64,000 nt of DNA. It comes from Frigidibacter sp. SD6-1 (GTDB taxonomy: Bacteria; Pseudomonadota; Alphaproteobacteria; Rhodobacterales; Rhodobacteraceae). The notes beneath the pieces were generated by a model, which saw only the letters and a program-made list of their open reading frames with translations, did no database searches and was not told the DNA's origin. Location of the stretch: assembly GCF_030143255.1 (NCBI RefSeq), contig NZ_JARJNR010000007.1, positions 186,001 to 250,000 of the forward strand, written 5' to 3'. The translations under genes and the position numbers were made by a program. Below are positions 1 through 64,000 of this stretch, piece after piece. Numbering within the stretch: the first letter of the stretch is position 1; each line of letters starts with the position of its first letter.

Positions 1-1324
1 CGCCGATGATCCAATCCTTGCCGTATCGCGTCTGTTTCCACAGCTTGTCCGGCGCGACCCCTTCGGACACCGCCGACATCGGCAGATCATGCTTCACCCC
101 GATCCCCAGCCGCCGCGCCATCTCGGCGATCCTGTCGATGCCGACGCGCTGGGCGATCTCGTAGTAATAGACGTCGCAGGACTGTTCGAGACTGCGCTCC
201 ATATCCACATGCCCATGCCCGCCGCGCCGCCAGCAATGGAACTTGCGGTCGCCGAGCTGGGTGAAACCGGGGCAATAGACCGTCTCGCCCGGGCTGACCA
301 CGCCCGCCTCGAGCGCGGCAAGCGCCGTGACCATCTTGAAGGTCGATCCGGGCGGATAGGCGCCCTGAACCGTCTTGTCGGCCAGCGGCCGGTGATCGTT
401 TTCGGTCAGAAGCGCATAGTCCGCGCTTGATATACCGCGCACGAAAAGGTTCGGATCGAAGGTGGGCGCAGAGCCAATGGCAAGGATGTCGCCAGCCTCA
501 AGGTCAATCGCGACCGCTGCGGCACTTTCGGCCCCGAGCCGCGCGATGAGGAAATTCTGCAGCCGTGCATCGAGCGTCAGCACGACATTGGCGCCCGCAT
601 CGCCTTCGCGCCGGTCGATCTCGCGCATCTCGCGGCCGCGGACGTTCACTTCCACCCGCTTGACGCCCGCGCTGCCGCGCAGCACCTCCTCAAGCTTTGC
701 CTCGATGCCAAGCTTGCCGATCTGGAATTTCGGGATCTGCAGGATCGGATCGGGGTTTTCCATCTTCGACAGATCATAATCGCTGACCGGCCCGACATAG
801 CCCAGCACATGGGCGAAATCGCCCCGGTGCGGATAGATGCGCGACAGGCCGACCTCGGTCGAGACGCCGGGCAGCGCGGGCGCATTGACGGCGACGCGCG
901 AGAACTCCTCCCAGGTCAGCCGGTCGGCGATGGTGATCGGCAAGGTCGGGCTGCGTTTCTCGATCTCGGCGATCAGCTTGGCGATATCCTCGTCCGACAG
1001 CGCGATGAGCCGCGACAGGTCGGCCAGGGCACCCGGCACATCCTCGGTATCCTCGCGGATGATGGTGATGCGGTAATTCTGCTCGTTCCCGGCCAGAAGC
1101 ACGCCCTTGCGATCCTGAATGAGGCCGCGTGCGGGCGGGATCAGCCGGATCTTGATGCGGTTCTCGTCGGCCAGAAGCTGAAACTCGCCCGCCTGCTCGA
1201 TCTGCAGCTGCCGCATCCGCCAGGCCAGCGCACCGATGAAGGCACCTTGCAGCGATCCAAGCAGGAAACCGCGCCGCGTCATCTGCCGCGAGGCTTCGAC
1301 GACAAGGTGCTGGGCCCGCCTCAT
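1..1324 (-). CDS. mrdA: Penicillin-binding protein 2 (partial; C-terminus beyond window)
   Basis: Peptidoglycan D,D-transpeptidase for side-wall elongation, partner of RodA in the rod complex. The frame is open from an ATG at 1324 to the left edge, so 441 residues are visible and the C-terminal part with the KTG motif is missing. A membrane anchor lies at about residues 17-37, followed by the dimerisation domain. The catalytic SxxK motif reads STFK with Ser at about residue 327, and the second motif reads SCD at about 382. The start overlaps the mreD stop as ATGA, which implies translational coupling. It is the fourth gene of mreB-mreC-mreD-mrdA; rodA would be expected next, outside the window. 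Confidence 0.93.
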   Translation of the reverse strand, partial: MRRAQHLVVEASRQMTRRGFLLGSLQGAFIGALAWRMRQLQIEQAGEFQLLADENRIKIRLIPPARGLIQDRKGVLLAGNEQNYRITIIREDTEDVPGALADLSRLIALSDEDIAKLIAEIEKRSPTLPITIADRLTWEEFSRVAVNAPALPGVSTEVGLSRIYPHRGDFAHVLGYVGPVSDYDLSKMENPDPILQIPKFQIGKLGIEAKLEEVLRGSAGVKRVEVNVRGREMREIDRREGDAGANVVLTLDARLQNFLIARLGAESAAAVAIDLEAGDILAIGSAPTFDPNLFVRGISSADYALLTENDHRPLADKTVQGAYPPGSTFKMVTALAALEAGVVSPGETVYCPGFTQLGDRKFHCWRRGGHGHVDMERSLEQSCDVYYYEIAQRVGIDRIAEMARRLGIGVKHDLPMSAVSEGVAPDKLWKQTRYGKDWIIG

Positions 1325-1917
1325 ATCCGGTTCCCCCAGCTATCCACTTCGCCCGGCGCGGCGCGGTGCAGGCCGAAGGTCAGCTGCATCAATCCGGCGA
1401 GCAGCGAATAAAGCAGGATCGTTGCGCCCATGTGAACGAGGACCGGGCCAAACCCGACCTGCGGCACCATGAAGATCGTCAGCACCAACCGATTGGCCAG
1501 CACCATTGCGGCGATCACCGCCCCCGCCATCAGCCATTCACCGACGAAGGGCAGATCGCGACTGCGCGCCTCGCGCGATCGCAGGAATTCGGTGCCGACG
1601 ACGACGATCAGGGTCCAGAGGCCCGGTGGCCGCCCCGACAGAAGATCGTCCAGAAGGAAGGCCGCGGCAATCAGCGGCGCGGGCACGAAATCGGGCCGCC
1701 GCTGCACCCAGACAAGTGTCAACGCCAGCAGCATGTCGGTGCCCGGCCAGTCGTGCGGGTAAAGCCAGCCGGGCATGACGTCGACGATTCGCTGCGGCAG
1801 TGGCCAATCCTGCGGCAGGGCCGACAGGGGCAGAAGCCGGAAGAACAGGATCAACACCGCGAGCGCGAGGAAAAGCGCCCGGAACCCCCAGAGCTTTGCC
1901 GTGCGCGGATCAACCAT
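1321..1917 (-). CDS. mreD: Rod shape-determining protein MreD
   Basis: Small inner-membrane protein (198 aa) of the elongasome that links MreC to the PBP2/RodA machinery. The sequence is very hydrophobic, with about five membrane segments (first at about residues 12-32, then a cluster between 60 and 180) and a short charged C-terminus. The family diverges fast, so the call rests mostly on position: it overlaps mreC by 8 nt upstream and mrdA by 4 nt downstream. This is the standard mreC-mreD-mrdA arrangement, and co-transcription from the mreB promoter is likely. Confidence 0.88.
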   Translation of the reverse strand: MVDPRTAKLWGFRALFLALAVLILFFRLLPLSALPQDWPLPQRIVDVMPGWLYPHDWPGTDMLLALTLVWVQRRPDFVPAPLIAAAFLLDDLLSGRPPGLWTLIVVVGTEFLRSREARSRDLPFVGEWLMAGAVIAAMVLANRLVLTIFMVPQVGFGPVLVHMGATILLYSLLAGLMQLTFGLHRAAPGEVDSWGNRI

Positions 1918-2845
1918 CGCCCGCCTCCCCCGCGGCGGGCGTCAGCGCCGCCGGATCGGGAAAGGACAGCGACGGCGCGACCGGCGCGGGCGGCGGGATC
2001 AGGACGCCCGCCTCGTTGATCTGCTCGGCCGGATGGCTGCGCAGCACACGCACGAAATCCAGCCGGTCGTAATCGGCCGCCAGCCGCACCCGGAACCGGT
2101 TGTCGGTGGTCTTGACCACCGTGCCCACAAGGATGCCCGCCGGAAAGACCCCGCCGTCGCCCGACGAAATCACCCGGTCGTCGGGCCGCACCTGTTCCGG
2201 CGCCTCGATGAAATCCAATGGCGGTGCCGCTGAATTGTCTCCCACCAGCATCGCCTTCTGGCCCGAGGGCTGGATGGTCACCGGAATGCGGCTGGAGGCA
2301 TCGGTCAAGAGAAGCAGGCGCGACGTATTTTCCGCGACACCGGAAATCCGCCCCACCAGACCCAGCCCGTCCATCGCCGCCCAGCCGTCGACGATCCCGT
2401 CGCGGGCGCCGACGTTCAGAAGCACCGACTGGCGGAAGGGCGACCCGCTGTCGGCCATCACCACGCCCGACACCGAGGTGAGTTTCGGATCGAGCCGCAC
2501 CTGGTTCTGCGCCAGGAGCTTGGCGTTCTGCTGCTCCAGCTGAACCGCCGCCTCCTTCCAGGCGCGCATCTGCTGCAATTCGCGCCTCAGCTCCTGGTTC
2601 TGCTCGTAGATGCGGGCGTAGGACTGGAAACTGTCGATCATGCCCGCGACTTTCGTCACCGGCGCCATTGCCCAGTCCATCGACGGCACGATACGGTCGA
2701 TCAGCGCATTGCGCATCCGTTCGACCCGCGGGCTGTCGATCCGCCACAGAAGGAACGTCGCGCCAAGCACGAGGACAAGAATCGCGATCATCACCCGCCG
2801 GACCGGGCCGCGATAGTCCAGATCGCTCATGCGTTCTCTTGCCAC
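1910..2845 (-). CDS. mreC: Rod shape-determining protein MreC
   Basis: Bitopic periplasmic scaffold (311 aa) that joins cytoplasmic MreB to PBP2. A single membrane helix at about residues 15-35 is followed by a coiled-coil stretch rich in Gln, Glu and Leu (about 60-115) and the beta-rich periplasmic domain (about 120-275). The last 35 residues are Pro/Ala-rich, a tail often seen in alphaproteobacterial MreC. It starts 38 nt after the mreB stop and its stop overlaps mreD. Confidence 0.92.
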   Translation of the reverse strand: MARERMSDLDYRGPVRRVMIAILVLVLGATFLLWRIDSPRVERMRNALIDRIVPSMDWAMAPVTKVAGMIDSFQSYARIYEQNQELRRELQQMRAWKEAAVQLEQQNAKLLAQNQVRLDPKLTSVSGVVMADSGSPFRQSVLLNVGARDGIVDGWAAMDGLGLVGRISGVAENTSRLLLLTDASSRIPVTIQPSGQKAMLVGDNSAAPPLDFIEAPEQVRPDDRVISSGDGGVFPAGILVGTVVKTTDNRFRVRLAADYDRLDFVRVLRSHPAEQINEAGVLIPPPAPVAPSLSFPDPAALTPAAGEAGDG

Positions 2846-2883
2846 GGTCGGCCCCTCAGGCGGCTGTCAGCGGGCGCGGAGTA

Positions 2884-4168
<1,285 letters not shown>

Positions 4169-4927
4169 ATGAACGGATTTCGGGACAGGATCGCCATCGT
4201 CACCGGCGCGGGCAGCGAAGAGGGGATCGGTTTCGCGGTGGCGCGCGCGCTGGCCGAAGCGGGCGCAAGGGTCGCTGTCACAGCGACCACGGAAAGGATC
4301 TTCGACCGCGCGGCCGAACTTGGCCCCGGTCACGCGGGCTTCATTGCCGACCTGACCGATGCCGGAGCCGCGAACCGCCTCGTGGCCGAGGTCACCGAAA
4401 GGCTCGGCCCGCCCGCGATCCTCGTCAACAATGCGGGCATGGTCCAGACCGGCCGCACCCACCGGCTGCGGCGGATCGAGGCGACCGGCGATGAGGATTG
4501 GCGCCGCGATCTCGACCTCAATGTCACGACCGCCTTCCACATGATCCGCGCCACCCTGCCAGCCATGCAGGCGGCGGGCTATGGCCGTATCGTGAATGTC
4601 GCCTCGGTCACGGGTCCGGTTGTCGCCATCGAAAAGGCGGCGGGCTACGGCGCCGCCAAGGCCGCGATGTGCGGCCTGACGCGCGGCGTCGCGCTGGAAA
4701 ACGCCCGGCACCGCATCACCTGCAATGCGGTGCTGCCGGGCTGGATCGCCACCGGATCGTCCAGCAAGGCCGAGATCGCGGCGGGCAGGCGCAGCCCGAC
4801 CGGCCGCCCCGGCACCCCGGGCGAGGTCGCCGCCTGCTGCCTCTTCCTCGCCAGCGCCGGGGCGTCTTACGTCAATGGCGCGATGCTGGTGGTCGACGGC
4901 GCCAATTCGATCGTCGAGATGAAGTGA
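4169..4927 (+). CDS. Short-chain dehydrogenase/reductase (SDR) family oxidoreductase
   Basis: Classical NAD(P)-dependent SDR of 252 aa. The cofactor motif TGxxxGxG appears as TGAGSEEGIG near residue 11. NNAG lies near residue 89, the catalytic Ser in the VNVASVTG region near 149, and the YxxxK pair as YGAAK near 163. I chose the ATG at 4169 over an in-frame upstream start at 3992 because the extra 59 residues are basic and unlike SDRs, and GGAGGCAGG precedes 4169. The substrate cannot be told. The AVLPGWIATG loop and C-terminal VDGANSI are typical of FabG-like enzymes. It stands alone, divergent from mreB. Confidence 0.85.
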   Translation: MNGFRDRIAIVTGAGSEEGIGFAVARALAEAGARVAVTATTERIFDRAAELGPGHAGFIADLTDAGAANRLVAEVTERLGPPAILVNNAGMVQTGRTHRLRRIEATGDEDWRRDLDLNVTTAFHMIRATLPAMQAAGYGRIVNVASVTGPVVAIEKAAGYGAAKAAMCGLTRGVALENARHRITCNAVLPGWIATGSSSKAEIAAGRRSPTGRPGTPGEVAACCLFLASAGASYVNGAMLVVDGANSIVEMK

Positions 4928-4986
4928 GGGCGCCCAAGAATTTTCCAAAATTCTTGGCAAAATCCTTCACGAAGGATTTTGCGCCC
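4928..4986. terminator. Compound palindrome: two hairpins inside an outer stem
   Basis: Directly after the SDR stop. Hairpin 1 has perfect 11-nt arms (4934-4944 and 4947-4957), hairpin 2 has perfect 11-nt arms (4958-4968 and 4971-4981), and GGGCGC at 4928-4933 can pair with GCGCCC at 4981-4986 to close a three-way junction. Both inner stems are AT-rich with 2-nt spacers. It separates convergent genes, so bidirectional termination is the simplest role. Confidence 0.6.
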
Positions 4987-4998
4987 CGCCGCCCTGCC

Positions 4999-5238
4999 TC
5001 AGGACCCGAAATAGCGCTGCCAGAGCCAGATGAGCAGCATGGCGCCGAGGATCGCGCCGACGAAGCCCGCCGCCCATCCGGCGATGACGGCAAGGAACCG
5101 GATCAAGAGGCCGCCCGCCAGCGCGCCGAGGATGCCGATGGCGATGGTCGTGCCAACGTCGGCCTCGACCTTCATCAGCCGGGTGGCGATGAACCCTGCG
5201 GCGGTGCCGACGATCAGCATGGCAAGGATGGGCATCAT
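4999..5238 (-). CDS. GlsB/YeaQ/YmgE-family stress-response membrane protein
   Basis: Small inner-membrane protein (79 aa) with three hydrophobic Gly/Ala-rich helices and family-like GxxAGFIATRLM and GILGALAGGLL segments. These proteins are usually associated with stationary-phase or general stress; their molecular role is not settled. I chose the ATG at 5238 because AGGAGGAG sits just upstream and the longer frame to 5496 adds an Arg/Ala-rich stretch antisense to fmt. The downstream side is the palindrome at 4928-4986. Confidence 0.8.
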   Translation of the reverse strand: MMPILAMLIVGTAAGFIATRLMKVEADVGTTIAIGILGALAGGLLIRFLAVIAGWAAGFVGAILGAMLLIWLWQRYFGS

Positions 5239-5291
5239 GGCGTTGGCTCCTCCTGGCCGGAATATGGGAACGGTGCGCGCGGTTGTGAAGG

Positions 5292-6188
5292 TCAGCCGAT
5301 CCGCTCGGGCAGCACCAGACCGCGCAACAGTTCGTCCGCCGCCATCGGGCGCTTGCCCTCCCTTTGCGCCAGCGTGACCTCGACCGCGCCCTCGGCGCAG
5401 GCAATGGTCAGGCCGCGCAGCACCGCGCCGGGGGCGCCCGCGCCACTCGCAAGGCGCGAACGCAAAAGCTTCACCCGCTCGCCCGCCACATCGCACCAGG
5501 CGCCGGGGAAGGGCGACAGGCCGCGGATCTGGCGGTCCACCTCCGCCGCAGGCCGGGTCCAGTCGATGCGCGCCTCGGCCTTGTCGATCTTGCGGGCGTA
5601 GGTGACGCCTTCCTCGGGCTGTGCTTCGGGGCTCAGACCGTCGAGCCTATCGAGCGTCTCGACGATCATCGCCGCGCCCATCTCCGCGAGCCGGTCATGC
5701 AGGTCGCCGGTCGTTTCGTCCGCCCCGATCGGGGTCGCGCGACGCAAGAGAACCGGCCCGGTGTCGAGCCCTTCCTCCATCTGCATGATGCAGATGCCGG
5801 TCTCGGGGTCGCCCGCCATCACCGCCCGGTGGATCGGCGCCGCGCCGCGCCAGCGCGGCAGGAGAGAGGCATGGATGTTCAGGCATCCCTTGCGCGGCGC
5901 CTCGAGCACCGCTTTCGGCAACAGAAGGCCATAGGCCACGACAACGGCGACATCGGCCTGAAGGGCGGCAAGCGCCGCGATGTCGGCCGGATCGCGGAAG
6001 TTGACCGGGTGGCGTACGGCAAGGCCAAGCTCCTCGGCGGCCTGATGGACCGCAGATGGCCTGTCCTTCTTGCCGCGTCCGGCGGGACGGGGCGGCTGGC
6101 TGTAGACCGCGGCGATCTCGTGCCGGGCAGCGAGCGCGCGCAGCGCCGGCACCGAGAAATCCGGCGTGCCCATGAAGATCAGCCGCAT
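5292..6188 (-). CDS. fmt: Methionyl-tRNA formyltransferase
   Basis: Transfers the formyl group from 10-formyl-THF to initiator Met-tRNA. The 298-aa protein has an N-terminal formyltransferase domain (about 1-190) starting [14 protein letters not shown], the signature [15 protein letters not shown] near residues 108-122, and a C-terminal OB-like tRNA-binding domain. It is the third gene of a minus-strand set with the two deformylase genes upstream, so formylation and deformylation are encoded together. A C-rich inverted-repeat block (6214-6338) separates it from the def-like gene. Confidence 0.96.
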
Positions 6189-6213
6189 GGCGATACTGCT
6201 CCGTCGGGAACCT

Positions 6214-6338
6214 GCCCCCCCTCCCCATCCCTCCCCCGCAAGGGGGGAGGGAGGCGCGGGGCCGGCACTGTGGCACAGGTCCCGATCGCCCTGTCGGCTC
6301 CCCTCCCCCTTGTGGGGAGGGGATGGGGGTGGGGGGGC
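6214..6338. repeat. Paired C-rich/G-rich hairpin repeats in inverted orientation
   Basis: Two related units lie head to head between the def-like gene and fmt. Unit 1 (about 6214-6252) and unit 2 (about 6298-6338) each form a hairpin of a CCCTCCCC-type arm and a GGGGAGGG-type arm, and the flanking CCCCATCCC and GGGATGGGGG blocks make the two units inverted copies. The role is unknown; it could terminate or attenuate transcription into fmt. Confidence 0.6.
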
Positions 6339-6360
6339 GTCACGCGGCTGCGCAAGAAAC

Positions 6361-6864
6361 TCATCCCTGCCGCCTCAGCTTGTCGGCCTTGGCGACCAGC
6401 ATCTTCTTTCTCAGCGGCGAGAGGTGGTCGATGTACATCTTGCCGTTCAGATGGTCGATCTGATGCTGAACGCTCGTGGCCCAGAGCCCGACGAAATCGC
6501 GGTCCTCGATCTCGCCCGCCTCGTTCAGGAACCGCACCGTCACTGCGCGCGGCCGGTCGATATGGGCGGAAACGCCGGGCAGGTTGGGGCTCGCTTCCTC
6601 GTGCTTCCTCAGCTGGATCGAGGCATGCAGCACTTCGGGATTGGCCATCCTGACCGCCTGACCGCGCTTTTCCGACGCGTCGACGACCGCGAGCCGCAGC
6701 ATGATGCCGATCTGCGGCGCGGCGAGGCCGACGCCCGGCATTGCCTCCATCGTCTCGACCATGTCGTCCCAGATCATGCGGACGGTTTCGGTGATGGCGC
6801 CGACCGGTTCGGCCGGGGTGCGCAGCCGTTTGTCGCCATAGGGCACGAAAGGGCGGACCGCCAT
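6361..6864 (-). CDS. Peptide deformylase-like protein lacking catalytic residues
   Basis: The 167-aa protein has the deformylase fold but not its active site. Motif 1 is intact (GVGLAAPQ, about residues 44-51). Motif 2, normally EGCLS with a metal-binding Cys, reads EASPN, placing Ser92 at the Cys position. Motif 3, normally HExDH, reads HQIDH at 134-138, so the catalytic Glu is Gln. Deformylase activity is therefore unlikely; a structural or ribosome-binding role is possible. It lies 12 nt downstream of the intact def gene and upstream of fmt, which suggests descent from a duplication. The frame is intact, so it appears to be under selection. Confidence 0.85.
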
Positions 6865-6876
6865 CAGCCGCGCACC

Positions 6877-7398
6877 CTAACCACGCGCCCGGTCGCGTTT
6901 CAGCTTTTCCATCTTGCGGGTGATGAGCTGGCGCTTGAGCGGCGAGAGATAATCGATGAAGAGCTTGCCATCGAGATGGTCGATCTCGTGTTGGGCACAG
7001 GTCGCCCAGAGGCCGGTGAAATGCTCTTCCTGTTCCTTGCCATCAAGCCCTGTCCAGCGCACGCGCACCTCCGCCGGACGCGTCACCTCGGCATATTGTT
7101 CGGGGATCGACAGGCAGCCTTCCTCGTAGACGTTCGTCTCGGCCGAAGTCCAGGTGACGGCGGGATTGATCAGCACCATCGGGCGCGGCGCGGCCTCGGG
7201 GTCCTTCACGCAATCCATCACGAACATGCGCGCCAGAAGCCCGACCTGCGGCGCGGCAAGGCCCACGCCGGGGGCGTCATACATTGTTTCCAGCATGTCC
7301 TCGGCCGCCTGCATCAGATCGTCCGTGATCTCGGTCACGGGCGGGCAAGCCTTCTTCAGGCGAGGATCGGGGTGGATGAGGATCGGGCGCAGGGTCAT
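6877..7398 (-). CDS. def: Peptide deformylase
   Basis: Metal-dependent removal of the N-formyl group from nascent proteins. The 173-aa protein carries all three motifs: GVGLAAPQ at 44-51, EGCLS at 93-97 with metal-ligand Cys95, and HEIDH at 137-141 with catalytic Glu138. I chose the ATG at 7398 because it gives the family start MTLRPILIHPDPRL; the frame runs on to 7632 but that extension is not deformylase-like. It is the first gene of the minus-strand def - def-like - fmt set. Confidence 0.95.
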   Translation of the reverse strand: MTLRPILIHPDPRLKKACPPVTEITDDLMQAAEDMLETMYDAPGVGLAAPQVGLLARMFVMDCVKDPEAAPRPMVLINPAVTWTSAETNVYEEGCLSIPEQYAEVTRPAEVRVRWTGLDGKEQEEHFTGLWATCAQHEIDHLDGKLFIDYLSPLKRQLITRKMEKLKRDRARG

Positions 7399-7576
7399 GG
7401 CCCGGGATTTAGGCCAGAGCGTCCGTTTGCGCAATGGCGCGCCGCGCGGTCGGACCAGGGATTGTCGCCAATACAATATTCCCCGGACTTCGCCGTTCTC
7501 AGGCGCGGGCTTTTCGGCTAAGGCGGGACAAACCCGTGCGGGACAGGCACCCCGCGCCCGAAAGACCGGAGAGACC

Positions 7577-8749
7577 ATGGATTTCGACCGTATCATCGAC
7601 CGCCGCGGCACCCATTCGGTGAAATGGGACATGATGCAGGCCGCCTATGGCGTCAGCCCCGAGGACGGGATCGCCATGTGGGTGGCCGACATGGATTTCG
7701 CCCCGCCAGCCTCGGTCCAGCGCGCGGTCGAGGCGATGGCAGCGCACGGGGTTTACGGCTATTTCGGCGATGACCGCGCCTATCTGGACGCGATCGGCTG
7801 GTGGATGCGCGAACGCCACGGCTGGACGGTCGATCCGTCGTGGATCTTCACCACCCATGGCCTCGTGAACGGCACATCGATGTGCATCGACGCCTTCACC
7901 AAGCCCGGCGATGGCGTGGTGCTGACGACGCCGGTCTATCATGCCTTCGCCCGTGTCATCAAAGCCTCGGACCGACAGGTCGTCGAGTGCCGCCTGAAGA
8001 ACGGGGCCGGGCGCTACGAGATGGATTTCGACGCCTGGGATGCGCAGATGACCGGGCGCGAGACGATGTTCATCCTCTGCTCGCCCCACAATCCCGGCGG
8101 CCGGGTCTGGACAGAGGCGGAGTTGAAAGGCGTGGCCGACTTCTGCAGGCGGCATGACCTGATCCTCGTTTCCGACGAGATTCACCACGATCTGGTCTAT
8201 CCCGGCCGCAGGCATACGGTCATGGCCAAGGCCGCGCCGGAAATCATCGACCGGCTGGTGATGATGACGGCGACGACCAAGACCTTCAACATCGCGGGCT
8301 GCCATTCGGGCAATGTGATCATCCCCGACGAGGCGCTGAGGAAGGCCTTCGGCAAAAGGATGATGGCCATGGGCATCTCGCCCAATTCCTTCGGGATGAA
8401 TATGGCCGAAGCGGCCTACAGCCCCGGAGGCGCCGCCTGGGTCGATCAGCTGATGACCTATCTCGACGGCAACCGGAAGATCTTCGACGCGGGCATCGCC
8501 GCCATTCCGGGCCTTGCCTCGATGAGGCTTGAGGCCACCTATCTTGCCTGGGTGGATTGCAGCGGAACCGGCATGGGAGCAGAGGAGTTCACAGCGCGCG
8601 TCGAGAAGGACGCGCGGATCGCGGTGAACCACGGGGCCACCTTCGGGTCGGGCGGCGAAAGCTTCCTGCGCTTCAACATCGCCACGCCGCGCGCCCGGGT
8701 CGAGGAAGCGGTCGCGCGGCTGCAAACGGCCTTCGCCGATCTGCAGTGA
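7577..8749 (+). CDS. PLP-dependent C-S lyase, MalY/PatB family
   Basis: Fold-type I PLP enzyme (390 aa), usually a cystathionine beta-lyase or cysteine-S-conjugate lyase. Visible features are SPHNPGGRVW (near residue 173), SDEIHHDLVY (near 205, holding the Asp that pairs with the PLP nitrogen) and TKTFNIAGCHSG (near 235) with the Schiff-base Lys. I chose the ATG at 7577 because MDFDRIIDRRGTHSVKWD is the family start; the longer frame to 7154 is antisense to def. Its stop overlaps the GTG of the following L,D-transpeptidase gene. Confidence 0.88.
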   Translation: MDFDRIIDRRGTHSVKWDMMQAAYGVSPEDGIAMWVADMDFAPPASVQRAVEAMAAHGVYGYFGDDRAYLDAIGWWMRERHGWTVDPSWIFTTHGLVNGTSMCIDAFTKPGDGVVLTTPVYHAFARVIKASDRQVVECRLKNGAGRYEMDFDAWDAQMTGRETMFILCSPHNPGGRVWTEAELKGVADFCRRHDLILVSDEIHHDLVYPGRRHTVMAKAAPEIIDRLVMMTATTKTFNIAGCHSGNVIIPDEALRKAFGKRMMAMGISPNSFGMNMAEAAYSPGGAAWVDQLMTYLDGNRKIFDAGIAAIPGLASMRLEATYLAWVDCSGTGMGAEEFTARVEKDARIAVNHGATFGSGGESFLRFNIATPRARVEEAVARLQTAFADLQ

Positions 8750-9297
8750 GCGGCATCCGGCGCTTCGTCCGGCTCATGATCTGGCTCGCCGCCCTTCTGG
8801 CGGCGCTGGTCGCGCTCGGCCTCTGGTCGGGCGTCAGGCCGCCGCCCGTCCCGCCGGTCGAACGGGTGCCGTTGACCGGGCAGGTGGACCTGATCCTGGT
8901 GGAAAAGGCGGCACGGCGCCTGACGGTCTTTCGGGATGGCGAACGCTTGCGGACCTATCCGATCGCGCTCGGTTTCGCGCCGACGGGTGACAAGGTAAGG
9001 CAGGGCGACGGCAAGACCCCGGAAGGACGTTTCCGGATCGACCGGCGCAATGACAAAAGCCGCTTTCACCTATCGCTCGGCCTCGATTATCCGCAGGCCG
9101 AGGATCGCGCCCGCGCCGCGGCGGGCGGCTACGACCCGGGCGGCGATATCATGATCCACGGCCAGCCGAACGCCTTCTTCGGCAAGGCGACCCTGACCCG
9201 CGACTGGACGGCGGGCTGCATCGCGCTGGCCGATGCCGATATCGAGGAACTCTGGCGCATCACGCGGGTCGGAACCGAGGTCGAGGTCCGGCCCTGA
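8746..9297 (+). CDS. L,D-transpeptidase (YkuD) family protein
   Basis: Probable periplasmic L,D-transpeptidase that cross-links or attaches proteins to peptidoglycan. The 183-aa product has an N-terminal membrane or signal segment (about residues 10-30) and a YkuD domain (about 45-183) with HGQPN and TAGCIAL, holding the catalytic His and Cys. The GTG at 8746 overlaps the TGA of the upstream lyase gene as GTGA; the ATG at 8776 is an alternative start. Coupling to a C-S lyase has no obvious metabolic logic. Confidence 0.85.
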   Translation: MSGIRRFVRLMIWLAALLAALVALGLWSGVRPPPVPPVERVPLTGQVDLILVEKAARRLTVFRDGERLRTYPIALGFAPTGDKVRQGDGKTPEGRFRIDRRNDKSRFHLSLGLDYPQAEDRARAAAGGYDPGGDIMIHGQPNAFFGKATLTRDWTAGCIALADADIEELWRITRVGTEVEVRP

Positions 9298-9309
9298 CGG
9301 GCGCCGCCC

Positions 9310-9389
9310 GGCACCCTCCTTGAGCACTTCGTGCACGCGTCGGGGCCTCCCCGCGAGGAGTGCCCGCAGGGCTCGACGAGCCCCGCCGG
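9310..9389. repeat. Intergenic structured repeat, family A, copy 1
   Basis: Lies between convergent genes. It shares ordered blocks with 41385-41462: CCCTCC, a GCAC-TCGTGC palindrome, GCGAGGAGTGC (9353-9363) and CTCGACGAGCC (9372-9382). It is GC-rich with several short self-complementary parts, and its position suggests a terminator-like or REP-like element. Confidence 0.5.
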
Positions 9390-9740
9390 TCAGTGCCGGG
9401 TCAGATAGCCCATTGGCGCGTCATCCTCGCGCACATAGTCCAGCGCCGGACGGTCGCTGGCCGCCGTATGCCACTTCATCGTGCAGATCAGTTCGCCATC
9501 GACAATCTCGGACGCAATGATCAGGCATTGCCAGCGATGCCGCGCCCCGTCGTAGACATCGACGATGCCGCGCAGATGATCCACCTCCGCGGCATCGAGC
9601 GTGAACCCGTCCGGCAGCATCCTGAGAACCGGATAAGTCTCATCTCCCGCGGTGATCGTCATCCGCGTGCGCTTCTTCAGCGCCTGCTTGCGGGCGGCCT
9701 CCATCTCGGCCCTGATTTCACGCGACAGAAAATCCGACAT
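9390..9740 (-). CDS. Hypothetical protein, 116 aa
   Basis: Not recognised. I chose the ATG at 9740 because GGAGGGGAAG sits directly upstream and the protein then starts MSDFLSREIRAEMEAARKQA, a charged amphipathic helix. The rest is soluble alpha/beta with no signal peptide, membrane helix or metal motif; it ends in DAPMGYLTRH. It is convergent with the L,D-transpeptidase gene and divergent from the mltB-type gene, sharing the AT-rich region 9741-9974 with the latter. Confidence 0.7.
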   Translation of the reverse strand: MSDFLSREIRAEMEAARKQALKKRTRMTITAGDETYPVLRMLPDGFTLDAAEVDHLRGIVDVYDGARHRWQCLIIASEIVDGELICTMKWHTAASDRPALDYVREDDAPMGYLTRH

Positions 9741-9974
9741 CTTCCCCTCCGCACCTACACACGCAGGCAAGTCTGCGCCCGGGCGGCCTTCATCCCTAGT
9801 TAACTGGGAAATCTGTAAGCAATGTGAAGAGGATAGGGCACCTCATGCCGCATTGTTGAAGAATTGTGTAGAAATTGTCGCACTTTCGGCGCCGGTCGGG
9901 AGGACCGGCCTTCTGGTTGACGCGCGGGATAGTGCCGCTAGGCTGCGCCCGCCTGTTGACCGAAGGATCTATCC
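9741..9974. promoter_or_regulatory. AT-richer divergent promoter region
   Basis: Base composition drops here relative to the flanking genes (for example around 9795-9890), as expected for promoters of the divergent hypothetical and transglycosylase genes. No specific operator is recognisable. Confidence 0.35.
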
Positions 9975-11153
9975 GTGCGCCCCTCCAAGCTTGCCACTGC
10001 CCTTGCGGCGACGCTCTGTTCGATGCCCTTGGCCGCCCAGGCCCAGTGCGGCGGCTCCTTCGACAGTTTTGTCGCTGGCATACGCGACGAGGCGATCGCG
10101 CGCGGACATGATCCGGCCCGGGTGAAGAGCTTCCTCGCGGGCGCCCGCATCGACAAGAAGGTGCTGGGCGCCGACCGTAGCCAGGGCGTCTTCCGCAAGA
10201 CCTTCCTCGAATTCTCGCAGTCGTTGATCTCGAAGAACCGCCTCGTCACCGGCAAGAGCCGGGCCGAGACATATGCCGCGACCTTCGACCGGATCGAACG
10301 CGAATATGGCGTCTCGCGCGGCGTGCTTCTGGCCTTCTGGGGGCTCGAGACCGATTTCGGGCAGGTGCAGGGCGATTACAATACGCTGAACGCGCTGATG
10401 ACGCTGGCGCATGATTGCCGCAGGCCCGAACTGTTCCGCCCGCAGGTCTTCGCCGCGCTGGAACTCTACGGGCGCGGCGATTTCGATCCGGCGCAGACCA
10501 AAGGCGCCTGGGCGGGCGAGATCGGGCAGGTACAGATGCTGCCGGATGACATTCTGCGCAATGGTATCGACGGCGACGGCGATGGCCACGTCGACATGAA
10601 AGGCTCCTCGCCCGATGCGCTGATGTCGGCGGCGAAGATGCTCAAAGGTCTCGGCTGGCGCGCGGGCGAACCCTGGCTGCAGGAGGTGGTCGTGCCTGCG
10701 GGTCTCGACTGGTCGAAGACCGGGCTCAATCATGAATTGCCCACGTCGGACTGGGCGGCGATGGGCGTCACGGCGCGCAATGGCGCTCTTGCGCGCGGGC
10801 TTCAGGGATCGGTCCTCTTGCCGATGGGTCGCAAGGGCCCGGCCTTCATGGCCTACCCGAATTTCCGCATCTATTTCGAATGGAACAAGAGCTTCATCTA
10901 TGTGACGACGGCGGCCTATTTCGCCACCCGGCTGGAAGGCGCGCCGGTGATGGACGCGGGCAGCCCCGAGAAGGGTCTGGGCCCGGACGAGATGAAGCGC
11001 CTGCAGGAGAAGCTCGCCGCGCGCGGCCATGACGTGGGCAAGATCGACGGCATCCTCGGCGAAAAGACCCGCGAGGCCGTTCAGACCGAACAGGAACGGC
11101 TCGGCCTGCCCGCCGACGCCTGGCCGACACGGGCGCTTCTCGACGCACTTTGA
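9975..11153 (+). CDS. Lytic murein transglycosylase, MltB-like, with peptidoglycan-binding domain
   Basis: Cleaves the glycan strands of peptidoglycan to give 1,6-anhydro ends. The 392-aa protein starts with GTG and has a signal peptide ending near AAQAQ (residue 24). The SLT_2 domain spans about 28-310, with catalytic Glu likely in FWGLETDFGQ (near 120); a PG_binding_1 domain (about 335-392, KIDGILGEKTREAVQ) closes the protein. It has no lipobox, so it should be soluble periplasmic. Confidence 0.9.
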   Translation: MRPSKLATALAATLCSMPLAAQAQCGGSFDSFVAGIRDEAIARGHDPARVKSFLAGARIDKKVLGADRSQGVFRKTFLEFSQSLISKNRLVTGKSRAETYAATFDRIEREYGVSRGVLLAFWGLETDFGQVQGDYNTLNALMTLAHDCRRPELFRPQVFAALELYGRGDFDPAQTKGAWAGEIGQVQMLPDDILRNGIDGDGDGHVDMKGSSPDALMSAAKMLKGLGWRAGEPWLQEVVVPAGLDWSKTGLNHELPTSDWAAMGVTARNGALARGLQGSVLLPMGRKGPAFMAYPNFRIYFEWNKSFIYVTTAAYFATRLEGAPVMDAGSPEKGLGPDEMKRLQEKLAARGHDVGKIDGILGEKTREAVQTEQERLGLPADAWPTRALLDAL

Positions 11154-11159
11154 AGGACG

Positions 11160-11237
11160 GGCCGCTCGTCGGCCCTCTCAGGCCTCCTCGCTGAGATATC
11201 GCAGCGAAGAAAGCCCGCCCGGGCTTGATGAGCGGCC
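11160..11237. repeat. Intergenic structured repeat, family B, copy 1
   Basis: Bounded by a perfect inverted repeat GGCCGCTC (11160-11167) / GAGCGGCC (11230-11237). It shares TCGGCCCT, GCCTC-TCGCT, AGCGAAGA and GATGA-CGGCC blocks, in the same order, with 23756-23823. It follows the mltB-type gene and could act as a terminator, although no clear T-tract follows. Confidence 0.55.
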
Positions 11238-11288
11238 GCTTTTCTGCAAGCGTCGCAGCGGACATTTGATCAATTTCCGGGTTCCGCC

Positions 11289-12947
11289 ATGACGCCCCAT
11301 CTGATCCTTACGAACGCCCGCATCCTGACGATGGACGCCGCCCACCCGCGCGCGGGCGCCATAGCGCTGGCTGGCGAACGCATCCTCGCCCTCGGCGCGC
11401 CGTCGGTGATCGAACCGATGGCCGGACCGGGGACGGACGTGATCGACTGCAAGGGCGCGACGCTACTGCCCGGTTTCGTCGAAAGCCATCTGCATCTGAT
11501 CTTCGGCGGGGCGGAACTGTCGCATCTGCATCTGACCGGGATCGAGGGCGAAGAGGCGCTGACCCGGGCCTTCCGCGTCTTCGCCGAAAAGCATCCCGAC
11601 CGGCCGCTCCTGATGGCGCAGGGCGGGCATTATGCGCTTCTCGACCATCCGATGAGCCGACATGACCTGGACCGGATGATCGCCGATCGGCCGATCGCGA
11701 TCATGGCGCATGACCATCACACCGTCTGGGCCAACACCGCCGCATTGAAGGCGGCGGGCATCCTTGGCGGTCTCAAGACTCCGCCGGGGCATGAGGTGGT
11801 GATGGGGGCTGACGGCCTCGCTACCGGCGAGCTGCTGGAATTCGAGGCTTTCGCGCCCATCGTCGCCTATAACGGCGAGGCGCGGATCGGCCTTGGCATT
11901 GCGACCGGCGCCGAACCTTCGCCTTGGCCCGCTGACGCCGAAATGGCCATCGACCGGCGCGCGGCGGCGGCTGGCCTTGCCCATGCGGCGCGCCATGGCA
12001 TCACATCGATGGTGAACATGGATGGCAATCTCTATTCACTGGAACTTCTGAGAAGTCTTCAGAAGGAAGGCGGGCTGACCGCGCGGGTCAAGGTGCCCTT
12101 CCATTTCAAGCCGCACATGGATCTGTCGGAGCTTGACCGGGCCGACCACATGACGCGGGCCTTCAATGACGATTGGCTGACCTCGGGCTTCGTGAAGATG
12201 TTCATGGATGGCGTCGTCGACAGCCGCACTGCCTATATGCTGAACGACTATCCCGGCCATCCAGGCCAACGGGGCGAGCCGCTGTTCCCCGGCCCCCGCT
12301 TCAATGAGATCGCGACCGAGATCGACCGGCGCGGCCTGCAGATCGCCGTCCATGCCATCGGCGACGGCGCGGTGCGCACGACGATCGACGGCTATGAGGC
12401 GGCGCAGAGGGCCAACGGCCACCGCGACAGCCGCCATCGGATCGAACATATCGAACTGATCGACCCCGCCGACATTCCGCGTCTCGGCGCGCTCGGTATC
12501 ACCGCCTCGGTCCAGCCGGTCCATGCGCCGGGCGCGATGGATTTCGCGCTGGAACCGACGATCCACACGGTCGGCCTCGACCGGCTGAAGGATGCCTATC
12601 TCTGCCGCACGCTGGCAGAGGCGGGTGCGCCATTGGCCTTTGCCTCCGACTGGCCGGTGACCGATATCAATGTCATCCGCGGGATCGGCGCGCAGATGTG
12701 CCGCCGCCCCTATGCCGCCCCCGGCGCCACCGACCAGCGCGTCAGCCTTGCGGAGACGCTCTACGCCTATACAGCGGGCGGCGCCTGGGCGGCGCATCGC
12801 GAGGGGCTGGTGGGGACGCTCCGCCCCGGCATGGCGGCCGATGTCGTGGTGCTGACAGGCGATATCGAAAACACCCCGGCCGAAGAGATCGCCAGCCTCG
12901 ACGTGGCGCTGACCGTCGCGGGCGGCCGGATCACCTGGCGCGCCTGA
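11289..12947 (+). CDS. Amidohydrolase family protein (YtcJ-like, amidohydro_3)
   Basis: Metal-dependent hydrolase of 552 aa. The TIM-barrel signature is present: HLHL after LPGFVES (near residue 58-65), a Lys-containing strand around GFVKMFMDGVVDS (near 300), AVHAIGDGA near 355, IEHIE near 383 and ASDWPVTD near 455. The composite beta-sandwich is formed by the two ends. Substrates in this family (N-formamides, hydantoins, imides) cannot be predicted. No signal peptide, so cytosolic. Its stop abuts the stop of the next convergent gene. Confidence 0.85.
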   Translation: MTPHLILTNARILTMDAAHPRAGAIALAGERILALGAPSVIEPMAGPGTDVIDCKGATLLPGFVESHLHLIFGGAELSHLHLTGIEGEEALTRAFRVFAEKHPDRPLLMAQGGHYALLDHPMSRHDLDRMIADRPIAIMAHDHHTVWANTAALKAAGILGGLKTPPGHEVVMGADGLATGELLEFEAFAPIVAYNGEARIGLGIATGAEPSPWPADAEMAIDRRAAAAGLAHAARHGITSMVNMDGNLYSLELLRSLQKEGGLTARVKVPFHFKPHMDLSELDRADHMTRAFNDDWLTSGFVKMFMDGVVDSRTAYMLNDYPGHPGQRGEPLFPGPRFNEIATEIDRRGLQIAVHAIGDGAVRTTIDGYEAAQRANGHRDSRHRIEHIELIDPADIPRLGALGITASVQPVHAPGAMDFALEPTIHTVGLDRLKDAYLCRTLAEAGAPLAFASDWPVTDINVIRGIGAQMCRRPYAAPGATDQRVSLAETLYAYTAGGAWAAHREGLVGTLRPGMAADVVVLTGDIENTPAEEIASLDVALTVAGGRITWRA

Positions 12948-13358
12948 TCAATCGGCCTCGTAGGGCGATGTGCCACCGAGGCTGTCATTCGTATGGGCGA
13001 TCAGCAGGTCCACAAGGCAGGCCTTGTCGGCGCAGGCATCGCGCGCCTCGATAAAGGAATCATCAAGCGGCGGGTCGGAATGGTCGGTCTCGGTCCCGGT
13101 CGCATTTTCGACGGCATAGACCCAGGCCCAACTGTCCAGAAGCCCCATCTGCCAAAGCGCGTCATCCTCGCACATCAGCCTGTGGGCGGCGATGGTCGGC
13201 GCGTCGCAAGACATATCCGACAGCACGTCATGATAGGACGATAGCCCCGCCTGCGCGGCATGCACCTTGGCCGGGTCGGGAAGGTCCGCGGACTGCGCCG
13301 GCAGCGCGATGGTAGTGGCGAAAAGCAGCGCCGCCAGGGGGCAATGAAACGCTCTCAC
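12948..13358 (-). CDS. Small secreted cysteine-containing protein, possibly LprI-like
   Basis: A 136-aa exported protein. I chose the GTG at 13358 because it yields a clean signal peptide (MRAFHCPLAALLFATTIALP, cut near QSA); the longer frame to 13577 adds sequence unlike a leader. The mature part has paired cysteines (SCDAPTIAAHRLMC and ACADKAC), which resembles the DUF1311/LprI lysozyme-inhibitor pattern, but I am not certain of that family. It is convergent with the amidohydrolase gene. Confidence 0.65.
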   Translation of the reverse strand: MRAFHCPLAALLFATTIALPAQSADLPDPAKVHAAQAGLSSYHDVLSDMSCDAPTIAAHRLMCEDDALWQMGLLDSWAWVYAVENATGTETDHSDPPLDDSFIEARDACADKACLVDLLIAHTNDSLGGTSPYEAD

Positions 13359-13462
13359 ATCGGACTTCCCTTCTTGTGGCCGGCCAAGACGCGGCGGTTG
13401 TGGCAGAGCAATAGCGCCCGTTTCAGGGAAAAAACAGGCAGGAATTCCACCATGGCGGCCGC

Positions 13463-14210
13463 TCAGACAATCTCCGACAGCGATTTTCCCACCCGGAACG
13501 GCGCCGCGAAAGCGATCATGGCAAGCGCAAGGACCTGGATTTTCAGGAAGATCGAGCGGGAACGCAGGTAGTCCCATTCCTCCTTCAGCGCCACGACATC
13601 AGCGATAAGCTCCTCATAGCTCATCGCCAGAACCTGAAATTCCGCTGCTACCGGCGCCCGGCCGTTCGTACGCAAGGCCGCAATGGCTGCGCCCGTCGCC
13701 TCGTCCCGCGCGGTGAAGGCAAGGATTTCCTGTGTATCGAACGCATCCGCCTCGGCGGCCATGCCCGCCATTTCCTCGCCGCCGCCAAACAGCGTCAGCC
13801 GCTGCAGGGGCGCTGCCATATGGGTGATGTCGAGGAAGAGCGGCAAGTCGCGGTTGAGCGCGGTCGAGGCAGAGAGGTAATCGGCCTTGTCGCACAAGGG
13901 AACCAGAAGCGCGTCCGGCACCTCGCACCAGGCCAGCCGAAAGCGCGCCGCATCGCGGTCGAAGGCGCGGCTTGCGGCATAGGCAAGGTCGATCTGCCGC
14001 TCGATCCGCGCGGTATCGGCCCGGTAAAGCCCGGCCATCACCGCGGCAACGGCGCCGAAGCCGCCCAGAATGACCCAGATAAAATCCGCGACCCGCCAAG
14101 CCCTGTGGCCTGTGGCCCGCAGGTTTCGTCAGGATGAAAAGCCACCCGAGTGTGCCCGCCGCGACGGCGCCGAGGATGATCAGAAGCTGGTTGTCGAGAA
14201 GGAAGGACAT
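13463..14210 (-). pseudogene. Frameshifted inner-membrane protein gene
   Basis: Two overlapping frames together form one protein. From the ATG at 14210, MSFLLDNQLLIILG gives an N-terminal membrane helix. After AGHR the frame must shift to continue as AWRVADFIWVILGG, a second helix, then a soluble part and a C-terminal helix, ending at 13463. The cause is an exact 7-bp tandem duplication of TGTGGCC at 14104-14110 and 14111-14117; removing one copy restores a 246-aa frame. The function is not recognised. The downstream part could be expressed alone from a GTG at 14041. Confidence 0.75.
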
Positions 14211-14339
14211 GAGAGCCTCGCCGGTTGATGCAAGTCTTAGGTCAACCTGTCACCGGCGCAAGCGCTTGGAAGAGTCTCTATCCCCACAGGTTCAAAAGTC
14301 TCACGCCTGATGAACCGCTTGGAGTGCCAATATGCGGCA

Positions 14340-14819
14340 TCAGTCTTCGGAATGGGCCAAACCAAATCGCTCGCCATTAAGCGTATGTGTGCAGCATGAA
14401 CAGAATGGCTTCATGCTATCGGCGACCAATGTGGGATCGACAAGTTGCAGAATGTTCTGCTCGTCCACATAGAGCTTGCTGAAATAGCTGCTCTCGCCGC
14501 ACCTGAAGTAAGACTCTCTGTCTTCTGCGCGGAGCGCGACCATCCAGAAGATCGGCTCCACACAGTCGATGCGGCTGACGGCCTCACCAAAGGTTAGGTT
14601 CCAATCCTGGCCGACCCGCGAAAGAAGAAAACGAAAGAGCGGCGTGTAATCCAGCCCGTGCCTGTGTCCGGAGTGCATCGAGCCCAAGTGGGATTCATTG
14701 GCTTTCTCTGCCTTTGTGTTTCGTTCGTGGCGGTAATCCCCGCCGTGACCGTGCCTCACATTGTGGGTTCGGCTGTTTACTTTCCGGTATAGCGGTCTTG
14801 GCTTATTTTCCGGGCGCAT
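14340..14819 (-). CDS. Hypothetical protein with C-terminal CSCCTH motif
   Basis: A 159-aa soluble protein of lower GC than its neighbours. The N-terminal third is basic and His-rich (VRHGHGGDYRHERN). The middle (GLDYTPLFRFLLSRVGQDW) and the end (IFWMVAL, GESSYFSKLYVDE, CSCCTHTLNG) look like a well-ordered conserved domain; CxCC could bind metal. A shorter start at 14678 is possible. No neighbour suggests a function. The base composition hints at horizontal transfer. Confidence 0.6.
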   Translation of the reverse strand: MRPENKPRPLYRKVNSRTHNVRHGHGGDYRHERNTKAEKANESHLGSMHSGHRHGLDYTPLFRFLLSRVGQDWNLTFGEAVSRIDCVEPIFWMVALRAEDRESYFRCGESSYFSKLYVDEQNILQLVDPTLVADSMKPFCSCCTHTLNGERFGLAHSED

Positions 14820-15181
14820 ATCTGTCTCTAGAGACCATCTGCGGCAATGATAGCAACCGAGTCCAACTGCTCAAAGCGCAATGCTTCGGTTGTGATACAT
14901 CTGGCCCGTCGTATCGCGGAGAACCCGCACTTGACCCCCGCCCCCCTTCCCCCTATACGCCCCCTGTCCGGGGCCCCTAGCGAGTCGTCCGGACCCTTGT
15001 GCTTTGGCCGACGCGCCTGCCTTCTTCGGCGGGAACCGGGCCGGGGCGCCGGGATAAAGAGAATGACCCTACCTCTGGCGGGCGCGCGGCCGAAAGGCCC
15101 ATGCGGACCCGGATGAAGACCGAGAGCTCTGGGATCGTGTCAGACCTTCGCGGACCAACCGCGAGCAGATGAGGAAAAGCG
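14820..15181 (+). other. Upstream and leader region of rplS
   Basis: About 360 bp with no convincing gene. The left third is AT-richer and may hold divergent promoters. The right part is GC-rich and could be a long 5' leader for rplS: TCGCGG (15148-15153) and CCGCGA (15159-15164) form a hairpin just before the Shine-Dalgarno GAGGAAAAG. Autoregulatory leaders are common for ribosomal protein genes, but I recognise no known family here. Confidence 0.35.
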
Positions 15182-15556
15182 ATGGACATTATCGCCCAAC
15201 TGGAGGCTGAGCAGATCGCCAGCCTCGGGAAGAAGATCCCCGACTTCAAGGCCGGCGACACCGTGCGCGTCGGCTTCAAGGTGACCGAAGGCACCCGGAC
15301 CCGCGTTCAGAACTATGAAGGCGTGGTGATCAGCCGCAAGGGCGGCGAGACGATCGCGGCCTCGTTCACCGTGCGCAAGATTTCGTTCGGCGAAGGCGTG
15401 GAGCGTGTGTTCCCGCTCTATTCGACCAACATCGACACGATCGAAGTGGTCCGCCGTGGCCGCGTGCGCCGCGCCAAGCTTTACTATCTGCGCGAGCGTC
15501 GCGGCAAATCGGCCCGGATCGCCGAAGTCACCAACTACAAAGAAAAAGCCGAGTGA
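15182..15556 (+). CDS. rplS: 50S ribosomal protein L19
   Basis: Large-subunit protein at the 30S/50S interface, 124 aa. Signature segments are [16 protein letters not shown] (near residue 24-39), [13 protein letters not shown] and [20 protein letters not shown]. The start ATG at 15182 follows GAGGAAAAGCG. rpmE starts 11 nt after its stop, so the two are co-transcribed up to the terminator at 15814. Confidence 0.97.
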
Positions 15557-15567
15557 GGAGCGGACCG

Positions 15568-15789
15568 ATGAAACAAGGCACTCATCCCGACTACCACTTC
15601 ATCACCGTGAAGATGACCGACGGTTCGACCTATCAGACCCGTTCGACCTGGGGCAAGGAAGGCGACACGCTGTCGCTCGACATCGACCCGCTGGCGCATC
15701 CGGCCTGGACCGGCGGTTCGGCCAAGCTGCTGGATACCGGCGGCCGCGTGTCGAAGTTCAAGAACAAGTACGCGGGCCTCGGTTTCTGA
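15568..15789 (+). CDS. rpmE: 50S ribosomal protein L31 (cysteine-free type)
   Basis: Large-subunit protein of 73 aa starting [19 protein letters not shown]. It lacks the CxxC zinc-binding pair of the zinc-containing L31 form, so it is a zinc-independent variant. I chose the ATG at 15568 over an in-frame GTG at 15553 because GAGGAGCGGACCG precedes it and it gives the family start. It forms an operon with rplS. Confidence 0.95.
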
Positions 15790-15813
15790 GATCGTCCTGC
15801 AGACTGAACCAGA

Positions 15814-15839
15814 CGCCGCCCTTCCGGGGCGGCGTTTTT
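15814..15839 (+). terminator. Intrinsic terminator of rplS-rpmE
   Basis: GC-rich stem CGCCGCCC/GGGGCGGCG with a TTCC loop, followed directly by TTTTT (15835-15839), 25 nt after the rpmE stop. Confidence 0.9.
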
Positions 15840-15978
15840 CTTTGGCGGAGCGGCCGTCACGACGGGGAGACATCATGCAAAATTCCCGCGTGCGCCTTTT
15901 CCATCTCATGCTAGAATCAGCGCGCCGTTGCCCGGGGAAACAGACGCGCAGCGGTCAGCAGCAATTGTGGGGACAGAA

Positions 15979-16398
15979 ATGATAAACGAATTCAAGGAGT
16001 TCATCGCCAAAGGCAATGTCATGGACATGGCCGTAGGTATCATCATCGGTGCGGCCTTTACGGCCATCGTAACCTCGCTTGTCGGCGACCTGATCAACCC
16101 GATCATCGCTCTGGTCACCGGTGGGATAGATTTCTCGAACCTCTTTGTCGTGCTTGGTGATGGCGAATATGCCTCCCTCACGGCAGCGCGTGACGCAGGC
16201 GCGGCGGTCTTTGCCTACGGGTCGTTTATCACGGCGGTCATCAACTTCCTGATCATCGCTTTCGTCGTCTTCCTGCTGGTCAAGGCGGTGAACCGGATCA
16301 AGGATGCCGCGGTCAAGAAGGAAACTGCGGCCGCTCCTCCTCCCGGCCCGAGCGAGCTGGATGTGCTGCTGCAGATCCGCGATGCGCTGAGGAAGTGA
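15979..16398 (+). CDS. mscL: Large-conductance mechanosensitive channel MscL
   Basis: Homopentameric inner-membrane channel that opens under hypo-osmotic shock. The 139-aa length is typical. The N-terminal helix [20 protein letters not shown] and TM1 ([18 protein letters not shown]) are clear; TM2 lies at about residues 75-100, followed by a charged C-terminal helix. I chose the ATG at 15979, after GGGGACAG, instead of an in-frame upstream start at 15928. It is convergent with ald through a shared bidirectional terminator. Confidence 0.95.
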
Positions 16399-16415
16399 TT
16401 GCCGGTCAGAAAAGC

Positions 16416-16445
16416 AAAAAGGCCCGCCAGACGGCGGGCCTTTTC
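16416..16445. terminator. Bidirectional terminator between mscL and ald
   Basis: AAAAAGGCCCGCC and GGCGGGCCTTTT form a stem around an AGAC loop, with A-run and T-run flanks, so it works in both directions between convergent genes. Confidence 0.9.
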
Positions 16446-16461
16446 GTTGTGAGCGGTCGTC

Positions 16462-17577
16462 TTACTTCAGAACGTCGGCCGCATTGACCGTCGGCAGGTT
16501 CAGCGCCTGGCCGACGGCGGCGTAGGTCAGCTTGCCGGCATGGACGTTCAGGCCGTTCAGAAGATGCACATCGTCGGCGCAGGCCTGTTTCCAGCCCTTG
16601 TCGGCGAGCGCCAGCATGAAGGGCATCGTGGCGTTGCCAAGCGCGAGCGTCGAGGTGCGGGCGACAGCTCCGGGCATGTTGGCCACGCAGTAGTGCATGA
16701 TGCCGTCGACTTCATAGATCGGGTCCTGGTGGGTGGTGGCCTTCGAGGTCTCAAAACAACCGCCCTGGTCGATGGCGACGTCGACAAGCGCCGCGCCGGG
16801 CTTGAGGTCTTTCAGTTGCGCCTTCGAGATCAGCTTGGGCGCAGCCGCGCCCGGGATCAGCACGGCGCCGATGATCATGTCGGCCTGACGGGCCAGCTCG
16901 GCCGTGTTGCCTTCGTTGGCATAGGCGTTCTTGAAGGTGCCGCCGAAGACGTCGTCCAGATAGCGCAGGCGCGGGATCGAACGGTCAAGCACGGTCACAT
17001 CCGCGCCCATGCCCGCGGCGATCTTGGCCGCATGGGTGCCGACAACGCCGCCGCCGATCACGAGCACCCTGGCGGGCGAGACGCCCGGCACGCCGCCGAG
17101 CAGAACGCCACGGCCGCCATTGGCCTTCTGCAGCGTCCAGGCGCCGACCTGCGGGGCCAGACGGCCCGCAACCTCGGACATGGGCGCAAGCAGCGGCAGG
17201 CCGCCGTTCCTGTCGGTCACGGTTTCATAGGCGATACAGGTCGCGCCGGATTTCAGCAGGTCATGCGTCTGGTCCGGATCGGGCGCGAGGTGGAGGTAGG
17301 TAAAGAGGATCTGGCCTTCGCGCAGCATCTTGCGCTCGACCGCCTGCGGTTCCTTGACCTTGACGATCATGTCGGCCTTGGCGAAGACCTCGGCCGCCGT
17401 GTCGAGGATCTTGGCGCCGACGGCGGTGTAGTCCGCATCGGCAAAGCCCGCGCCGGTGCCGGCGTTCTTTTCCATATAGACGTCATGGCCGTGGCTGATG
17501 GCCTCGCGCGCGGCATTGGGCGTCATGCCGACGCGGAATTCCTGCGGCTTGATTTCCTTGGGGCAGCCGATTTTCAT
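16462..17577 (-). CDS. ald: Alanine dehydrogenase
   Basis: NAD-dependent interconversion of L-alanine and pyruvate plus ammonia. The 371-aa protein starts MKIGCPKEIKPQEFRVGMTP, has KVKEPQ (near residue 74), the Rossmann motif VIGGGVVG (near 170), and ends with DVHLLNGLNVHAGKLTYAAV. I chose the ATG at 17577 because it is preceded by GGAGGATCC and matches the family start; the frame stays open far upstream through non-homologous sequence. It is divergent from an Lrp/AsnC-type gene, the usual arrangement for alanine-responsive control. Confidence 0.96.
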   Translation of the reverse strand: MKIGCPKEIKPQEFRVGMTPNAAREAISHGHDVYMEKNAGTGAGFADADYTAVGAKILDTAAEVFAKADMIVKVKEPQAVERKMLREGQILFTYLHLAPDPDQTHDLLKSGATCIAYETVTDRNGGLPLLAPMSEVAGRLAPQVGAWTLQKANGGRGVLLGGVPGVSPARVLVIGGGVVGTHAAKIAAGMGADVTVLDRSIPRLRYLDDVFGGTFKNAYANEGNTAELARQADMIIGAVLIPGAAAPKLISKAQLKDLKPGAALVDVAIDQGGCFETSKATTHQDPIYEVDGIMHYCVANMPGAVARTSTLALGNATMPFMLALADKGWKQACADDVHLLNGLNVHAGKLTYAAVGQALNLPTVNAADVLK

Positions 17578-17718
17578 CGTGGATCCTCCGAATGAACGAT
17601 TGGATCCAGTATGCCGCAGCATGCGCGCAATTGCTTTGCAAAGAACGGTTGTGCTATCGCTACAGCGTCGATTAATGTTCGATGACATTGCCATTTTTTC
17701 GAAGAATAGTGCGTAGAA
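17578..17718. promoter_or_regulatory. Divergent ald / Lrp-type regulator promoter region
   Basis: A 141-bp AT-rich region with imperfect palindromes (for example GCTTTGCAAAG near 17633-17643), consistent with Lrp/AsnC-family binding and control of both genes. The binding site itself is inferred, not recognised. Confidence 0.5.
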
Positions 17719-18177
17719 ATGGAACTGGACGCAACGGATCACCGCATACTTTCTGCGCTGCAGAAAGAAGGCCGCCTGACGAATGCCGACCTGTCGGAGC
17801 GGGTGAACCTGTCGCCCTCGGCCTGCCACCGCCGCGTCGCGCGGCTGGAGGAAGAGGGGTTCATCGCCGGTTATGTGGCGCTTTTGGATGCGCGCCGTAT
17901 CGGGCGGCCGACGACGGTTTTCGTGGAAATCACTTTGTCCGGCCAGGCCGACGAGGTGCTGGAGGCGTTCGAGACCGAAGTGCGTCGGGTGCCGGACGTG
18001 CTGGAATGCCATCTGATGGCCGGGACGGCGGATTACCTGCTGAAGGTCGTGGCGCAGGATACCGACGATTTTGCCCGTATCCACCGCCAGTACCTCGCCC
18101 GCCTGCCCGGCGTCGCGCAGATGCATTCCTCTTTCGCGCTTCGCACGGTTTTCAAGACGACGGCGATTCCGGTGTAG
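17719..18177 (+). CDS. Lrp/AsnC-family transcriptional regulator (probable ald regulator)
   Basis: A 152-aa regulator with an N-terminal winged helix-turn-helix (about residues 4-60: DHRILSALQKEGRLTNADLS, then LSPSACHRRVARLEEEGFI) and a C-terminal RAM effector-binding domain (about 68-145). Divergence from ald strongly suggests alanine-responsive activation of ald and autoregulation. Its 3' end overlaps the 3' end of the convergent ClC gene by 26 nt. Confidence 0.92.
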   Translation: MELDATDHRILSALQKEGRLTNADLSERVNLSPSACHRRVARLEEEGFIAGYVALLDARRIGRPTTVFVEITLSGQADEVLEAFETEVRRVPDVLECHLMAGTADYLLKVVAQDTDDFARIHRQYLARLPGVAQMHSSFALRTVFKTTAIPV

Positions 18178-19510
18178 CGGCCACTGCCTCGCTCCGCCGC
18201 CGCCGGATCGCATCGGCGATCCACAGCCGCGAGAGCGCGTGGTAGAGCGGTTCGGGCGAGATGAGCCGCGACACGCCATAGCCCAGCATCGCCGCCGCCA
18301 TGATCGGCACGACATTCTCGTGATTGCCCGTCATCTCGACCACGATCACCACGGTCGTCAGCGGCGCTTGCACGACGCCCGCGAAATAGCCCGCCATGCC
18401 GAGGATGGCGCCAAGCGTCACGGATGCGCCGAGGATGAGGCTGATCGAGCTGCCAAGGCCCGCCCCCACGGACAGAGAGGGAGCGAAAAGCCCGCCGGGG
18501 ATGCCCGAGACGGTCGAGGCGAGGGTTGCGATGAACTTCGCAAGGAAGAAGGCGCCGGGCAGCCCGTCGCCCTCGATCGCGCCGCGCGCCTGGTCGTAGC
18601 CGGTGCCGAAGGTGGCGCCGCCGGTTGCGACACCGAGGATCGCGACGATCAGCCCGGCGGAACCCGCCACCAGAAGCAGCCGCCGTTCACGCGTGAAGAT
18701 CTTCGCCCGGCGCAGGCGCGTGACCAGCCCGACGGTGGCGAGGCTGAAAAGCGCGCCCAGAAGCCCGCCCGCGATGCCGGTCGCCGCCACCAGACCCCAG
18801 TCGCCGGGGAAGCTCGCGCTCACATGGGTGACGCCGAAATAGGTATAGCTGCCGAGGATCGAAAGCGAGGCGACACCGGCAAGGATCACTGCAGACAGGA
18901 CAAGGCCGTTCGTGCGGGCCTGATAGGCGCGGCTCATCTCCTCGATGGCGAAGACGATGCCGGCGAGCGGGGTGTTGAAGGCGGCGGCGATCCCGGCGGC
19001 CGACCCCGCAAGGATCAGGCCCCGCGCATGCGCCATGCCGCCAAGCCGCCCCGAGGCCAGCATGATTGCCGCGCCCACTTGCACCGTCGGCCCCTCGCGT
19101 CCGATCGACGCCCCGGCGAGAAGCCCCGCGAGCGTCAGGGAAATCTTGCCCACGACGATCCGCAAGGTCAGGTAACCGCCGCGATCCTCATCCTCGCGCA
19201 GGTGCCGCGCGGCAATGGCCTGCGGAATGCCCGAGCCCTGCGAGCCCGGGAAGAACCGGTCCGCCGCCCAGGCGCAGGCGATGAAGCCAAGGGGCGTCAC
19301 CAGAAGCGGCAACCAGCGCCGCCAGCCGTCCCCGAAGGCGGTCAGGAACAGGCCGTGCGCCTCGTCGGCCAAAACCGCAAAGCCCGCGCTGATCAGTCCG
19401 ATCGCAATCGCGCCCGCCCAGAAGACCAGCCGCGCGCGCCACAGCCGCGGCGAGGCGACAAGCGCGCGCGAGCGGCGCATCATCTGGTGTCTGATCAATC
19501 CCGGGCGCAT
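18152..19510 (-). CDS. ClC-family chloride/proton antiporter
   Basis: Polytopic membrane protein (452 aa) with the ClC selectivity motifs GSGIPQ, GREGP and GGLFAPS. The gating Glu in GREGP, the internal proton Glu in AIEEMSRAY and the Tyr in PEPLYHAL are all present, which fits a 2Cl-/H+ exchanger rather than a channel. I chose the ATG at 19510 because GGAGGGAAGGG sits upstream; an in-frame extension to 19669 is basic and lacks homology. The role may be acid resistance or chloride homeostasis. Confidence 0.9.
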   Translation of the reverse strand: MRPGLIRHQMMRRSRALVASPRLWRARLVFWAGAIAIGLISAGFAVLADEAHGLFLTAFGDGWRRWLPLLVTPLGFIACAWAADRFFPGSQGSGIPQAIAARHLREDEDRGGYLTLRIVVGKISLTLAGLLAGASIGREGPTVQVGAAIMLASGRLGGMAHARGLILAGSAAGIAAAFNTPLAGIVFAIEEMSRAYQARTNGLVLSAVILAGVASLSILGSYTYFGVTHVSASFPGDWGLVAATGIAGGLLGALFSLATVGLVTRLRRAKIFTRERRLLLVAGSAGLIVAILGVATGGATFGTGYDQARGAIEGDGLPGAFFLAKFIATLASTVSGIPGGLFAPSLSVGAGLGSSISLILGASVTLGAILGMAGYFAGVVQAPLTTVVIVVEMTGNHENVVPIMAAAMLGYGVSRLISPEPLYHALSRLWIADAIRRRRSEAVAATPESPSS

Positions 19511-19596
19511 CCACGTCCCTTCCCTCCGGTCCGGGATGCAACAGCCAGCCGCAACGGGCAAGGCAAAATCCTGCCTCGCCCTGATTTTGCGCCGGT

Positions 19597-20043
19597 TCAG
19601 GCGACCAGGCCGGTCTCTTTCAGAAGGCCCAGCCGCTTGGCTTCGTAATAATAGCCCTTGGCATACCACATGACCGCACGGTCCTCCTTGCCGCGCGCCA
19701 CCAGCCAGGCGCCGCGCAGATACTTACCCGCGTACATCAGGTTGGTTTCGGCATCGAGAAGCCCCTCTGGCGTGCCGCGATAGCCCATGGTGCGCGCCGT
19801 CTGCGGCAGGATCTGCATCAGGCCCCAATAGGGGCCGTTGCGGGCCGCCGGGTTGTAATTGCTCTCGCGGCGCACGACGCGGTGGAGGAGCGATTCCGGT
19901 ATGTCATGGATCCGCGCATATTTGCTGATCAGCCGGTTGACGTCCGCCGGGCCCGCGGGCGCGGCGCGGCGGGGCCGGGCGCCGCAGGCGGCAAGCGCTG
20001 CAAGGGAAAGGCCAAGGGCCGCGCGACGGGTGACAGATTGCAT
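19597..20043 (-). CDS. Lipoprotein lytic transglycosylase (SLT domain)
   Basis: Short 148-aa outer-envelope transglycosylase. The N-terminus MQSVTRRAALGLSLAALAAC is a lipoprotein signal with a twin-Arg pair and lipobox LAAC (Cys20). The SLT domain follows with the ES dyad in RRESNYNPAA (catalytic Glu near residue 63), YWGLMQI and MYAGKYLR. The ATG at 20043 follows AAGGAGGAAAC. It stands alone downstream of xthA on the same strand. Confidence 0.88.
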   Translation of the reverse strand: MQSVTRRAALGLSLAALAACGARPRRAAPAGPADVNRLISKYARIHDIPESLLHRVVRRESNYNPAARNGPYWGLMQILPQTARTMGYRGTPEGLLDAETNLMYAGKYLRGAWLVARGKEDRAVMWYAKGYYYEAKRLGLLKETGLVA

Positions 20044-20144
20044 GTTTCCTCCTTGCCCCGGTCCCTCTTTATTCGAGGACGCCCCGCGCGCCAATCGAGG
20101 CGGCGTGGATCGGCAAGAGATCGCCACCGTACCGGCCGCCGGCG

Positions 20145-20933
20145 TCAGAGATCGAACGCGGCAAAGACCGGCGCATGGTCGGACGGCTGATCCCAGCCGC
20201 GCGCGGCGCGCAGGATCCGGCTGCCGTGGCCTGCGTTCGCGATATCGGGCGTGGCCCAGATGTGATCCAGCCTGCGACCCTTGTCGGCCGCGTCCCAGTC
20301 GGGCGAGCGGTAGGACCACCAGCTGTAAAGAGTGCCGTTCGGGATATCTTTCCGCGTGATGTCGATCCAGCCGCCCGCCTCCCGCGCGGCGCTCAGGTGA
20401 TCGACCTCAATGGGCGTGTGGCTGACGATCTTCAGAAGCGCCTTGTGGTTCCAGACATCATCCTCACGCGGCGCGATGTTCAGATCGCCCACGAGGATCG
20501 CCTTCTCTGGCCGTTCCTCGCGGAACCAGTCGCGCATATGGGTCAGGAAATCGAGTTTCTGGCCGAACTTCACATTCTCTGCCCGATCGGGAATGTCGCC
20601 GCCTGCGGGCACATAGAAATTATGGATCGTGACGCCGTTTTCCAGCCGTCCAGCCACATGGCGGGCGTGGCCGAGGCTGGCGAAATCGTGCGAGCCGGCC
20701 AGAGTGATCGGCAGCTTCGACAGGATCGCCACGCCATTGTAGCTTTTCTGGCCCTTCGCCACCCGCCAGCGGTAGCCGAGCGCCTCGAACGCTTCGACGG
20801 GGATCTGTTCCTCAAGGCATTTGCATTCCTGCAGGCACAGGATGTCGGGCGCCTCCTCTCCCATCAACTTCGCCACGATCGGTTCGCGCAGGCGCACGGA
20901 ATTGATGTTCCAGGTGGCGACGGTGAAGGTCAT
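20145..20933 (-). CDS. xthA: Exodeoxyribonuclease III
   Basis: Mg-dependent AP endonuclease and 3'-5' exonuclease of base-excision repair; 262 aa. Motifs are ATWNINSVR (residue 6-14), LCLQECK (Glu ligand near 35), a GDLNIAP segment near 150, WWSYR, RLDHIW and the final SDHAPV with the catalytic Asp-His. The ATG at 20933 follows GAGGAGCCGCC. Confidence 0.96.
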   Translation of the reverse strand: MTFTVATWNINSVRLREPIVAKLMGEEAPDILCLQECKCLEEQIPVEAFEALGYRWRVAKGQKSYNGVAILSKLPITLAGSHDFASLGHARHVAGRLENGVTIHNFYVPAGGDIPDRAENVKFGQKLDFLTHMRDWFREERPEKAILVGDLNIAPREDDVWNHKALLKIVSHTPIEVDHLSAAREAGGWIDITRKDIPNGTLYSWWSYRSPDWDAADKGRRLDHIWATPDIANAGHGSRILRAARGWDQPSDHAPVFAAFDL

Positions 20934-21064
20934 GGGCGGCTCCTCGATGATCGGGCGCGACAATGGCAGCTTGGGCGGGAAAGCGCGAGGCCAAATGCTA
21001 GGCCCTTGCCCGGCCCCAATGTGCATGCAAGATGGTTGGCACCGTCCGCCAATGGAAGTGTCTC

Positions 21065-21607
21065 ATGCGCCTTGCCCTTCTCACCGCCCTCCTTGTCGCC
21101 CTCGGCCTGCCCGCAGTCGCCCGCCCGCTGACCGAGGCGGAGGCGAAGGCGCTTGAATCCGCGGTGGCGCGCTATGGCCGGGCGACGATGGCGAGAGAGG
21201 CCGAGAAAGTGGTGGGTACCATCCCGCCGCGCGTGCTGAATGTTGTCGCGGGCACCGCCGGGATCGAGGCAAGGAAGGTGACAGAGACACTCGTTGCCCA
21301 GACGAAAGAGGTGATGAAGACGACGAAGATCACCGATTTCGTCACCGCGCCCGGCCCATGGGAAGGCAATGACGCCACGCTTGCCGACGGGACGGCGGTG
21401 GTCTGGGCGGTGGTCCCCGCGCAGTTCGTGGCCGAAGGCGGCGGCAAGAAGACCCTCAACCAGCAGCCGCTTCTGGCGATCGAAGAAGAGGGCACATGGT
21501 TTTTCAGCCGGATCGACGGCCCGGCCCAGTTGCAGATCGTCGGTTTCGCCTATCCGTTCGTGACGGGGCTGGAACTGCCGCCCGCCACCTCTGTGCCCGC
21601 GAACTGA
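21065..21607 (+). CDS. Hypothetical secreted protein, 180 aa
   Basis: Not recognised. Residues 1-20 (MRLALLTALLVALGLPAVAR) form a signal peptide. The mature protein starts with a charged helix (EAEAKALESAVARYGRATMA) and continues as a beta-rich domain without cysteines, so it is probably periplasmic. It ends 7 nt before the MFS gene and probably shares its transcript. Confidence 0.7.
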   Translation: MRLALLTALLVALGLPAVARPLTEAEAKALESAVARYGRATMAREAEKVVGTIPPRVLNVVAGTAGIEARKVTETLVAQTKEVMKTTKITDFVTAPGPWEGNDATLADGTAVVWAVVPAQFVAEGGGKKTLNQQPLLAIEEEGTWFFSRIDGPAQLQIVGFAYPFVTGLELPPATSVPAN

Positions 21608-21614
21608 CGGCGCG

Positions 21615-22871
21615 ATGGCGGCCGCTCTCCTTCGCCGCAACCGCAACTATCGTCTGCATTTCACCGCAAGCGTGATCTCGAACCTCGGCGATGGCGTGTC
21701 GGTGCTGGCCTTTCCCTGGCTCGCGACGCTGCTCACGCGTGATCCGTTCCTGATTTCCCTGGTCGTGACCGGCGCGCGCCTGCCCTGGTTTCTTTTCGCG
21801 CTGCCCGCGGGCGTCTGGACCGACCGCGCCGACCGGCGGCGGATGATGGTCCGGGCCGATCTGGTGCGGATGGTACTGACCTTCGGCGTGATCGCGCTGA
21901 TCCTCTCGGTGCCCGGTTTGCCGCAGCCCGACACCGCCGGTCCCGCCGCGATCCTCGCGCTTTCGGGCCTCGCCTTCCTCCTCGGTACGGCCGAGGTTCT
22001 GCGCGACAATGCTGCGCAGACGCTGATGCCCGCTATCGTCGCGCCCGCCGATCTCGAACGCGCCAACGGTCAGATGTGGAGCGCCGAGCAGGTGATGAAC
22101 CATTTTATCGGGCCTCCTCTCGCCGGTGCACTGATTGGTCTTGGCATCGCCTGGCCCTTCGGCTTCGACGCAGTGACCTTTGCGGGTGCCGCAGCACTCG
22201 TCGCATTAATGGTGCTGCCGCCTGCCTCGCTTCCGCCGCGCCGCCCCTTTCTGGCGGAACTGAAGGAAGGGCTCGCCTGGCTGATGGCCAATCCGCTCAT
22301 CCGGCGTCTCGCGGTGATCCTCGGGGTGACGAATGCCGTCTTCACCGCCGCCATGACCATGGCCGCGCTTTATGCGCAGGAGATTCTCGGGCTTGACGCC
22401 TTCGGCTTCGGCCTCCTCCTGACCACCGGCGCGGCGGGCGGGGTGCTCGCGGGTCTAGCGGGTCCCGCCATCGCCGCGCGCCTCGGGCCGGAAAGGACAG
22501 TTCATCTTTCGATGGCGATCTTCACCGGCGCCTATTTCATCCTCGGCCTCTGGCCAACGCTTCCCGGTGCGGCGCTCGGCTTCTTCGGCGATGCGTTCGG
22601 CGGGGTCCTGTGGAACGTGGTGACGGTCTCCTACCGCCAAAGGGTGATCCCGCCCGCGCTTCTTGGCCGGGTGAATTCGGTCTATCGTTTCCTCGGCTGG
22701 GGGACGATGCCCGCGGGCGCACTCCTCGGCGGGGCGCTCGTCCGCCTGGGCGAGCCGCATCTGGGGCGTGAAACTGCGCTTCTCGCCCCTTTCGTCATCG
22801 CCGGGATCGTGACGCTGGGGCTGACGATCTATGGCTTCTTTCGGCTGGGATTCCCCGAAGAACAGCCCTGA
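21615..22871 (+). CDS. MFS transporter, EntS-like (MFS_3)
   Basis: Inner-membrane major-facilitator protein, 418 aa and about 12 helices, with the loop 2-3 signature GVWTDRADRRRMM (near residue 60-73) and NLGDGVSVLAFPW in helix 1. The closest family is MFS_3, which includes siderophore exporter EntS and many uncharacterised drug exporters; no siderophore gene is nearby, so the substrate is open. Confidence 0.85.
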   Translation: MAAALLRRNRNYRLHFTASVISNLGDGVSVLAFPWLATLLTRDPFLISLVVTGARLPWFLFALPAGVWTDRADRRRMMVRADLVRMVLTFGVIALILSVPGLPQPDTAGPAAILALSGLAFLLGTAEVLRDNAAQTLMPAIVAPADLERANGQMWSAEQVMNHFIGPPLAGALIGLGIAWPFGFDAVTFAGAAALVALMVLPPASLPPRRPFLAELKEGLAWLMANPLIRRLAVILGVTNAVFTAAMTMAALYAQEILGLDAFGFGLLLTTGAAGGVLAGLAGPAIAARLGPERTVHLSMAIFTGAYFILGLWPTLPGAALGFFGDAFGGVLWNVVTVSYRQRVIPPALLGRVNSVYRFLGWGTMPAGALLGGALVRLGEPHLGRETALLAPFVIAGIVTLGLTIYGFFRLGFPEEQP

Positions 22872-22878
22872 GAAGGAC

Positions 22879-23520
22879 CTAGATCAGCCCCGCCGCGCGG
22901 GCGCCATCCAGAAGGCTTTCGGCCAGATGATGGGCATGGCGCCCATCCGTCGCCTGCATGTCCGGCACCTGCACCACCACCATCCCGGCGGCTTTCGCCG
23001 CCGCCGCACCGGTGTCGCTGTCCTCGAAGGCGATGCAGCGTTCCGGCCGATGGCCCAGACGCGATGCCGCAAGCAGGTAAGGGTCCGGCGCGGGCTTGGG
23101 CCGCGTCACGCAATTCACCGTGACAACCGCACCGAAATAGCGATGAAGCCCCGTCTTCGACAGCTTGTGGTCGGCGCTCTTTCGCTGGCTCGATGTCGCA
23201 ACGGCGCGCGGCAATCCCAGCGCCTCCAGCCGGTCGAGAAGGTCGGTCGCGCCGGGGCGAAGCGGGATGCCCTCCTCCAGCGCGGCAAGGAACAGCCCGT
23301 CCCAGCGGCTACCGAATCGCTCGATGGGGAAATCCTCGCCATAGTGAGAGACGAGCGCCCGCGCGCCGGTGGCATTGTCCTTGCCCACGAGGCCTTCGAA
23401 AAGCCCGTCCGTCCTTGGCAATCCGAGGTCGGCCAGCGCACGATAGCCTGCCACGATCGCGATCCGCTCGGTATCGAGCAACAGCCCGTCAAGGTCAAAG
23501 ATCGCGGCATCGTAACGCAT
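22879..23520 (-). CDS. HAD-superfamily hydrolase (beta-phosphoglucomutase/phosphatase-like)
   Basis: A 213-aa subfamily IA HAD enzyme. Motif I DLDGLLLDT (nucleophile Asp near residue 8), motif II ATSS near 108, motif III Lys in RPKPAPDPYL and motif IV FEDSDTGAAAA are all present, with a helical cap domain between motifs I and II. I chose the ATG at 23520; an in-frame GTG lies two codons upstream. The substrate is probably a small sugar phosphate. It is convergent with the MFS gene. Confidence 0.88.
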   Translation of the reverse strand: MRYDAAIFDLDGLLLDTERIAIVAGYRALADLGLPRTDGLFEGLVGKDNATGARALVSHYGEDFPIERFGSRWDGLFLAALEEGIPLRPGATDLLDRLEALGLPRAVATSSQRKSADHKLSKTGLHRYFGAVVTVNCVTRPKPAPDPYLLAASRLGHRPERCIAFEDSDTGAAAAKAAGMVVVQVPDMQATDGRHAHHLAESLLDGARAAGLI

Positions 23521-23583
23521 TTGCACAGGCCTTTCGCTGGCCCGGTCGCAGAGCCGCGAGGATGCAGGGCGCTGGGCTGGGGT

Positions 23584-23683
23584 GAGAGGCTGGACAACGA
23601 CCCAAGCGGGGCTCGTTACGGCTGCTTCCTTCCGGACCTGACCGGGTTGGCGAGGCGCTCGCCCGCGCCAACCTCTCGCCGCC
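23584..23683 (-). ncRNA. ffs: Signal recognition particle RNA, small bacterial type (4.5S)
   Basis: On the minus strand the conserved SRP helix-8 core GGTCAGGTCCGGAAGGAAGC is present, with GAGAGGTTGG on the 5' side pairing with CCAGCCTCTC on the 3' side to close the long hairpin. Length is about 100 nt. It binds Ffh for co-translational targeting. The exact ends are estimated from the base pairing. Confidence 0.9.
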
Positions 23684-23755
23684 TAGATAGGCTTTGCGCA
23701 GAGGGAATGCAAGCTTGCGCGCATGTCGCGCTTCGGTTGGCCGACAGGAGCGCTT

Positions 23756-23823
23756 GGCCGCTCTTCGGCCCTTCAAGCCTCATCGCTCAGCGAAGAGCCG
23801 CCGCAAGGGGGCGATGAACGGCC
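23756..23823. repeat. Intergenic structured repeat, family B, copy 2
   Basis: Bounded by GGCCGCTC (23756-23763) and GAACGGCC (23816-23823), with the same internal blocks as 11160-11237 in the same order. It lies just downstream of the CpdB-like gene (minus strand), a plausible terminator position. Confidence 0.5.
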
Positions 23824-23838
23824 ACCCGCGGCGCGGCG

Positions 23839-25779
23839 TCAGAAGAGGACCCGGCAGCGCAGGAACCGGGGCGGCGCCGGGCCGACCGTCTCGACCTGCA
23901 GAGGAAGCGCCTCGTGCAGGTGCTCTGCGGCATCGACATGGGTATCGAACCACAGTGCGGTGCCGGGCGGCACGCCGGTCAGCCGCCAGTCGCACTGGGG
24001 GCCAAGACCGATGTTCGCGCCGCTTTCGACGAAATGGCGCAGGACCGTGGTGCACAGGACCAGCGGATCGGCGATCACGTTGTCCTCCCCCAACTCGGGA
24101 TAATTGCCGCCGCCGCCCGCGCGGAAATTGTTGGTGACAAGCAGAAACTCCTGCGATGCCGCGACAGGCGCCCCCCGGAAGCGCAGGTTCCCGATCCGGC
24201 GCGCCCCCGGACGGACGAGGCTGCCATCGGGGTCGTGGCGTGCGGGGACAGACAGGTTCACCTCATAGCTCAGCCCCGCGACCGTGTCGAAATCATAGGG
24301 CCGCGCCCCGGCATGGAGGAGCGGCTGGTCGCCCTGGCCTGGGGTGATCTGGCAATATTGCGATACAGCACGCTCAAGCCAGTCGTGCATCTGGGCGCCG
24401 GTCACGCGCAGGGCGCGGATCGAATTCGGGAAAGGATAAAGATCGTGGATGTGGCGCAGAAGGAAATCGCCCGCCGCGATCCGGGTGAAATTGCACGGGC
24501 CCGCCAGTCCGCCGAACTTGAAGGGGCTGGCCGCCGAAAGGCGCGGCAGATGCGACAGCCCGGCGGCGCCCGCGACCGCCGCCAGCCAGGAAAGCTGGGC
24601 GGCATGAATCAGATCCATCATCGGTCCCGGCAGAACCGGGGCGAAATAGCTGTTGAGCGGGCGGTCGGCCCGCCCGATCGGGCGGCGCACATAGTCCAAC
24701 GTAGTCGCGTGGCAGGATGCGACGGACTGCTCGACCGCAGGGTCGATATCGACACGCGCGACGAACTGGCCGCTTGCATCGCGCAACGCCACGGGTTCCA
24801 GTCGGCTTTCGCTGTCCCCGACGGTCCAGCGCCCGTCCCTGCAAAGAAGCTCAAGGTCGATGACGCCCAGATGCGAGCCGCGAAAGCCGGGTTCGACCGC
24901 CGGCTTTCCGCAGATCCTTCCCCGCTCGGGGTCGACCTCGTCGGTCTGGGGAATGCCTGCGCCGGGAAACAGCCGATGGGTATGTCCGGCGATCACCACA
25001 TCAACCTCGCCAAGCCGCGCGACCTCCAGGGCGACATTGTCGTGCTGCCGTCCGTCGCTGTCGCCGCCGATGCCCGAATGGCAGAGCGCCACGACAATGT
25101 CCGCGCCGCGGCGGCGCAGGTCGGACGCCCAGGCGGCCGCGGCACAGACCTCGTCGCGGGTCTTCAGGCGCCCGGCCAGATGCTTGCGCTCCCAGGTCTC
25201 GACCTGCTGGGGCAGGAGGCTCAGAACGCCGATCTTGACCAGCGCCGGGCAACCCGCGTCATTGACCAGCAGGCGTTCCAGGATCAGCGTCGGTGTGGTG
25301 AAGAACTCGTCCTGACCGGGCGTTGTCCCGAGCCGCCGGGCGATATTGGCGGACAGGACCGGGAAGCGCGCATCGGCGAGCGCTCGTTCGAGGAAGGCGA
25401 TGCCATAACCGAACTCGTGATTGCCGAGGCCGACCGCATCGTAGCCCACCGCATTCATCGCCGCGACGACCGGATGATGGCGGCCCTTCGGCAGCTGCCC
25501 GTCAACGGCAGTCAGCTCGCCCAGGGGGCTGCCTTCGATGAAGTCGCCATTGTCGAGCGTGATGGAATTGGCCACTTCCGCCCTGGCCCGCCGGATCAGG
25601 GTCGTCAGCCGGGCGAGGCCCACCGCCTCGAGCGGACGGTCGGCGGCGTAATCGTAAGGCATCACATGCGCATGGATATCGGAGGTCGCGAGGATCCTCA
25701 GGCCGTATGTCTGCTGCTGCGGTCCGCGAACTGTGTCTGCCAACGCCTTTTCTGTCAGCACCGATGCGCGGCCACGCAA
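23839..25779 (-). CDS. 5'-nucleotidase / 2',3'-cyclic phosphodiesterase (CpdB-like)
   Basis: Two-domain metallophosphoesterase of 646 aa. The N-terminal calcineurin-like domain (about 25-330) has the metal ligands in TSDIHAH, DNGDFIEGSP, GLGNHEFGYG, ALCHSG and AGHTHR; the C-terminal 5'-nucleotidase domain (about 350-610) contains the aromatic substrate stack region and NNFRAGGGGNYP. Family members are usually periplasmic, but no signal peptide is visible here, so the protein may be cytosolic or the start may be misassigned. The longest frame begins at TTG 25779; GTG at 25761 is an alternative. Confidence 0.87.
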   Translation of the reverse strand: MRGRASVLTEKALADTVRGPQQQTYGLRILATSDIHAHVMPYDYAADRPLEAVGLARLTTLIRRARAEVANSITLDNGDFIEGSPLGELTAVDGQLPKGRHHPVVAAMNAVGYDAVGLGNHEFGYGIAFLERALADARFPVLSANIARRLGTTPGQDEFFTTPTLILERLLVNDAGCPALVKIGVLSLLPQQVETWERKHLAGRLKTRDEVCAAAAWASDLRRRGADIVVALCHSGIGGDSDGRQHDNVALEVARLGEVDVVIAGHTHRLFPGAGIPQTDEVDPERGRICGKPAVEPGFRGSHLGVIDLELLCRDGRWTVGDSESRLEPVALRDASGQFVARVDIDPAVEQSVASCHATTLDYVRRPIGRADRPLNSYFAPVLPGPMMDLIHAAQLSWLAAVAGAAGLSHLPRLSAASPFKFGGLAGPCNFTRIAAGDFLLRHIHDLYPFPNSIRALRVTGAQMHDWLERAVSQYCQITPGQGDQPLLHAGARPYDFDTVAGLSYEVNLSVPARHDPDGSLVRPGARRIGNLRFRGAPVAASQEFLLVTNNFRAGGGGNYPELGEDNVIADPLVLCTTVLRHFVESGANIGLGPQCDWRLTGVPPGTALWFDTHVDAAEHLHEALPLQVETVGPAPPRFLRCRVLF

Positions 25780-25980
25780 AGTTCAAACGGCTCGCACCCG
25801 CCTGTCAGCCCCTGATATCAATGGCTTGATCCTACATGAGAATGCGGGGTCGCGCCACCGCGATATGTAACTTCGTACAATAAATCTCCTAATGGTTGTA
25901 TTTTCTGCAACAGTCGGGCGCTCGCTTGTGCCGCTGTCGATCATATGGTCTCAGATGGGCGTTGCGGACCGGAGGGTGAC

Positions 25981-26949
25981 GTGCACGGCGATCCGACAGT
26001 GACCTTTGGGGCGGCCGGTCTCGACCGGGCCGCCGATCTGCGGGCAGACGATACGGCATTGCGTGACCTGGCGGGCAGCGCGGCTGCGCGTTGCCTCGCG
26101 CTCTGGCGCGGCAAGCTTCTGATGTCGGGCGCGCATGTCCTGCGCCTGCCGCCCGCCCATCCGCTGGTCGCGGACCGCGCGTTGCTGTTCCTCGGCCGAT
26201 CCTGCGGCGCGCCGCAATTTGCTGCCGATCTTTCCGACTGGGAACCGGAGGAAATGGCCGACGGCAGCGCCTTCGTCGATCATACGGTCCAGCATCACCC
26301 GCTGATCGGCCCGGATTGGGGCGATGCGGCCGGGTTTGCCGAGTTGCGCACCGTGCTGGGCGATCTCGATCCAGTGGAGGCCGAATTGGCGGCGACGGCC
26401 AAGGCGCTTTGGGCCTGGCACCAGACGCACGGTTTCTGCGCCCGCTGCGGGGCGGAAAGCCGGATCGCCAAGGCCGGGTGGCAACGCGACTGCCCGCGCT
26501 GCGGCGCGCAGCATTTTCCCCGCACCGATCCGGTGGTGATCATGCTGATCACGCGTGCCAACAAGGTGCTTGTCGGGCGCTCGCCCGGCTGGCCCGAGGG
26601 GATGTATTCCTTGCTTGCCGGTTTCATGGAGCCGGGCGAGACGGTCGAGGCCGCCGTGCGCCGCGAGGTGAGGGAGGAAGCGGGTCTTGCCGTCGGGCGC
26701 GTGCGCTATCTGGCCAGCCAGCCCTGGCCCTACCCCTCCTCCCTGATGATCGGTTGCGCGGGCGAGGCGCTGGCCGACGAGCTTTCCATCGACCCGACGG
26801 AAATCGAGGCCTTGCTCTGGCTGACGCGGGAAGATCTGGCAGATGTCTTCGCGGGCACGCATTCCGTGGTCAAACAGCCACGCCGCGGCGCGATTGCCGG
26901 ATATCTGCTTCACGAATGGCTGTCGGGCCGGGTAAGGAACGACTGGTAA
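25981..26949 (+). CDS. nudC: NAD+/NADH diphosphatase (Nudix)
   Basis: Hydrolyses NAD(H) to NMN(H) and AMP and can remove NAD caps from RNA. The 322-aa protein has an N-terminal domain, a zinc ribbon (CARCG near residue 155 and CPRCG near 172), the Nudix box beginning GFMEPGETVEAAVRREV with REEAG, and the NudC-specific SQPWPYPSS. I chose the GTG at 25981 because CGGAGG lies 6 nt upstream; an in-frame upstream start at 25945 is possible. It is divergent from the CpdB-like nucleotidase gene, so both may belong to nucleotide turnover. Confidence 0.92.
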   Translation: MHGDPTVTFGAAGLDRAADLRADDTALRDLAGSAAARCLALWRGKLLMSGAHVLRLPPAHPLVADRALLFLGRSCGAPQFAADLSDWEPEEMADGSAFVDHTVQHHPLIGPDWGDAAGFAELRTVLGDLDPVEAELAATAKALWAWHQTHGFCARCGAESRIAKAGWQRDCPRCGAQHFPRTDPVVIMLITRANKVLVGRSPGWPEGMYSLLAGFMEPGETVEAAVRREVREEAGLAVGRVRYLASQPWPYPSSLMIGCAGEALADELSIDPTEIEALLWLTREDLADVFAGTHSVVKQPRRGAIAGYLLHEWLSGRVRNDW

Positions 26950-26977
26950 CTAGTCAGAGAGGCCTCGGCGGCGAACG

Positions 26978-27451
26978 ATGCGGCTTACCTCGAAAACCGA
27001 TATCGATGCGACGCCCGAAGCGCTCTTCGCGGCGATGACCGACCTTGACTGGATCGAGGGGCTGGCCCGGCGTGGCGGCGTCCGGCTGGAACGTCTGTCA
27101 GGCGCAGGCCCGATGGGGCGCGGATCCTCGTGGCAGGCGGTCTTCCGGCTTCGCGGCAAGGACCGCACCGTCGTCAGCCGGATCGAAGCGCACGAGCCGC
27201 CGCGCCGGCTGCTTTTGTCCGGCGAGACGGTCAGCTTCAGCTTTCTTGTAGAACCGACGCTCATACCCCTGTCGCGGCAGGTGACGCGCCTCGCGCTTTC
27301 CGTCGAGATCAAGCCGCTGACTTTCGGGGCGCGGGTGATGATCCAGACCCTGAAGATCGGCAAATCGAGACTGCAGCAGCGCCTCGACAGGCGGCTGGAA
27401 ACCGCCGGACGGATGCTCAAGGAACGGGCATCGCGCGCCGGTCGCGCCTGA
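26978..27451 (+). CDS. SRPBCC-family (START-like) protein
   Basis: A 157-aa soluble protein that starts MRLTSKTDIDATPEALFAAM, the typical entry into an SRPBCC lipid/ligand-binding fold, and ends with a long basic helix. No catalytic motif is visible. It follows nudC by 28 nt and is likely co-transcribed; its function is unknown. Confidence 0.75.
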   Translation: MRLTSKTDIDATPEALFAAMTDLDWIEGLARRGGVRLERLSGAGPMGRGSSWQAVFRLRGKDRTVVSRIEAHEPPRRLLLSGETVSFSFLVEPTLIPLSRQVTRLALSVEIKPLTFGARVMIQTLKIGKSRLQQRLDRRLETAGRMLKERASRAGRA

Positions 27452-27539
27452 CGCCGCGCAAATACTGATCAAAGTCTTGCTTTGGTCACAAAGCCCGGGC
27501 ACCATCAGTCCCAGGACCCTTTTCCCCAAGGAGACTTTA

Positions 27540-28553
27540 TTGGGCATCAGTGCCTTGACCCCGCCGCCGCATCCGGAAGACCACCACGAGACGCTTCTGG
27601 AATTTTCCAACAACCGGCTTCTGATCGACCTGTGCGGCGAGTTCGACCGCAATCTGGCGCAGATCGAACATCAGTTGGGCATCCATATCCTCAGGCGGGG
27701 CAATCAGCTGGCGCTCGTCGGGCCGTCCGGGCCCCGGGGTCAGGCGGCGGCGATCCTGCAGACGCTCTACGGCAGGCTCGAAGCGGGGCGCGCGGTGGAC
27801 GCGGGCGAGATCGACGCGGTGATCCGGCTGACCGGAGAGGCGGGCACGCCCGCCCCTGTCAGTCTTGACGAACAGCTGGAGCTTTTCGCGCAAGGCAGGA
27901 TCGAGATCCGCACCCGCAAGAAACAGGTCGAGCCGCGCACCGAGGCGCAAAAGACCTATGTGAAGAACCTTTTCCTGAACGAACTGGCCTTCGGCATCGG
28001 CCCGGCGGGCACCGGCAAGACCTATCTGGCGGTGGCCGTGGGCGTGACCATGCTGATCGGCGGCCATGTCGACAAGATCGTGCTGTCGCGCCCCGCCGTC
28101 GAGGCGGGCGAGCGGCTGGGCTTCCTGCCCGGCGACATGAAGGAAAAGGTCGATCCCTACATGCAGCCGCTTTATGACGCGCTGAACGACTTCCTGCCGG
28201 CAAAACAGGTCGAAAAGCTGATGGCCGAAAAGCGGATCGAGATCGCGCCACTGGCCTTCATGCGCGGCAGGACCCTTTCCAATGCCTTCGTCGTCCTCGA
28301 CGAGGCGCAGAATGCCACGACCATGCAGATGAAGATGTTCCTGACCCGCCTTGGCGAAGGCAGCCGCATGGTCATCACCGGCGACCGGACCCAGATCGAC
28401 CTGCCCAAGGGACAGGCTTCGGGCCTTTCGGATGCGGAGCGCATCCTTGACGGGGTAAAGGGCATCAGTTTTAACTATTTCACCGCGAAAGACGTGGTGC
28501 GCCATCCCCTTGTGGCGCGCATCATCGAGGCCTATGACCGCGACGAGCCATAG
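27540..28553 (+). CDS. phoH: PhoH family protein (PhoH/YbeZ-type ATPase)
   Basis: P-loop ATPase linked to RNA metabolism, usually paired with the endoribonuclease YbeY. The 337-aa protein has an N-terminal KH-like part (about 20-100), Walker A GPAGTGKT (near residue 160), Walker B VVLDEAQN and the sensor ITGDRTQIDLP. I chose the TTG at 27540 because AAGGAG lies 6 nt upstream. The last residues EAYDRDEP and the stop lie on copy 1 of a 20-bp direct repeat; copy 2 at the head of ybeY reads EAYDRDDGATG in the same frame, which looks like the original end of this gene. Confidence 0.93.
   Translation: MGISALTPPPHPEDHHETLLEFSNNRLLIDLCGEFDRNLAQIEHQLGIHILRRGNQLALVGPSGPRGQAAAILQTLYGRLEAGRAVDAGEIDAVIRLTGEAGTPAPVSLDEQLELFAQGRIEIRTRKKQVEPRTEAQKTYVKNLFLNELAFGIGPAGTGKTYLAVAVGVTMLIGGHVDKIVLSRPAVEAGERLGFLPGDMKEKVDPYMQPLYDALNDFLPAKQVEKLMAEKRIEIAPLAFMRGRTLSNAFVVLDEAQNATTMQMKMFLTRLGEGSRMVITGDRTQIDLPKGQASGLSDAERILDGVKGISFNYFTAKDVVRHPLVARIIEAYDRDEP
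28527..28546 (+). repeat. 20-bp direct repeat, copy 1 (3' end of phoH)
   Basis: GAGGCCTATGACCGCGACGA, identical to 30041-30060. It codes for the last residues of PhoH. The two copies bracket 1,494 bp that hold only the M16 peptidase gene and short flanks. Confidence 0.9.
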
Positions 28554-28624
28554 GCGCGATCTATCGTCATAGTTGTGCCTCAATTCTGGGGAAACGTCTC
28601 CGCGTTGGTAAGGAGAGATGACCC

Positions 28625-29905
28625 ATGTTCGAAGTTAAGCGCCATTGCACGGTTCTGCCGAATGGTATTCGGGTGGTCAGTGAGCGCGCGGACAATTTTA
28701 GTGGCGTCGCGGTCGGCGCGTGTTTTGGGGTCGGTTCGGTGCACGAACCGGCCGAACAGGCCGGGATCGCGCACATTCTCGAGCATCTGATTTTTCGCGG
28801 AACCGAAACTCGGTCCGAAGAGGCGCTGCAAACCGCCTTTGCTGAACTCGGCGGCCACGTCAACGGCACGACCCACCCCGACCGTACAACCTACACCGCC
28901 ACGGTCCTGCGCGATGACTTCGGCCGAGCGCTTGGGCTCTTTGCAGAGATGCTCGCCGCGCCCGCGCTGAGTGAGGATGACCTTGCCCTCGAAAAGAGTA
29001 TCGTGAACGAGGAAAACTGTCGCGGGTGCCACAATTGCACAATGTCCGAGGCGTTCTACGCCACCGCATTCCCTGACCAGAACATCCGTCACCCGGTGAT
29101 CGGCTACGAAGAGACACTGGAGGCGCTGACGCGCGAAGACCTCCTGGCCTTCCATGGCCGCTTCTATGTAGGTCGCAATCTGACGGTTTCGGTTTGCGGA
29201 GATCTTTCCCACGAGACAGCCGTGGCCGAGGTCGCCAGGGCATTTGCACACTTCCCGGCCGGGGAGGAGGCAGGCTACCCGCCCTATTCCTACGCGGGCG
29301 GGGACATGCTCCTTGGCAGCAATGGCACCGATGCGAGCGTGTGGATCGGGTTCGACATTACCGGACTGGGCGAAGCGCAAAAGCGGGCGCTCTTCATGTT
29401 CTGCGATATTGTCGGTGGGCATCCGCAGTCCCTTCTCATGCACGAATTGCGCCGCAAGCGTGGTCTCGTCTATGCTGTCTGGTCCACCATCGACACTGTT
29501 GCACGACGTGATATTTTCAAGCTCTACATCAGCGGACAGGCGGCGAAGATCGGCGAGATCAGCAATGTCACGATCGCCACGGTGCGCGCCGCCGCTGACG
29601 GGCTTGACCCGGCAGTCCTGACCGAAGGTCAGCGGCGCCATCACGTCGGTACGCTGATGGGACAGGACGACCTTGCGTCCCGCGTCGACGATATGGTGAC
29701 GGATATCACCGAACTCGGTCACGTGACCGAAGTCCAAGAGCGGTATCGCGCCTATCAGGCGCTCTCGGTCGATGACCTCAGAACTGCTGCAAGGGAGATG
29801 CTGTCCATCAGCCCGACTATCGTGATCCGCGCGCCGTTACGCCAGGCGCCCAAGTTTATGCATTTGCGCGAGCAACTTTTGGGCAGGCGACAGAAAGCGG
29901 CCTGA
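28625..29905 (+). CDS. M16-family zinc metallopeptidase, inserted between phoH and ybeY
   Basis: A 426-aa M16 protein related to mitochondrial processing peptidase and PqqL-type proteases. The inverted zinc motif is HILEH at residues 50-54, with the distal ligand probably Glu130, exactly 76 residues after His54. Directly after it comes CRGCHNC (132-138), cysteines not normally seen there. The C-terminal half-domain has the RRKRGLVYAVWS element of substrate binding. No signal peptide, so cytosolic as encoded. The start follows AAGGAG. It sits where phoH and ybeY are normally contiguous, between 20-bp direct repeats, and its composition is less GC-rich, which indicates acquisition. The substrate is unknown. 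Confidence 0.88.
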   Translation: MFEVKRHCTVLPNGIRVVSERADNFSGVAVGACFGVGSVHEPAEQAGIAHILEHLIFRGTETRSEEALQTAFAELGGHVNGTTHPDRTTYTATVLRDDFGRALGLFAEMLAAPALSEDDLALEKSIVNEENCRGCHNCTMSEAFYATAFPDQNIRHPVIGYEETLEALTREDLLAFHGRFYVGRNLTVSVCGDLSHETAVAEVARAFAHFPAGEEAGYPPYSYAGGDMLLGSNGTDASVWIGFDITGLGEAQKRALFMFCDIVGGHPQSLLMHELRRKRGLVYAVWSTIDTVARRDIFKLYISGQAAKIGEISNVTIATVRAAADGLDPAVLTEGQRRHHVGTLMGQDDLASRVDDMVTDITELGHVTEVQERYRAYQALSVDDLRTAAREMLSISPTIVIRAPLRQAPKFMHLREQLLGRRQKAA

Positions 29906-30040
29906 CAAGCGTAGCAGGCCAGAGAGGGGATTGGGCAGATTACTCTTGTAGAGGTCTAGCGTCAGGCACGCTTCGTCGGCTATTTCTCGCCGAAATCGGC
30001 GTCGGTTTCGCGACTGACCCGTAACGACGTTGCAGCGCTT

Positions 30041-30060
30041 GAGGCCTATGACCGCGACGA
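30041..30060 (+). repeat. 20-bp direct repeat, copy 2 (head of ybeY)
   Basis: Identical to 28527-28546. Read in the phoH frame it continues as EAYDRDDGATG and a TGA that overlaps the start of ybeY, so this copy appears to be the original phoH-ybeY junction. Confidence 0.9.
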
Positions 30061-30566
30061 TGGAGCCACTGGTTGACATACTGATCGAGGATCCGCGCTG
30101 GAACGGGCTGGATCTTGAGGCTTTGGCCGAAGCGGCGGCGCGTGCCACGCTGGCCGAGCTTGGCCTGCCGGGCGAGGGGTTCCTCATCAGCCTTCTCGGC
30201 TGCGACGACAAGCGGATCGCCGTGTTGAACGCCGATTTCCGGGGAAAGCCGCAGCCGACCAATGTGCTGTCGTGGCCGTCGGATGAACGTGGCGCGGCCA
30301 CCGACGGGGGCCAGCCCGCCCGGCCCCGGCCCGGGTTCCCGGACATGCCCGAGGAGCTGGGCGACGTGGCGATCGCCTGGGAAACCTGCGCCCGCGAGGC
30401 CGAGGAGCAGGGCAAGGCGATGACCGACCATGTGAGCCATCTTCTGGTGCATGGGATCATGCATCTTCTGGGCTATGATCACATCCGTGACGGCGATGCG
30501 GCGCTGATGGAGGCGACCGAGGCGCGCGTGCTGGCCGCAATGGGCATTGCCAATCCCTATGAGTGA
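30060..30566 (+). CDS. ybeY: Endoribonuclease YbeY (rRNA maturation factor)
   Basis: Zinc-dependent single-strand endoribonuclease for 16S rRNA 3' end maturation and ribosome quality control; 168 aa. The signature HLLVHGIMHLLGYDH (near residue 132-146) gives the three His ligands. The ATG at 30060 starts inside the second direct-repeat copy; ATG at 30048 is an in-frame alternative, and no strong Shine-Dalgarno is present. That fits a gene that was formerly coupled to phoH. It now lies about 150 nt downstream of the M16 gene. Confidence 0.94.
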   Translation: MEPLVDILIEDPRWNGLDLEALAEAAARATLAELGLPGEGFLISLLGCDDKRIAVLNADFRGKPQPTNVLSWPSDERGAATDGGQPARPRPGFPDMPEELGDVAIAWETCAREAEEQGKAMTDHVSHLLVHGIMHLLGYDHIRDGDAALMEATEARVLAAMGIANPYE

Positions 30567-30601
30567 CGAGATGATCGGTTGCAAGAAACGGACGGACCGG
30601 A

Positions 30602-31480
30602 ATGGGTGAACAGGCAGATACGGTCTCCGCCGAGGGCGGAGAAGGCGCTGCTGGCGACAGTAGTCGCGAGGGCGGATTTTTCGGGAGGATCCTCAGGGCC
30701 TTTTCGGCTCCGGACACCGAAGAAGACGCCGATGACGGGCAAAGCGGCGCCTCGCCCGCCAAGGTGGCCCTGCCGGGGGTCGGAAATCTCAGGAAGCTGC
30801 GCGTCGACGACATTGCCATTCCCAAGGCCGAGATCGTCGCCGTCCCCTCGACCATCCCCCTCGACGATCTGATCGCGCGTTTCAGGGAAAGCGGCTTTTC
30901 GAGGTTGCCGGTCTACAAGGGCTCGCTCGACAATCCGCTGGGGCTTGTCCACCTGAAGGACCTGGCGCTCGACTATGCCTTCGCCGAGGTGAAGCCGAAG
31001 TTCAGCCTGACGAAGATGCTGCGCCCGCTGATCTATGCGCCACCGTCGATGACGCTGGGCGTGCTCTTGCAGAAGATGCAGGCCGAACGCACCCATATGG
31101 CGCTTCTGATCGACGAATATGGCGGCGTCGACGGGCTGCTGACGATCGAGGACATCATCGAAGAGGTGATCGGCGAGATCGACGACGAACATGACGAGGC
31201 CGAGGACAAGCTGTGGGTGCTGGAAAAGCCCTTCCAGTATCTGGTGCAGGCCCGCGCCCCCCTTGAGGATTTCGAGGCCGAGATCGGCATGCGGCTGGCC
31301 GACGAGGAAGACCGAGAGGAGATCGACACGCTCGGCGGTCTGGTCTTCATGCTGGCGGGTCGGGTGCCCCTGAAAGGCGAGACGGTCGAAAGCGAGGGCG
31401 GCGTGATCTTCGAGGTGGTCGAGGCCGATCCGCGCCGGGTCAAGCGGCTGAGAGTGCGCCTGCCGCGTCCGCAGGAATGA
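30602..31480 (+). CDS. corC: CBS/CorC-domain protein (HlyC/CorC family)
   Basis: Cytosolic 292-aa protein with an acidic low-complexity N-terminus (1-60), a CBS pair (about 70-190, including KLRVDDIAIPKAEIVAVPS and HMALLIDEYGGVDGLLTIED), and a CorC_HlyC transporter-associated domain at the C-terminus. The family is linked to Mg/Co efflux but often acts in ribosome or envelope functions when next to ybeY and lnt. It overlaps lnt by 4 nt (ATGA). Confidence 0.92.
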   Translation: MGEQADTVSAEGGEGAAGDSSREGGFFGRILRAFSAPDTEEDADDGQSGASPAKVALPGVGNLRKLRVDDIAIPKAEIVAVPSTIPLDDLIARFRESGFSRLPVYKGSLDNPLGLVHLKDLALDYAFAEVKPKFSLTKMLRPLIYAPPSMTLGVLLQKMQAERTHMALLIDEYGGVDGLLTIEDIIEEVIGEIDDEHDEAEDKLWVLEKPFQYLVQARAPLEDFEAEIGMRLADEEDREEIDTLGGLVFMLAGRVPLKGETVESEGGVIFEVVEADPRRVKRLRVRLPRPQE

Positions 31481-33003
31481 ACCGACTGACGGCTTTATCG
31501 CGGGCCGCCGTGCTGCCCGCGCTCGCGGGCGTGGCGGCGGCGGCCGGGCAGGCGCCCTGGGGGCTCTGGGCGCTGTCACTTTCTGGCTATGGCGTGATCC
31601 TGTGGCATGTGGCCAGCGCGGAGGGCTGGCGTCAGCGTTTCTTCCGGGGCTGGGCGGCGGGGACAGGGCATTTCGCTGCGGCGATGTTCTGGATCGTCGA
31701 GCCCTTTCTGGTCGATCCCGCGCGCGACGGCTGGATGGCGCCTTTCGGTGTTACTTTCATGGCGACGGGGCTTGCGCTTTTCTGGGGCGCGGCGGCGCTG
31801 GGCGCGGGGCTGGGGCGCGGCTGGGCGGGCCGGGTTCTTGGCGCGGCACTGGGCTTCGGTCTGGCAGACCTTGCGCGGAGCTATGTTTTCACCGGCTTTC
31901 CCTGGGCGCTTGCCGGGCATGTCTGGATCGACACGCCGGTGGCGCAGATGGCAGCATATGGCGGGCCGATCCTTCTGTCGGCGCTGACCCTCGGTCTTGT
32001 CGGCCTGCCGGTTCTGGCCCTTGGCCGGATTGGGCCGCTCGTCGTCGCCTGCGGCTGTGCCTCGGCGCTCCTCGCTGGGGTCTGGGCGGCGGGCAACGTG
32101 CGGCTCGCTCAGCCGCTCGCGCCGCGCGATCCGGCGATCCAGGTCCGCCTTGTCCAGCCGAATGCGACCCAGTCGCTGAAATGGCAGGCGGGCATGTGGA
32201 ATGTCTTCCTCGACCGGATGGTCGCGGCTTCCGCCGCGCCGTCCGAAGTGCCGCTCGACCTGATCGTGTGGCCCGAAACCTCGGTACCCTATCTTCTCGA
32301 CAGCGCCGGACCGATTATCGAGGAGGCGCGCGTCGCCTCCGGAGGCGTGCCGCTGGCGGTCGGCCTCCAGCGCGAAGAAGGATTGCGCTACTTCAACACG
32401 CTCGCCGCCTTCGACGGCGAAGGGCGGCTGACCGGCTTTTATGACAAGCTGCATCTGGTGCCGTTCGGCGAATATATCCCGCTGGGCGACCTCTTCGGAC
32501 GGTTCGGCATTTCCGCCTTCGCGGCCCAGGCCGGGAACGGCTATTCGTCAGGCACGGAGGCGAAGCTTCTCGACCTCGGCCGGGCCGGGCGCGTCCTGCC
32601 GCTGATCTGCTACGAAGCCGTCTTCCCCCAGGACCTGCGTGCTTTTCCGGGCCGCGCCGACTGGATCCTGCAGGTCACGAACGACGGCTGGTTCGGATCG
32701 CTCGCCGGGCCCTACCAGCATCTAGCGCAGGCGCGGCTTCGGGCGATCGAACAGGGGCTGCCGCTGTTGCGCGATGCCAACACCGGCGTGACCGCGGTGA
32801 TTGATGCGAAGGGGCGGGTGCTGCAGACCCTGCCTCTCGACACCGACGGCTGGATCGACACGGCGGTACCGCCCGCCCTGCCCGCGACGCTTTACGCCCG
32901 CACTGGCGACATACCGGCAACGATGTTGCTTCTGGGTTGCATAGGGGTCATTGCGCTGAACAGGCGCCGACTGGCCATTGACCGTGGGGCACAAGGGCGC
33001 TAG
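31477..33003 (+). CDS. lnt: Apolipoprotein N-acyltransferase
   Basis: Inner-membrane enzyme adding the third acyl chain to lipoproteins. The 508-aa protein has about six N-terminal membrane helices (to about residue 210), a nitrilase-like periplasmic domain (about 225-470) with Glu in [11 protein letters not shown], Lys in [12 protein letters not shown] and Cys in [10 protein letters not shown], and a last helix near 480-500. Its start overlaps corC, so corC and lnt are coupled. Confidence 0.95.
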
Positions 33004-33018
33004 GGCTGCCCCTCGAAC

Positions 33019-33064
33019 CGCCACAACGGCTTCCTGGCGTGGCGGGGGTAACCCCAATGGAGCA
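33019..33064 (+). promoter_or_regulatory. SAM/SAH riboswitch upstream of metK
   Basis: Matches the short Rhodobacterales SAM/SAH aptamer. Stem CGCCAC (33019-33024) pairs with GTGGCG (33039-33044) around AACGGCTTCCTGGC, and the 3' element AATGGAGCA (33056-33064), which includes the Shine-Dalgarno GGAG, can pair with the CTTCC loop as a pseudoknot. Ligand binding would hide the ribosome site of metK and switch translation off. Between stem and pseudoknot strand there is an additional small hairpin GGGG-TAA-CCCC (33045-33055). Confidence 0.85.
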
Positions 33065-33068
33065 TTTC

Positions 33069-34235
33069 ATGTCCCGACAAGACTATATCTTCACTTCCGA
33101 GAGCGTCTCGGAAGGGCACCCCGACAAGGTCTGCGACCGGATCTCGGATGCCGTCCTCGATGCTTTCCTCGCCGAGGACCCCCTTGCCCGCGTCGCCTGC
33201 GAGACCTTCGCCACCACCGACCGCGTCGTGATCGGCGGCGAAGTGCGGGGCCCGGCCACTGTCATCCAGCGGGTCGAGGACATCGCCCGCGCCTGCGTGC
33301 GCGATATCGGATACGAGCAGGACGGGTTCCACTGGGCGAACCTCAAGGTCGACAGCTATCTGCATGCGCAATCGGCCGACATCGCCCAGGGCGTCGATGC
33401 GGGCGCTGGCAAGGACGAGGGCGCGGGCGATCAGGGCATCATGTTCGGCTATGCGGTCGACGAGACGCCCGAGCTGATGCCCGCCCCGATCCAGTATGCC
33501 CACGCCATCCTGCGCCGTCTGGCGGAAGTCAGGAAGAACGGCATCGAGCCACGCCTTGGCCCCGACGCCAAGTCGCAGCTGTCGATCCGTTATGCGGGTG
33601 GCAAGCCGGTAGAGGTCACCTCGCTCGTCCTGTCGACCCAGCATCTCGACGCGTCCATGTCGTCTGCGGACGTGCGGGCTCTGGTCGAGCCCTATATCCG
33701 CGAGGTCCTGCCCGAAGGCTGGCTGACGGCGAAGACCGAATGGTGGATCAACCCGACCGGCAAGTTCGTGATCGGCGGGCCCGACGGTGACGCGGGCCTG
33801 ACCGGGCGCAAGATCATCGTCGATACCTATGGCGGCGCGGCACCGCACGGCGGCGGCGCCTTCTCGGGCAAGGACCCGACCAAGGTCGATCGCTCGGCCG
33901 CCTACGCCGCGCGTTATCTGGCGAAGAACGTGGTGGCGGCCGGGCTTGCCAAGCGCTGCACGCTGCAGCTGTCCTATGCGATCGGCGTGGCGAAGCCGCT
34001 CTCGATCTATGTCGACACCCACGGCACCGGCCAGGCGGACGAGGCGGCGATCGAGAAAGCCGTGGCCGAGGTCATGGACCTGACGCCGCGCGGCATCCGC
34101 ACCCATCTGGGCATGAACAAGCCGATCTTCGCCCGCACCTCGGCCTATGGCCATTTCGGCCGTGCGCCGGAGGCGGATGGCGGCTTCAGCTGGGAAAAGA
34201 CCGATCTGGCCGAGGCGCTGAAGAAAGCGGTGTGA
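33069..34235 (+). CDS. metK: S-adenosylmethionine synthase
   Basis: Makes SAM from methionine and ATP; 388 aa. Motifs are [19 protein letters not shown] near residue 8-26, [12 protein letters not shown] near 120, a glycine-rich [19 protein letters not shown] near 262 and a C-terminal AYGHFGR. I chose the ATG at 33069 because GGAG of the riboswitch lies 7 nt upstream; the in-frame ATG at 33057 falls inside the riboswitch. Feedback through the SAM/SAH riboswitch is expected. Confidence 0.97.
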
Positions 34236-34242
34236 GCAGGTG

Positions 34243-34264
34243 CCGGGACCCTCACGGGTTCCGG
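34243..34264 (+). other. GC-rich hairpin after metK
   Basis: CCGGGACCC and GGGTTCCGG (one G-T pair) form a stem with a TCAC loop a few nt after the metK stop. No T-run follows, so it may stabilise the transcript end or start termination together with the hairpin at 34291. Confidence 0.45.
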
Positions 34265-34290
34265 TCTTCGCTCCGCAATGCTAGGACAGG

Positions 34291-34313
34291 ATGCCCCGCG
34301 AGGGGCATCTTTC
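34291..34313 (+). terminator. Hairpin terminator between metK and queF
   Basis: ATGCCCC (34291-34297) and GGGGCAT (34302-34308) form a perfect stem with a GCGA loop followed by CTTTCATT. The short T-stretch suggests intrinsic termination before queF, or attenuation of queF. Confidence 0.6.
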
Positions 34314-34328
34314 ATTCCGGAGACAAGG

Positions 34329-34793
34329 ATGACCAAGACCGATGTGTCAGGCCTGACCCAGCTCGGGCAGGCGACCGAAGCGCCGCAGAGCCCCGAGGCA
34401 GCGGTGCTGGAACGGGTGCCTGCCGGCCATTCAGGGACGCTTTATGTGGTGCGCTTCACCGCGCCGGAGTTCACCTCGATCTGCCCGATGACCGGCCAGC
34501 CCGACTTCGCCCATATTGTCATCGATTACGTGCCGCAGGACTGGCTCGTCGAAAGCAAGAGCCTGAAGCTCTACCTGCATTCCTTCCGCAATCACGGCGC
34601 CTTCCACGAGGATTGTTCGATCGATATCGCCAAGCGGCTGGTCTCGCTGCTGGAACCGGTCTGGCTGAGGATCGGCGCCTACTGGTATCCGCGTGGCGGC
34701 ATTCCGATCGATGTCTTCTGGCAGACCGGCGCGCCGCCCGAGGGGGTCTGGATCCCCGATCAGGGCGTGGCGCCCTATCGCGGGCGGGGATAG
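34329..34793 (+). CDS. queF: NADPH-dependent 7-cyano-7-deazaguanine reductase
   Basis: Reduces preQ0 to preQ1 in queuosine biosynthesis. The 154-aa short (type I) form has the catalytic Cys in [13 protein letters not shown] (near residue 55), the E-S-K-S-L-K-L QueF motif, and HEDC near 95-98. I chose the ATG at 34329, preceded by GGAGACAAGG. No other que genes are in the window. Confidence 0.94.
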
Positions 34794-34795
34794 GT

Positions 34796-34815
34796 TCGCC
34801 CGCTTGCGCGGGCGA
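34796..34815 (+). terminator. Hairpin after queF
   Basis: Perfect 8-bp stem TCGCCCGC/GCGGGCGA with a TTGC loop starting 3 nt after the queF stop. It is followed by the hairpin repeat at 34818, so the pair probably ends the queF transcript. Confidence 0.5.
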
Positions 34816-34817
34816 CC

Positions 34818-34870
34818 CGCCGGGAGGGCTCTGCCCTCCCGGACCCTCCCGGAGTATTTTCAGACAGAAA
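34818..34870 (+). repeat. G-rich hairpin repeat ending in GGAGTATTT, copy 2
   Basis: Stem CGGGAGGG (34821-34828) / CCCTCCCG (34834-34841) around CTCTG, then ACCCTCCCGGAGTATTTT and an A-rich tail. Same layout as 43558-43607, and as 4109-4154 on the other strand. Located between queF and trmB. Confidence 0.65.
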
Positions 34871-34901
34871 GTGGAGACGGTCAGGCAGGACCGGAGACGA
34901 G

Positions 34902-35594
34902 ATGGCGGACGAGCGCGGAACGGGACGGCGGAATTTCTACGGGCGGGTGCATGGCAAGACGCTGAGGCAGAGCCAGAAGGCCTATCTGGCCGAGGATCTG
35001 GGGCGTTTGAGCCTTGAGCACATCTCGGTCGCCGACAATCCGGGTCGCGAGACGATCGATCTGGGCGGGGTTTTCGGGGCCCGGCCCTTGTGGCTGGAAG
35101 TGGGCTTTGGCGGCGGCGAGCATCTGGTGCATATGGCGGCGCTGTATCCGGAGGTGGGCATCGTCGGCTGCGAGCCCTTCGTGAATGGGGTCGCGATGCT
35201 GCTGGGCAAGATCCGCGCCGCGGGGGTCGAGAACCTGGCGCTGCATCCGGGCGATGTGCGCGACCTCTTCGACGTCTGCCCGGACGGAACCTTCGAAAAG
35301 GCCTTCCTCAACTATCCCGATCCCTGGCCGAAGGCCCGCCATCATCGCCGCCGCTTCGTGACGCCCGGCTATCTGGCGGAGCTGCACCGGGTCTTGAAGG
35401 CGGGAGCGGAGTTCCGGGTGGCGACCGATATTCCCGATTATGTCCGCCAGACGCTGGAGGAAGTGCCGAAGGCGGGCTTCGCGCTTGTCGGGCAGGGCGA
35501 CGCGCCCTGGGAGGACTGGATATCGACGCGCTACGAGCAGAAGGCGCTGCGCGAGGGGCGGGCGCCGCATTATCTGACATTCCGGCGCATCTGA
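34902..35594 (+). CDS. trmB: tRNA (guanine-N7-)-methyltransferase
   Basis: SAM-dependent formation of m7G46 in tRNA; 230 aa. The Rossmann motif is LEVGFGGGEHL (near residue 66), followed by GCEPFVNG, NYPDPWPKARHHRRRF (the substrate signature near 138-153) and a C-terminal TRYEQKALREGR. Metabolically it is a user of the SAM made by metK upstream. Confidence 0.96.
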   Translation: MADERGTGRRNFYGRVHGKTLRQSQKAYLAEDLGRLSLEHISVADNPGRETIDLGGVFGARPLWLEVGFGGGEHLVHMAALYPEVGIVGCEPFVNGVAMLLGKIRAAGVENLALHPGDVRDLFDVCPDGTFEKAFLNYPDPWPKARHHRRRFVTPGYLAELHRVLKAGAEFRVATDIPDYVRQTLEEVPKAGFALVGQGDAPWEDWISTRYEQKALREGRAPHYLTFRRI

Positions 35595-35815
35595 GCGCCT
35601 TCGGCGGCGCGACGGATGGCAGGTCCACCCCTTCCGGCTGCAGGGAGAGGCTTGGCGCAGCATGAGCGCGCCGGGGCGTTGCGAAGCATGGGTCAGATCG
35701 CAGGCAACGCGCGGCAGATGCTCATCTGGGCGGGACCCGCCGTCCTGTCCCACGGCGTCCGGCCTTCTGCTTGCCGTCGCTTATGCGCCCGCGCTCCTGA
35801 AGCCGCGCCTTGCGA

Positions 35816-36478
35816 TCACGGCCCCGTCTGCACGCCCTGCGCATCGGGGTTGAGGAATTCCGCCTCGATCCGGATCGTCACCAGATCGCCGACACCGATC
35901 GTGGTGCCGGGGGCGGGAATGCCGAAACCCATGCCGAAATCGGACCGGAAAATCGCCCCTTCGGCGGAAAAGCCGATCCGCGCGCCCGCGTCGAGCGGAT
36001 GGCCCGCATAGCCGCCGTTGTAGCGCACGCGGAGCGTGATCGGCCTCGTGGTCCCGTGCAGCGTCAGGTCGCCGGTGACGGCGGCCTCATGCGGGCCGGT
36101 CTGGCGGACGATGGTACTTGCGAAGCGGATCTCCGGGTGATTGGCGGCATCGAGGAAGCTTTCGCCTGCAAGGATCGCGTTGAAATCGTAAGCCGGGTCC
36201 GGATAGAGCGTTTCGACCGAGGAGGGATCGACCGTCGCGGTCAGGGTCATGGATTCTGGATTGTCCGGATCGAAGCCGAGTGTCGCGTCCATCTTGCGGA
36301 AAAATGCGGTGTAATCCGAAAATCCCAGGTGGCTGACCGAGAAGATCAGGCGTGCATGGGCCGGGTCGAGTTGGTAGCTGCCGGGCGGCGGCGCCTGCGA
36401 GGGGCCGGACGTTTCCTCGGCCGCAGCGGACAGGCCTGCGAACAGCAAGGCGGCAGTGGAAAGGGCGAAGTGGCGCAT
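35816..36478 (-). CDS. YceI-family periplasmic lipid-binding protein
   Basis: A 220-aa exported lipocalin-like protein. The signal peptide is MRHFALSTAALLFAGLSAAA, followed by YQLDPAHARLIFSVSHLGFSDYTAFF, the family start, and GDLTLHGTTRPITLRV near residue 150. YceI proteins bind polyisoprenoid or amphiphilic ligands. I chose the ATG at 36478, after AGGAGGCC; the frame continues to 36718 through repeat sequence. Confidence 0.9.
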   Translation of the reverse strand: MRHFALSTAALLFAGLSAAAEETSGPSQAPPPGSYQLDPAHARLIFSVSHLGFSDYTAFFRKMDATLGFDPDNPESMTLTATVDPSSVETLYPDPAYDFNAILAGESFLDAANHPEIRFASTIVRQTGPHEAAVTGDLTLHGTTRPITLRVRYNGGYAGHPLDAGARIGFSAEGAIFRSDFGMGFGIPAPGTTIGVGDLVTIRIEAEFLNPDAQGVQTGP

Positions 36479-36650
36479 CGTGGCCTCCTGATGCCGCGGA
36501 GCCTCGGCGCCCGGGCCGCGTGCGTCAAGGCCGGGGCGCTTCACCATCGCGCGATTGGCAAAAGCCTGCTCTTCGCCGCTCTTCGCAGGGGCGCCCCGGC
36601 GAAGAGAAGCGAAGCGCACGATGAGCCGCCCTGTGCGCCACCCGGTCAGG

Positions 36651-38687
36651 CTACCAGCGGATGCCGAACCTGAGCGCGTCGTAGGTCGCGGCATGGATGT
36701 TGCGCGACTGGACGGCATCGCCGATGCGGTAGAGCGTGAAGGAACCGGCCGGGTTCCGCGCCGGGAAGGGATCGCCCGTGTCGGTCAGGGCCGCATAGTC
36801 CACCGCGCCCAGATTGCGGCTTGCGGGCTTCAGCGCGAAGTAAAGATCGCTCATCGGCAGTGTGCCATGTTCGGCCACCAGATGATCGACCTGCCGCTCT
36901 TCGCGCCAGCCGGGCGCGAAATCGGACCCGAGCGTCACCGTCAACCCGTTGCCCGCCCGCGCGGCCCCGGTCACACGGGTGTTGATGGTGATCCGCGTGC
37001 CGGTCTCGTGGAAGGCGCGCATGTAGGGCACATGGTTCATGCCGCCCATGTCGGGGGCAAAGAACCGCTCGGGCGTCACCAGTTCCACCTCGGCGCCCGC
37101 CCGCGCCAGCATCTCGGCCGCCGTCATGCCCGCATGCGCGCCGCCGTCGTCATAGACCATCACGCGGCCCGTAGGCTTCACCGCGCCCGAGATCACGTCC
37201 CAGCTCGAGATCGCCAGATCGGCGCCCGCCATTTCGGGCATCTGCGGCAGGCCGCCGGTGGCGATCACCACCACGTCGGGCGACAGCGCCAGGACATCGG
37301 CCTCCTCGGCAAAGACATTGTATCGGACATCGACCCCCAGCCGCTCCAGCTCCGCGAGCCGCCAGTCGACGATGCCGATCATCTCGCGCCGCCTCGGGTT
37401 CTGGGTCAGCAGGTTCACCTGCCCGCCCGCGCGGTCGGCGGCCTCCAGCACCGTCACCTCGTGCCCGCGTTCCGCCGCCACCCGCGCGGCCTCCAGCCCC
37501 GCCGGTCCAGCGCCGACGATCACCGTCCGCCGCCGGACTTCGGCGCGCGGTATCTCATGCGGCATGTGCGCCTCTCGCCCCGTCGCCGCATTGTGGATGC
37601 ACAGCGCCTCGCCGCCCTCGTAGATCCGGTCGAGGCAATAGGTCGCGCCAACGCACGGCCGGATACGATCCTCGATGCCTGCCATGACCTTGCGCACGAT
37701 ATGCGGATCGGCCAGATGCGCCCGCGTCATGCCGACCATGTCGAGTTTGCCCGCCGCGATTGCATGGCGCGCGGTTGCGACGTCAGAGATTTTCGCCGCG
37801 TGGAAGACCGGAAATTTCGTCGCCGCCCTGACCTCGCCCGCGAAATCGAGATGCGGGGCCGAGGCCATGCCGGAGATCGGGATCACCCCGGTCAGCGCCG
37901 CATCGGTGTCGATATGGCCGCGGATCAGGTTGAGGAAATCGATCTTCCCGCTGGCCGCCAGCCGCCGCGCAATCTCCACCCCTTCCTCGCGCGACAGGCC
38001 CCTGTCCCAATCCTCGTCCGCGACCAGCCTGAGCCCGACAATGAAATCGGGGCCGACGGCGGCGCGGACGGCGTCCAGCACCCGATGAGTGAAGCGCAGC
38101 CGGTTATCCAGAGATCCGCCCCACCCGTCCGTCCGCCGGTTGGTGGCGGGCGACCAGAAACTGTCCATGAAATGGCCGTAAGCCTCGAACTCGATCCCGT
38201 CGAGGCCCGCCGCCTGCATCCGCGCCGACGCGTCGGCATAGTCCTGCACGATCCGTTCAATATCCCAGTCCTCGGCCTCCTTCGGGAAGGCGCGGTGGGC
38301 GGGTTCGCGGATCGGCGAGGCGGACAGGACCGGCAGCCAGTCGGCCTTGTTCCAGCCGGTCCGGCGGCCAAGGTGCGTCAGCTGGATCATCACCGCCGCG
38401 CCATGTTCATGGACGTCATCGGCAAGCGCCTTGAGGTAAGGCACGATCTCGTCGCGGTAGGCATGGAGGTTGCCGAAGGCCTGAGGGCTGTCGGCGGATA
38501 CGACCGCCGAACCGGCCGTCATGGTCAGCGCCATGCCGCCCTTCGCCTTTTCGCGGTGATAGAGCCGGTAGCGGTCCTTCGGCATTCCGTCCTCGGAATA
38601 GGCGGGTTCATGCGAGGTCGACATCACCCGGTTCTTCAGCGTCAGGTGTTTCAGCCTGTAAGGCGCAAGCAGCGGATCGTTCGACAT
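36651..38687 (-). CDS. FMN/FeS/FAD oxidoreductase, dimethylglycine or N-methyl-amine demethylase-like (DgcA type)
   Basis: A 678-aa old-yellow-enzyme fusion protein. Residues about 1-340 form the FMN TIM barrel (HEPAYSEDGMPKDRYRLYH, QLTHLGRR, EAYGHFMDSFWSPATNRRTD); about 340-370 the FeS-binding loop; about 385-678 an FAD/NAD domain with VIVGAGPAGLEAARVAAERG. The sequence most resembles DgcA-type demethylases of dimethylglycine or N-methylproline. The cluster loop reads CVGATYCLDR then C eleven residues on: three cysteines, with Ala where the 2,4-dienoyl-CoA reductase/TMADH pattern has its second Cys. No DgcB-like partner is adjacent. Confidence 0.8.
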   Translation of the reverse strand: MSNDPLLAPYRLKHLTLKNRVMSTSHEPAYSEDGMPKDRYRLYHREKAKGGMALTMTAGSAVVSADSPQAFGNLHAYRDEIVPYLKALADDVHEHGAAVMIQLTHLGRRTGWNKADWLPVLSASPIREPAHRAFPKEAEDWDIERIVQDYADASARMQAAGLDGIEFEAYGHFMDSFWSPATNRRTDGWGGSLDNRLRFTHRVLDAVRAAVGPDFIVGLRLVADEDWDRGLSREEGVEIARRLAASGKIDFLNLIRGHIDTDAALTGVIPISGMASAPHLDFAGEVRAATKFPVFHAAKISDVATARHAIAAGKLDMVGMTRAHLADPHIVRKVMAGIEDRIRPCVGATYCLDRIYEGGEALCIHNAATGREAHMPHEIPRAEVRRRTVIVGAGPAGLEAARVAAERGHEVTVLEAADRAGGQVNLLTQNPRRREMIGIVDWRLAELERLGVDVRYNVFAEEADVLALSPDVVVIATGGLPQMPEMAGADLAISSWDVISGAVKPTGRVMVYDDGGAHAGMTAAEMLARAGAEVELVTPERFFAPDMGGMNHVPYMRAFHETGTRITINTRVTGAARAGNGLTVTLGSDFAPGWREERQVDHLVAEHGTLPMSDLYFALKPASRNLGAVDYAALTDTGDPFPARNPAGSFTLYRIGDAVQSRNIHAATYDALRFGIRW

Positions 38688-38783
38688 CGGGCACCTCCGG
38701 AACCGATCTTCACTGTAGCCTCACGAAGCCTCTGGTCAAATCGCGTCAGGAAATGTTGATTGGGCGGCAGATCGGAGGGCACG

Positions 38784-40199
38784 ATGACCTTTCTCGACCG
38801 TGTGGCCCGGATTGTCGGGCCGGCAAACCTGCTGACGGGTGGCGACTGCGCGCCCTATTCCCGCGACTGGATGGGCGAATATGACTGGACGCCGATGGCT
38901 GTCGTCCGGCCAGCCAATACGGCCGAGGTTGCGGCGGTCGTGAAACTTGCCGCCGCCGAAGGCGTGGCCATCGTGCCCTCTGCCGGGCGCACCGGCATCA
39001 CCGGGGCCGCCGTCGCCGAGGGGCAGCTGGTCCTGTCGGTCGAGCGCATGAACCGCATCCGCGCGGTCAAGCGCGATGCGCGGCTCGCGGTGGTCGAGGC
39101 GGGGGTGATCCTGACGCAACTGCACGAGGCGGCAGAGGCGGAGGGGCTTTACTTCCCGCTCTGGTTCGGGGCGCGCGGCTCGGCGATGATCGGCGGTGTG
39201 CTGTCCACCAACGCGGGCGGGTCGAACGTCTTGCGCTATGGCTCGACGCGGGCGCTGTGTCTGGGGCTCGAGGTCGTGCTGGCCGACGGGCGGGTGATGA
39301 ACCTGATGAGCGAGCTGCACAAGGACAATACCGGCTACGACCTGAAGCAGCTGTTCATCGGCGCCGAAGGCACGCTCGGCATCATCACGGCGGCGGTGAT
39401 GAAGCTCGTGCCCGCGCCCCGCGCCCATGCGACGGCGGTTCTGGCGGTGCCCGACCTTCCGGCGGCGCTGACGCTTCTGAACCGGCTGCAGGAGGCGACG
39501 GGCGGGCTGGTCGAGGCGTTCGAATTCATGCCGCGCGATTATCACGAGCGGCTGCGGGTCGCCTGCCCCGACCTCGGCCTGCCCTTTGCCGAAATCCACG
39601 ACGTGACGATCCTGGTGGAGCTTGGCGCCACCGCGCCGCGCGATACAGACCCGGGTCCCGATGGGACGGTGCCGCTGGCCGCCCTTCTGGAAGACACGCT
39701 TGGAGCCATGTTCGAGGAGGGTCTGGTGATCGACGCGGTGATCGCCCAGACCGAGGCGCAGCGCCGCGCGATCTGGGCCCGGCGCGAGGCGGCGGCGGAA
39801 ATCATGGTGGGTGTCGCCCACACGGTCGATACCGACATTTCCGTGCCGCTCGACCGGGTGGCGGACTTCCTTGACCGCGCGCTCGCAAGCCTTGCGCGCC
39901 TCGACCCCGGCGCGACGACGATCACGGTTGCCCATCTGGGCGACGGCAACCTGCATTATTCGGTGGTGCCCGCCTCGGGCGGCAAGGACCTGAAGGCGCG
40001 GCTGATGGAGGATGTCGAGGGGATCGTCGCCGATCTGGGCGGCAGTTTCTCGGCCGAACATGGGATCGGGCTTTCGAAGAAGGGCTCGATGGCGCGGCGC
40101 AAGGATCCGGTCGCGCTTGACGTGATGCGGGCGCTGAAGGCGGCGCTTGATCCGCAGGGAATCCTCAATCCCGGAAAGGTCATCCCCGACCGGTCATGA
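38784..40199 (+). CDS. FAD-linked D-2-hydroxyacid (lactate/hydroxyglutarate) dehydrogenase
   Basis: Flavoprotein of the vanillyl-alcohol-oxidase/GlcD superfamily; 471 aa. The FAD-binding domain (about 30-220) has PSAGRTGITGAAV, LSTNAGGSNVLRYG and FIGAEGTLGIIT; the C-terminal FAD-oxidase_C domain has AHLGDGNLHYSV and FSAEHGIGLSKK. These give the profile of D-2-hydroxyglutarate or D-lactate dehydrogenases. The ATG at 38784 follows GGAGGGC. Its stop overlaps the start of the next MFS gene by 4 nt. Confidence 0.88.
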   Translation: MTFLDRVARIVGPANLLTGGDCAPYSRDWMGEYDWTPMAVVRPANTAEVAAVVKLAAAEGVAIVPSAGRTGITGAAVAEGQLVLSVERMNRIRAVKRDARLAVVEAGVILTQLHEAAEAEGLYFPLWFGARGSAMIGGVLSTNAGGSNVLRYGSTRALCLGLEVVLADGRVMNLMSELHKDNTGYDLKQLFIGAEGTLGIITAAVMKLVPAPRAHATAVLAVPDLPAALTLLNRLQEATGGLVEAFEFMPRDYHERLRVACPDLGLPFAEIHDVTILVELGATAPRDTDPGPDGTVPLAALLEDTLGAMFEEGLVIDAVIAQTEAQRRAIWARREAAAEIMVGVAHTVDTDISVPLDRVADFLDRALASLARLDPGATTITVAHLGDGNLHYSVVPASGGKDLKARLMEDVEGIVADLGGSFSAEHGIGLSKKGSMARRKDPVALDVMRALKAALDPQGILNPGKVIPDRS

Positions 40200-41378
40200 T
40201 CCCCGCGCTTGGCCCCGTTCTGCGGACGCCCGGGCTCAGGCTCGCGGCGCTTCTCCTGATCCTGAACGGGGTGATCGGGGCGACGCTTGGACCCTATACC
40301 TCGCTTATCGGGATCGACCGGCTGGGGCTGTCGCACGAGGCCTTCGCCGCGATAATCGTCTGCGCCTCGACGGTGTTCGTCACCAGTTCGGTCCTTTTCG
40401 GCATCCTCGGCGACCAGCGGCTTGACCGCCGCCGCCTGTCGCTGGTGGCGGCAGGGGCGATAGCACTGGGGACCGGGCTGATGAGCCTTTTCCCCTCCGT
40501 CCCGGTCTTTCTTCTGGCCCATGGCGTGCTGACACCCTTCGGTGGCACGCTCTTCGTGCAAAGCTTCGCGCTCGCGCGCGAGGCGGCGGCGGAGCGGCCC
40601 GAGGCGGAGCGACCGGCGATCCTGACGACGATCCGGGCCGGGTTCGCCCTGCCCTGGGTCCTGGTCCTGCCGGTCTGGTCGGCGCTTTTCCGGGGCGGCC
40701 TCGATATCCTCTGGATCTATCCCGCGGCCTGTGCGGCGGCGCTGGCGCTGGTCGCCGTCCTTTGGCGGGCCGGACGGGCGCAGGCGGGTGCGCGGATCGC
40801 GGGTGGCCTGTCGCTCCGCGCCGCGCGAATTGTCGGCGCTGCCGGTGATGGCGCGCGTCCTGCTTCTTGGTCCGGCGAGTTCGATCGTCGCGCTTTACAT
40901 GACGCTGCTGGGGCTGGTGCTGGAGGGGGCGGGTCGCCCGGCGGGCGACGTGGCGCTCTATGCGGCGGGGCTGGCGGGGCTCGAAGTGCCGTTCATGCTG
41001 ATGCTGCCCCGGGTGCTGGCGCGGGTCAGCCAGACCCGGGTGATCGCGGCGGGGACAGCGCTTTATTGCTGTCATCTGGCGCTGCTCGCGCCGGTTGCCG
41101 CCACGCCCTTCGTCTGGCTTCTCCTCCTGCCGGGCGCGATGGGGGGCGCGGCGATCCTGACCCAGCCCATCGCCTATCTGCAGGAGCTTCTGGCCGACCG
41201 GCCCGGCGCGGGCGCCTCGCTGATGGCGCTGCAGAAGATCGCGGGCGACGGGGTGACGGTCTTGTGCTTCGTCCTGGGTACGGCCTTGGCCGGCTACTGG
41301 CTTGTGGCGCTTTTCGGGGCCTTTATCGCCTTGCTGTCCATGGGTGCCCTTCTCACGCTAGAGCGCCACAAGCCCTAG
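40196..41378 (+). pseudogene. MFS transporter gene with a frameshift
   Basis: The first half, from the ATG at 40196, codes for about six membrane helices (MIPALGPVLRTPGLRLAALL through AALALVAVLWRAGRAQ). It then loses the frame near 40817-40827, in a CGCGCCGCGCG run. The second half is intact in the +1 frame (RELSALPVMARVLLLGPASS to LLTLERHKP, stop at 41378) and supplies the remaining helices. Removing one base from the run gives a continuous protein of about 393 aa resembling sugar-efflux MFS proteins. A sequencing error cannot be excluded. Confidence 0.75.
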
Positions 41379-41384
41379 ACACGA

Positions 41385-41462
41385 CCCTCCGCGGGCACGT
41401 CGTGCCTCGTCGGCATTGTGCCCGCCTGCGAGGAGTGCACGGAGTGCTCGACGAGCCGCTGC
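41385..41462. repeat. Intergenic structured repeat, family A, copy 2
   Basis: Shares ordered blocks with 9310-9389: CCCTCC, GGGCACGTCGTGCC (palindromic), GCGAGGAGTGC (41428-41438) and CTCGACGAGCC (41447-41457). It lies between convergent MFS and hemC genes, so a terminator-like role is possible. Confidence 0.5.
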
Positions 41463-41472
41463 CGGAAGAGCG

Positions 41473-42411
41473 TCAGGCTTGGTCGAAGAAGCCATTCGGG
41501 GCCTTCGCGAGCAATTCACGCGCAAGGTCCTCGCCCGCCGCCGCCCCGTCGGCGATGGCGACGCGCCGTTCGCCCGAAATTGCTTCCGATCCGTCGGGGC
41601 GAAGGATTTCGCCGCGCAGCCAGAGGTTTGGCCCCTCAAGAAGCGCGAGCCCCGCGATCGGCGTCTGGCAGGACCCGTCGAGCCGTTTCAGGAAGGCCCG
41701 TTCGGCGGCGAGCCGTTCGCCCGTCGGCCTGTCATGGATGGCCGCCAGCATGTCGGCGGCGCGGCTGTCAGCCACCCGCCGCTCGATCCCGATCGCGCCC
41801 TGGGCGACGGCGGGCAGCATCTCTTCGGGTTCGATCGCCGCACGGGCGACATGGGCCATGCCAAGGCGGTTGAGGCCTGCCATGGCGAGGAAGGTCGCAA
41901 CCGCGACGCCCTCTTCCAGCTTCTTCAGCCTTGTCTGGACGTTGCCGCGGAACTCCACCAGCCGCAGGTCGGGCCGCCGGTGCGAAAGCTGCGCCCGGCG
42001 GCGGAGCGAGGAGGAGCCGACCACCGCGCCTTCGGGCAGGTCCGCAAGCCGCGCGACCGTGGGCGAGACGAAGGCATCGCGCACATCCTCGCGCGGCAGA
42101 TAGCAGTCGAGCATCAGCCCGTCGGGCTGCAGGGTCGGCATGTCCTTCATCGAATGGACGGCTATGTCGATGGCGCCTTCGCTCAGCGCCTCCTCGATCT
42201 CGCGGGTGAAAAGGCCCTTGCCGCCGATCTCCTTCAGCGGCCGGTCCAGGACCCGGTCGCCGGTGGTCTTGATCACCACGATCTCGAACGCGGTCTGGGG
42301 CAGGCCGAAGGCCGCCATCAGCCGGTCGCGCGTCTCATGCGCCTGGGCGAGCGCCAAGGGCGAGCCGCGCGTGCCGATGCGGAAGGGATCTGTCTCGGTC
42401 GGGTGTCGCAT
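41473..42411 (-). CDS. hemC: Porphobilinogen deaminase (hydroxymethylbilane synthase)
   Basis: Polymerises four porphobilinogens to hydroxymethylbilane; 312 aa. Signatures are RIGTRGSPLALAQA (residue 11-24), HSMKDMPT near 86, SSSLRRRAQL near 133 and the dipyrromethane-cofactor Cys in RLDGSCQTPIAG near 246. It is divergent from hemE, so the tetrapyrrole genes share the intergenic region 42412-42517. Confidence 0.97.
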   Translation of the reverse strand: MRHPTETDPFRIGTRGSPLALAQAHETRDRLMAAFGLPQTAFEIVVIKTTGDRVLDRPLKEIGGKGLFTREIEEALSEGAIDIAVHSMKDMPTLQPDGLMLDCYLPREDVRDAFVSPTVARLADLPEGAVVGSSSLRRRAQLSHRRPDLRLVEFRGNVQTRLKKLEEGVAVATFLAMAGLNRLGMAHVARAAIEPEEMLPAVAQGAIGIERRVADSRAADMLAAIHDRPTGERLAAERAFLKRLDGSCQTPIAGLALLEGPNLWLRGEILRPDGSEAISGERRVAIADGAAAGEDLARELLAKAPNGFFDQA

Positions 42412-42517
42412 GATGCTTCCCTAGCTTGCGACCCTCTGCCGCGCAATGGGCCCCGATGACGCGCCCACCTTGACAAGGGGTCGCAGGCACCCTTGAAGGG
42501 ACCCGAAGGAGCGCCCG
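42412..42517. promoter_or_regulatory. hemC/hemE divergent promoter region
   Basis: A 106-bp region with TTGACAAGGG at 42472-42481, a plausible -35 element for hemE. No FnrL-type box is apparent here. Confidence 0.4.
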
Positions 42518-43549
42518 ATGACCAAGACAATCCTCAAGGCCCTGAAGGGCGAGCGTCAGGCGGTGCCGCCCGTCTGGATGATGCGGCAGGCCGGGCGCTA
42601 TCTGCCGGAATATCGCGCGACGCGGGCGAAGGCGGGGGATTTCCTGTCGCTCTGCTATACGCCGGACCTTGCAGCAGAGGTGACCCTGCAGCCGATCCGC
42701 CGCTACGGGTTCGACGCGGCGATCCTCTTTGCCGACATCCTGCTGATCGCGCAGGCGCTGGGCGCGGACCTGTGGTTCGAGACCGGCGAGGGGCCGCGTC
42801 TGTCGACCATCACCAAAGCTGCCGATCTTGCCGGGCTGAAACCGGCGGGCGCCATCCATGAGACCCTGTCGCCGGTCTATGAAACCGTCCGCATCCTGTC
42901 GGGCGAACTGCCGAAGGAGACGACGCTCATCGGTTTCGCGGGTGCGCCCTGGACTGTCGCCACCTACATGATCGCCGGGCGCGGCACGCCCGATCAGGGG
43001 CCCGCGCATGCGCTGAAGGCCGCGGATCGCGCGACCTTCGTGGCGCTGATCGACCTTCTGACCGCGGCGACGGTTGACTATCTGAGCGCGCAGGTCGAGG
43101 CGGGCGCCGAGGTGGTGAAGCTCTTTGACAGCTGGGCCGGATCGCTGAAAGGTGCGGATTTTACCGATTTCGCGGTAGCGCCTGTCCGGCGGATCATATC
43201 CGAGCTGAAGGCGCGCCACCCCCGCCTGCCGGTCATCGCCTTCCCACGCGAGGCGGGCGAGGGCTACGTCGGTTTCGCCCGCGCCACCGGTGCCGACTGT
43301 GTGGCGCTCGACAATTCGGTCAGTGCCGACTGGGCGGCGGCCCATGTGCAGTTGGACGGTTGCGTGCAGGGCAATCTCGCGCCCCATCACATGGTTACGG
43401 GCGGCGCGGCGCTGGTCGAGGAAACCCGTCGTATCGTGCGGGCCTTCGCGGGTGGGCCGCATATTTTCAACCTAGGTCATGGCATCACGCCCGATGCCGA
43501 TCCGGGCAATGTGCAGCGCATGATCGACACGGTTCGGGAAGGCGTCTGA
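42518..43549 (+). CDS. hemE: Uroporphyrinogen decarboxylase
   Basis: Decarboxylates uroporphyrinogen III to coproporphyrinogen III; 343 aa. Motifs are [17 protein letters not shown] (near residue 17-33, substrate-binding Arg residues), [12 protein letters not shown] near 70, [14 protein letters not shown] near 140 and [10 protein letters not shown] near 322. Its product is the substrate of HemF, encoded 3 kb downstream. Confidence 0.97.
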
Positions 43550-43557
43550 GGTCGGAA

Positions 43558-43607
43558 GGGGGGCTCTGCCCCCCCGAACCCCCCCGGGATATTTGGAAAC
43601 GAAAGAG
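43558..43607 (+). repeat. G-rich hairpin repeat ending in GGATATTT, copy 3
   Basis: GGGGGG (43558-43563), CTCTG, CCCCCCC (43569-43575), then a second C-run, GGGATATTTGG and an A-rich tail. It sits just after the hemE stop and probably serves as its terminator. Confidence 0.7.
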
Positions 43608-43685
43608 AGGGGCGTCAAATAGGTCAATTATATTGACTTAGTTTTTGATGCATCCGAGAGTGGCGCCGATTGCGGGAGGGATTCG

Positions 43686-44912
43686 ATGCAGTGGGCGGAT
43701 GTTCTGGCGACCCGGTCGTCGCGGATGAAGGCGTCGGAAATACGGGAGCTTCTGAAGCTTCTCGACCAGCCGGACATCATTTCCTTTGCGGGCGGTATTC
43801 CCGACCCCGCCCTTTTCCCGGCAGAGGCATTCCGCGACGGTTTTGCGGCGGCGCTTGAGGGCGGCGCGGCGGCGGGGGCGCTGCAATATTCGGTTTCCGA
43901 AGGGTATCGGCCGCTGCGCGACTGGCTGGCGGCGCATATGACCGCGATCGGCGTGCCTTGCGGGGCGGAGAATATCCTGATCACCTCGGGCTCGCAGCAG
44001 GCGCTTGACTATCTCGGCAAGCTGATGCTGTCGCCGGGTGATACCGCGCTCGTGACCTGGCCTACCTATCTTGGTGCGCTTGGCGCCTACAACGCCTATG
44101 AGCCGCGCTATGATCGGCTTGACCCGAAGGGCAACCGCCCGGCAGAGGAGATCGCGGCAGCGGCAAAGAACGCGGGCGGGCGGGTGAAGTTTGCGTATCT
44201 GTCGGCCGATTTCGCCAATCCGACCGGGGAAACGCTGGACTTGACGGGTCGCGAGGCGCTTTTGGATCTGGCGGGCGATCTTGAGTGCGCGGTGATCGAG
44301 GATGGTGCCTATCAGGCGCTGCGCTTCGACGGCAGGCCGGTGCCGCCGATCTTGGCGCTCGACATCGCGCGGACGGGATCGATCGAGGCGGCGCGGACGA
44401 TCTATTGCGGCTCGTTCTCCAAGACTTTGGCTCCCGGCCTTCGGGTGGGCTGGGTCTGCGCGGCGAAAGAGGTGATCGGGCGGCTGGTCTTGATGAAACA
44501 GGCGGCGGATCTGCATTCCTCGACGGTGAACCAGATTGTCACGCACCGCGTGGCCGAGGCTTTGTTCGACAGCCATACGGCCAAGCTGCGGGAAACTTAC
44601 GGCGCGCGGCGCGACCATATGCTGGCGGCGCTCGCCCGCGAGATGCCGGAAGGCGTGCGCTGGCAGCGGCCCGAGGGCGGCATGTTCGTCTGGCTGACCC
44701 TGCCGCCGGGTATGGACGGGGCAGACCTGCTGGCGCGGTCGCTGGAGAGCGAGCGGGTGGCCTTCGTTCCGGGCCGGGCCTTCTTTGCCGACGGGTCGAA
44801 CGCCAATACGGCTCGTCTGAGCTTCTCCTGCGCGGGCGACCGGATGATCGACGAGGGCATCGGGCGGCTTGGGCGGCTGATCCGTCGGGAAATGGGCAAG
44901 GCGGCGGCCTGA
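43686..44912 (+). CDS. PLP-dependent aminotransferase (fold type I, 2-aminoadipate/MocR-like class)
   Basis: A 408-aa aminotransferase: FAGGIPDPALFP near residue 34, SGSQQALDYLGK near 101, a PTYLGALGAY loop near 126, EDGAYQALRF near 203 and the PLP Lys in GSFSKTLAPGLRVGW near 240. The class includes 2-aminoadipate and aromatic transaminases; specificity is not evident. It is followed 4 nt later by an EamA-type permease gene, a pair that may handle one amino-acid-derived compound. Confidence 0.87.
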   Translation: MQWADVLATRSSRMKASEIRELLKLLDQPDIISFAGGIPDPALFPAEAFRDGFAAALEGGAAAGALQYSVSEGYRPLRDWLAAHMTAIGVPCGAENILITSGSQQALDYLGKLMLSPGDTALVTWPTYLGALGAYNAYEPRYDRLDPKGNRPAEEIAAAAKNAGGRVKFAYLSADFANPTGETLDLTGREALLDLAGDLECAVIEDGAYQALRFDGRPVPPILALDIARTGSIEAARTIYCGSFSKTLAPGLRVGWVCAAKEVIGRLVLMKQAADLHSSTVNQIVTHRVAEALFDSHTAKLRETYGARRDHMLAALAREMPEGVRWQRPEGGMFVWLTLPPGMDGADLLARSLESERVAFVPGRAFFADGSNANTARLSFSCAGDRMIDEGIGRLGRLIRREMGKAAA

Positions 44913-44915
44913 GCG

Positions 44916-45803
44916 ATGCTCTGGGTGCCGGTCACCATCGTCGCGGCGCTGGCGCAGACCGGGCGGAACGCGGCGCAGGCCGGGCTGACGAAGAGCATCG
45001 GTACCGTCGGTGCCACGCAGGTACGGTTTCTGTTCGGGCTGCCGTTTGCGGTCTTTTTCCTGCTGATTGTCCACTTCGCGACCGGCGAGACATTGCCCCT
45101 GCCCGGCGCCCGCGCGTTCGGTTTCACCGCCATGGGGGCGCTGGCCCAGATCGGCGCCACCGCGCTGATGCTGATGGTGATGCAGGCGCGGTCCTTCGCG
45201 CTCGCCACCGCCTGGATCAAGACCGAACCGGTCCTGCTGGCGCTGGGCGCGGCGCTCATCCTCGGTGACCCCTTGGGCTGGGGGATGATGGCGGCCATCG
45301 CCATCGCGACGCTCGGGGTGATCATCAGCTCGACCAAACCGGGTGCGGCGCCGTGGGGCGAGGCGATGCCTGTGCTGACCGGTATCGCGGCGGCGGGCCT
45401 CTTCGGGTTGTCGGCCATCGGCTATCGCGGCGGGATCGTGGCGCTTGACGAGGGTTCCTTCGTGATGCGGGCGACGGTCACGCTAGTCATCGCGCTGACG
45501 ATCCAGACCACGATCCTGATGATCTGGATGCTGCTCGCCGACCGGCAGGCGCTGGTCGCCTCCTTCCGCGTCTGGCGCGCCTCGCTCGGCGCGGGGTTCC
45601 TTGGCGCCTTCGCCTCGGAATTCTGGTTCCTCGGTTTCGCGCTGACGGCGGCGGCGAATGTCCGGACGCTGGCGCTGATCGAGGTGATCTTCGCGCAGGC
45701 GGTTTCGGTCTGGTGGTTCGGCCAGGATGTCAGCCGCCGCCAGTGGGTCGGCATGACGGTCATCGTCCTTGGTGTCGGGCTTCTTCTGCGGGCCGGTGCC
45801 TAG
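44916..45803 (+). CDS. EamA/DMT-superfamily permease
   Basis: Ten-helix inner-membrane exporter of 295 aa with the two-fold EamA repeat (about 5-135 and 150-290). It starts just after the aminotransferase stop, so the two are probably one transcript. Substrates of this family are metabolites such as amino acids. The C-terminus overlaps the convergent LysE-type gene by 4 nt. Confidence 0.83.
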   Translation: MLWVPVTIVAALAQTGRNAAQAGLTKSIGTVGATQVRFLFGLPFAVFFLLIVHFATGETLPLPGARAFGFTAMGALAQIGATALMLMVMQARSFALATAWIKTEPVLLALGAALILGDPLGWGMMAAIAIATLGVIISSTKPGAAPWGEAMPVLTGIAAAGLFGLSAIGYRGGIVALDEGSFVMRATVTLVIALTIQTTILMIWMLLADRQALVASFRVWRASLGAGFLGAFASEFWFLGFALTAAANVRTLALIEVIFAQAVSVWWFGQDVSRRQWVGMTVIVLGVGLLLRAGA

Positions 45804-46432
45804 CCGCGCGTCTTCCAGGCGAACCAGAGGGCCACCAGAGCGAGAAGCGCGGACAGCGCGCGCCGAGCGGCCCGTTCGCGCAGCGGATCCTCGAGCCAGC
45901 GCCGCGAGAAAGCGGCGGCGGTGACGATGGCGGCATGGATGGCGGTTGCTGTCAGGACATAGAGGACGGACAGGAACAGCGTCTGCGACAGGACCGGCCC
46001 GGACAGATCGACGAAGCCGGGCAGCACCGCGATATAGAAAACCGCGGCCTTGGGGTTCAGGATGTTGGTGATCAGGCCCCGGCGGAAGTAAAGCGAAAGG
46101 GGTGAGCCGAGCCGCGCCATGCCCTCGACCACGCCATCGCCACGCCAGCCGTCCCAGGCGAGCCAGAGGAGGTAGAGAACGCCGCCCCAGCGCAAGGCCT
46201 GATAGGCTGCGGGCGAGGCGCTGATCGCTGCCGCAAGGCCCAGTGCCGCGGCAATGCCGATCAGCGCGAGGCCGAGTGCTACCCCGCCCACCGCCGCATA
46301 GCCGGGCCTGCGCCCCTCGGTCACCGCGACGATGGCAAGCCAGGTCATGTTTGGACCGGGCGTCAGTTCGATGATCGCCGACAGCGCCAGGAAAGCGCCC
46401 ATCGTTTCAAGCGTCAGGCCGAACGGATCCAC
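45800..46432 (-). CDS. LysE-family translocator
   Basis: Six-helix amino-acid or homoserine-lactone-type exporter, 210 aa, with the family signature ELTPGPNMTWLA (near residue 22-33) and RRGLITNILNPKAAVFYI (near 118-135). It lies downstream of hemF on the same strand with 1 nt between the frames, so it is probably co-transcribed with it. Confidence 0.87.
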   Translation of the reverse strand: MDPFGLTLETMGAFLALSAIIELTPGPNMTWLAIVAVTEGRRPGYAAVGGVALGLALIGIAAALGLAAAISASPAAYQALRWGGVLYLLWLAWDGWRGDGVVEGMARLGSPLSLYFRRGLITNILNPKAAVFYIAVLPGFVDLSGPVLSQTLFLSVLYVLTATAIHAAIVTAAAFSRRWLEDPLRERAARRALSALLALVALWFAWKTRG

Positions 46433-46433
46433 C

Positions 46434-47324
46434 TCAGACCCACTTGGCCAGGGGCGGCAGGCTCATCAGGACCGCATTGGCATCATGCCCGGTTTCCAGC
46501 CCGAACTTGGTGCCCCGGTCGTAGACGAGGTTATATTCGGCATAAAGCCCGCGATGGACAAGCTGCCGGTCCTTGTCCGCCTCGCTCCACGCTGTGGCAC
46601 GGCGGCGGTCCGCGAGCGGCAGGAAGGCGGGCAGGAAGGCCTCGCCCACCGACCGGGTGAAGGCGAAATCCGCCTGCCAGTCGCCGGTGTTCAGATCGTC
46701 GAAGAAGATGCCGCCCACGCCGCGCGCCCGGCCCCGGTGGGGGATGAAGAAATACTCGTCCGCCCAGGCCCTGAAGCGGGCGTAATAGGCCGGGTCGTGT
46801 GCATCGCAGGCGCCTTGCATCGCGGCGTGGAAATGTGCCGTATCCTCGGCGTACTCGATGCAGGGGTTGAGGTCGGCGCCGCCGCCGAACCACCAGGCAT
46901 GCGGCGTCCAGAACATTCGGGTGTTCATGTGGACGGCGGGCGCATGGGGGTTCTGCATATGGGCGACGAGGCTGATGCCCGACGCCCAGAAGCGCGGGTC
47001 TTCGGCCATTCCGGGCACACCGCGCGCCGCCATCGCCTTTTGCGCCCTTTCACCCAGACGACCGTGAACGGTCGAGACGTTCACCCCCACCTTCTCGAAC
47101 ACCCGCCCGCCGCGCATCACGCTCATCAGCCCGCCGCCCGCGTCGCTGCCGTCCTCGGACGTGCGGACCGTTGGCGTCACCTCGAACCGTCCTGCTGCTC
47201 GATCGGCGAACGGGCCAGCAAGATGGCTGTCCTCCAGCGCTTCGAACGCCGCGACGATCCAGTCGCGCAAGGTACGGAACCAGGCGGAAGCGTCGGTTTT
47301 CTCGCGGTCGAAAATCTCGGTCAT
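46434..47324 (-). CDS. hemF: Coproporphyrinogen III oxidase, aerobic
   Basis: Oxygen-dependent conversion of coproporphyrinogen III to protoporphyrinogen IX; 296 aa. Signatures are GGRVFEKVGVNVSTVHG near residue 72, HMNTRMFWTPHAWWFGGGADLNP near 131-153, HRGRARGVGGIFFDDL near 196 and the C-terminal HRGLYAEYNLVYDRGTKFGL near 257. The oxygen-independent form is not in the window. Confidence 0.97.
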   Translation of the reverse strand: MTEIFDREKTDASAWFRTLRDWIVAAFEALEDSHLAGPFADRAAGRFEVTPTVRTSEDGSDAGGGLMSVMRGGRVFEKVGVNVSTVHGRLGERAQKAMAARGVPGMAEDPRFWASGISLVAHMQNPHAPAVHMNTRMFWTPHAWWFGGGADLNPCIEYAEDTAHFHAAMQGACDAHDPAYYARFRAWADEYFFIPHRGRARGVGGIFFDDLNTGDWQADFAFTRSVGEAFLPAFLPLADRRRATAWSEADKDRQLVHRGLYAEYNLVYDRGTKFGLETGHDANAVLMSLPPLAKWV

Positions 47325-47439
47325 CGGCAGTCTCCGTGCTTGAAGGACCTGCTAGCAGGTTCCTGCCGGAGCGGCCATAGCGACCCTTGCGCGCAGGCGG
47401 CGGCGGAGTAGACTCCGGCCGCATCCAAGGAGCGTCGCC

Positions 47440-47835
47440 ATGCGTACCCGTGCCCTTCTGCTGATCCCCCTCGCCCTCGTTGCCTGCGGCACACCGCAGG
47501 AGCAGTGCATCCGCCGCGAGACCGGCGAGTTGAGGAAGATCGAACGGCTGATTGCCGAGACCGAGGGCAATCTCGCGCGCGGCTATGCCTATGACTATCG
47601 CGAGGTGACGCGCTGGGCCTGGGTCGCCTGCATCGCGCCGGGGCCACAGACACCCGGCACGCGGGTCCGCACCCAGATGTGCTGGGAACCGCAGGAGGAT
47701 ACGGTGCGCGAAGAGGTGCCGATCGATCCGGCGGCCGAGAAGCGCAAGCTCGCCGGTCTGACCGAGCGGCGGGCGGCGCTGATGAAGGCCGCCGCGCCCG
47801 CCGTCGCGGCCTGCAAGGCCGCCTACCCTGAATAG
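47440..47835 (+). CDS. Putative lipoprotein, 131 aa
   Basis: Not recognised. MRTRALLLIPLALVAC is a lipoprotein signal with lipobox LVAC (Cys16). The mature part has a helical segment (RETGELRKIERLIAETEGNL), several cysteines and ends in AACKAAYPE; it is envelope-attached and possibly disulfide-bonded. It overlaps the 3' end of the convergent MFS gene by 13 nt. Confidence 0.72.
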   Translation: MRTRALLLIPLALVACGTPQEQCIRRETGELRKIERLIAETEGNLARGYAYDYREVTRWAWVACIAPGPQTPGTRVRTQMCWEPQEDTVREEVPIDPAAEKRKLAGLTERRAALMKAAAPAVAACKAAYPE

Positions 47836-49262
47836 GCAGCTTCCGCCGCGCCGCGCCGGGTGAACCTCCAGGTGGCATAAAGCCCGACCGCGACCGCCGG
47901 AAGGCAGCCGATGAACAGCCCGCGCGCCAGATGGGCGGCCTCGGGTGCCGTCATGTCGGCGCTGAAGCCCATGGCATTGGCGAGGATGCCCAGAAGCGCC
48001 GCCCCGAACGCATAGCCGAAATGGCCGATGGTCGAAGAGGCGCCCGACAGCCGGTCTAGATCGTCCGGGGCGGTCAATCGGCGCGCGCGGCGCAGGACGA
48101 AGGTCCAGGCCAGGCCGAAGCCGAAGCCCTGCAGGCCGGAGGGGATGGTGATCAGGGCCAAAGGCCCCTGCGGCACAATCCAGATGGCGCTGGCCACGCC
48201 CGCCGCCACGCAGCCGATACCGAGCGCGATGTGAAACGGGTCACGGCTCTCCGGCGCGCCGGAAAAGGCGAAGGCCGCCACCGTCCAGGCAATCGCTTCA
48301 ACCGCCAGCACCATCCCGGCCTCGGTCGGCGAGGCGCCGTGTATGAGCACCATCAGCAGCGGCCCGTAAGCCAGAAGCGTGATGGTCGCCACACTCATCG
48401 CGAGGTTCATCAGTTGCGCCGCGCCGATCGGCGTGCGCGGATCGAGCGGGCGACGCGGCAGAAGCCGGTCGGCGCCCGCCCGGTCGTCGGCGACGAGGAA
48501 GAGCGCGAGCGCGGCGAGACCCGAGACGAGCAGCAGGCTCGTGCGCAGGGGTGAGATGCCGATCCCGGCCCAGGCCACGGCAAGGACCCCGAGCCCCAGA
48601 AGCGCGAGCCGCGCGAGCGGCAACGGACCCCCTTGCGCCACGGACCCGGCCGCAGGCGGCAGGCGCAGGATCAGGAGGATCCAGAGCGCAAGCGCAAGCG
48701 CCTGCGCGCCGAAGAAGACAAAGCCCCAGCGCCAGCCCAGATGTTCGGCGAAAACCCCCCCGACCAGCGGGCCGAGAAAGGCCGCGCCGCCCCAGAGAAC
48801 CGAGATCATCGCCATGACGCGGGCGAGGTGGCGCATGGCGAACAGCCGGTTCATGGCGATGAAGGACATGGCGGTCAGCCCGCCGCCGCCGATCCCCTGA
48901 AGAAGGCGTCCGACCAGCAGAATGGGCATCGTCGGTGCCACCGCGCTCAGGATACAGCCCGCCGCGAAGATCAGCGCCGCCCCGCCCATGGGCTTCCTGA
49001 GACCGATCCGGCGCGTCAGCCAGGCTCCGGCCGCGCCCGCGAGGATCGTGCCGATTTCATAAAGCGCGATCGACCAGGCGACATATTCCTCGCCCCCGAC
49101 CGAGGCGACGATGGCGGGCATCATCGTCGCGACGATCAGCGCATCGGCCGCATGCAGCCAGACACCCAGACACACAAGCATCAGCGACGACATCTGCGCG
49201 CGCGTCAGAACCTCCCGCCAGGGTACATGCGCCGCACCGGTTTCCTCTGCCGTTCCCGTCAT
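47823..49262 (-). CDS. MFS drug-efflux transporter (DHA2-like)
   Basis: A 479-aa transporter with about 14 helices. Helix 1 region ADALIVATMMPAI and the GRLLQGIGGGGLTAMSF motif C-like segment (near residue 115-131) mark an H+-driven drug exporter of the DHA2 group. The substrate is unknown. It is divergent from the VOC protein gene through an AT-richer region (49263-49516). Confidence 0.85.
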   Translation of the reverse strand: MTGTAEETGAAHVPWREVLTRAQMSSLMLVCLGVWLHAADALIVATMMPAIVASVGGEEYVAWSIALYEIGTILAGAAGAWLTRRIGLRKPMGGAALIFAAGCILSAVAPTMPILLVGRLLQGIGGGGLTAMSFIAMNRLFAMRHLARVMAMISVLWGGAAFLGPLVGGVFAEHLGWRWGFVFFGAQALALALWILLILRLPPAAGSVAQGGPLPLARLALLGLGVLAVAWAGIGISPLRTSLLLVSGLAALALFLVADDRAGADRLLPRRPLDPRTPIGAAQLMNLAMSVATITLLAYGPLLMVLIHGASPTEAGMVLAVEAIAWTVAAFAFSGAPESRDPFHIALGIGCVAAGVASAIWIVPQGPLALITIPSGLQGFGFGLAWTFVLRRARRLTAPDDLDRLSGASSTIGHFGYAFGAALLGILANAMGFSADMTAPEAAHLARGLFIGCLPAVAVGLYATWRFTRRGAAEAAYSG

Positions 49263-49516
49263 GGTCTGCTCTTTCAGTATGATCCTCGGGGCGTTCTAAT
49301 TTCTCAAGCTAGGTTGAGATCAAGGACTTTCTTCGCGCATCAGATCTTTGCCGGAAACAATAGGCAGGGGCCGCTGCGCCCTACGCCCGATGGAAGCACC
49401 TTTCCCCCGGCGGAAGCAATGGCGGCTGTGAGTCATGGCATATCAGCGCTATTGATTGAGAGAGCACCAGAACGCAGCCTTTGGAGGCTTCACCTGGCAT
49501 GAAAGGTCAAGACGTC

Positions 49517-49933
49517 ATGATAGGGTATGTGACACTCGGCGCCGATGACATGGGGGCTGCGGAAAGGTTCTATTCCGCCTTCCTGCCGCGCCTCGGTTAC
49601 GAACTGGAAGTATCCGACGAGGGGCTAAGCTGTTCGATTCCGGCCCGACCGGACAGTCAACAGCAGCCTGCCGATCTCTATGTCCGTCACCCTTTCGACG
49701 GACAGGCCGCATCGGTCGGCAACGGCGCGATGGTGGCGTTTGCCGTCGGGACGCAGGCGCTGGTGCGCGACCTTCACGCGGCCGCATTGGCGGCCGGTGG
49801 GCGGAACGAGGGCGCGCCCGGCTTTCGTGACGCCTATGGCCCGCATTTCTACGTTGCCTATCTGCGTGACCCGCAAGGCAACAAGATCGCCCTCTATTGC
49901 AACCGCCGGGACGAGCCGAAACGGCCGGACTGA
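49517..49933 (+). CDS. VOC/glyoxalase-bleomycin-resistance family protein
   Basis: A 138-aa protein with one VOC fold unit (beta-alpha-beta-beta-beta twice): [20 protein letters not shown] at the start and [19 protein letters not shown] at the end. It could be a metal-dependent lyase/isomerase or a resistance binding protein. I prefer the ATG at 49517, where the VOC fold begins; an in-frame ATG at 49499 adds six residues. Confidence 0.8.
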
Positions 49934-49958
49934 CGGAGACCGGGCCGAAGCCCGATGC

Positions 49959-50807
49959 TCAATGCGCGGTCAGCACCGGGACCTTCGCCTTCTCCAGCAT
50001 TTCCAGCGTCGTGCCGCCGAGGATCGCCTCGCGGAAGCGGGAATGGCCGTAGGCACCCATGACCAGAAGGTCGGCGTTCACATCCTCGATATGGCGGCAA
50101 AGCTGGTCGGAGACATGCGGCAGCGTCTTGGCCAGCACCGACACTTCGCTGCGGATGCCGTGGCGCGACAGGAATTGCGAGAGCATCCCGCCGGGGTCGG
50201 ACCGTTCCGGCCCGTGCGCGGGCGGGGCGATGACCGCGACATCGACGAAGCTGGCGGCCTTCAGGACCGGCAGTGCGGCGCGGACGGCGGCCATCGACTG
50301 GTCGCTCTGGTTCCAGGCGACGACCACCCGGCGGCCATAGTCGGCATCGACCCTGCCGGGCGGCAGCATCAGGACGGCGGCGCGGCCGTCGAAGAGCGCG
50401 GCTTCGAGGATCTGCTCCTGTTCCGCATCCGACCCGGCGCCGTAGGGTTGGGGCACCACGACCAGATCGGCGAATCGGGCGAGCCGCCCGACCTCTGGTC
50501 CGACCGCGCCCATCTGGGCGATGGCGGTATCTACGGCCCAGCGGATGTCTTCGGGCGCAAGCTGGGCGCGGACGGCGGCTTCTATCGCCTTTGCCTCGTT
50601 TTCCGCCTGCTGGAGTGTTTCCTGCAGGACAATCGGCGCCATCGGCGCGGCACCGATGTAATAGTAGCCGCTCTGCGTGCGGTCGATGGACAGGCAGAGC
50701 ACGTCGAGATGTGCGTCCTCGCGCCGCGCGAGCGCCACGGCGGCATCGATCTGGGCGGCGGCAGACTTGGCCGCTGTGACGACGGTCAGGATGGATTTGT
50801 AAGCCAT
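49959..50807 (-). CDS. Universal stress protein, tandem UspA domains
   Basis: A 282-aa cytosolic protein with two Usp domains (about 1-150 and 155-282). The second ends [21 protein letters not shown], the ATP-binding GxxGHS signature; the first lacks a clear copy, so only one site may bind ATP. I chose the ATG at 50807, after GGAGGGAG; the frame stays open far upstream as antisense to ccoN. It is divergent from ccoNOQP and shares the FNR-type boxes at 50893-50936, which suggests micro-oxic induction. Confidence 0.88.
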
Positions 50808-50892
50808 GTTTGTCTCCCTCCGGGGAAGGTCGGTGAACCCCCGATATGGGGATCGCTGCCCGAGAAAGATAGCGCCAGCCTGATGCGCCGCA

Positions 50893-50906
50893 TTGACGCG
50901 GATCAA
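50893..50906. promoter_or_regulatory. FNR/FnrL-type box 1
   Basis: TTGACGCGGATCAA matches the FNR palindrome TTGAT-N4-ATCAA at nine of ten conserved positions. It lies between divergent usp and ccoN genes. Confidence 0.8.
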
Positions 50907-50922
50907 GGCGCGCGCTTGCGGC

Positions 50923-50936
50923 TTGACCCAGATCAA
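50923..50936. promoter_or_regulatory. FNR/FnrL-type box 2
   Basis: TTGACCCAGATCAA, the same one-mismatch FNR palindrome, 30 bp from box 1 (about three helical turns) and about 97 bp before the ccoN start. The two boxes may serve opposite promoters or act together at ccoN. Confidence 0.82.
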
Positions 50937-51032
50937 TGTGAAACGGGTGCCGGCCGGACTAAGTGCCGGACAGTGAACGGGGGGTGGGACTCTGTCCTGC
51001 GGGAACCCGCGAAGCGACGAAGGGACGCGAAA

Positions 51033-52634
51033 ATGTGGGATTACATCAAGCTTGCCGTGCTGGCGGCGATTGCGGTTCTGGCCGCCATCGCGGCCAATTA
51101 CGCGCATGATCTGGCCTATATGGTGAACGCGCTGACCGTCATGCTGGCCGCCGCCGCGACATTCGTCTGGGCGCTGAAGACGGCGGGCGACGTGCGGGTG
51201 CATCCGCAGGACGAATATAACGACGGTGTGGTCCGGGCGGGGGCGATCGCCACCGCGCTCTGGGGTGTCGTTGGTTTTCTGGTCGGCGTCGTCATCGCCT
51301 TTCAACTGGCCTTTCCCGCGCTGAACTTTTCGGAGCTGACGCAAGGCTATCTGAACTTCGGCAAACTGCGTCCGCTGCACACATCCGCCGTCATCTTCGC
51401 CTTCGGCGGCAATGCGCTGATCATGTCGACCTTCTACATCGTGCAACGCACCACGGCGGCGCGCCTTTGGGGCGGCAACCTCGGCTGGTTCGTTTTCTGG
51501 GGCTATCAGCTGGTGATCGTGCTGGCCGCGACCGGCTATATCCTCGGCGCCACGCAATCCAAGGAATATGCCGAGCCGGAATGGTATGTGGACTGGTGGC
51601 TGACCATCGTCTGGGTCGCCTTCCTCGCGACCTTCATGGGCACGCTCTTCAAGCGCAAGGAACCCCATATCTATGTGGCGAACTGGTTCCTTCTGGCGTT
51701 CATCGTCACCGTCGCCATGCTGCATCTTGTGAACAACATCTCGATCCCGGTCTCGATCTTCGGGTCGAAGTCGGTGCAGCTCTTCTCGGGCGTGCAGGAT
51801 GCGATGACGCAATGGTGGTACGGCCATAATGCGGTGGGCTTCTTCCTGACCGCGGGCTTCCTGGGCATGATGTATTATTTCGTGCCGAAACAGGCCGAGC
51901 GCCCGGTCTACAGCTACAAACTGTCGATCATCCACTTCTGGGCGCTGATCTTCCTCTACATCTGGGCCGGTCCCCACCACCTGCATTACACCGCGCTGCC
52001 CGACTGGGCCGCGACGCTGGGCATGGTCTTCTCGGTCATCCTGTGGATGCCGTCCTGGGGTGGCGCGATCAACGGGCTGATGACGCTTTCCGGCGCCTGG
52101 GACAAGCTGCGCACCGACCCGATCCTCAGGATGATGGTCATCTCGATCGGCTTCTACGCCATGTCGACGTTCGAAGGGCCGATGATGTCGATCAAGGCGG
52201 TGAACTCGCTTTCCCACTACACCGACTGGACCATCGGGCACGTCCATTCCGGCGCGCTCGGCTGGAACGGCATGATCACCTTCGGCGTCCTTTACTACCT
52301 TGTGCCGAAGCTTTGGAAGCGCGACGGGCTTTACAGCCTCAGCCTTGTGAACTGGCACTTCTGGCTGGCCACCATCGGCATCGTTCTCTATGCCGCCTCG
52401 ATGTGGGTGACCGGCATCATGGAAGGGCTGATGTGGCGCGAAGTGGATGCGAACGGCTTCCTCGTGAACGCCTTCGCCGACACGGTCGCCGCGAAGTTCC
52501 CGATGTATGTGGTGCGCGCGCTGGGCGGGACGCTGTTCCTGACCGGAGCACTCATCATGCTCTATAACCTCTGGGCAACCGTCGCCAAGCAACCGGCCCG
52601 CGCCGGGCTGGGCGTCGCGATCCCGGCCGAATAA
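51033..52634 (+). CDS. ccoN: cbb3-type cytochrome c oxidase subunit I
   Basis: Catalytic subunit of the high-affinity terminal oxidase, 533 aa, 12 membrane helices, binding heme b, heme b3 and CuB. Ligand regions are visible: [28 protein letters not shown] (CuB His), GPHHLHYT (the His pair), [12 protein letters not shown] with the active-site Tyr, and [14 protein letters not shown]. The ATG at 51033 follows AAGGGACG. It is the first gene of ccoNOQP, behind tandem FNR-type boxes. Confidence 0.97.
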
Positions 52635-52647
52635 GGGGGGCCGGACC

Positions 52648-53373
52648 ATGGCAATTCTTGAAAAACACAAGCATCTTGAAAAGAACGCCACGCTCCTTCT
52701 CGTTGCCTCGCTTCTGGTGGTGACCATCGGCGGGATCGTGGAGATCGCACCGCTCTTCTACCTGCAGAATACGATCGAGAAGGTGGATGGTGTCAGGCCC
52801 TATACGCCTCTGGAACTGACAGGGCGGGACATCTACATCCGCGAAGGCTGCTATGTCTGCCACAGCCAGATGATCCGCCCGATGCGCGACGAGGTGGAAC
52901 GCTACGGCCACTATTCGCTGGCCGCGGAATCGATGTACGACCATCCGTTCCAGTGGGGCTCGAAGCGCACCGGGCCGGACCTTGCCCGCGTGGGCGGCCG
53001 CTATTCCGACGAATGGCACGTCGCTCACCTGACTGACCCGCAATCGGTGGTGCCGGAATCGGTGATGCCAAAGTACGGCTTCCTGACCGACCGCATGATC
53101 GAGCCCGAGCATATCGTGGCGCGGCTCGAAACCGACGCGCTGGTAGGCGTGCCCTACACGTCCGAAATGATCGAGGCGGCGAAGGAGGACTTCAAGGCCC
53201 AGGCCTCGCCCGACGCCGACACCGAAGGGCTTCTGGCGCGCTATCCCAAAGCGAATGTCGCGAACTTCGACGCCCAGCCCGGGATCAGCGAAATGGACGC
53301 GCTGGTGGCCTACCTTCAGGTTCTGGGCACGATGGTCGATTTCTCGACCTTCGAACCCGACCCAGAGCGATAG
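52648..53373 (+). CDS. ccoO: cbb3-type cytochrome c oxidase subunit II (monoheme c)
   Basis: Membrane-anchored c-type cytochrome, 241 aa. One N-terminal helix (about residues 17-38) is followed by a periplasmic domain with the heme-c motif CYVCH near residue 70. Typical segments include [20 protein letters not shown]. The start follows GGGGGGCC and lies 13 nt after the ccoN stop. Confidence 0.97.
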
Positions 53374-53382
53374 GGGGCGGAC

Positions 53383-53586
53383 ATGGACCTCTATTCCATC
53401 CTCAGGGAATTCGCCGACAGCTGGGCGCTTCTGGCCCTCTTCACGGTTTTCGTCGGCGTAATCTTCTGGGCCTTCCGGCCCGGGTCGCGCGCGGTGCATG
53501 AAGACGTGTCGCAAATTCCCTTCCGCCACGAAGACAGACCCGCCCGCGCCGCATCTGCGGCAGGGGTGAAGGAGACCGGACGATGA
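53383..53586 (+). CDS. ccoQ: cbb3-type cytochrome c oxidase subunit CcoQ
   Basis: Short single-helix subunit, 67 aa, that stabilises the oxidase. The membrane helix lies at about residues 13-32 ([20 protein letters not shown]), followed by a charged cytosolic tail. It overlaps ccoP by 4 nt (ATGA). Confidence 0.93.
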
Positions 53587-54446
53587 GCAAGAAACCGCAA
53601 GACAGGAAGGCGCCTCCGCCGACCACGGGCCATCAGTGGGACGGGATCGAGGAGTTCGACAATCCGATGCCGCGCTGGTGGCTCTGGATCTTCTACGCAA
53701 CAATCATCTGGGGGATCGGCTATACGATCCTCTATCCGGCCTGGCCCCTGGTGAACGGCGTGACCCACGGTCTCTGGGGCGGATCGACGCGGGCCGAAGT
53801 TGCGGCCGAGATCAAGGCCTTCGACGATGCGAACGCGGCGATCGAGGCGAAACTCGCCGCAGCGCCGTTGGACGGCATCGCCGCGGACCCCGAGCTTGGA
53901 CCCTTCGCCCAGAATGCGGGCAAGGCGGTCTTTGCCACCTGGTGCGCCCAATGCCACGGCGCGGGGGCGGGCGGCGCCAAGGGCTTCCCCAACCTTCTCG
54001 ACAATGACTGGCTTTGGGGCGGCACGATCGACGATATCCACACGACGATCAGCCACGGCATCCGCAACACGACCGACCCGGACGCCCGCTTCTCGCAGAT
54101 GCCCGCCTTCGGCGACATATTGGAGAAGGGCGACATCGACGCGGTGGTGAACCATGTCCTCGCCATCTCGGGGCAGGAACATGACGCGGCGCTGGCTGCG
54201 GCGGGCGCGACGGTCTTCGCCGACAATTGCGCCGCCTGCCACGGCGATCAGGGCATCGGCGACCGGGCACAGGGCGCGCCGAACCTGACCGACGCGATCT
54301 GGCTTTACGGCGGTGACCAGGCAAGCCTGACCGAGACGGTCACCAAGGCCCGCTTCGGCGTCATGCCCGCCTGGACGGGCCGCCTGAGCGACTCCGACGT
54401 CCGCGCGGTGGCAACCTATGTCCACAGCCTCGGCGGCGGCGAATAG
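53583..54446 (+). CDS. ccoP: cbb3-type cytochrome c oxidase subunit III (diheme c)
   Basis: Diheme cytochrome c feeding electrons to CcoO/CcoN; 287 aa. A cytosolic N-terminus ([17 protein letters not shown]) precedes one helix (about 35-57), then two cytochrome c domains with CAQCH (near residue 121) and CAACH (near 218). It ends the operon. The assembly genes ccoGHIS, often next in Rhodobacteraceae, do not follow here. Confidence 0.97.
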
Positions 54447-54711
54447 AATTCGCCGGGGCCCACTGGCCCCGACGATACGCACCGGCGCCCGTCCTGTTCG
54501 CGCGTTTCCTGGGGGTGCCGGTGCGTTCCCCCTGTTTCAGAAGCAGGCCGCCACAGCGATCCGCCCGTGTCGGACGTTCGTGCCGCTCGGACCGGCGCAA
54601 CGAGCCGCTGGCTTTTCGGCTGCGCCAGCTGTGAGCTTTCAACAGCTTGTCCGTTCGATCCTTCTGAAGTCGTTGAAGTTACCAAGCGCCAACGCTCTTT
54701 CGAGGGATCGA
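54447..54711. other. Post-ccoP region
   Basis: A short GC hairpin CGGGGCC/GGCCCCG (54454-54471) just after ccoP may end the operon, but no T-run follows. The rest shows no gene and leads into insertion-sequence remnants; ccoGHIS is absent. Confidence 0.35.
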
Positions 54712-55032
54712 ATGAACGTGCACGAGAATGCCAGACTGACACCTTTGGGTCGAGAGCGGCTTATCGGAATGATTGCAGGCGGGATGAGTTTTTCGCGGTT
54801 CGGAGCGGTCTGCGGCTGTTCCGCGAAGACCGCAGCGAAGGGGTGGCGGCGATATGAGCAGGAGGGGCGCGAAGGTTTGCAGGACCGCGGTTCACGCCCT
54901 TGTTCTTTGCGCAAGCCGACGCCTGATGGCGTGGCGGATCGGATCACCGCCCTGCGCCGTCAGCGTCGGCACCCAGCGCCGGGGGCTTTGGCGCGCCAGG
55001 CCGCAACAGGATGTACCCGACGTGGGCCGTGA
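54712..55032 (+). pseudogene. IS481-type transposase N-terminal remnant
   Basis: From the ATG at 54712, MNVHENARLTPLGRERLIG starts like IS481-family transposases, followed by a helix-turn-helix (FSRFGAVCGCSAKTAAKGWRRY) and DGVADRITALRRQR. After that the similarity stops and the frame runs into unrelated sequence with a stop at 55032. The catalytic DDE core is missing, so this is a dead fragment. Confidence 0.7.
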
Positions 55033-55078
55033 AGGCGAGGCCGTCAGCAGATGCCAGGCACATACGGGCGAAAAGAAC

Positions 55079-55106
55079 GAGCCCGGGCCGAAACTGGCCC
55101 GGGCTC
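55079..55106 (-). terminator. Strong hairpin terminator of the SH3/DUF1236 gene
   Basis: Perfect 11-bp stem GAGCCCGGGCC/GGCCCGGGCTC. On the minus strand it is followed by GTTCTTTTC, so it would end transcription from the gene at 55183-55833. Confidence 0.7.
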
Positions 55107-55182
55107 TAAGACCGCTTGTCCAGAGTGCGGACATGCTTGGCTGATATTGCCCGAACTTACAGTTCAGACGGGAAGCGGTGCG

Positions 55183-55833
55183 TCAGCGGACGATATAGAC
55201 GATGCTGTGATCGGCGTTGTTGATGACGACCGGCACGCCGTTGATGTAGGCGTAGGAATAGTCGCTTTCCGGAACGGGATGGATCGTGACCGTGTCGGGC
55301 ACGCCCGCGCCAACGACCACTTCGCCGTCGAGGTAGACATAATCGACCGGGTGTTCCGTCACATAAGTGGTGACAGTCGCGTCAGGCGCGGACGTCCCGC
55401 CAGCAGTCGCACCGGCGACCGCACCGACGGCGGCACCAGCAGGACCGGCGATCAGGGCGCCGGCGATCGCGCCCATCGTGCCGCCGGCGGCCGCGGCTGC
55501 ATCCTTGTTCTCTTGATACACCACGGTCTTGACCTGGGTTTTCGTCCGGTCGAGCGTCAGGATCATCGGCTCTTCGCCGACAGTCGTGGTCAGATAGTCG
55601 CCGAACGACCAGCCGACATTGCCGTCATAGCTGACCTGGCACCAGCTTGCGGCATCGACGCAGCCCTCGACCTCGACCGTGGCGCCCGCGGGGATCACGC
55701 CGACGATCGCATATTGCGGACCGGGACCCTGACGCAGGTTGAGATCTGTCGTCGCCGACGATTCCAGCGCCATCGCCGCACCGGAACCCATGAGACCGAC
55801 AAGACCGGCCGAGATTGCAAGCGTTCTGAACAT
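55183..55833 (-). CDS. Secreted SH3-domain protein with glycine zipper and DUF1236
   Basis: A 216-aa exported protein. The signal peptide (MFRTLAISAGLVGLMGSG) is cut near AMA. Domains: bacterial SH3 (about 25-85, TTDLNLRQGPGPQYAIVGVI with two Cys), a linker, a glycine-zipper segment (about 118-145) and a C-terminal DUF1236-like part (about 165-216, YSYAYINGVPVVI). It probably sits at the envelope; the function is unknown. I chose the ATG at 55833, with AAGGAG upstream; the frame runs further back through repeat sequence. Confidence 0.82.
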   Translation of the reverse strand: MFRTLAISAGLVGLMGSGAAMALESSATTDLNLRQGPGPQYAIVGVIPAGATVEVEGCVDAASWCQVSYDGNVGWSFGDYLTTTVGEEPMILTLDRTKTQVKTVVYQENKDAAAAAGGTMGAIAGALIAGPAGAAVGAVAGATAGGTSAPDATVTTYVTEHPVDYVYLDGEVVVGAGVPDTVTIHPVPESDYSYAYINGVPVVINNADHSIVYIVR

Positions 55834-55950
55834 GACATACTCCTTCAATGTCTTGACGAGCGCCGTGGGTCCCGACTGTTTCGGGGTTGCACTGCGTCGC
55901 TGCGAACAGACAACTCGGCCATCACATTCGGGTTCCGATCCGTTGGCGAA

Positions 55951-56084
55951 AGCGCGGGAATAGTGGCGGCAATTTGCCGCCGCTCGCGCCGTCTGCCATG
56001 CAGGCAGGCACACCCGTCGAGGGCGGGATGCGCGTCCGCCAAAACCGCAGACGCGGCCTTGGGGCCGCGTCCGGCGGGTCTTGC
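55951..56084. repeat. 134-bp direct repeat, copy 1
   Basis: About 95% identical (6 differences) to 57981-58114, same orientation. It contains a GCGGCAATTTGCCGC palindrome (copy 1) and a GACGCGGCC/GGCCGCGTC hairpin. Copy 1 abuts a LysR-gene fragment on its right. It is not a recognised insertion sequence end. Confidence 0.88.
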
Positions 56085-56301
56085 GCATCTACCCGTCTAT
56101 GTCGCTGCCCCCCACCTGCAGAACGGAGCGCTCGTCCCGGTCCTCGTGGACTACATGGTTCCATTTGGCGTCCTCAAGCTTGTCTGGTCGTCGAACAAGC
56201 AGCTATCGCCGAAAGTCCGGGCTTTCGTGGATTTCGTCGTCGAAAATGTCGGGCGCCACCCCATTGCATTCAAGCCCGCGAGAGAATTGTCTGGCCAGTG
56301 A
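56077..56301 (+). pseudogene. LysR-type regulator C-terminal fragment
   Basis: The frame reads GLAHLPVYVAAPHLQNGALV, then LVWSSNKQLSPKVRAFVDFV and ends at 56301. This is the last 70 or so residues of a LysR substrate-binding domain. The N-terminal HTH and most of the domain are missing, replaced by the 134-bp repeat, so the gene was cut at the repeat boundary. Confidence 0.75.
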
Positions 56302-56472
56302 TCTCTTTCTGTCGGTGCCCGGCAAGCCCCGTAAGGACGACAGGCGGGCGCTGAGCGGGATTATCTTCATCAATCGCAATGGGTTGCGCTGGCGCGATGC
56401 GCCTGCGGACTATGGGCCTCACAAGACGCTCTACAGCCGCTGGAAGCGCTGGAGCGAGAAGGGCATTGAACC
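56300..56472 (+). pseudogene. IS5-type transposase N-terminal fragment
   Basis: The frame contains PRKDDRRALSGIIFINRNGL, RWRDAPADYGPHKTLYSRWK and RWSEKGI, the recognisable start region of IS5-family transposases (DUF4096-like). It begins inside the LysR remnant's last codons and loses similarity after about 56472, so it is a non-functional piece. Confidence 0.75.
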
Positions 56473-56568
56473 GCGCCGGAAAACTCGGAATGGTTCACGT
56501 TCACTCCGCCGCCTTTCAGACGCGGAACCCGGAACAGCACCCAGATCATCGCGCTGTTTGACCGACCC

Positions 56569-57603
56569 TTACGCCACCACCAAGTTGGCAGGCGGGGTGC
56601 CGGTAAAGATTACATCTGACCAACTCAGTCCGGTCTCGGCGATAACGATCCGCAGATCCTGATCCGGCAAGCCGCTGCCGGTCAGCCGGATGAGGATTTC
56701 GGTTTCTCCGGCAGAGATGTCCTCGGTCAGGGTGCCACTTTCGGCGGTATAGGTGCTGCCCAAATCCGACAGATCGATTCCGATCTGGTCGATGCCCTTT
56801 TCGAAATCAGTGATGACGGCGGCTTCGTTCACAAAGACAGGCGGGTCATCGGGCAAGGGCGTGAAATCTCCGTTCCCCGTTGTCAGCACGATCTCGAACA
56901 GGTCCGAGCCTTCGCCTCCGGTCATCCGCGCTGCGGTGTCCGAACTCTCGTCTGGCAGGGGAAAGGCCTCGACCGAATGGGTCAGCGTGTCATTGCCGGC
57001 ACCGCCATCCGCGCCGATGCCATAGCCGGCCCCGCTAGAGGTACGGCCAGAGGTCAGGATCGTGTCGTTGCCGGCGCCGCCGGACAGCACCACGTTGTTT
57101 GACCCAGTACCGTCCAGGATATCATCGCCCTCACCGCCAAAGGCGGTTGTCACGGAGCCGTTGGCTGCGATAACGCGGATCATGTCATTTCCGGCATCGC
57201 CCGAAATGGTCGCATCTACCATGTCGGCGCTGATGATGTCGTCGCCTGCGCCACCCGAGATGGTCGAGGTTTCTCCGGCGGCAGAGATCGCATCGTTGCC
57301 GTCGCCGCCCGACAGATTTGCACCGCTGAGGTATGCCCCGTCGAACACACCGGCCAGGCTGATGGTGTCGTCGCCTGCGCCGCCATCGATCGTCGCGGCG
57401 ACATTGCCGGTGGTCTTGGGGTCAAAGAGGTAGACGTCGTCGCCATCACCCCCCGTGGAGATGAGTCCGTCGGTGACAAAGGTGATCTGGCCGCCATCTT
57501 CCTCGCCGCCGGGAGTCTCTGGTGCGGTGTCATCGTCATTGAAAAGATCGAATGCGGTGCAGCCAAGCGCCCCACCCACAAGAACCAACAAAAGCATTTC
57601 CAT
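56569..57603 (-). CDS. Small RTX-type calcium-binding protein with N-terminal membrane segment
   Basis: A 344-aa acidic protein with an N-terminal hydrophobic stretch (MEMLLLVLVGGALGC) and a run of degenerate GGxGxDxx nonapeptide repeats (about residues 50-220: for example GGAGDDTIS, GGDGNDAIS, GGAGDDIIS, GGEGDDILD). These bind calcium in a beta-roll. The C-terminal part (ITDFEKGIDQIGIDLSDLG) is typical of RTX ends. Secretion is likely, although no type I system is nearby. It is an intact gene inside an insertion-sequence graveyard, between two 134-bp direct repeats. Confidence 0.8.
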   Translation of the reverse strand: MEMLLLVLVGGALGCTAFDLFNDDDTAPETPGGEEDGGQITFVTDGLISTGGDGDDVYLFDPKTTGNVAATIDGGAGDDTISLAGVFDGAYLSGANLSGGDGNDAISAAGETSTISGGAGDDIISADMVDATISGDAGNDMIRVIAANGSVTTAFGGEGDDILDGTGSNNVVLSGGAGNDTILTSGRTSSGAGYGIGADGGAGNDTLTHSVEAFPLPDESSDTAARMTGGEGSDLFEIVLTTGNGDFTPLPDDPPVFVNEAAVITDFEKGIDQIGIDLSDLGSTYTAESGTLTEDISAGETEILIRLTGSGLPDQDLRIVIAETGLSWSDVIFTGTPPANLVVA

Positions 57604-57781
57604 TGCGACACCTCATTACCCAACATCACAGAGCTTTTAAGGTCAACTGCTGTCAAGTACGTTCTATATGGGTCTGTTGCTTTGACGGTGATGAACGGGA
57701 TGCCCATGGGGGGTAATCCCCCCGAAAGCAAGGGGCTGCATAAGTAGAATTTTCTCGCCAAGATGAACGAGGAGATTCTGA

Positions 57782-57985
57782 ATGAAGACAAGCAGATACA
57801 CTGAGGCGCATATCCTTGCGATCCTGCGGCAGGCCGAAGGCGGGATGCCGGTGGCCGATCTGTGCCGCGAGCACCGCATGAGCAGTGCGTCGTTCTACAA
57901 GTGGCGCGCCAAGTATGGCGGCATGGACGCATCCCTCATCAGCCAGATGAAGGCCATTGAAGAGGAGAACCGTCGGCTGAAGCGC
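57782..57985 (+). pseudogene. IS3-family OrfA fragment
   Basis: From the ATG at 57782: MKTSRYTEAHILAILRQAEG, then VADLCREHRMSSASFYKWRA (HTH) and MKAIEEENRRLKR (start of the leucine zipper). This is the N-terminal two-thirds of an IS3-group OrfA, cut where the 134-bp repeat begins. OrfB is absent. Confidence 0.85.
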
Positions 57986-58114
57986 GGGGATAATGGCGGA
58001 AATTTGCCGCCGCTCGCGCCGTCTGCCATGCAGGCAGGCACACCCGTCGAGGGCGGGATGCGGGTCCCCCAAAACCGCAGACGCGGCCTTGGGGCCGCGT
58101 CCGGGGGGTCTTGC
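57981..58114. repeat. 134-bp direct repeat, copy 2
   Basis: Second copy of 55951-56084. Its left end interrupts the IS3 OrfA frame, and its right end lies 15 bp from the stop of the caspase-fold gene. The two copies bracket about 1.9 kb with the RTX-type gene and IS pieces. Confidence 0.88.
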
Positions 58115-58128
58115 ACTTCGATGGATCG

Positions 58129-59769
58129 TCACAGCGAATCGACCATGAGCCGTGCAACGGTTTGCTGGTTCAGAAACCCGCTGACCGGCAGGCCGCGCGA
58201 TTTCTGATATCTGCGCAGGGCGCGTCGCGTATCCTCGTCGACGATGCCGTCGACGTTTCCCGGATTGAGTTGCAACGCATCCAGCCGATCCTCGATCACC
58301 CGTTTGATGAAAGGTGTAAGGCCGAGGCCGTCCTCGGCGGCGGCGGCCGCCTCGATCCTTTGCTGATCGGCCGGGCTGGGGCCTTGCCGTTCGATCAGCA
58401 GCTTTGCATCGGCCGCGAACGCGCCTTTCGGATAGGCCGCAAGGTAATCCTGGTAGCCCTGGACCGTGTTGATGGCAACGGCGCGATCCCACGCGGCCCG
58501 ATCTGCCGCCTGCGCCTGACGCCTGCGTTCGTCGTCAAAGGGCTTCAACCGCTCCTGCGCGAGTTCCGCAAACAGGCCGTCCGGATAGCGCTTGAGGTAG
58601 GCCCGAAGCCCCGCCTCGTCGCCCGCCGCGCCGGTACTGTCCCAGAAGGCCCGGTCCGACGCGTCCTGTTCAGCCTTGCGCGCGGCGGCCTCTGCCTCGA
58701 GTTCGCTGGCGCGCCGGGCAGCCTGACCGGCGAGGGTCGTCACCTGCTGGCCTGTCAGATAGCCCGTGGCGGACAGATCGTTTCGCTTCTGCCAGCTCTT
58801 GATCGCCGCACGGGTTCCGGGGCCGAACAGCCCGTCGATGCCGCGGGGATCGAAATCGAGCAGAAGCAGGTTCTGCTGGATCTGGCGTCGCTTGTCGCGG
58901 CTGAGCCGAAGCGCATCCTCTTCCGCCGCCGCACGCGCCAGCGGGTCGTCCAGCAATTGCAGCGCCGTGCGGGCGTCGTCCGCGAACAACCCGTCCGGGT
59001 GACTGTCCAGGAAGGATTGGTAGGCCTGACGCGTGTCCAGCGCCTTGGTCGCAGCCCAGAGCTTTGTCTCGGCGCCAAGGCTCGCTTCGGCATCGGTTTT
59101 CGCCGGGGCAGCGCCGTCGGGCCGCTGAAACACGTGTCTGTCCGAGACATAGCCGGAAACGACGACACCTTTCGCCCCTCGGGTCAGGGCGGCAATGCTT
59201 TCGCCACGGCGGCTGGATATCTGGTCGGCCAGCCGGGCGATCGCCGCGACATTGCCGGTCATCACGGTAACGCCCTGCGGTGGGTCGATCCGGCCGAGCC
59301 CTTGCGTCAACCCGCGCCCGAGGTCAACCGAGCCACCTTCTGTGGCGATCAACAGGAGCGCTGCGCCGGGATGTTCGGCCGCGGCGGCGAGAACGGTGGA
59401 AAGGGACAGGCCTTCGTCGCCGATCGAGGCGAGGGTCGGCCCATCGGCATCGCGGCCAAGCAGCCAACTTTCCTCGCCCGCATGGGCGAAATGACCGGCA
59501 AGCAGGATGACGGAGGAGCCTTCGGAGGCGCTGTTGCGGTAATAATCGGCAAACAGCCGATGCAGCGAAGCCGCTGTCGCGTCGCTGCCGGACGTGACAA
59601 GAAACCCGGACGCATTCAGCGCCGTCACGACATCAAGCACGTCACCGGCGCGGGCGACGTCGTCTCCTGCCCAATACTTCTCGTTGCCGATGACAAGGGC
59701 GGCGTCCTGCCCCCAGGCGGGGCCCATTGCGAGCGCCATGAACAGGCACGACGGCTTTAGAAACGGCAT
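58129..59769 (-). CDS. Caspase-fold (C14-like) protein with two peptidoglycan-binding domains, catalytic Cys absent
   Basis: A 546-aa exported protein. The signal peptide is MPFLKPSCLFMALAMGPAWG. The caspase-like domain (about 22-210) keeps its start (DAALVIGNEKYW) and the histidine in LLAGHFAHAG (His93), but the strand that normally reads D-A-C-R reads LLLIATEGGS (138-147), so the nucleophile Cys is lost. Three repeats of the type YPxGxFAxxA follow, and PG_binding_1 domains lie at about 300-350 and 490-546. A periplasmic, wall-bound scaffold is likelier than a protease. I chose the ATG at 59769 for the signal peptide; the longer frame starts at 59847. Confidence 0.8.
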   Translation of the reverse strand: MPFLKPSCLFMALAMGPAWGQDAALVIGNEKYWAGDDVARAGDVLDVVTALNASGFLVTSGSDATAASLHRLFADYYRNSASEGSSVILLAGHFAHAGEESWLLGRDADGPTLASIGDEGLSLSTVLAAAAEHPGAALLLIATEGGSVDLGRGLTQGLGRIDPPQGVTVMTGNVAAIARLADQISSRRGESIAALTRGAKGVVVSGYVSDRHVFQRPDGAAPAKTDAEASLGAETKLWAATKALDTRQAYQSFLDSHPDGLFADDARTALQLLDDPLARAAAEEDALRLSRDKRRQIQQNLLLLDFDPRGIDGLFGPGTRAAIKSWQKRNDLSATGYLTGQQVTTLAGQAARRASELEAEAAARKAEQDASDRAFWDSTGAAGDEAGLRAYLKRYPDGLFAELAQERLKPFDDERRRQAQAADRAAWDRAVAINTVQGYQDYLAAYPKGAFAADAKLLIERQGPSPADQQRIEAAAAAEDGLGLTPFIKRVIEDRLDALQLNPGNVDGIVDEDTRRALRRYQKSRGLPVSGFLNQQTVARLMVDSL

Positions 59770-60067
59770 GAAGACCTCGATCCCCTGAGGCGAGGCCGAC
59801 ACATTCGCAACGCGCGTCGGCTGCCAGTTCATGTCGCGACCCTTCACGGCCAGACACGGCCAGATTGGAAAGCCTGCGATCCAGGTCGAAATTTGAACGT
59901 CCGGGAGCCCCGTTTGTCCCGAAATCGCTTTATGGAGCCCGCGATCGTTGTCATGACTCGGTCCAGACAGACAGGGATTCCGGGCCCGGGAAATTGCGCC
60001 TCCAAGCCGGAATGGAACTGAGTGACGTCGCGTGCGTTTGCAGGATCAGCGGCAGGTGGGAGGCTCA

Positions 60068-61960
60068 GTGGCTCAGGCTGACGACATCGAACCGATCCAG
60101 CCCCAACGCCCGATGGTAGGGTCCGCGCCGGGTGCATCGGTTGCATCGATCAGGGTGCTTGTGACCATCGTTGCGGTCTGCACGATCCTCTATGTGGCAA
60201 GAGACCTTGTCCTGCCGCTTGTCCTTGGCATGCTGTTCGCCTTCATCCTGACGCCGGTGGTGAATTACCTGCGCGCCCATGGTTTGCGGGACACCGCCGC
60301 GGTCACGGTGACGGTTGTCGCGACCTCGATGCTTGTTGGATCGTTCTTGCTGATCCTTATCTATCAGGTTGGCCAGATTGGCGCGAACCTGCCGCAATAT
60401 CAGGGCAATGTCCTTGCCAAGGTCGACACGCTTCTTGCGGCCGGAACGGAAAACGAGATCATTTCGCACCTGCAAGGCATGGTCGAGCGAATCTCGGAAC
60501 GGCTTGACGCACAAACCACCGAGACGGCAAGCAATCAGGCCATGAAGGTCGAGCTGGTCGAGCAGACCAGCCTCATGGCCTGGCTGACCGACGTCATCCT
60601 GCCGGCGCTGACACCCGTCGGCGTGTTCGGCCTGATTTTCATTGTCGTTATCTTCGCCTTGCTTGAGCGCGGAACCCTGAGGGACCGGCTGGTGCAGCTG
60701 ATCGGAGGCTCGAACATCCTGGCCACGTCACGGTTGCTGGAAGAGGCAGGCATGCGGGTTTCGAAATTCCTGGTGGCGCAACTGACGGTGAACGCCATCT
60801 ATGCGGTGCCGATCTGGCTTGGCCTTTGGGTCATCGGCGTTCCCAATGCGCTTTTCTTCGGGCTTGTCACGCTTGTGATGCGCTTCGTGCCCTATATCGG
60901 ATCGGCCGTCTCGGCCGTCCTGCCCCTGCTGATGGCCGTGGCCGTATCGTCCGGTTGGTCGATCGTTCTGTGGACCGTGGCCCTGTTCCTGCTGGTCGAA
61001 CTGGTCACATCATATGTGATCGAACCCTGGTTTTATGCCCAGCAAACCGGCATGTCGCCGCTGGGCGTGATCGTTTCGGCAATGTTCTGGACCTGGCTCT
61101 GGGGTCCGATGGGACTGATCATCGCCACGCCGCTGACAGTGTGCCTGGTTGTCATCGGGCATCATGTGCCCGGTCTGAGGCTGTTTCCGATCATGTTGGG
61201 GGATGAGCCGGTGCTGACCGAATCCGCCCGGCTTTACGATCGGCTGCTCGCCGGCCGGTCGCTCGACTTCACCGAAGCCGCGGCATCGACAACCAGGCAA
61301 CGCCATCTGGCGGACTATTACGATCAGACGGCAATCCCCGCGCTGGCGCTTGCGAGGGTTGATCATGAGGCGGGGCTTCTGTCCGACTATCAGGTGCAGC
61401 GGATCGCCAGCGCTGCCTGGACCCTCGCCGAAGAGCTGGAAACGGTGGTCGAGGACGAGCTTGCCAATGCAGAAGAGGAACCTTCGGAAGAGGGGGCGAA
61501 TTCTCTGGTGACGAACGGCATTCTTGACGGGATCGGCGCCCGGGTCGCTGTGATCGGGGCGCAGTCCGAGCTGGATGCGGTTGCGGCGATGATGCTTGGT
61601 CAGTCGCTGCGTGCCGAGGGCGCGGAAGCGCTTGTCCTGCCGCTGCGTGCCGCCATTCCGCGGGCCCTGGGCAAGTTCGAGCCGACCGCGCTGATCATCG
61701 TCACGCTTGATGCGGTCGTGGCGACGCCCGTGCCGTTGCTCGTCCGGCTGATCCGGCGTCGTCTGCCCGGGGTCGGCGTCTCTGTGGCGCGGTGGGCCAT
61801 CCCCGTCGGGCAGGCGCAGTCACCAACCGGAAAGGAAAGGAACTTTCCGGTCGCGGAAGGGATGGAAGCCGTCTTCGCGACGGTCTTCGGAAAGGAGGCG
61901 CCGGCGCCTTCCCTGGAAAAACCCCTGACGCCCGTGTCGCCGGAGGCGCGACCGGCTTGA
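60068..61960 (+). CDS. AI-2E-family (PerM-like) permease with extra C-terminal domain
   Basis: A 630-aa membrane protein. Residues about 25-365 are a normal AI-2E-family transporter with eight helices (including LFFGLVTLVMRFVPYIGSAV and EPWFYAQQTGMSPLGVI). The remaining 260 residues are a soluble part: an acidic helical stretch (VVEDELANAEEEPSEEG) and an alpha/beta segment with VAVIGAQSELDAVAAMMLG that resembles a B12-binding or Rossmann-like sensor. I chose the GTG at 60068 because GGGAGG lies just upstream. The substrate is unknown. Confidence 0.82.
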   Translation: MAQADDIEPIQPQRPMVGSAPGASVASIRVLVTIVAVCTILYVARDLVLPLVLGMLFAFILTPVVNYLRAHGLRDTAAVTVTVVATSMLVGSFLLILIYQVGQIGANLPQYQGNVLAKVDTLLAAGTENEIISHLQGMVERISERLDAQTTETASNQAMKVELVEQTSLMAWLTDVILPALTPVGVFGLIFIVVIFALLERGTLRDRLVQLIGGSNILATSRLLEEAGMRVSKFLVAQLTVNAIYAVPIWLGLWVIGVPNALFFGLVTLVMRFVPYIGSAVSAVLPLLMAVAVSSGWSIVLWTVALFLLVELVTSYVIEPWFYAQQTGMSPLGVIVSAMFWTWLWGPMGLIIATPLTVCLVVIGHHVPGLRLFPIMLGDEPVLTESARLYDRLLAGRSLDFTEAAASTTRQRHLADYYDQTAIPALALARVDHEAGLLSDYQVQRIASAAWTLAEELETVVEDELANAEEEPSEEGANSLVTNGILDGIGARVAVIGAQSELDAVAAMMLGQSLRAEGAEALVLPLRAAIPRALGKFEPTALIIVTLDAVVATPVPLLVRLIRRRLPGVGVSVARWAIPVGQAQSPTGKERNFPVAEGMEAVFATVFGKEAPAPSLEKPLTPVSPEARPA

Positions 61961-62458
61961 TGGCCCGGCCCGTGATCCCCGCCAGTCCGGGACGAGGTCG
62001 GAAAGCCTGCCGGGCAGATGCCCGGCAGATCGCGCAAGGGCGTACAAGATGCGTGACGATTTCGTACCCTTCGACATTGCACGGATGTTTCTTGGCACCC
62101 AGCCCACCCTCTTTTACCTGGAAATCGTCTTTCGCACCTGCCTGGTCCATGCCTGCTCGCTCCTCCTGCTCCGCTGGACCGGCGGGCGGGCCTGTCGATC
62201 GAGCCGTCGTGGGATGTGAAGTCACTGCAAGGTGCCGGGTCTGCGGTGTCGGTCACCGGGCCGCTGGGCTGCCTGGCTTGCGGACGGGTTCAGCACGGGG
62301 GCAAGCGCGATATGCCGCGCGCCTGAGACAGCCGTGACTGGACGAAGGCCGAGAGGGTGTCCGGCAAGTAGGTCGGGCGACGAAGACATGCCCGGCCGGG
62401 TGGAGGGCCGCCGGAACCGGCAGCCCATTCCGGCGTTGAGGGCGCAAAGGGGACCATC
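61961..62458. other. Gap holding one broken gene
   Basis: About 500 bp between the permease and creA. It contains a DUF421 fragment (62049-62219); the remainder (62220-62458) shows no credible gene. The last 20 bp before creA have no strong Shine-Dalgarno. Confidence 0.4.
62049..62219 (+). pseudogene. DUF421 membrane protein N-terminal fragment
   Basis: The 56-codon frame contains PTLFYLEIVFRTCLVHACSL and LLLRWTGGRA, which match the first helices of YetF/DUF421-family proteins. It then ends in CRSSRRGM and a stop instead of the conserved soluble domain. Probably a deletion remnant. Confidence 0.6.
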
Positions 62459-62938
62459 ATGAAAAAAACCGTAGCAAGACCGCATCTGGCCGCTGGCGTG
62501 ATTCTGGCCATCTGCCTTGGCGCGACGGGCGCGCGAGGCGAGAAGGTGGGAGAGGTCGGCGTCGACTGGTTCGGCAATGATATCGTGATCGAGGCGCTCG
62601 TCGATCCGAAGGTCGAGGGGGTGACCTGTCATCTTGCCTATTTCGATCGCGGTGTCATCGACCGGCTTCAGAACGGCAACTGGTTCGAGGATCCGTCCAA
62701 TTCGTCCATCGCCTGCCGTCAGACCGGCCCGATCGTCCTGGGCGATATCGACCGCAGCGAGGACGGCGAAGAGGTGTTCAAGGAGCGTCGTTCGATCCTG
62801 TTCAAGAAACTTGTGGTCCGGCGGGTCTTCGACGAAATGAACCAGACCCTGATCTATCTGTCGCACACGCGCGAGGTCGAAACCGGATCGGCGAAAATGT
62901 CGATCTCCACCGTGCCGCTTTACCAGGGCACAGATTGA
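62459..62938 (+). CDS. creA: CreA family protein
   Basis: Secreted 159-aa protein of unknown function in the CreA family. The signal peptide spans residues 1-27 (ending GARG). The family pattern is visible: DWFGNDIVIEALVDPKVEGV, a Cys pair (CHLAYFDRG and IACRQTGP, about 57 and 86) that may form a disulfide, and IYLSHTREVETGSAKMSIS near the end. Neighbours do not suggest a role. Confidence 0.88.
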   Translation: MKKTVARPHLAAGVILAICLGATGARGEKVGEVGVDWFGNDIVIEALVDPKVEGVTCHLAYFDRGVIDRLQNGNWFEDPSNSSIACRQTGPIVLGDIDRSEDGEEVFKERRSILFKKLVVRRVFDEMNQTLIYLSHTREVETGSAKMSISTVPLYQGTD

Positions 62939-63014
62939 AACGGCCACGGGCGCACCAAGATGCGGTGCGCCCGGGCACGAGCCTTGTCAGGCTGGCCCGG
63001 TCAGACCACCCCGG

Positions 63015-63491
63015 TCAGGCCGCCGCGTTCACCGATTCCACTGCCATGCTTGTCAGCTTGGCATTCGCCGCCTTTTCCATGTCGAGGATCTGCGACAGCA
63101 TGTCATGCGCCTCGGAATGGCCAAGCACCTTGGCCCATTCGCGCAGCGTGCCGTAGCGGGCGATCTCGTAATGCTCCACCGCCTGCGCGGCGGCGACGAG
63201 GGCGGCATCGAGGGCGACACCGCTGGCCCCTTTGATCAGGCCCTCGGTTTCCTTGATCAGCCCTTCGATCGCATCGCACTTTTCGCCCTCGGGCTTGGCG
63301 CCGATCGACGCGAAGACCTTGCCCAGAATGGAAATCTGTTCCTTGGTCTCGGCAAGGTGGTGTTCCACCGCCTTCTTCAGTTCGGCGCTTTTCGCCGCGG
63401 CGGCCACCTTGGGCAGCGCTTTCGTCAGCGCGTTTTCAGCGTAATAGACATCTTTCAGCGTGTGGTGAAAGGCATCGGCCAGCGTTTTCAT
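63015..63491 (-). CDS. Ferritin-like DUF892 protein (YciE/YciF family)
   Basis: Four-helix-bundle protein, 158 aa, linked to stress in other bacteria. Family signatures: DAFHHTLKDVYYAENALTKA near the start, EHHLAETKEQI near residue 42, and VEHYEIARYGTLREWAKVLG near 106, with His/Glu residues that may bind a di-iron centre. The ATG at 63491 follows AAAAGGAGAAA. Confidence 0.88.
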   Translation of the reverse strand: MKTLADAFHHTLKDVYYAENALTKALPKVAAAAKSAELKKAVEHHLAETKEQISILGKVFASIGAKPEGEKCDAIEGLIKETEGLIKGASGVALDAALVAAAQAVEHYEIARYGTLREWAKVLGHSEAHDMLSQILDMEKAANAKLTSMAVESVNAAA

Positions 63492-63577
63492 CGATTTCTC
63501 CTTTTCAGTTCTGGGCAATAGTATCTTCACCTCCCGAGGCGCATCCGGAGGGGCAATGTGTGTGACAGTCGCCGTAT

Positions 63578-64000
63578 TCAGATGAGATAGGCAGCGTCGG
63601 CAGCCGATGGCAGCCGCCCCTCGGGCGTCAACCGGTCAATCATGTCGGGCAAGGCCTCGGCCAGGCGATCGACGATCACCTCTTCCGCCAGGCCGGTACG
63701 CCGTGCGAGATCAGACAGCAGCGGCGCGCCGAGACGGTCGCGCAGCTCGTCACGGGACATCGGCTTGTTGGGACCGCTCGCCACCCAGCTGTCCGCAGCC
63801 GAACCTCCGGTGTCGCCGGAGAGAAGGCGCATCAGACCGCCAACCGCATCGGATAGGGCCATACCCGCATTGTTGCCCGTAAAGATCGAGCCGACCTCAG
63901 ACAGGAAATCTCCGCCCCGAGGCCTGTCGGTGGCTGCACCGTTCGCTTGCTGGCGCGTCCTCACATCCGTGATGACGGAGCCGATCTTGTCGCGGTGCTG
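63578..64000 (-). CDS. YidB-like protein (DUF937), N-terminus beyond window
   Basis: The frame is open to the right edge of the window, so the N-terminus is missing. The visible part has a Gly/Ala-rich amphipathic helix (NNAGMALSDAVGGLMRLL) and the YidB C-terminal signature SWVASGPNKPMSRDELRDRL followed by LARRTGLAEEVIVDRLAEAL and LTPEGRLPS. Function unknown. A GTG at 63964 could serve as an internal start. Confidence 0.82.
   Translation of the reverse strand, partial: QHRDKIGSVITDVRTRQQANGAATDRPRGGDFLSEVGSIFTGNNAGMALSDAVGGLMRLLSGDTGGSAADSWVASGPNKPMSRDELRDRLGAPLLSDLARRTGLAEEVIVDRLAEALPDMIDRLTPEGRLPSAADAAYLI

Follow-up and report, generated by a model that had tools for sequence, protein, structure and literature searches.

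The phoH-ybeY locus of Frigidibacter sp. SD6-1 raises the question of how a single gene for an M16 metallopeptidase came to lie between two housekeeping genes, with a perfect 20-bp direct repeat at its two limits. We addressed this question in a stretch of 64,000 nucleotides (the window), whose numbering is used throughout. The original prediction had read the arrangement as site-specific integration at the 3' end of phoH and as a possible small mobile islet targeting this gene.

Limits of the insertion and the empty site

The 20-mer GAGGCCTATGACCGCGACGA was found in two identical copies, as had been predicted (Table 1). These copies are the only sites in the 3.9-Mb genome that match it with zero or one mismatch, and the next best site carries two mismatches. 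The nearest relative was Frigidibacter sp. RF13 (G002), and the window aligned to the syntenic RF13 contig in seven blocks of 86-90% DNA identity, with the alignment reaching 54628. Two of these blocks meet at the site (window 19597-28546 with RF13 32426-41384, and window 30041-35766 with RF13 41365-47094); they overlap in RF13 by exactly the 20-mer, and 1,494 bp lie between the two copies in the window, or 1,514 bp of extra DNA when one repeat copy is counted. The repeat marks the limits of the insertion relative to RF13 to the exact base, and a chance repeat was therefore ruled out. The other indels of the window relative to RF13, among those with ends listed, showed end overlaps of just 3-5 bases. 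At least one longer repeat pair (at about 55971/58001) was present among the 60 of 69 repeated 18-mers listed for the window.

A single copy of the 20-mer at an intact phoH-ybeY overlap was observed in all three congeners in which phoH was found (RF13, G003 and G004); in the fourth of the four congeners (G001), phoH was not found at the threshold, and this genome stands outside the count. The overlap is uninterrupted in these three genomes, in agreement with the prediction that copy 2 represents the original junction, and relatives were not found to carry the M16 gene at this site. The locus thus shows direct repeats at both limits and a single copy at the empty site, as is characteristic of integrative elements, and a lineage-specific insertion exactly between the two 20-mer copies is confirmed.

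Table 1. Features of the phoH-ybeY locus in window coordinates.
Feature	Position	Strand	Evidence
phoH	27540..28553	+	PhoH Pfam PF02562, E 3.7e-93; TTG start at 27540 by eye
Repeat copy 1, 20 bp, attL-like position	28527..28546	+	Own-genome search, RF13 alignment
Insert left end: substitute phoH end, stop, AAGGAG ribosome site	28547..28624	+	
M16 peptidase gene, 426 aa	28625..29905	+	Pfam Peptidase_M16 and M16_C
Insert right end, non-coding	29906..30040	+	No relative except short, borderline matches; fold not unusually stable
Repeat copy 2, 20 bp, attR-like position	30041..30060	+	Own-genome search, RF13 alignment
ybeY, native start	30060..30566	+	YbeY Pfam PF02130, E 1.9e-30

The consequences for the two flanking genes could be read directly. 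Copy 1 was expected to be the coding end of phoH, and it closes this gene as EAYDRDEP-stop, with the stop at 28551-28553 and the DEP-stop supplied by the insert. Copy 2, read in the phoH frame, gives EAYDRDDGATG and a stop (30074-30076) across the ybeY start, again as anticipated; bases 30060-30076 represent the former phoH-ybeY overlap. After EAYDRD, the phoH product has therefore lost DGATG and gained EP. The target was thus the 3' end of a gene that is restored by the insert, another property of integrative elements. The ybeY gene retained its ATG and the preceding 19 bases, including GAGG. The running overlap is gone here and present in the congeners, and the predicted loss of the overlap at insertion holds. 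Both housekeeping genes are unbroken because the overlap region was duplicated, and a repeat that spans the ybeY start region may have favored survival of the insertion. A scan for the sigma-70 consensus revealed no promoter-like site upstream of the M16 start as far back as the phoH stop, and its total was near background (two sites found against 0.9 expected).

The same junction was compared across a family sample, in which phoH was found at the threshold in 30 of 31 genomes, our own included. The ybeY start ranged from a one-base overlap with the phoH match to 181 bp past its end in 25 of the 29 other genomes. Wider gaps were seen in one genome with 814 bp (L038) and in one with about 2.1 kb (L033, L098), and ybeY was not found in the examined stretches of two genomes (L021, L023). 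The exact 20-mer was also present in 27 genome_contigs stretches, with one copy apiece and a second copy in none. The two observations named beforehand as contradicting the prediction were thus both absent. Sixteen of these stretches contained a phoH match followed by ybeY, some being the same records as family-sample genomes (e.g. L072, L067 and L084); the gap was one overlapping base in 13 of the 16 and 88 bp, 152 bp and 399 bp in the remaining three, the last with a partial phoH match (L073). The other 11 stretches had no phoH match.

Single genes were also observed in the gap in two of the 29 other family genomes, which belong to two other genera. The 814-bp gap (L099:147-962, G010) holds one ORF6N-domain gene and the 2.1-kb gap (L098:396-2243, G029) one PIG-L-domain gene. 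Like the insertion described here, each adds one extra gene to the same gap in the same bacterial family; unlike it, neither shows a convincing duplicated phoH end, and the cargo is unrelated. The repeat search, with 20 of 22 repeat families listed, revealed nothing at the phoH end in L099. A 28-nt pairing at 71% connects the phoH end in L098 with a segment inside the PIG-L gene, away from ybeY; it was taken as chance rather than as a duplicated end. No further repeat-flanked insertion at phoH was found in the other loci examined, and the search for genomes with both an insertion and a duplicated phoH end yielded no convincing case among them. Given that single-gene additions occur in this gap elsewhere in the family, the argument from location alone is weakened.

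The M16 peptidase gene

The 1,494 bp between the repeats contain a single gene and no recombinase, exactly as first described. The encoded protein carries both the Peptidase_M16 and the M16_C domain of Pfam, and the zinc-site residues H50, E53, H54 and E130 are all in place. With the HxxEH motif, the distal glutamate and both domains present, the gene is an M16 zinc peptidase as judged from its sequence. The AAGGAG ribosome site lies 8 nt upstream of the start (by eye). The best solved relative was the bacterial processing protease 3hdi (E 2.3e-39), presumably the Bacillus halodurans-type enzyme. We also observed three cysteines, C132, C135 and C138 (CxxCxxC), directly after the third zinc ligand E130; the other 19 distinct rows of the alignment all lack this pattern.

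Relatives of the protein were distant throughout. Three further M16 places in the same genome were 22-26% identical, and the best matches in the family (149-genome sample) and the class (385 genomes), with the own genome included, were 28-32% identical. Besides the own genome, one family genome and four class genomes matched at E 1e-55, and the phylum sample of 398 genomes gave none but the own at E 1e-60; the family, class and phylum samples overlap. In both class and family, the best matches adjoin a gene read as thrC (by eye), likewise annotated in S. meliloti. This thrC-linked alphaproteobacterial M16B type and the 3hdi type share both M16 domains, HxxEH and the distal glutamate with the protein described here, which differs from the M16B types in an identity of about 22-32% among the matches listed for own genome, genus, family and class. 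The gene also has a very long branch, is not beside thrC and encodes the extra Cys132, Cys135 and Cys138. A pattern search for close relatives in genome_contigs matched 17 stretches, none of which was confirmed, and a peptide-pattern search of viral contigs found none. Plasmids gave 21 matching records, all below 60% identity, and phages gave 15 records by tblastn at 24-36% identity. A defense role was rejected, as no PADLOC match was obtained at E 0.01.

The gene looks foreign. In the tree of 22 rows (20 distinct, two row pairs being identical), the M16 branch had a length of 7.47 and arose from an open fork, so the tree does not place its origin; the gene is not shared with relatives, and no close one was found. 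The lower GC content is real but mild: the gene has 60.9% GC against 65.7% for the window, and 45 of 628 overlapping windows of the same size, including those over the M16 gene itself, were as low or lower. The GC3 of the gene was 71%, compared with 79-83% in five neighboring genes.

Origin of the insert

Integration into tRNA and protein-gene ends restores the gene end on the upstream side and displaces the native end downstream. The same polarity was found here, with the phoH end restored upstream and the displaced native end kept downstream. Because the repeat is long and precise and has this polarity, we regard conservative, site-specific integration at a 20-bp core in the phoH 3' end as the best single account of the locus, with a probability of roughly 0.45. 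In this scenario, DNA with a single M16 peptidase gene and a single 20-mer would have arrived after the split from Frigidibacter sp. RF13, as a small circle or as a larger element that later shrank, and the incoming 20-mer would have recombined with the identical phoH 3' end in the fashion of a tyrosine recombinase. The integrase would have been supplied from elsewhere or lost. The phoH end would thereby have been replaced by that of the insert, with the native end staying downstream and still providing the ybeY start region, and the M16 gene would probably share the transcript of the phoH-ybeY operon and use its own ribosome site for translation. The recombinase, the circle and the source of the insert are all inferred.

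Comparison with known tyrosine-recombinase elements at the 3' ends of conserved genes revealed both likeness and difference. Repeats at the limits, a restored gene end and a displaced native end are common to both, whereas the present insert is only 1.5 kb long, has one cargo gene and no integrase, and has ends for which no relative was found. As the insert carries no integrase of its own, it was not classed as an autonomous element. Five places with a tyrosine-recombinase domain were found in the genome, on contigs 3, 10, 11 and 22, and none on contig 36, where the insert lies. The empty site contains an 11-7-11 dyad, CATCATCGAGG CCTATGA CCGCGACGATG, with 9 of 11 positions paired; among 3,190 control cores drawn from the window, 53 had at least 9 of 11 paired, which makes the dyad uncommon but not decisive. 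When the inner ends of the insert were joined around the 20-mer, the dyad was absent in the same register, and the best pairing was 8 of 11 in another register.

Independent signs of a recombinase or an element were not found. Neither recurrence at the site nor ends common to other elements were seen in the sets searched. The degenerate 20-mer was absent from viral contigs; the joined insert ends gave no match below E 0.4 in plasmids and none below E 6 in phages; and across the viral, phage and plasmid collections no att-like site rose above noise. At the limits used, neither the whole insert nor its left end had a plasmid match, and the right end had no second copy in the own genome and nothing beyond one 28-base match in 394 family genomes. 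Neither non-coding end was unusually stable when folded (z of -0.22 for the right end, 29903-30045, and -1.05). With no second islet, autonomous partner, att-like site above noise or integrase in or beside the insert, the mobile islet was not supported, while the insertion itself, the empty site in three of three congeners and the restored phoH end were sustained. None of the titles and abstract openings searched described phoH as an attachment site, and PMC5502288 and PMC12594344 appear to concern other matters. It would be a long shot that the phoH 3' end in Rhodobacterales is an attachment site for very small, integrase-less gene circles mobilized in trans, with this M16 orphan and its three cysteines by the zinc site as the first cargo recognized.

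A serious rival, if on the unlikely side, is that a staggered double-strand break, with nicks 20 nt apart, captured a foreign fragment in a one-off event, both ends being filled in and joined. The repeat would then be a target duplication of arbitrary length, kept since phoH and ybeY would both go on working only where their overlap region is duplicated. Such a capture under selection for both genes gives the same anatomy with fewer parts: it can do without a recombinase, an att partner and an element family, which were all looked for in vain, and the 20 bases that were duplicated, starting at GAGG and ending with the first base of the ybeY ATG, are the part that ybeY needs. The single genes in the gap in two other genera, with no convincing duplicated end, also fit this explanation. 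On the other hand, the insert is tidy, consisting of a complete gene that has a ribosome site of its own, and a filled-in overhang of 20 bases would be long.

It is quite unlikely that a circle entered by a single crossover through a chance or inherited 20-bp identity, whether RecA-type or illegitimate, with no dedicated recombinase. This exchange would yield the same anatomy, and the 20-mer does occur outside phoH in other bacteria, as in the stretches above without a phoH match; however, no source circle was found among plasmids, and RecA exchange usually requires a minimum length that 20 bp does not exceed.

Transposition, whether casposon-like or of another kind, with a target duplication of 20 bp would also place a direct repeat exactly at the limits of the insert, but we consider it very improbable. 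No inverted repeat joins the insert ends and no transposase is present, so the combination of terminal inverted repeats with a transposase or casposase is lacking, and a non-autonomous transposon or casposon would still require the terminal repeats; no copy with matching ends was found in related genomes. An ancestral M16 gene or an assembly error is barely credible: only one genome of the species was compared, but the site is empty in all three congeners with phoH found, lies inside a contig of 288,793 bases and has flanks colinear with RF13.

The locus offers a clean, datable case in which a gene has entered a pair of overlapping housekeeping genes and broken neither. If a recombinase made the insertion, phoH joins the protein genes that serve as attachment sites; if not, the locus shows that a single capture can leave a perfect repeat at a gene end, a feature commonly taken to indicate site-specific integration.

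Minor matches and other differences in the window

Several borderline matches of the insert ends were considered separately. Within the right end, 38 bases (29984-30021) were 90% identical (E 0.01) to three Sinorhizobium plasmids, where the match falls in the early part of a frame that we take to be a trimethylamine-methyltransferase-like gene. A remnant of such a gene at the right end was not established, and the frames listed for the locus of the lone 28-base match in the family include no such gene. Matches of the insert ends to a recombinase locus (L119; E 0.03-0.12, with the core match inside a resolvase-like frame by eye) were taken as chance, as was, provisionally, an inverted match (88% over 16 nt) between the phoH interior and the left end (28547-28562).

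Elsewhere in the window, about 176 bases at 6188-6360 are missing in RF13; this segment contains G- and C-rich inverted stretches with the look of a palindromic repeat element (by eye). At 35764-35766, RF13 is about 1,065 bases longer, inside a 414-residue NnrS-like frame (by eye), and the window appears to be without most of this frame. Finally, a 153-nt direct repeat of 92% identity was observed at 55937-56089 and 57967-58119, 2,030 bases apart and beyond the end of the RF13 alignment, with transposase-like and repeat-rich frames between the two copies (by eye).
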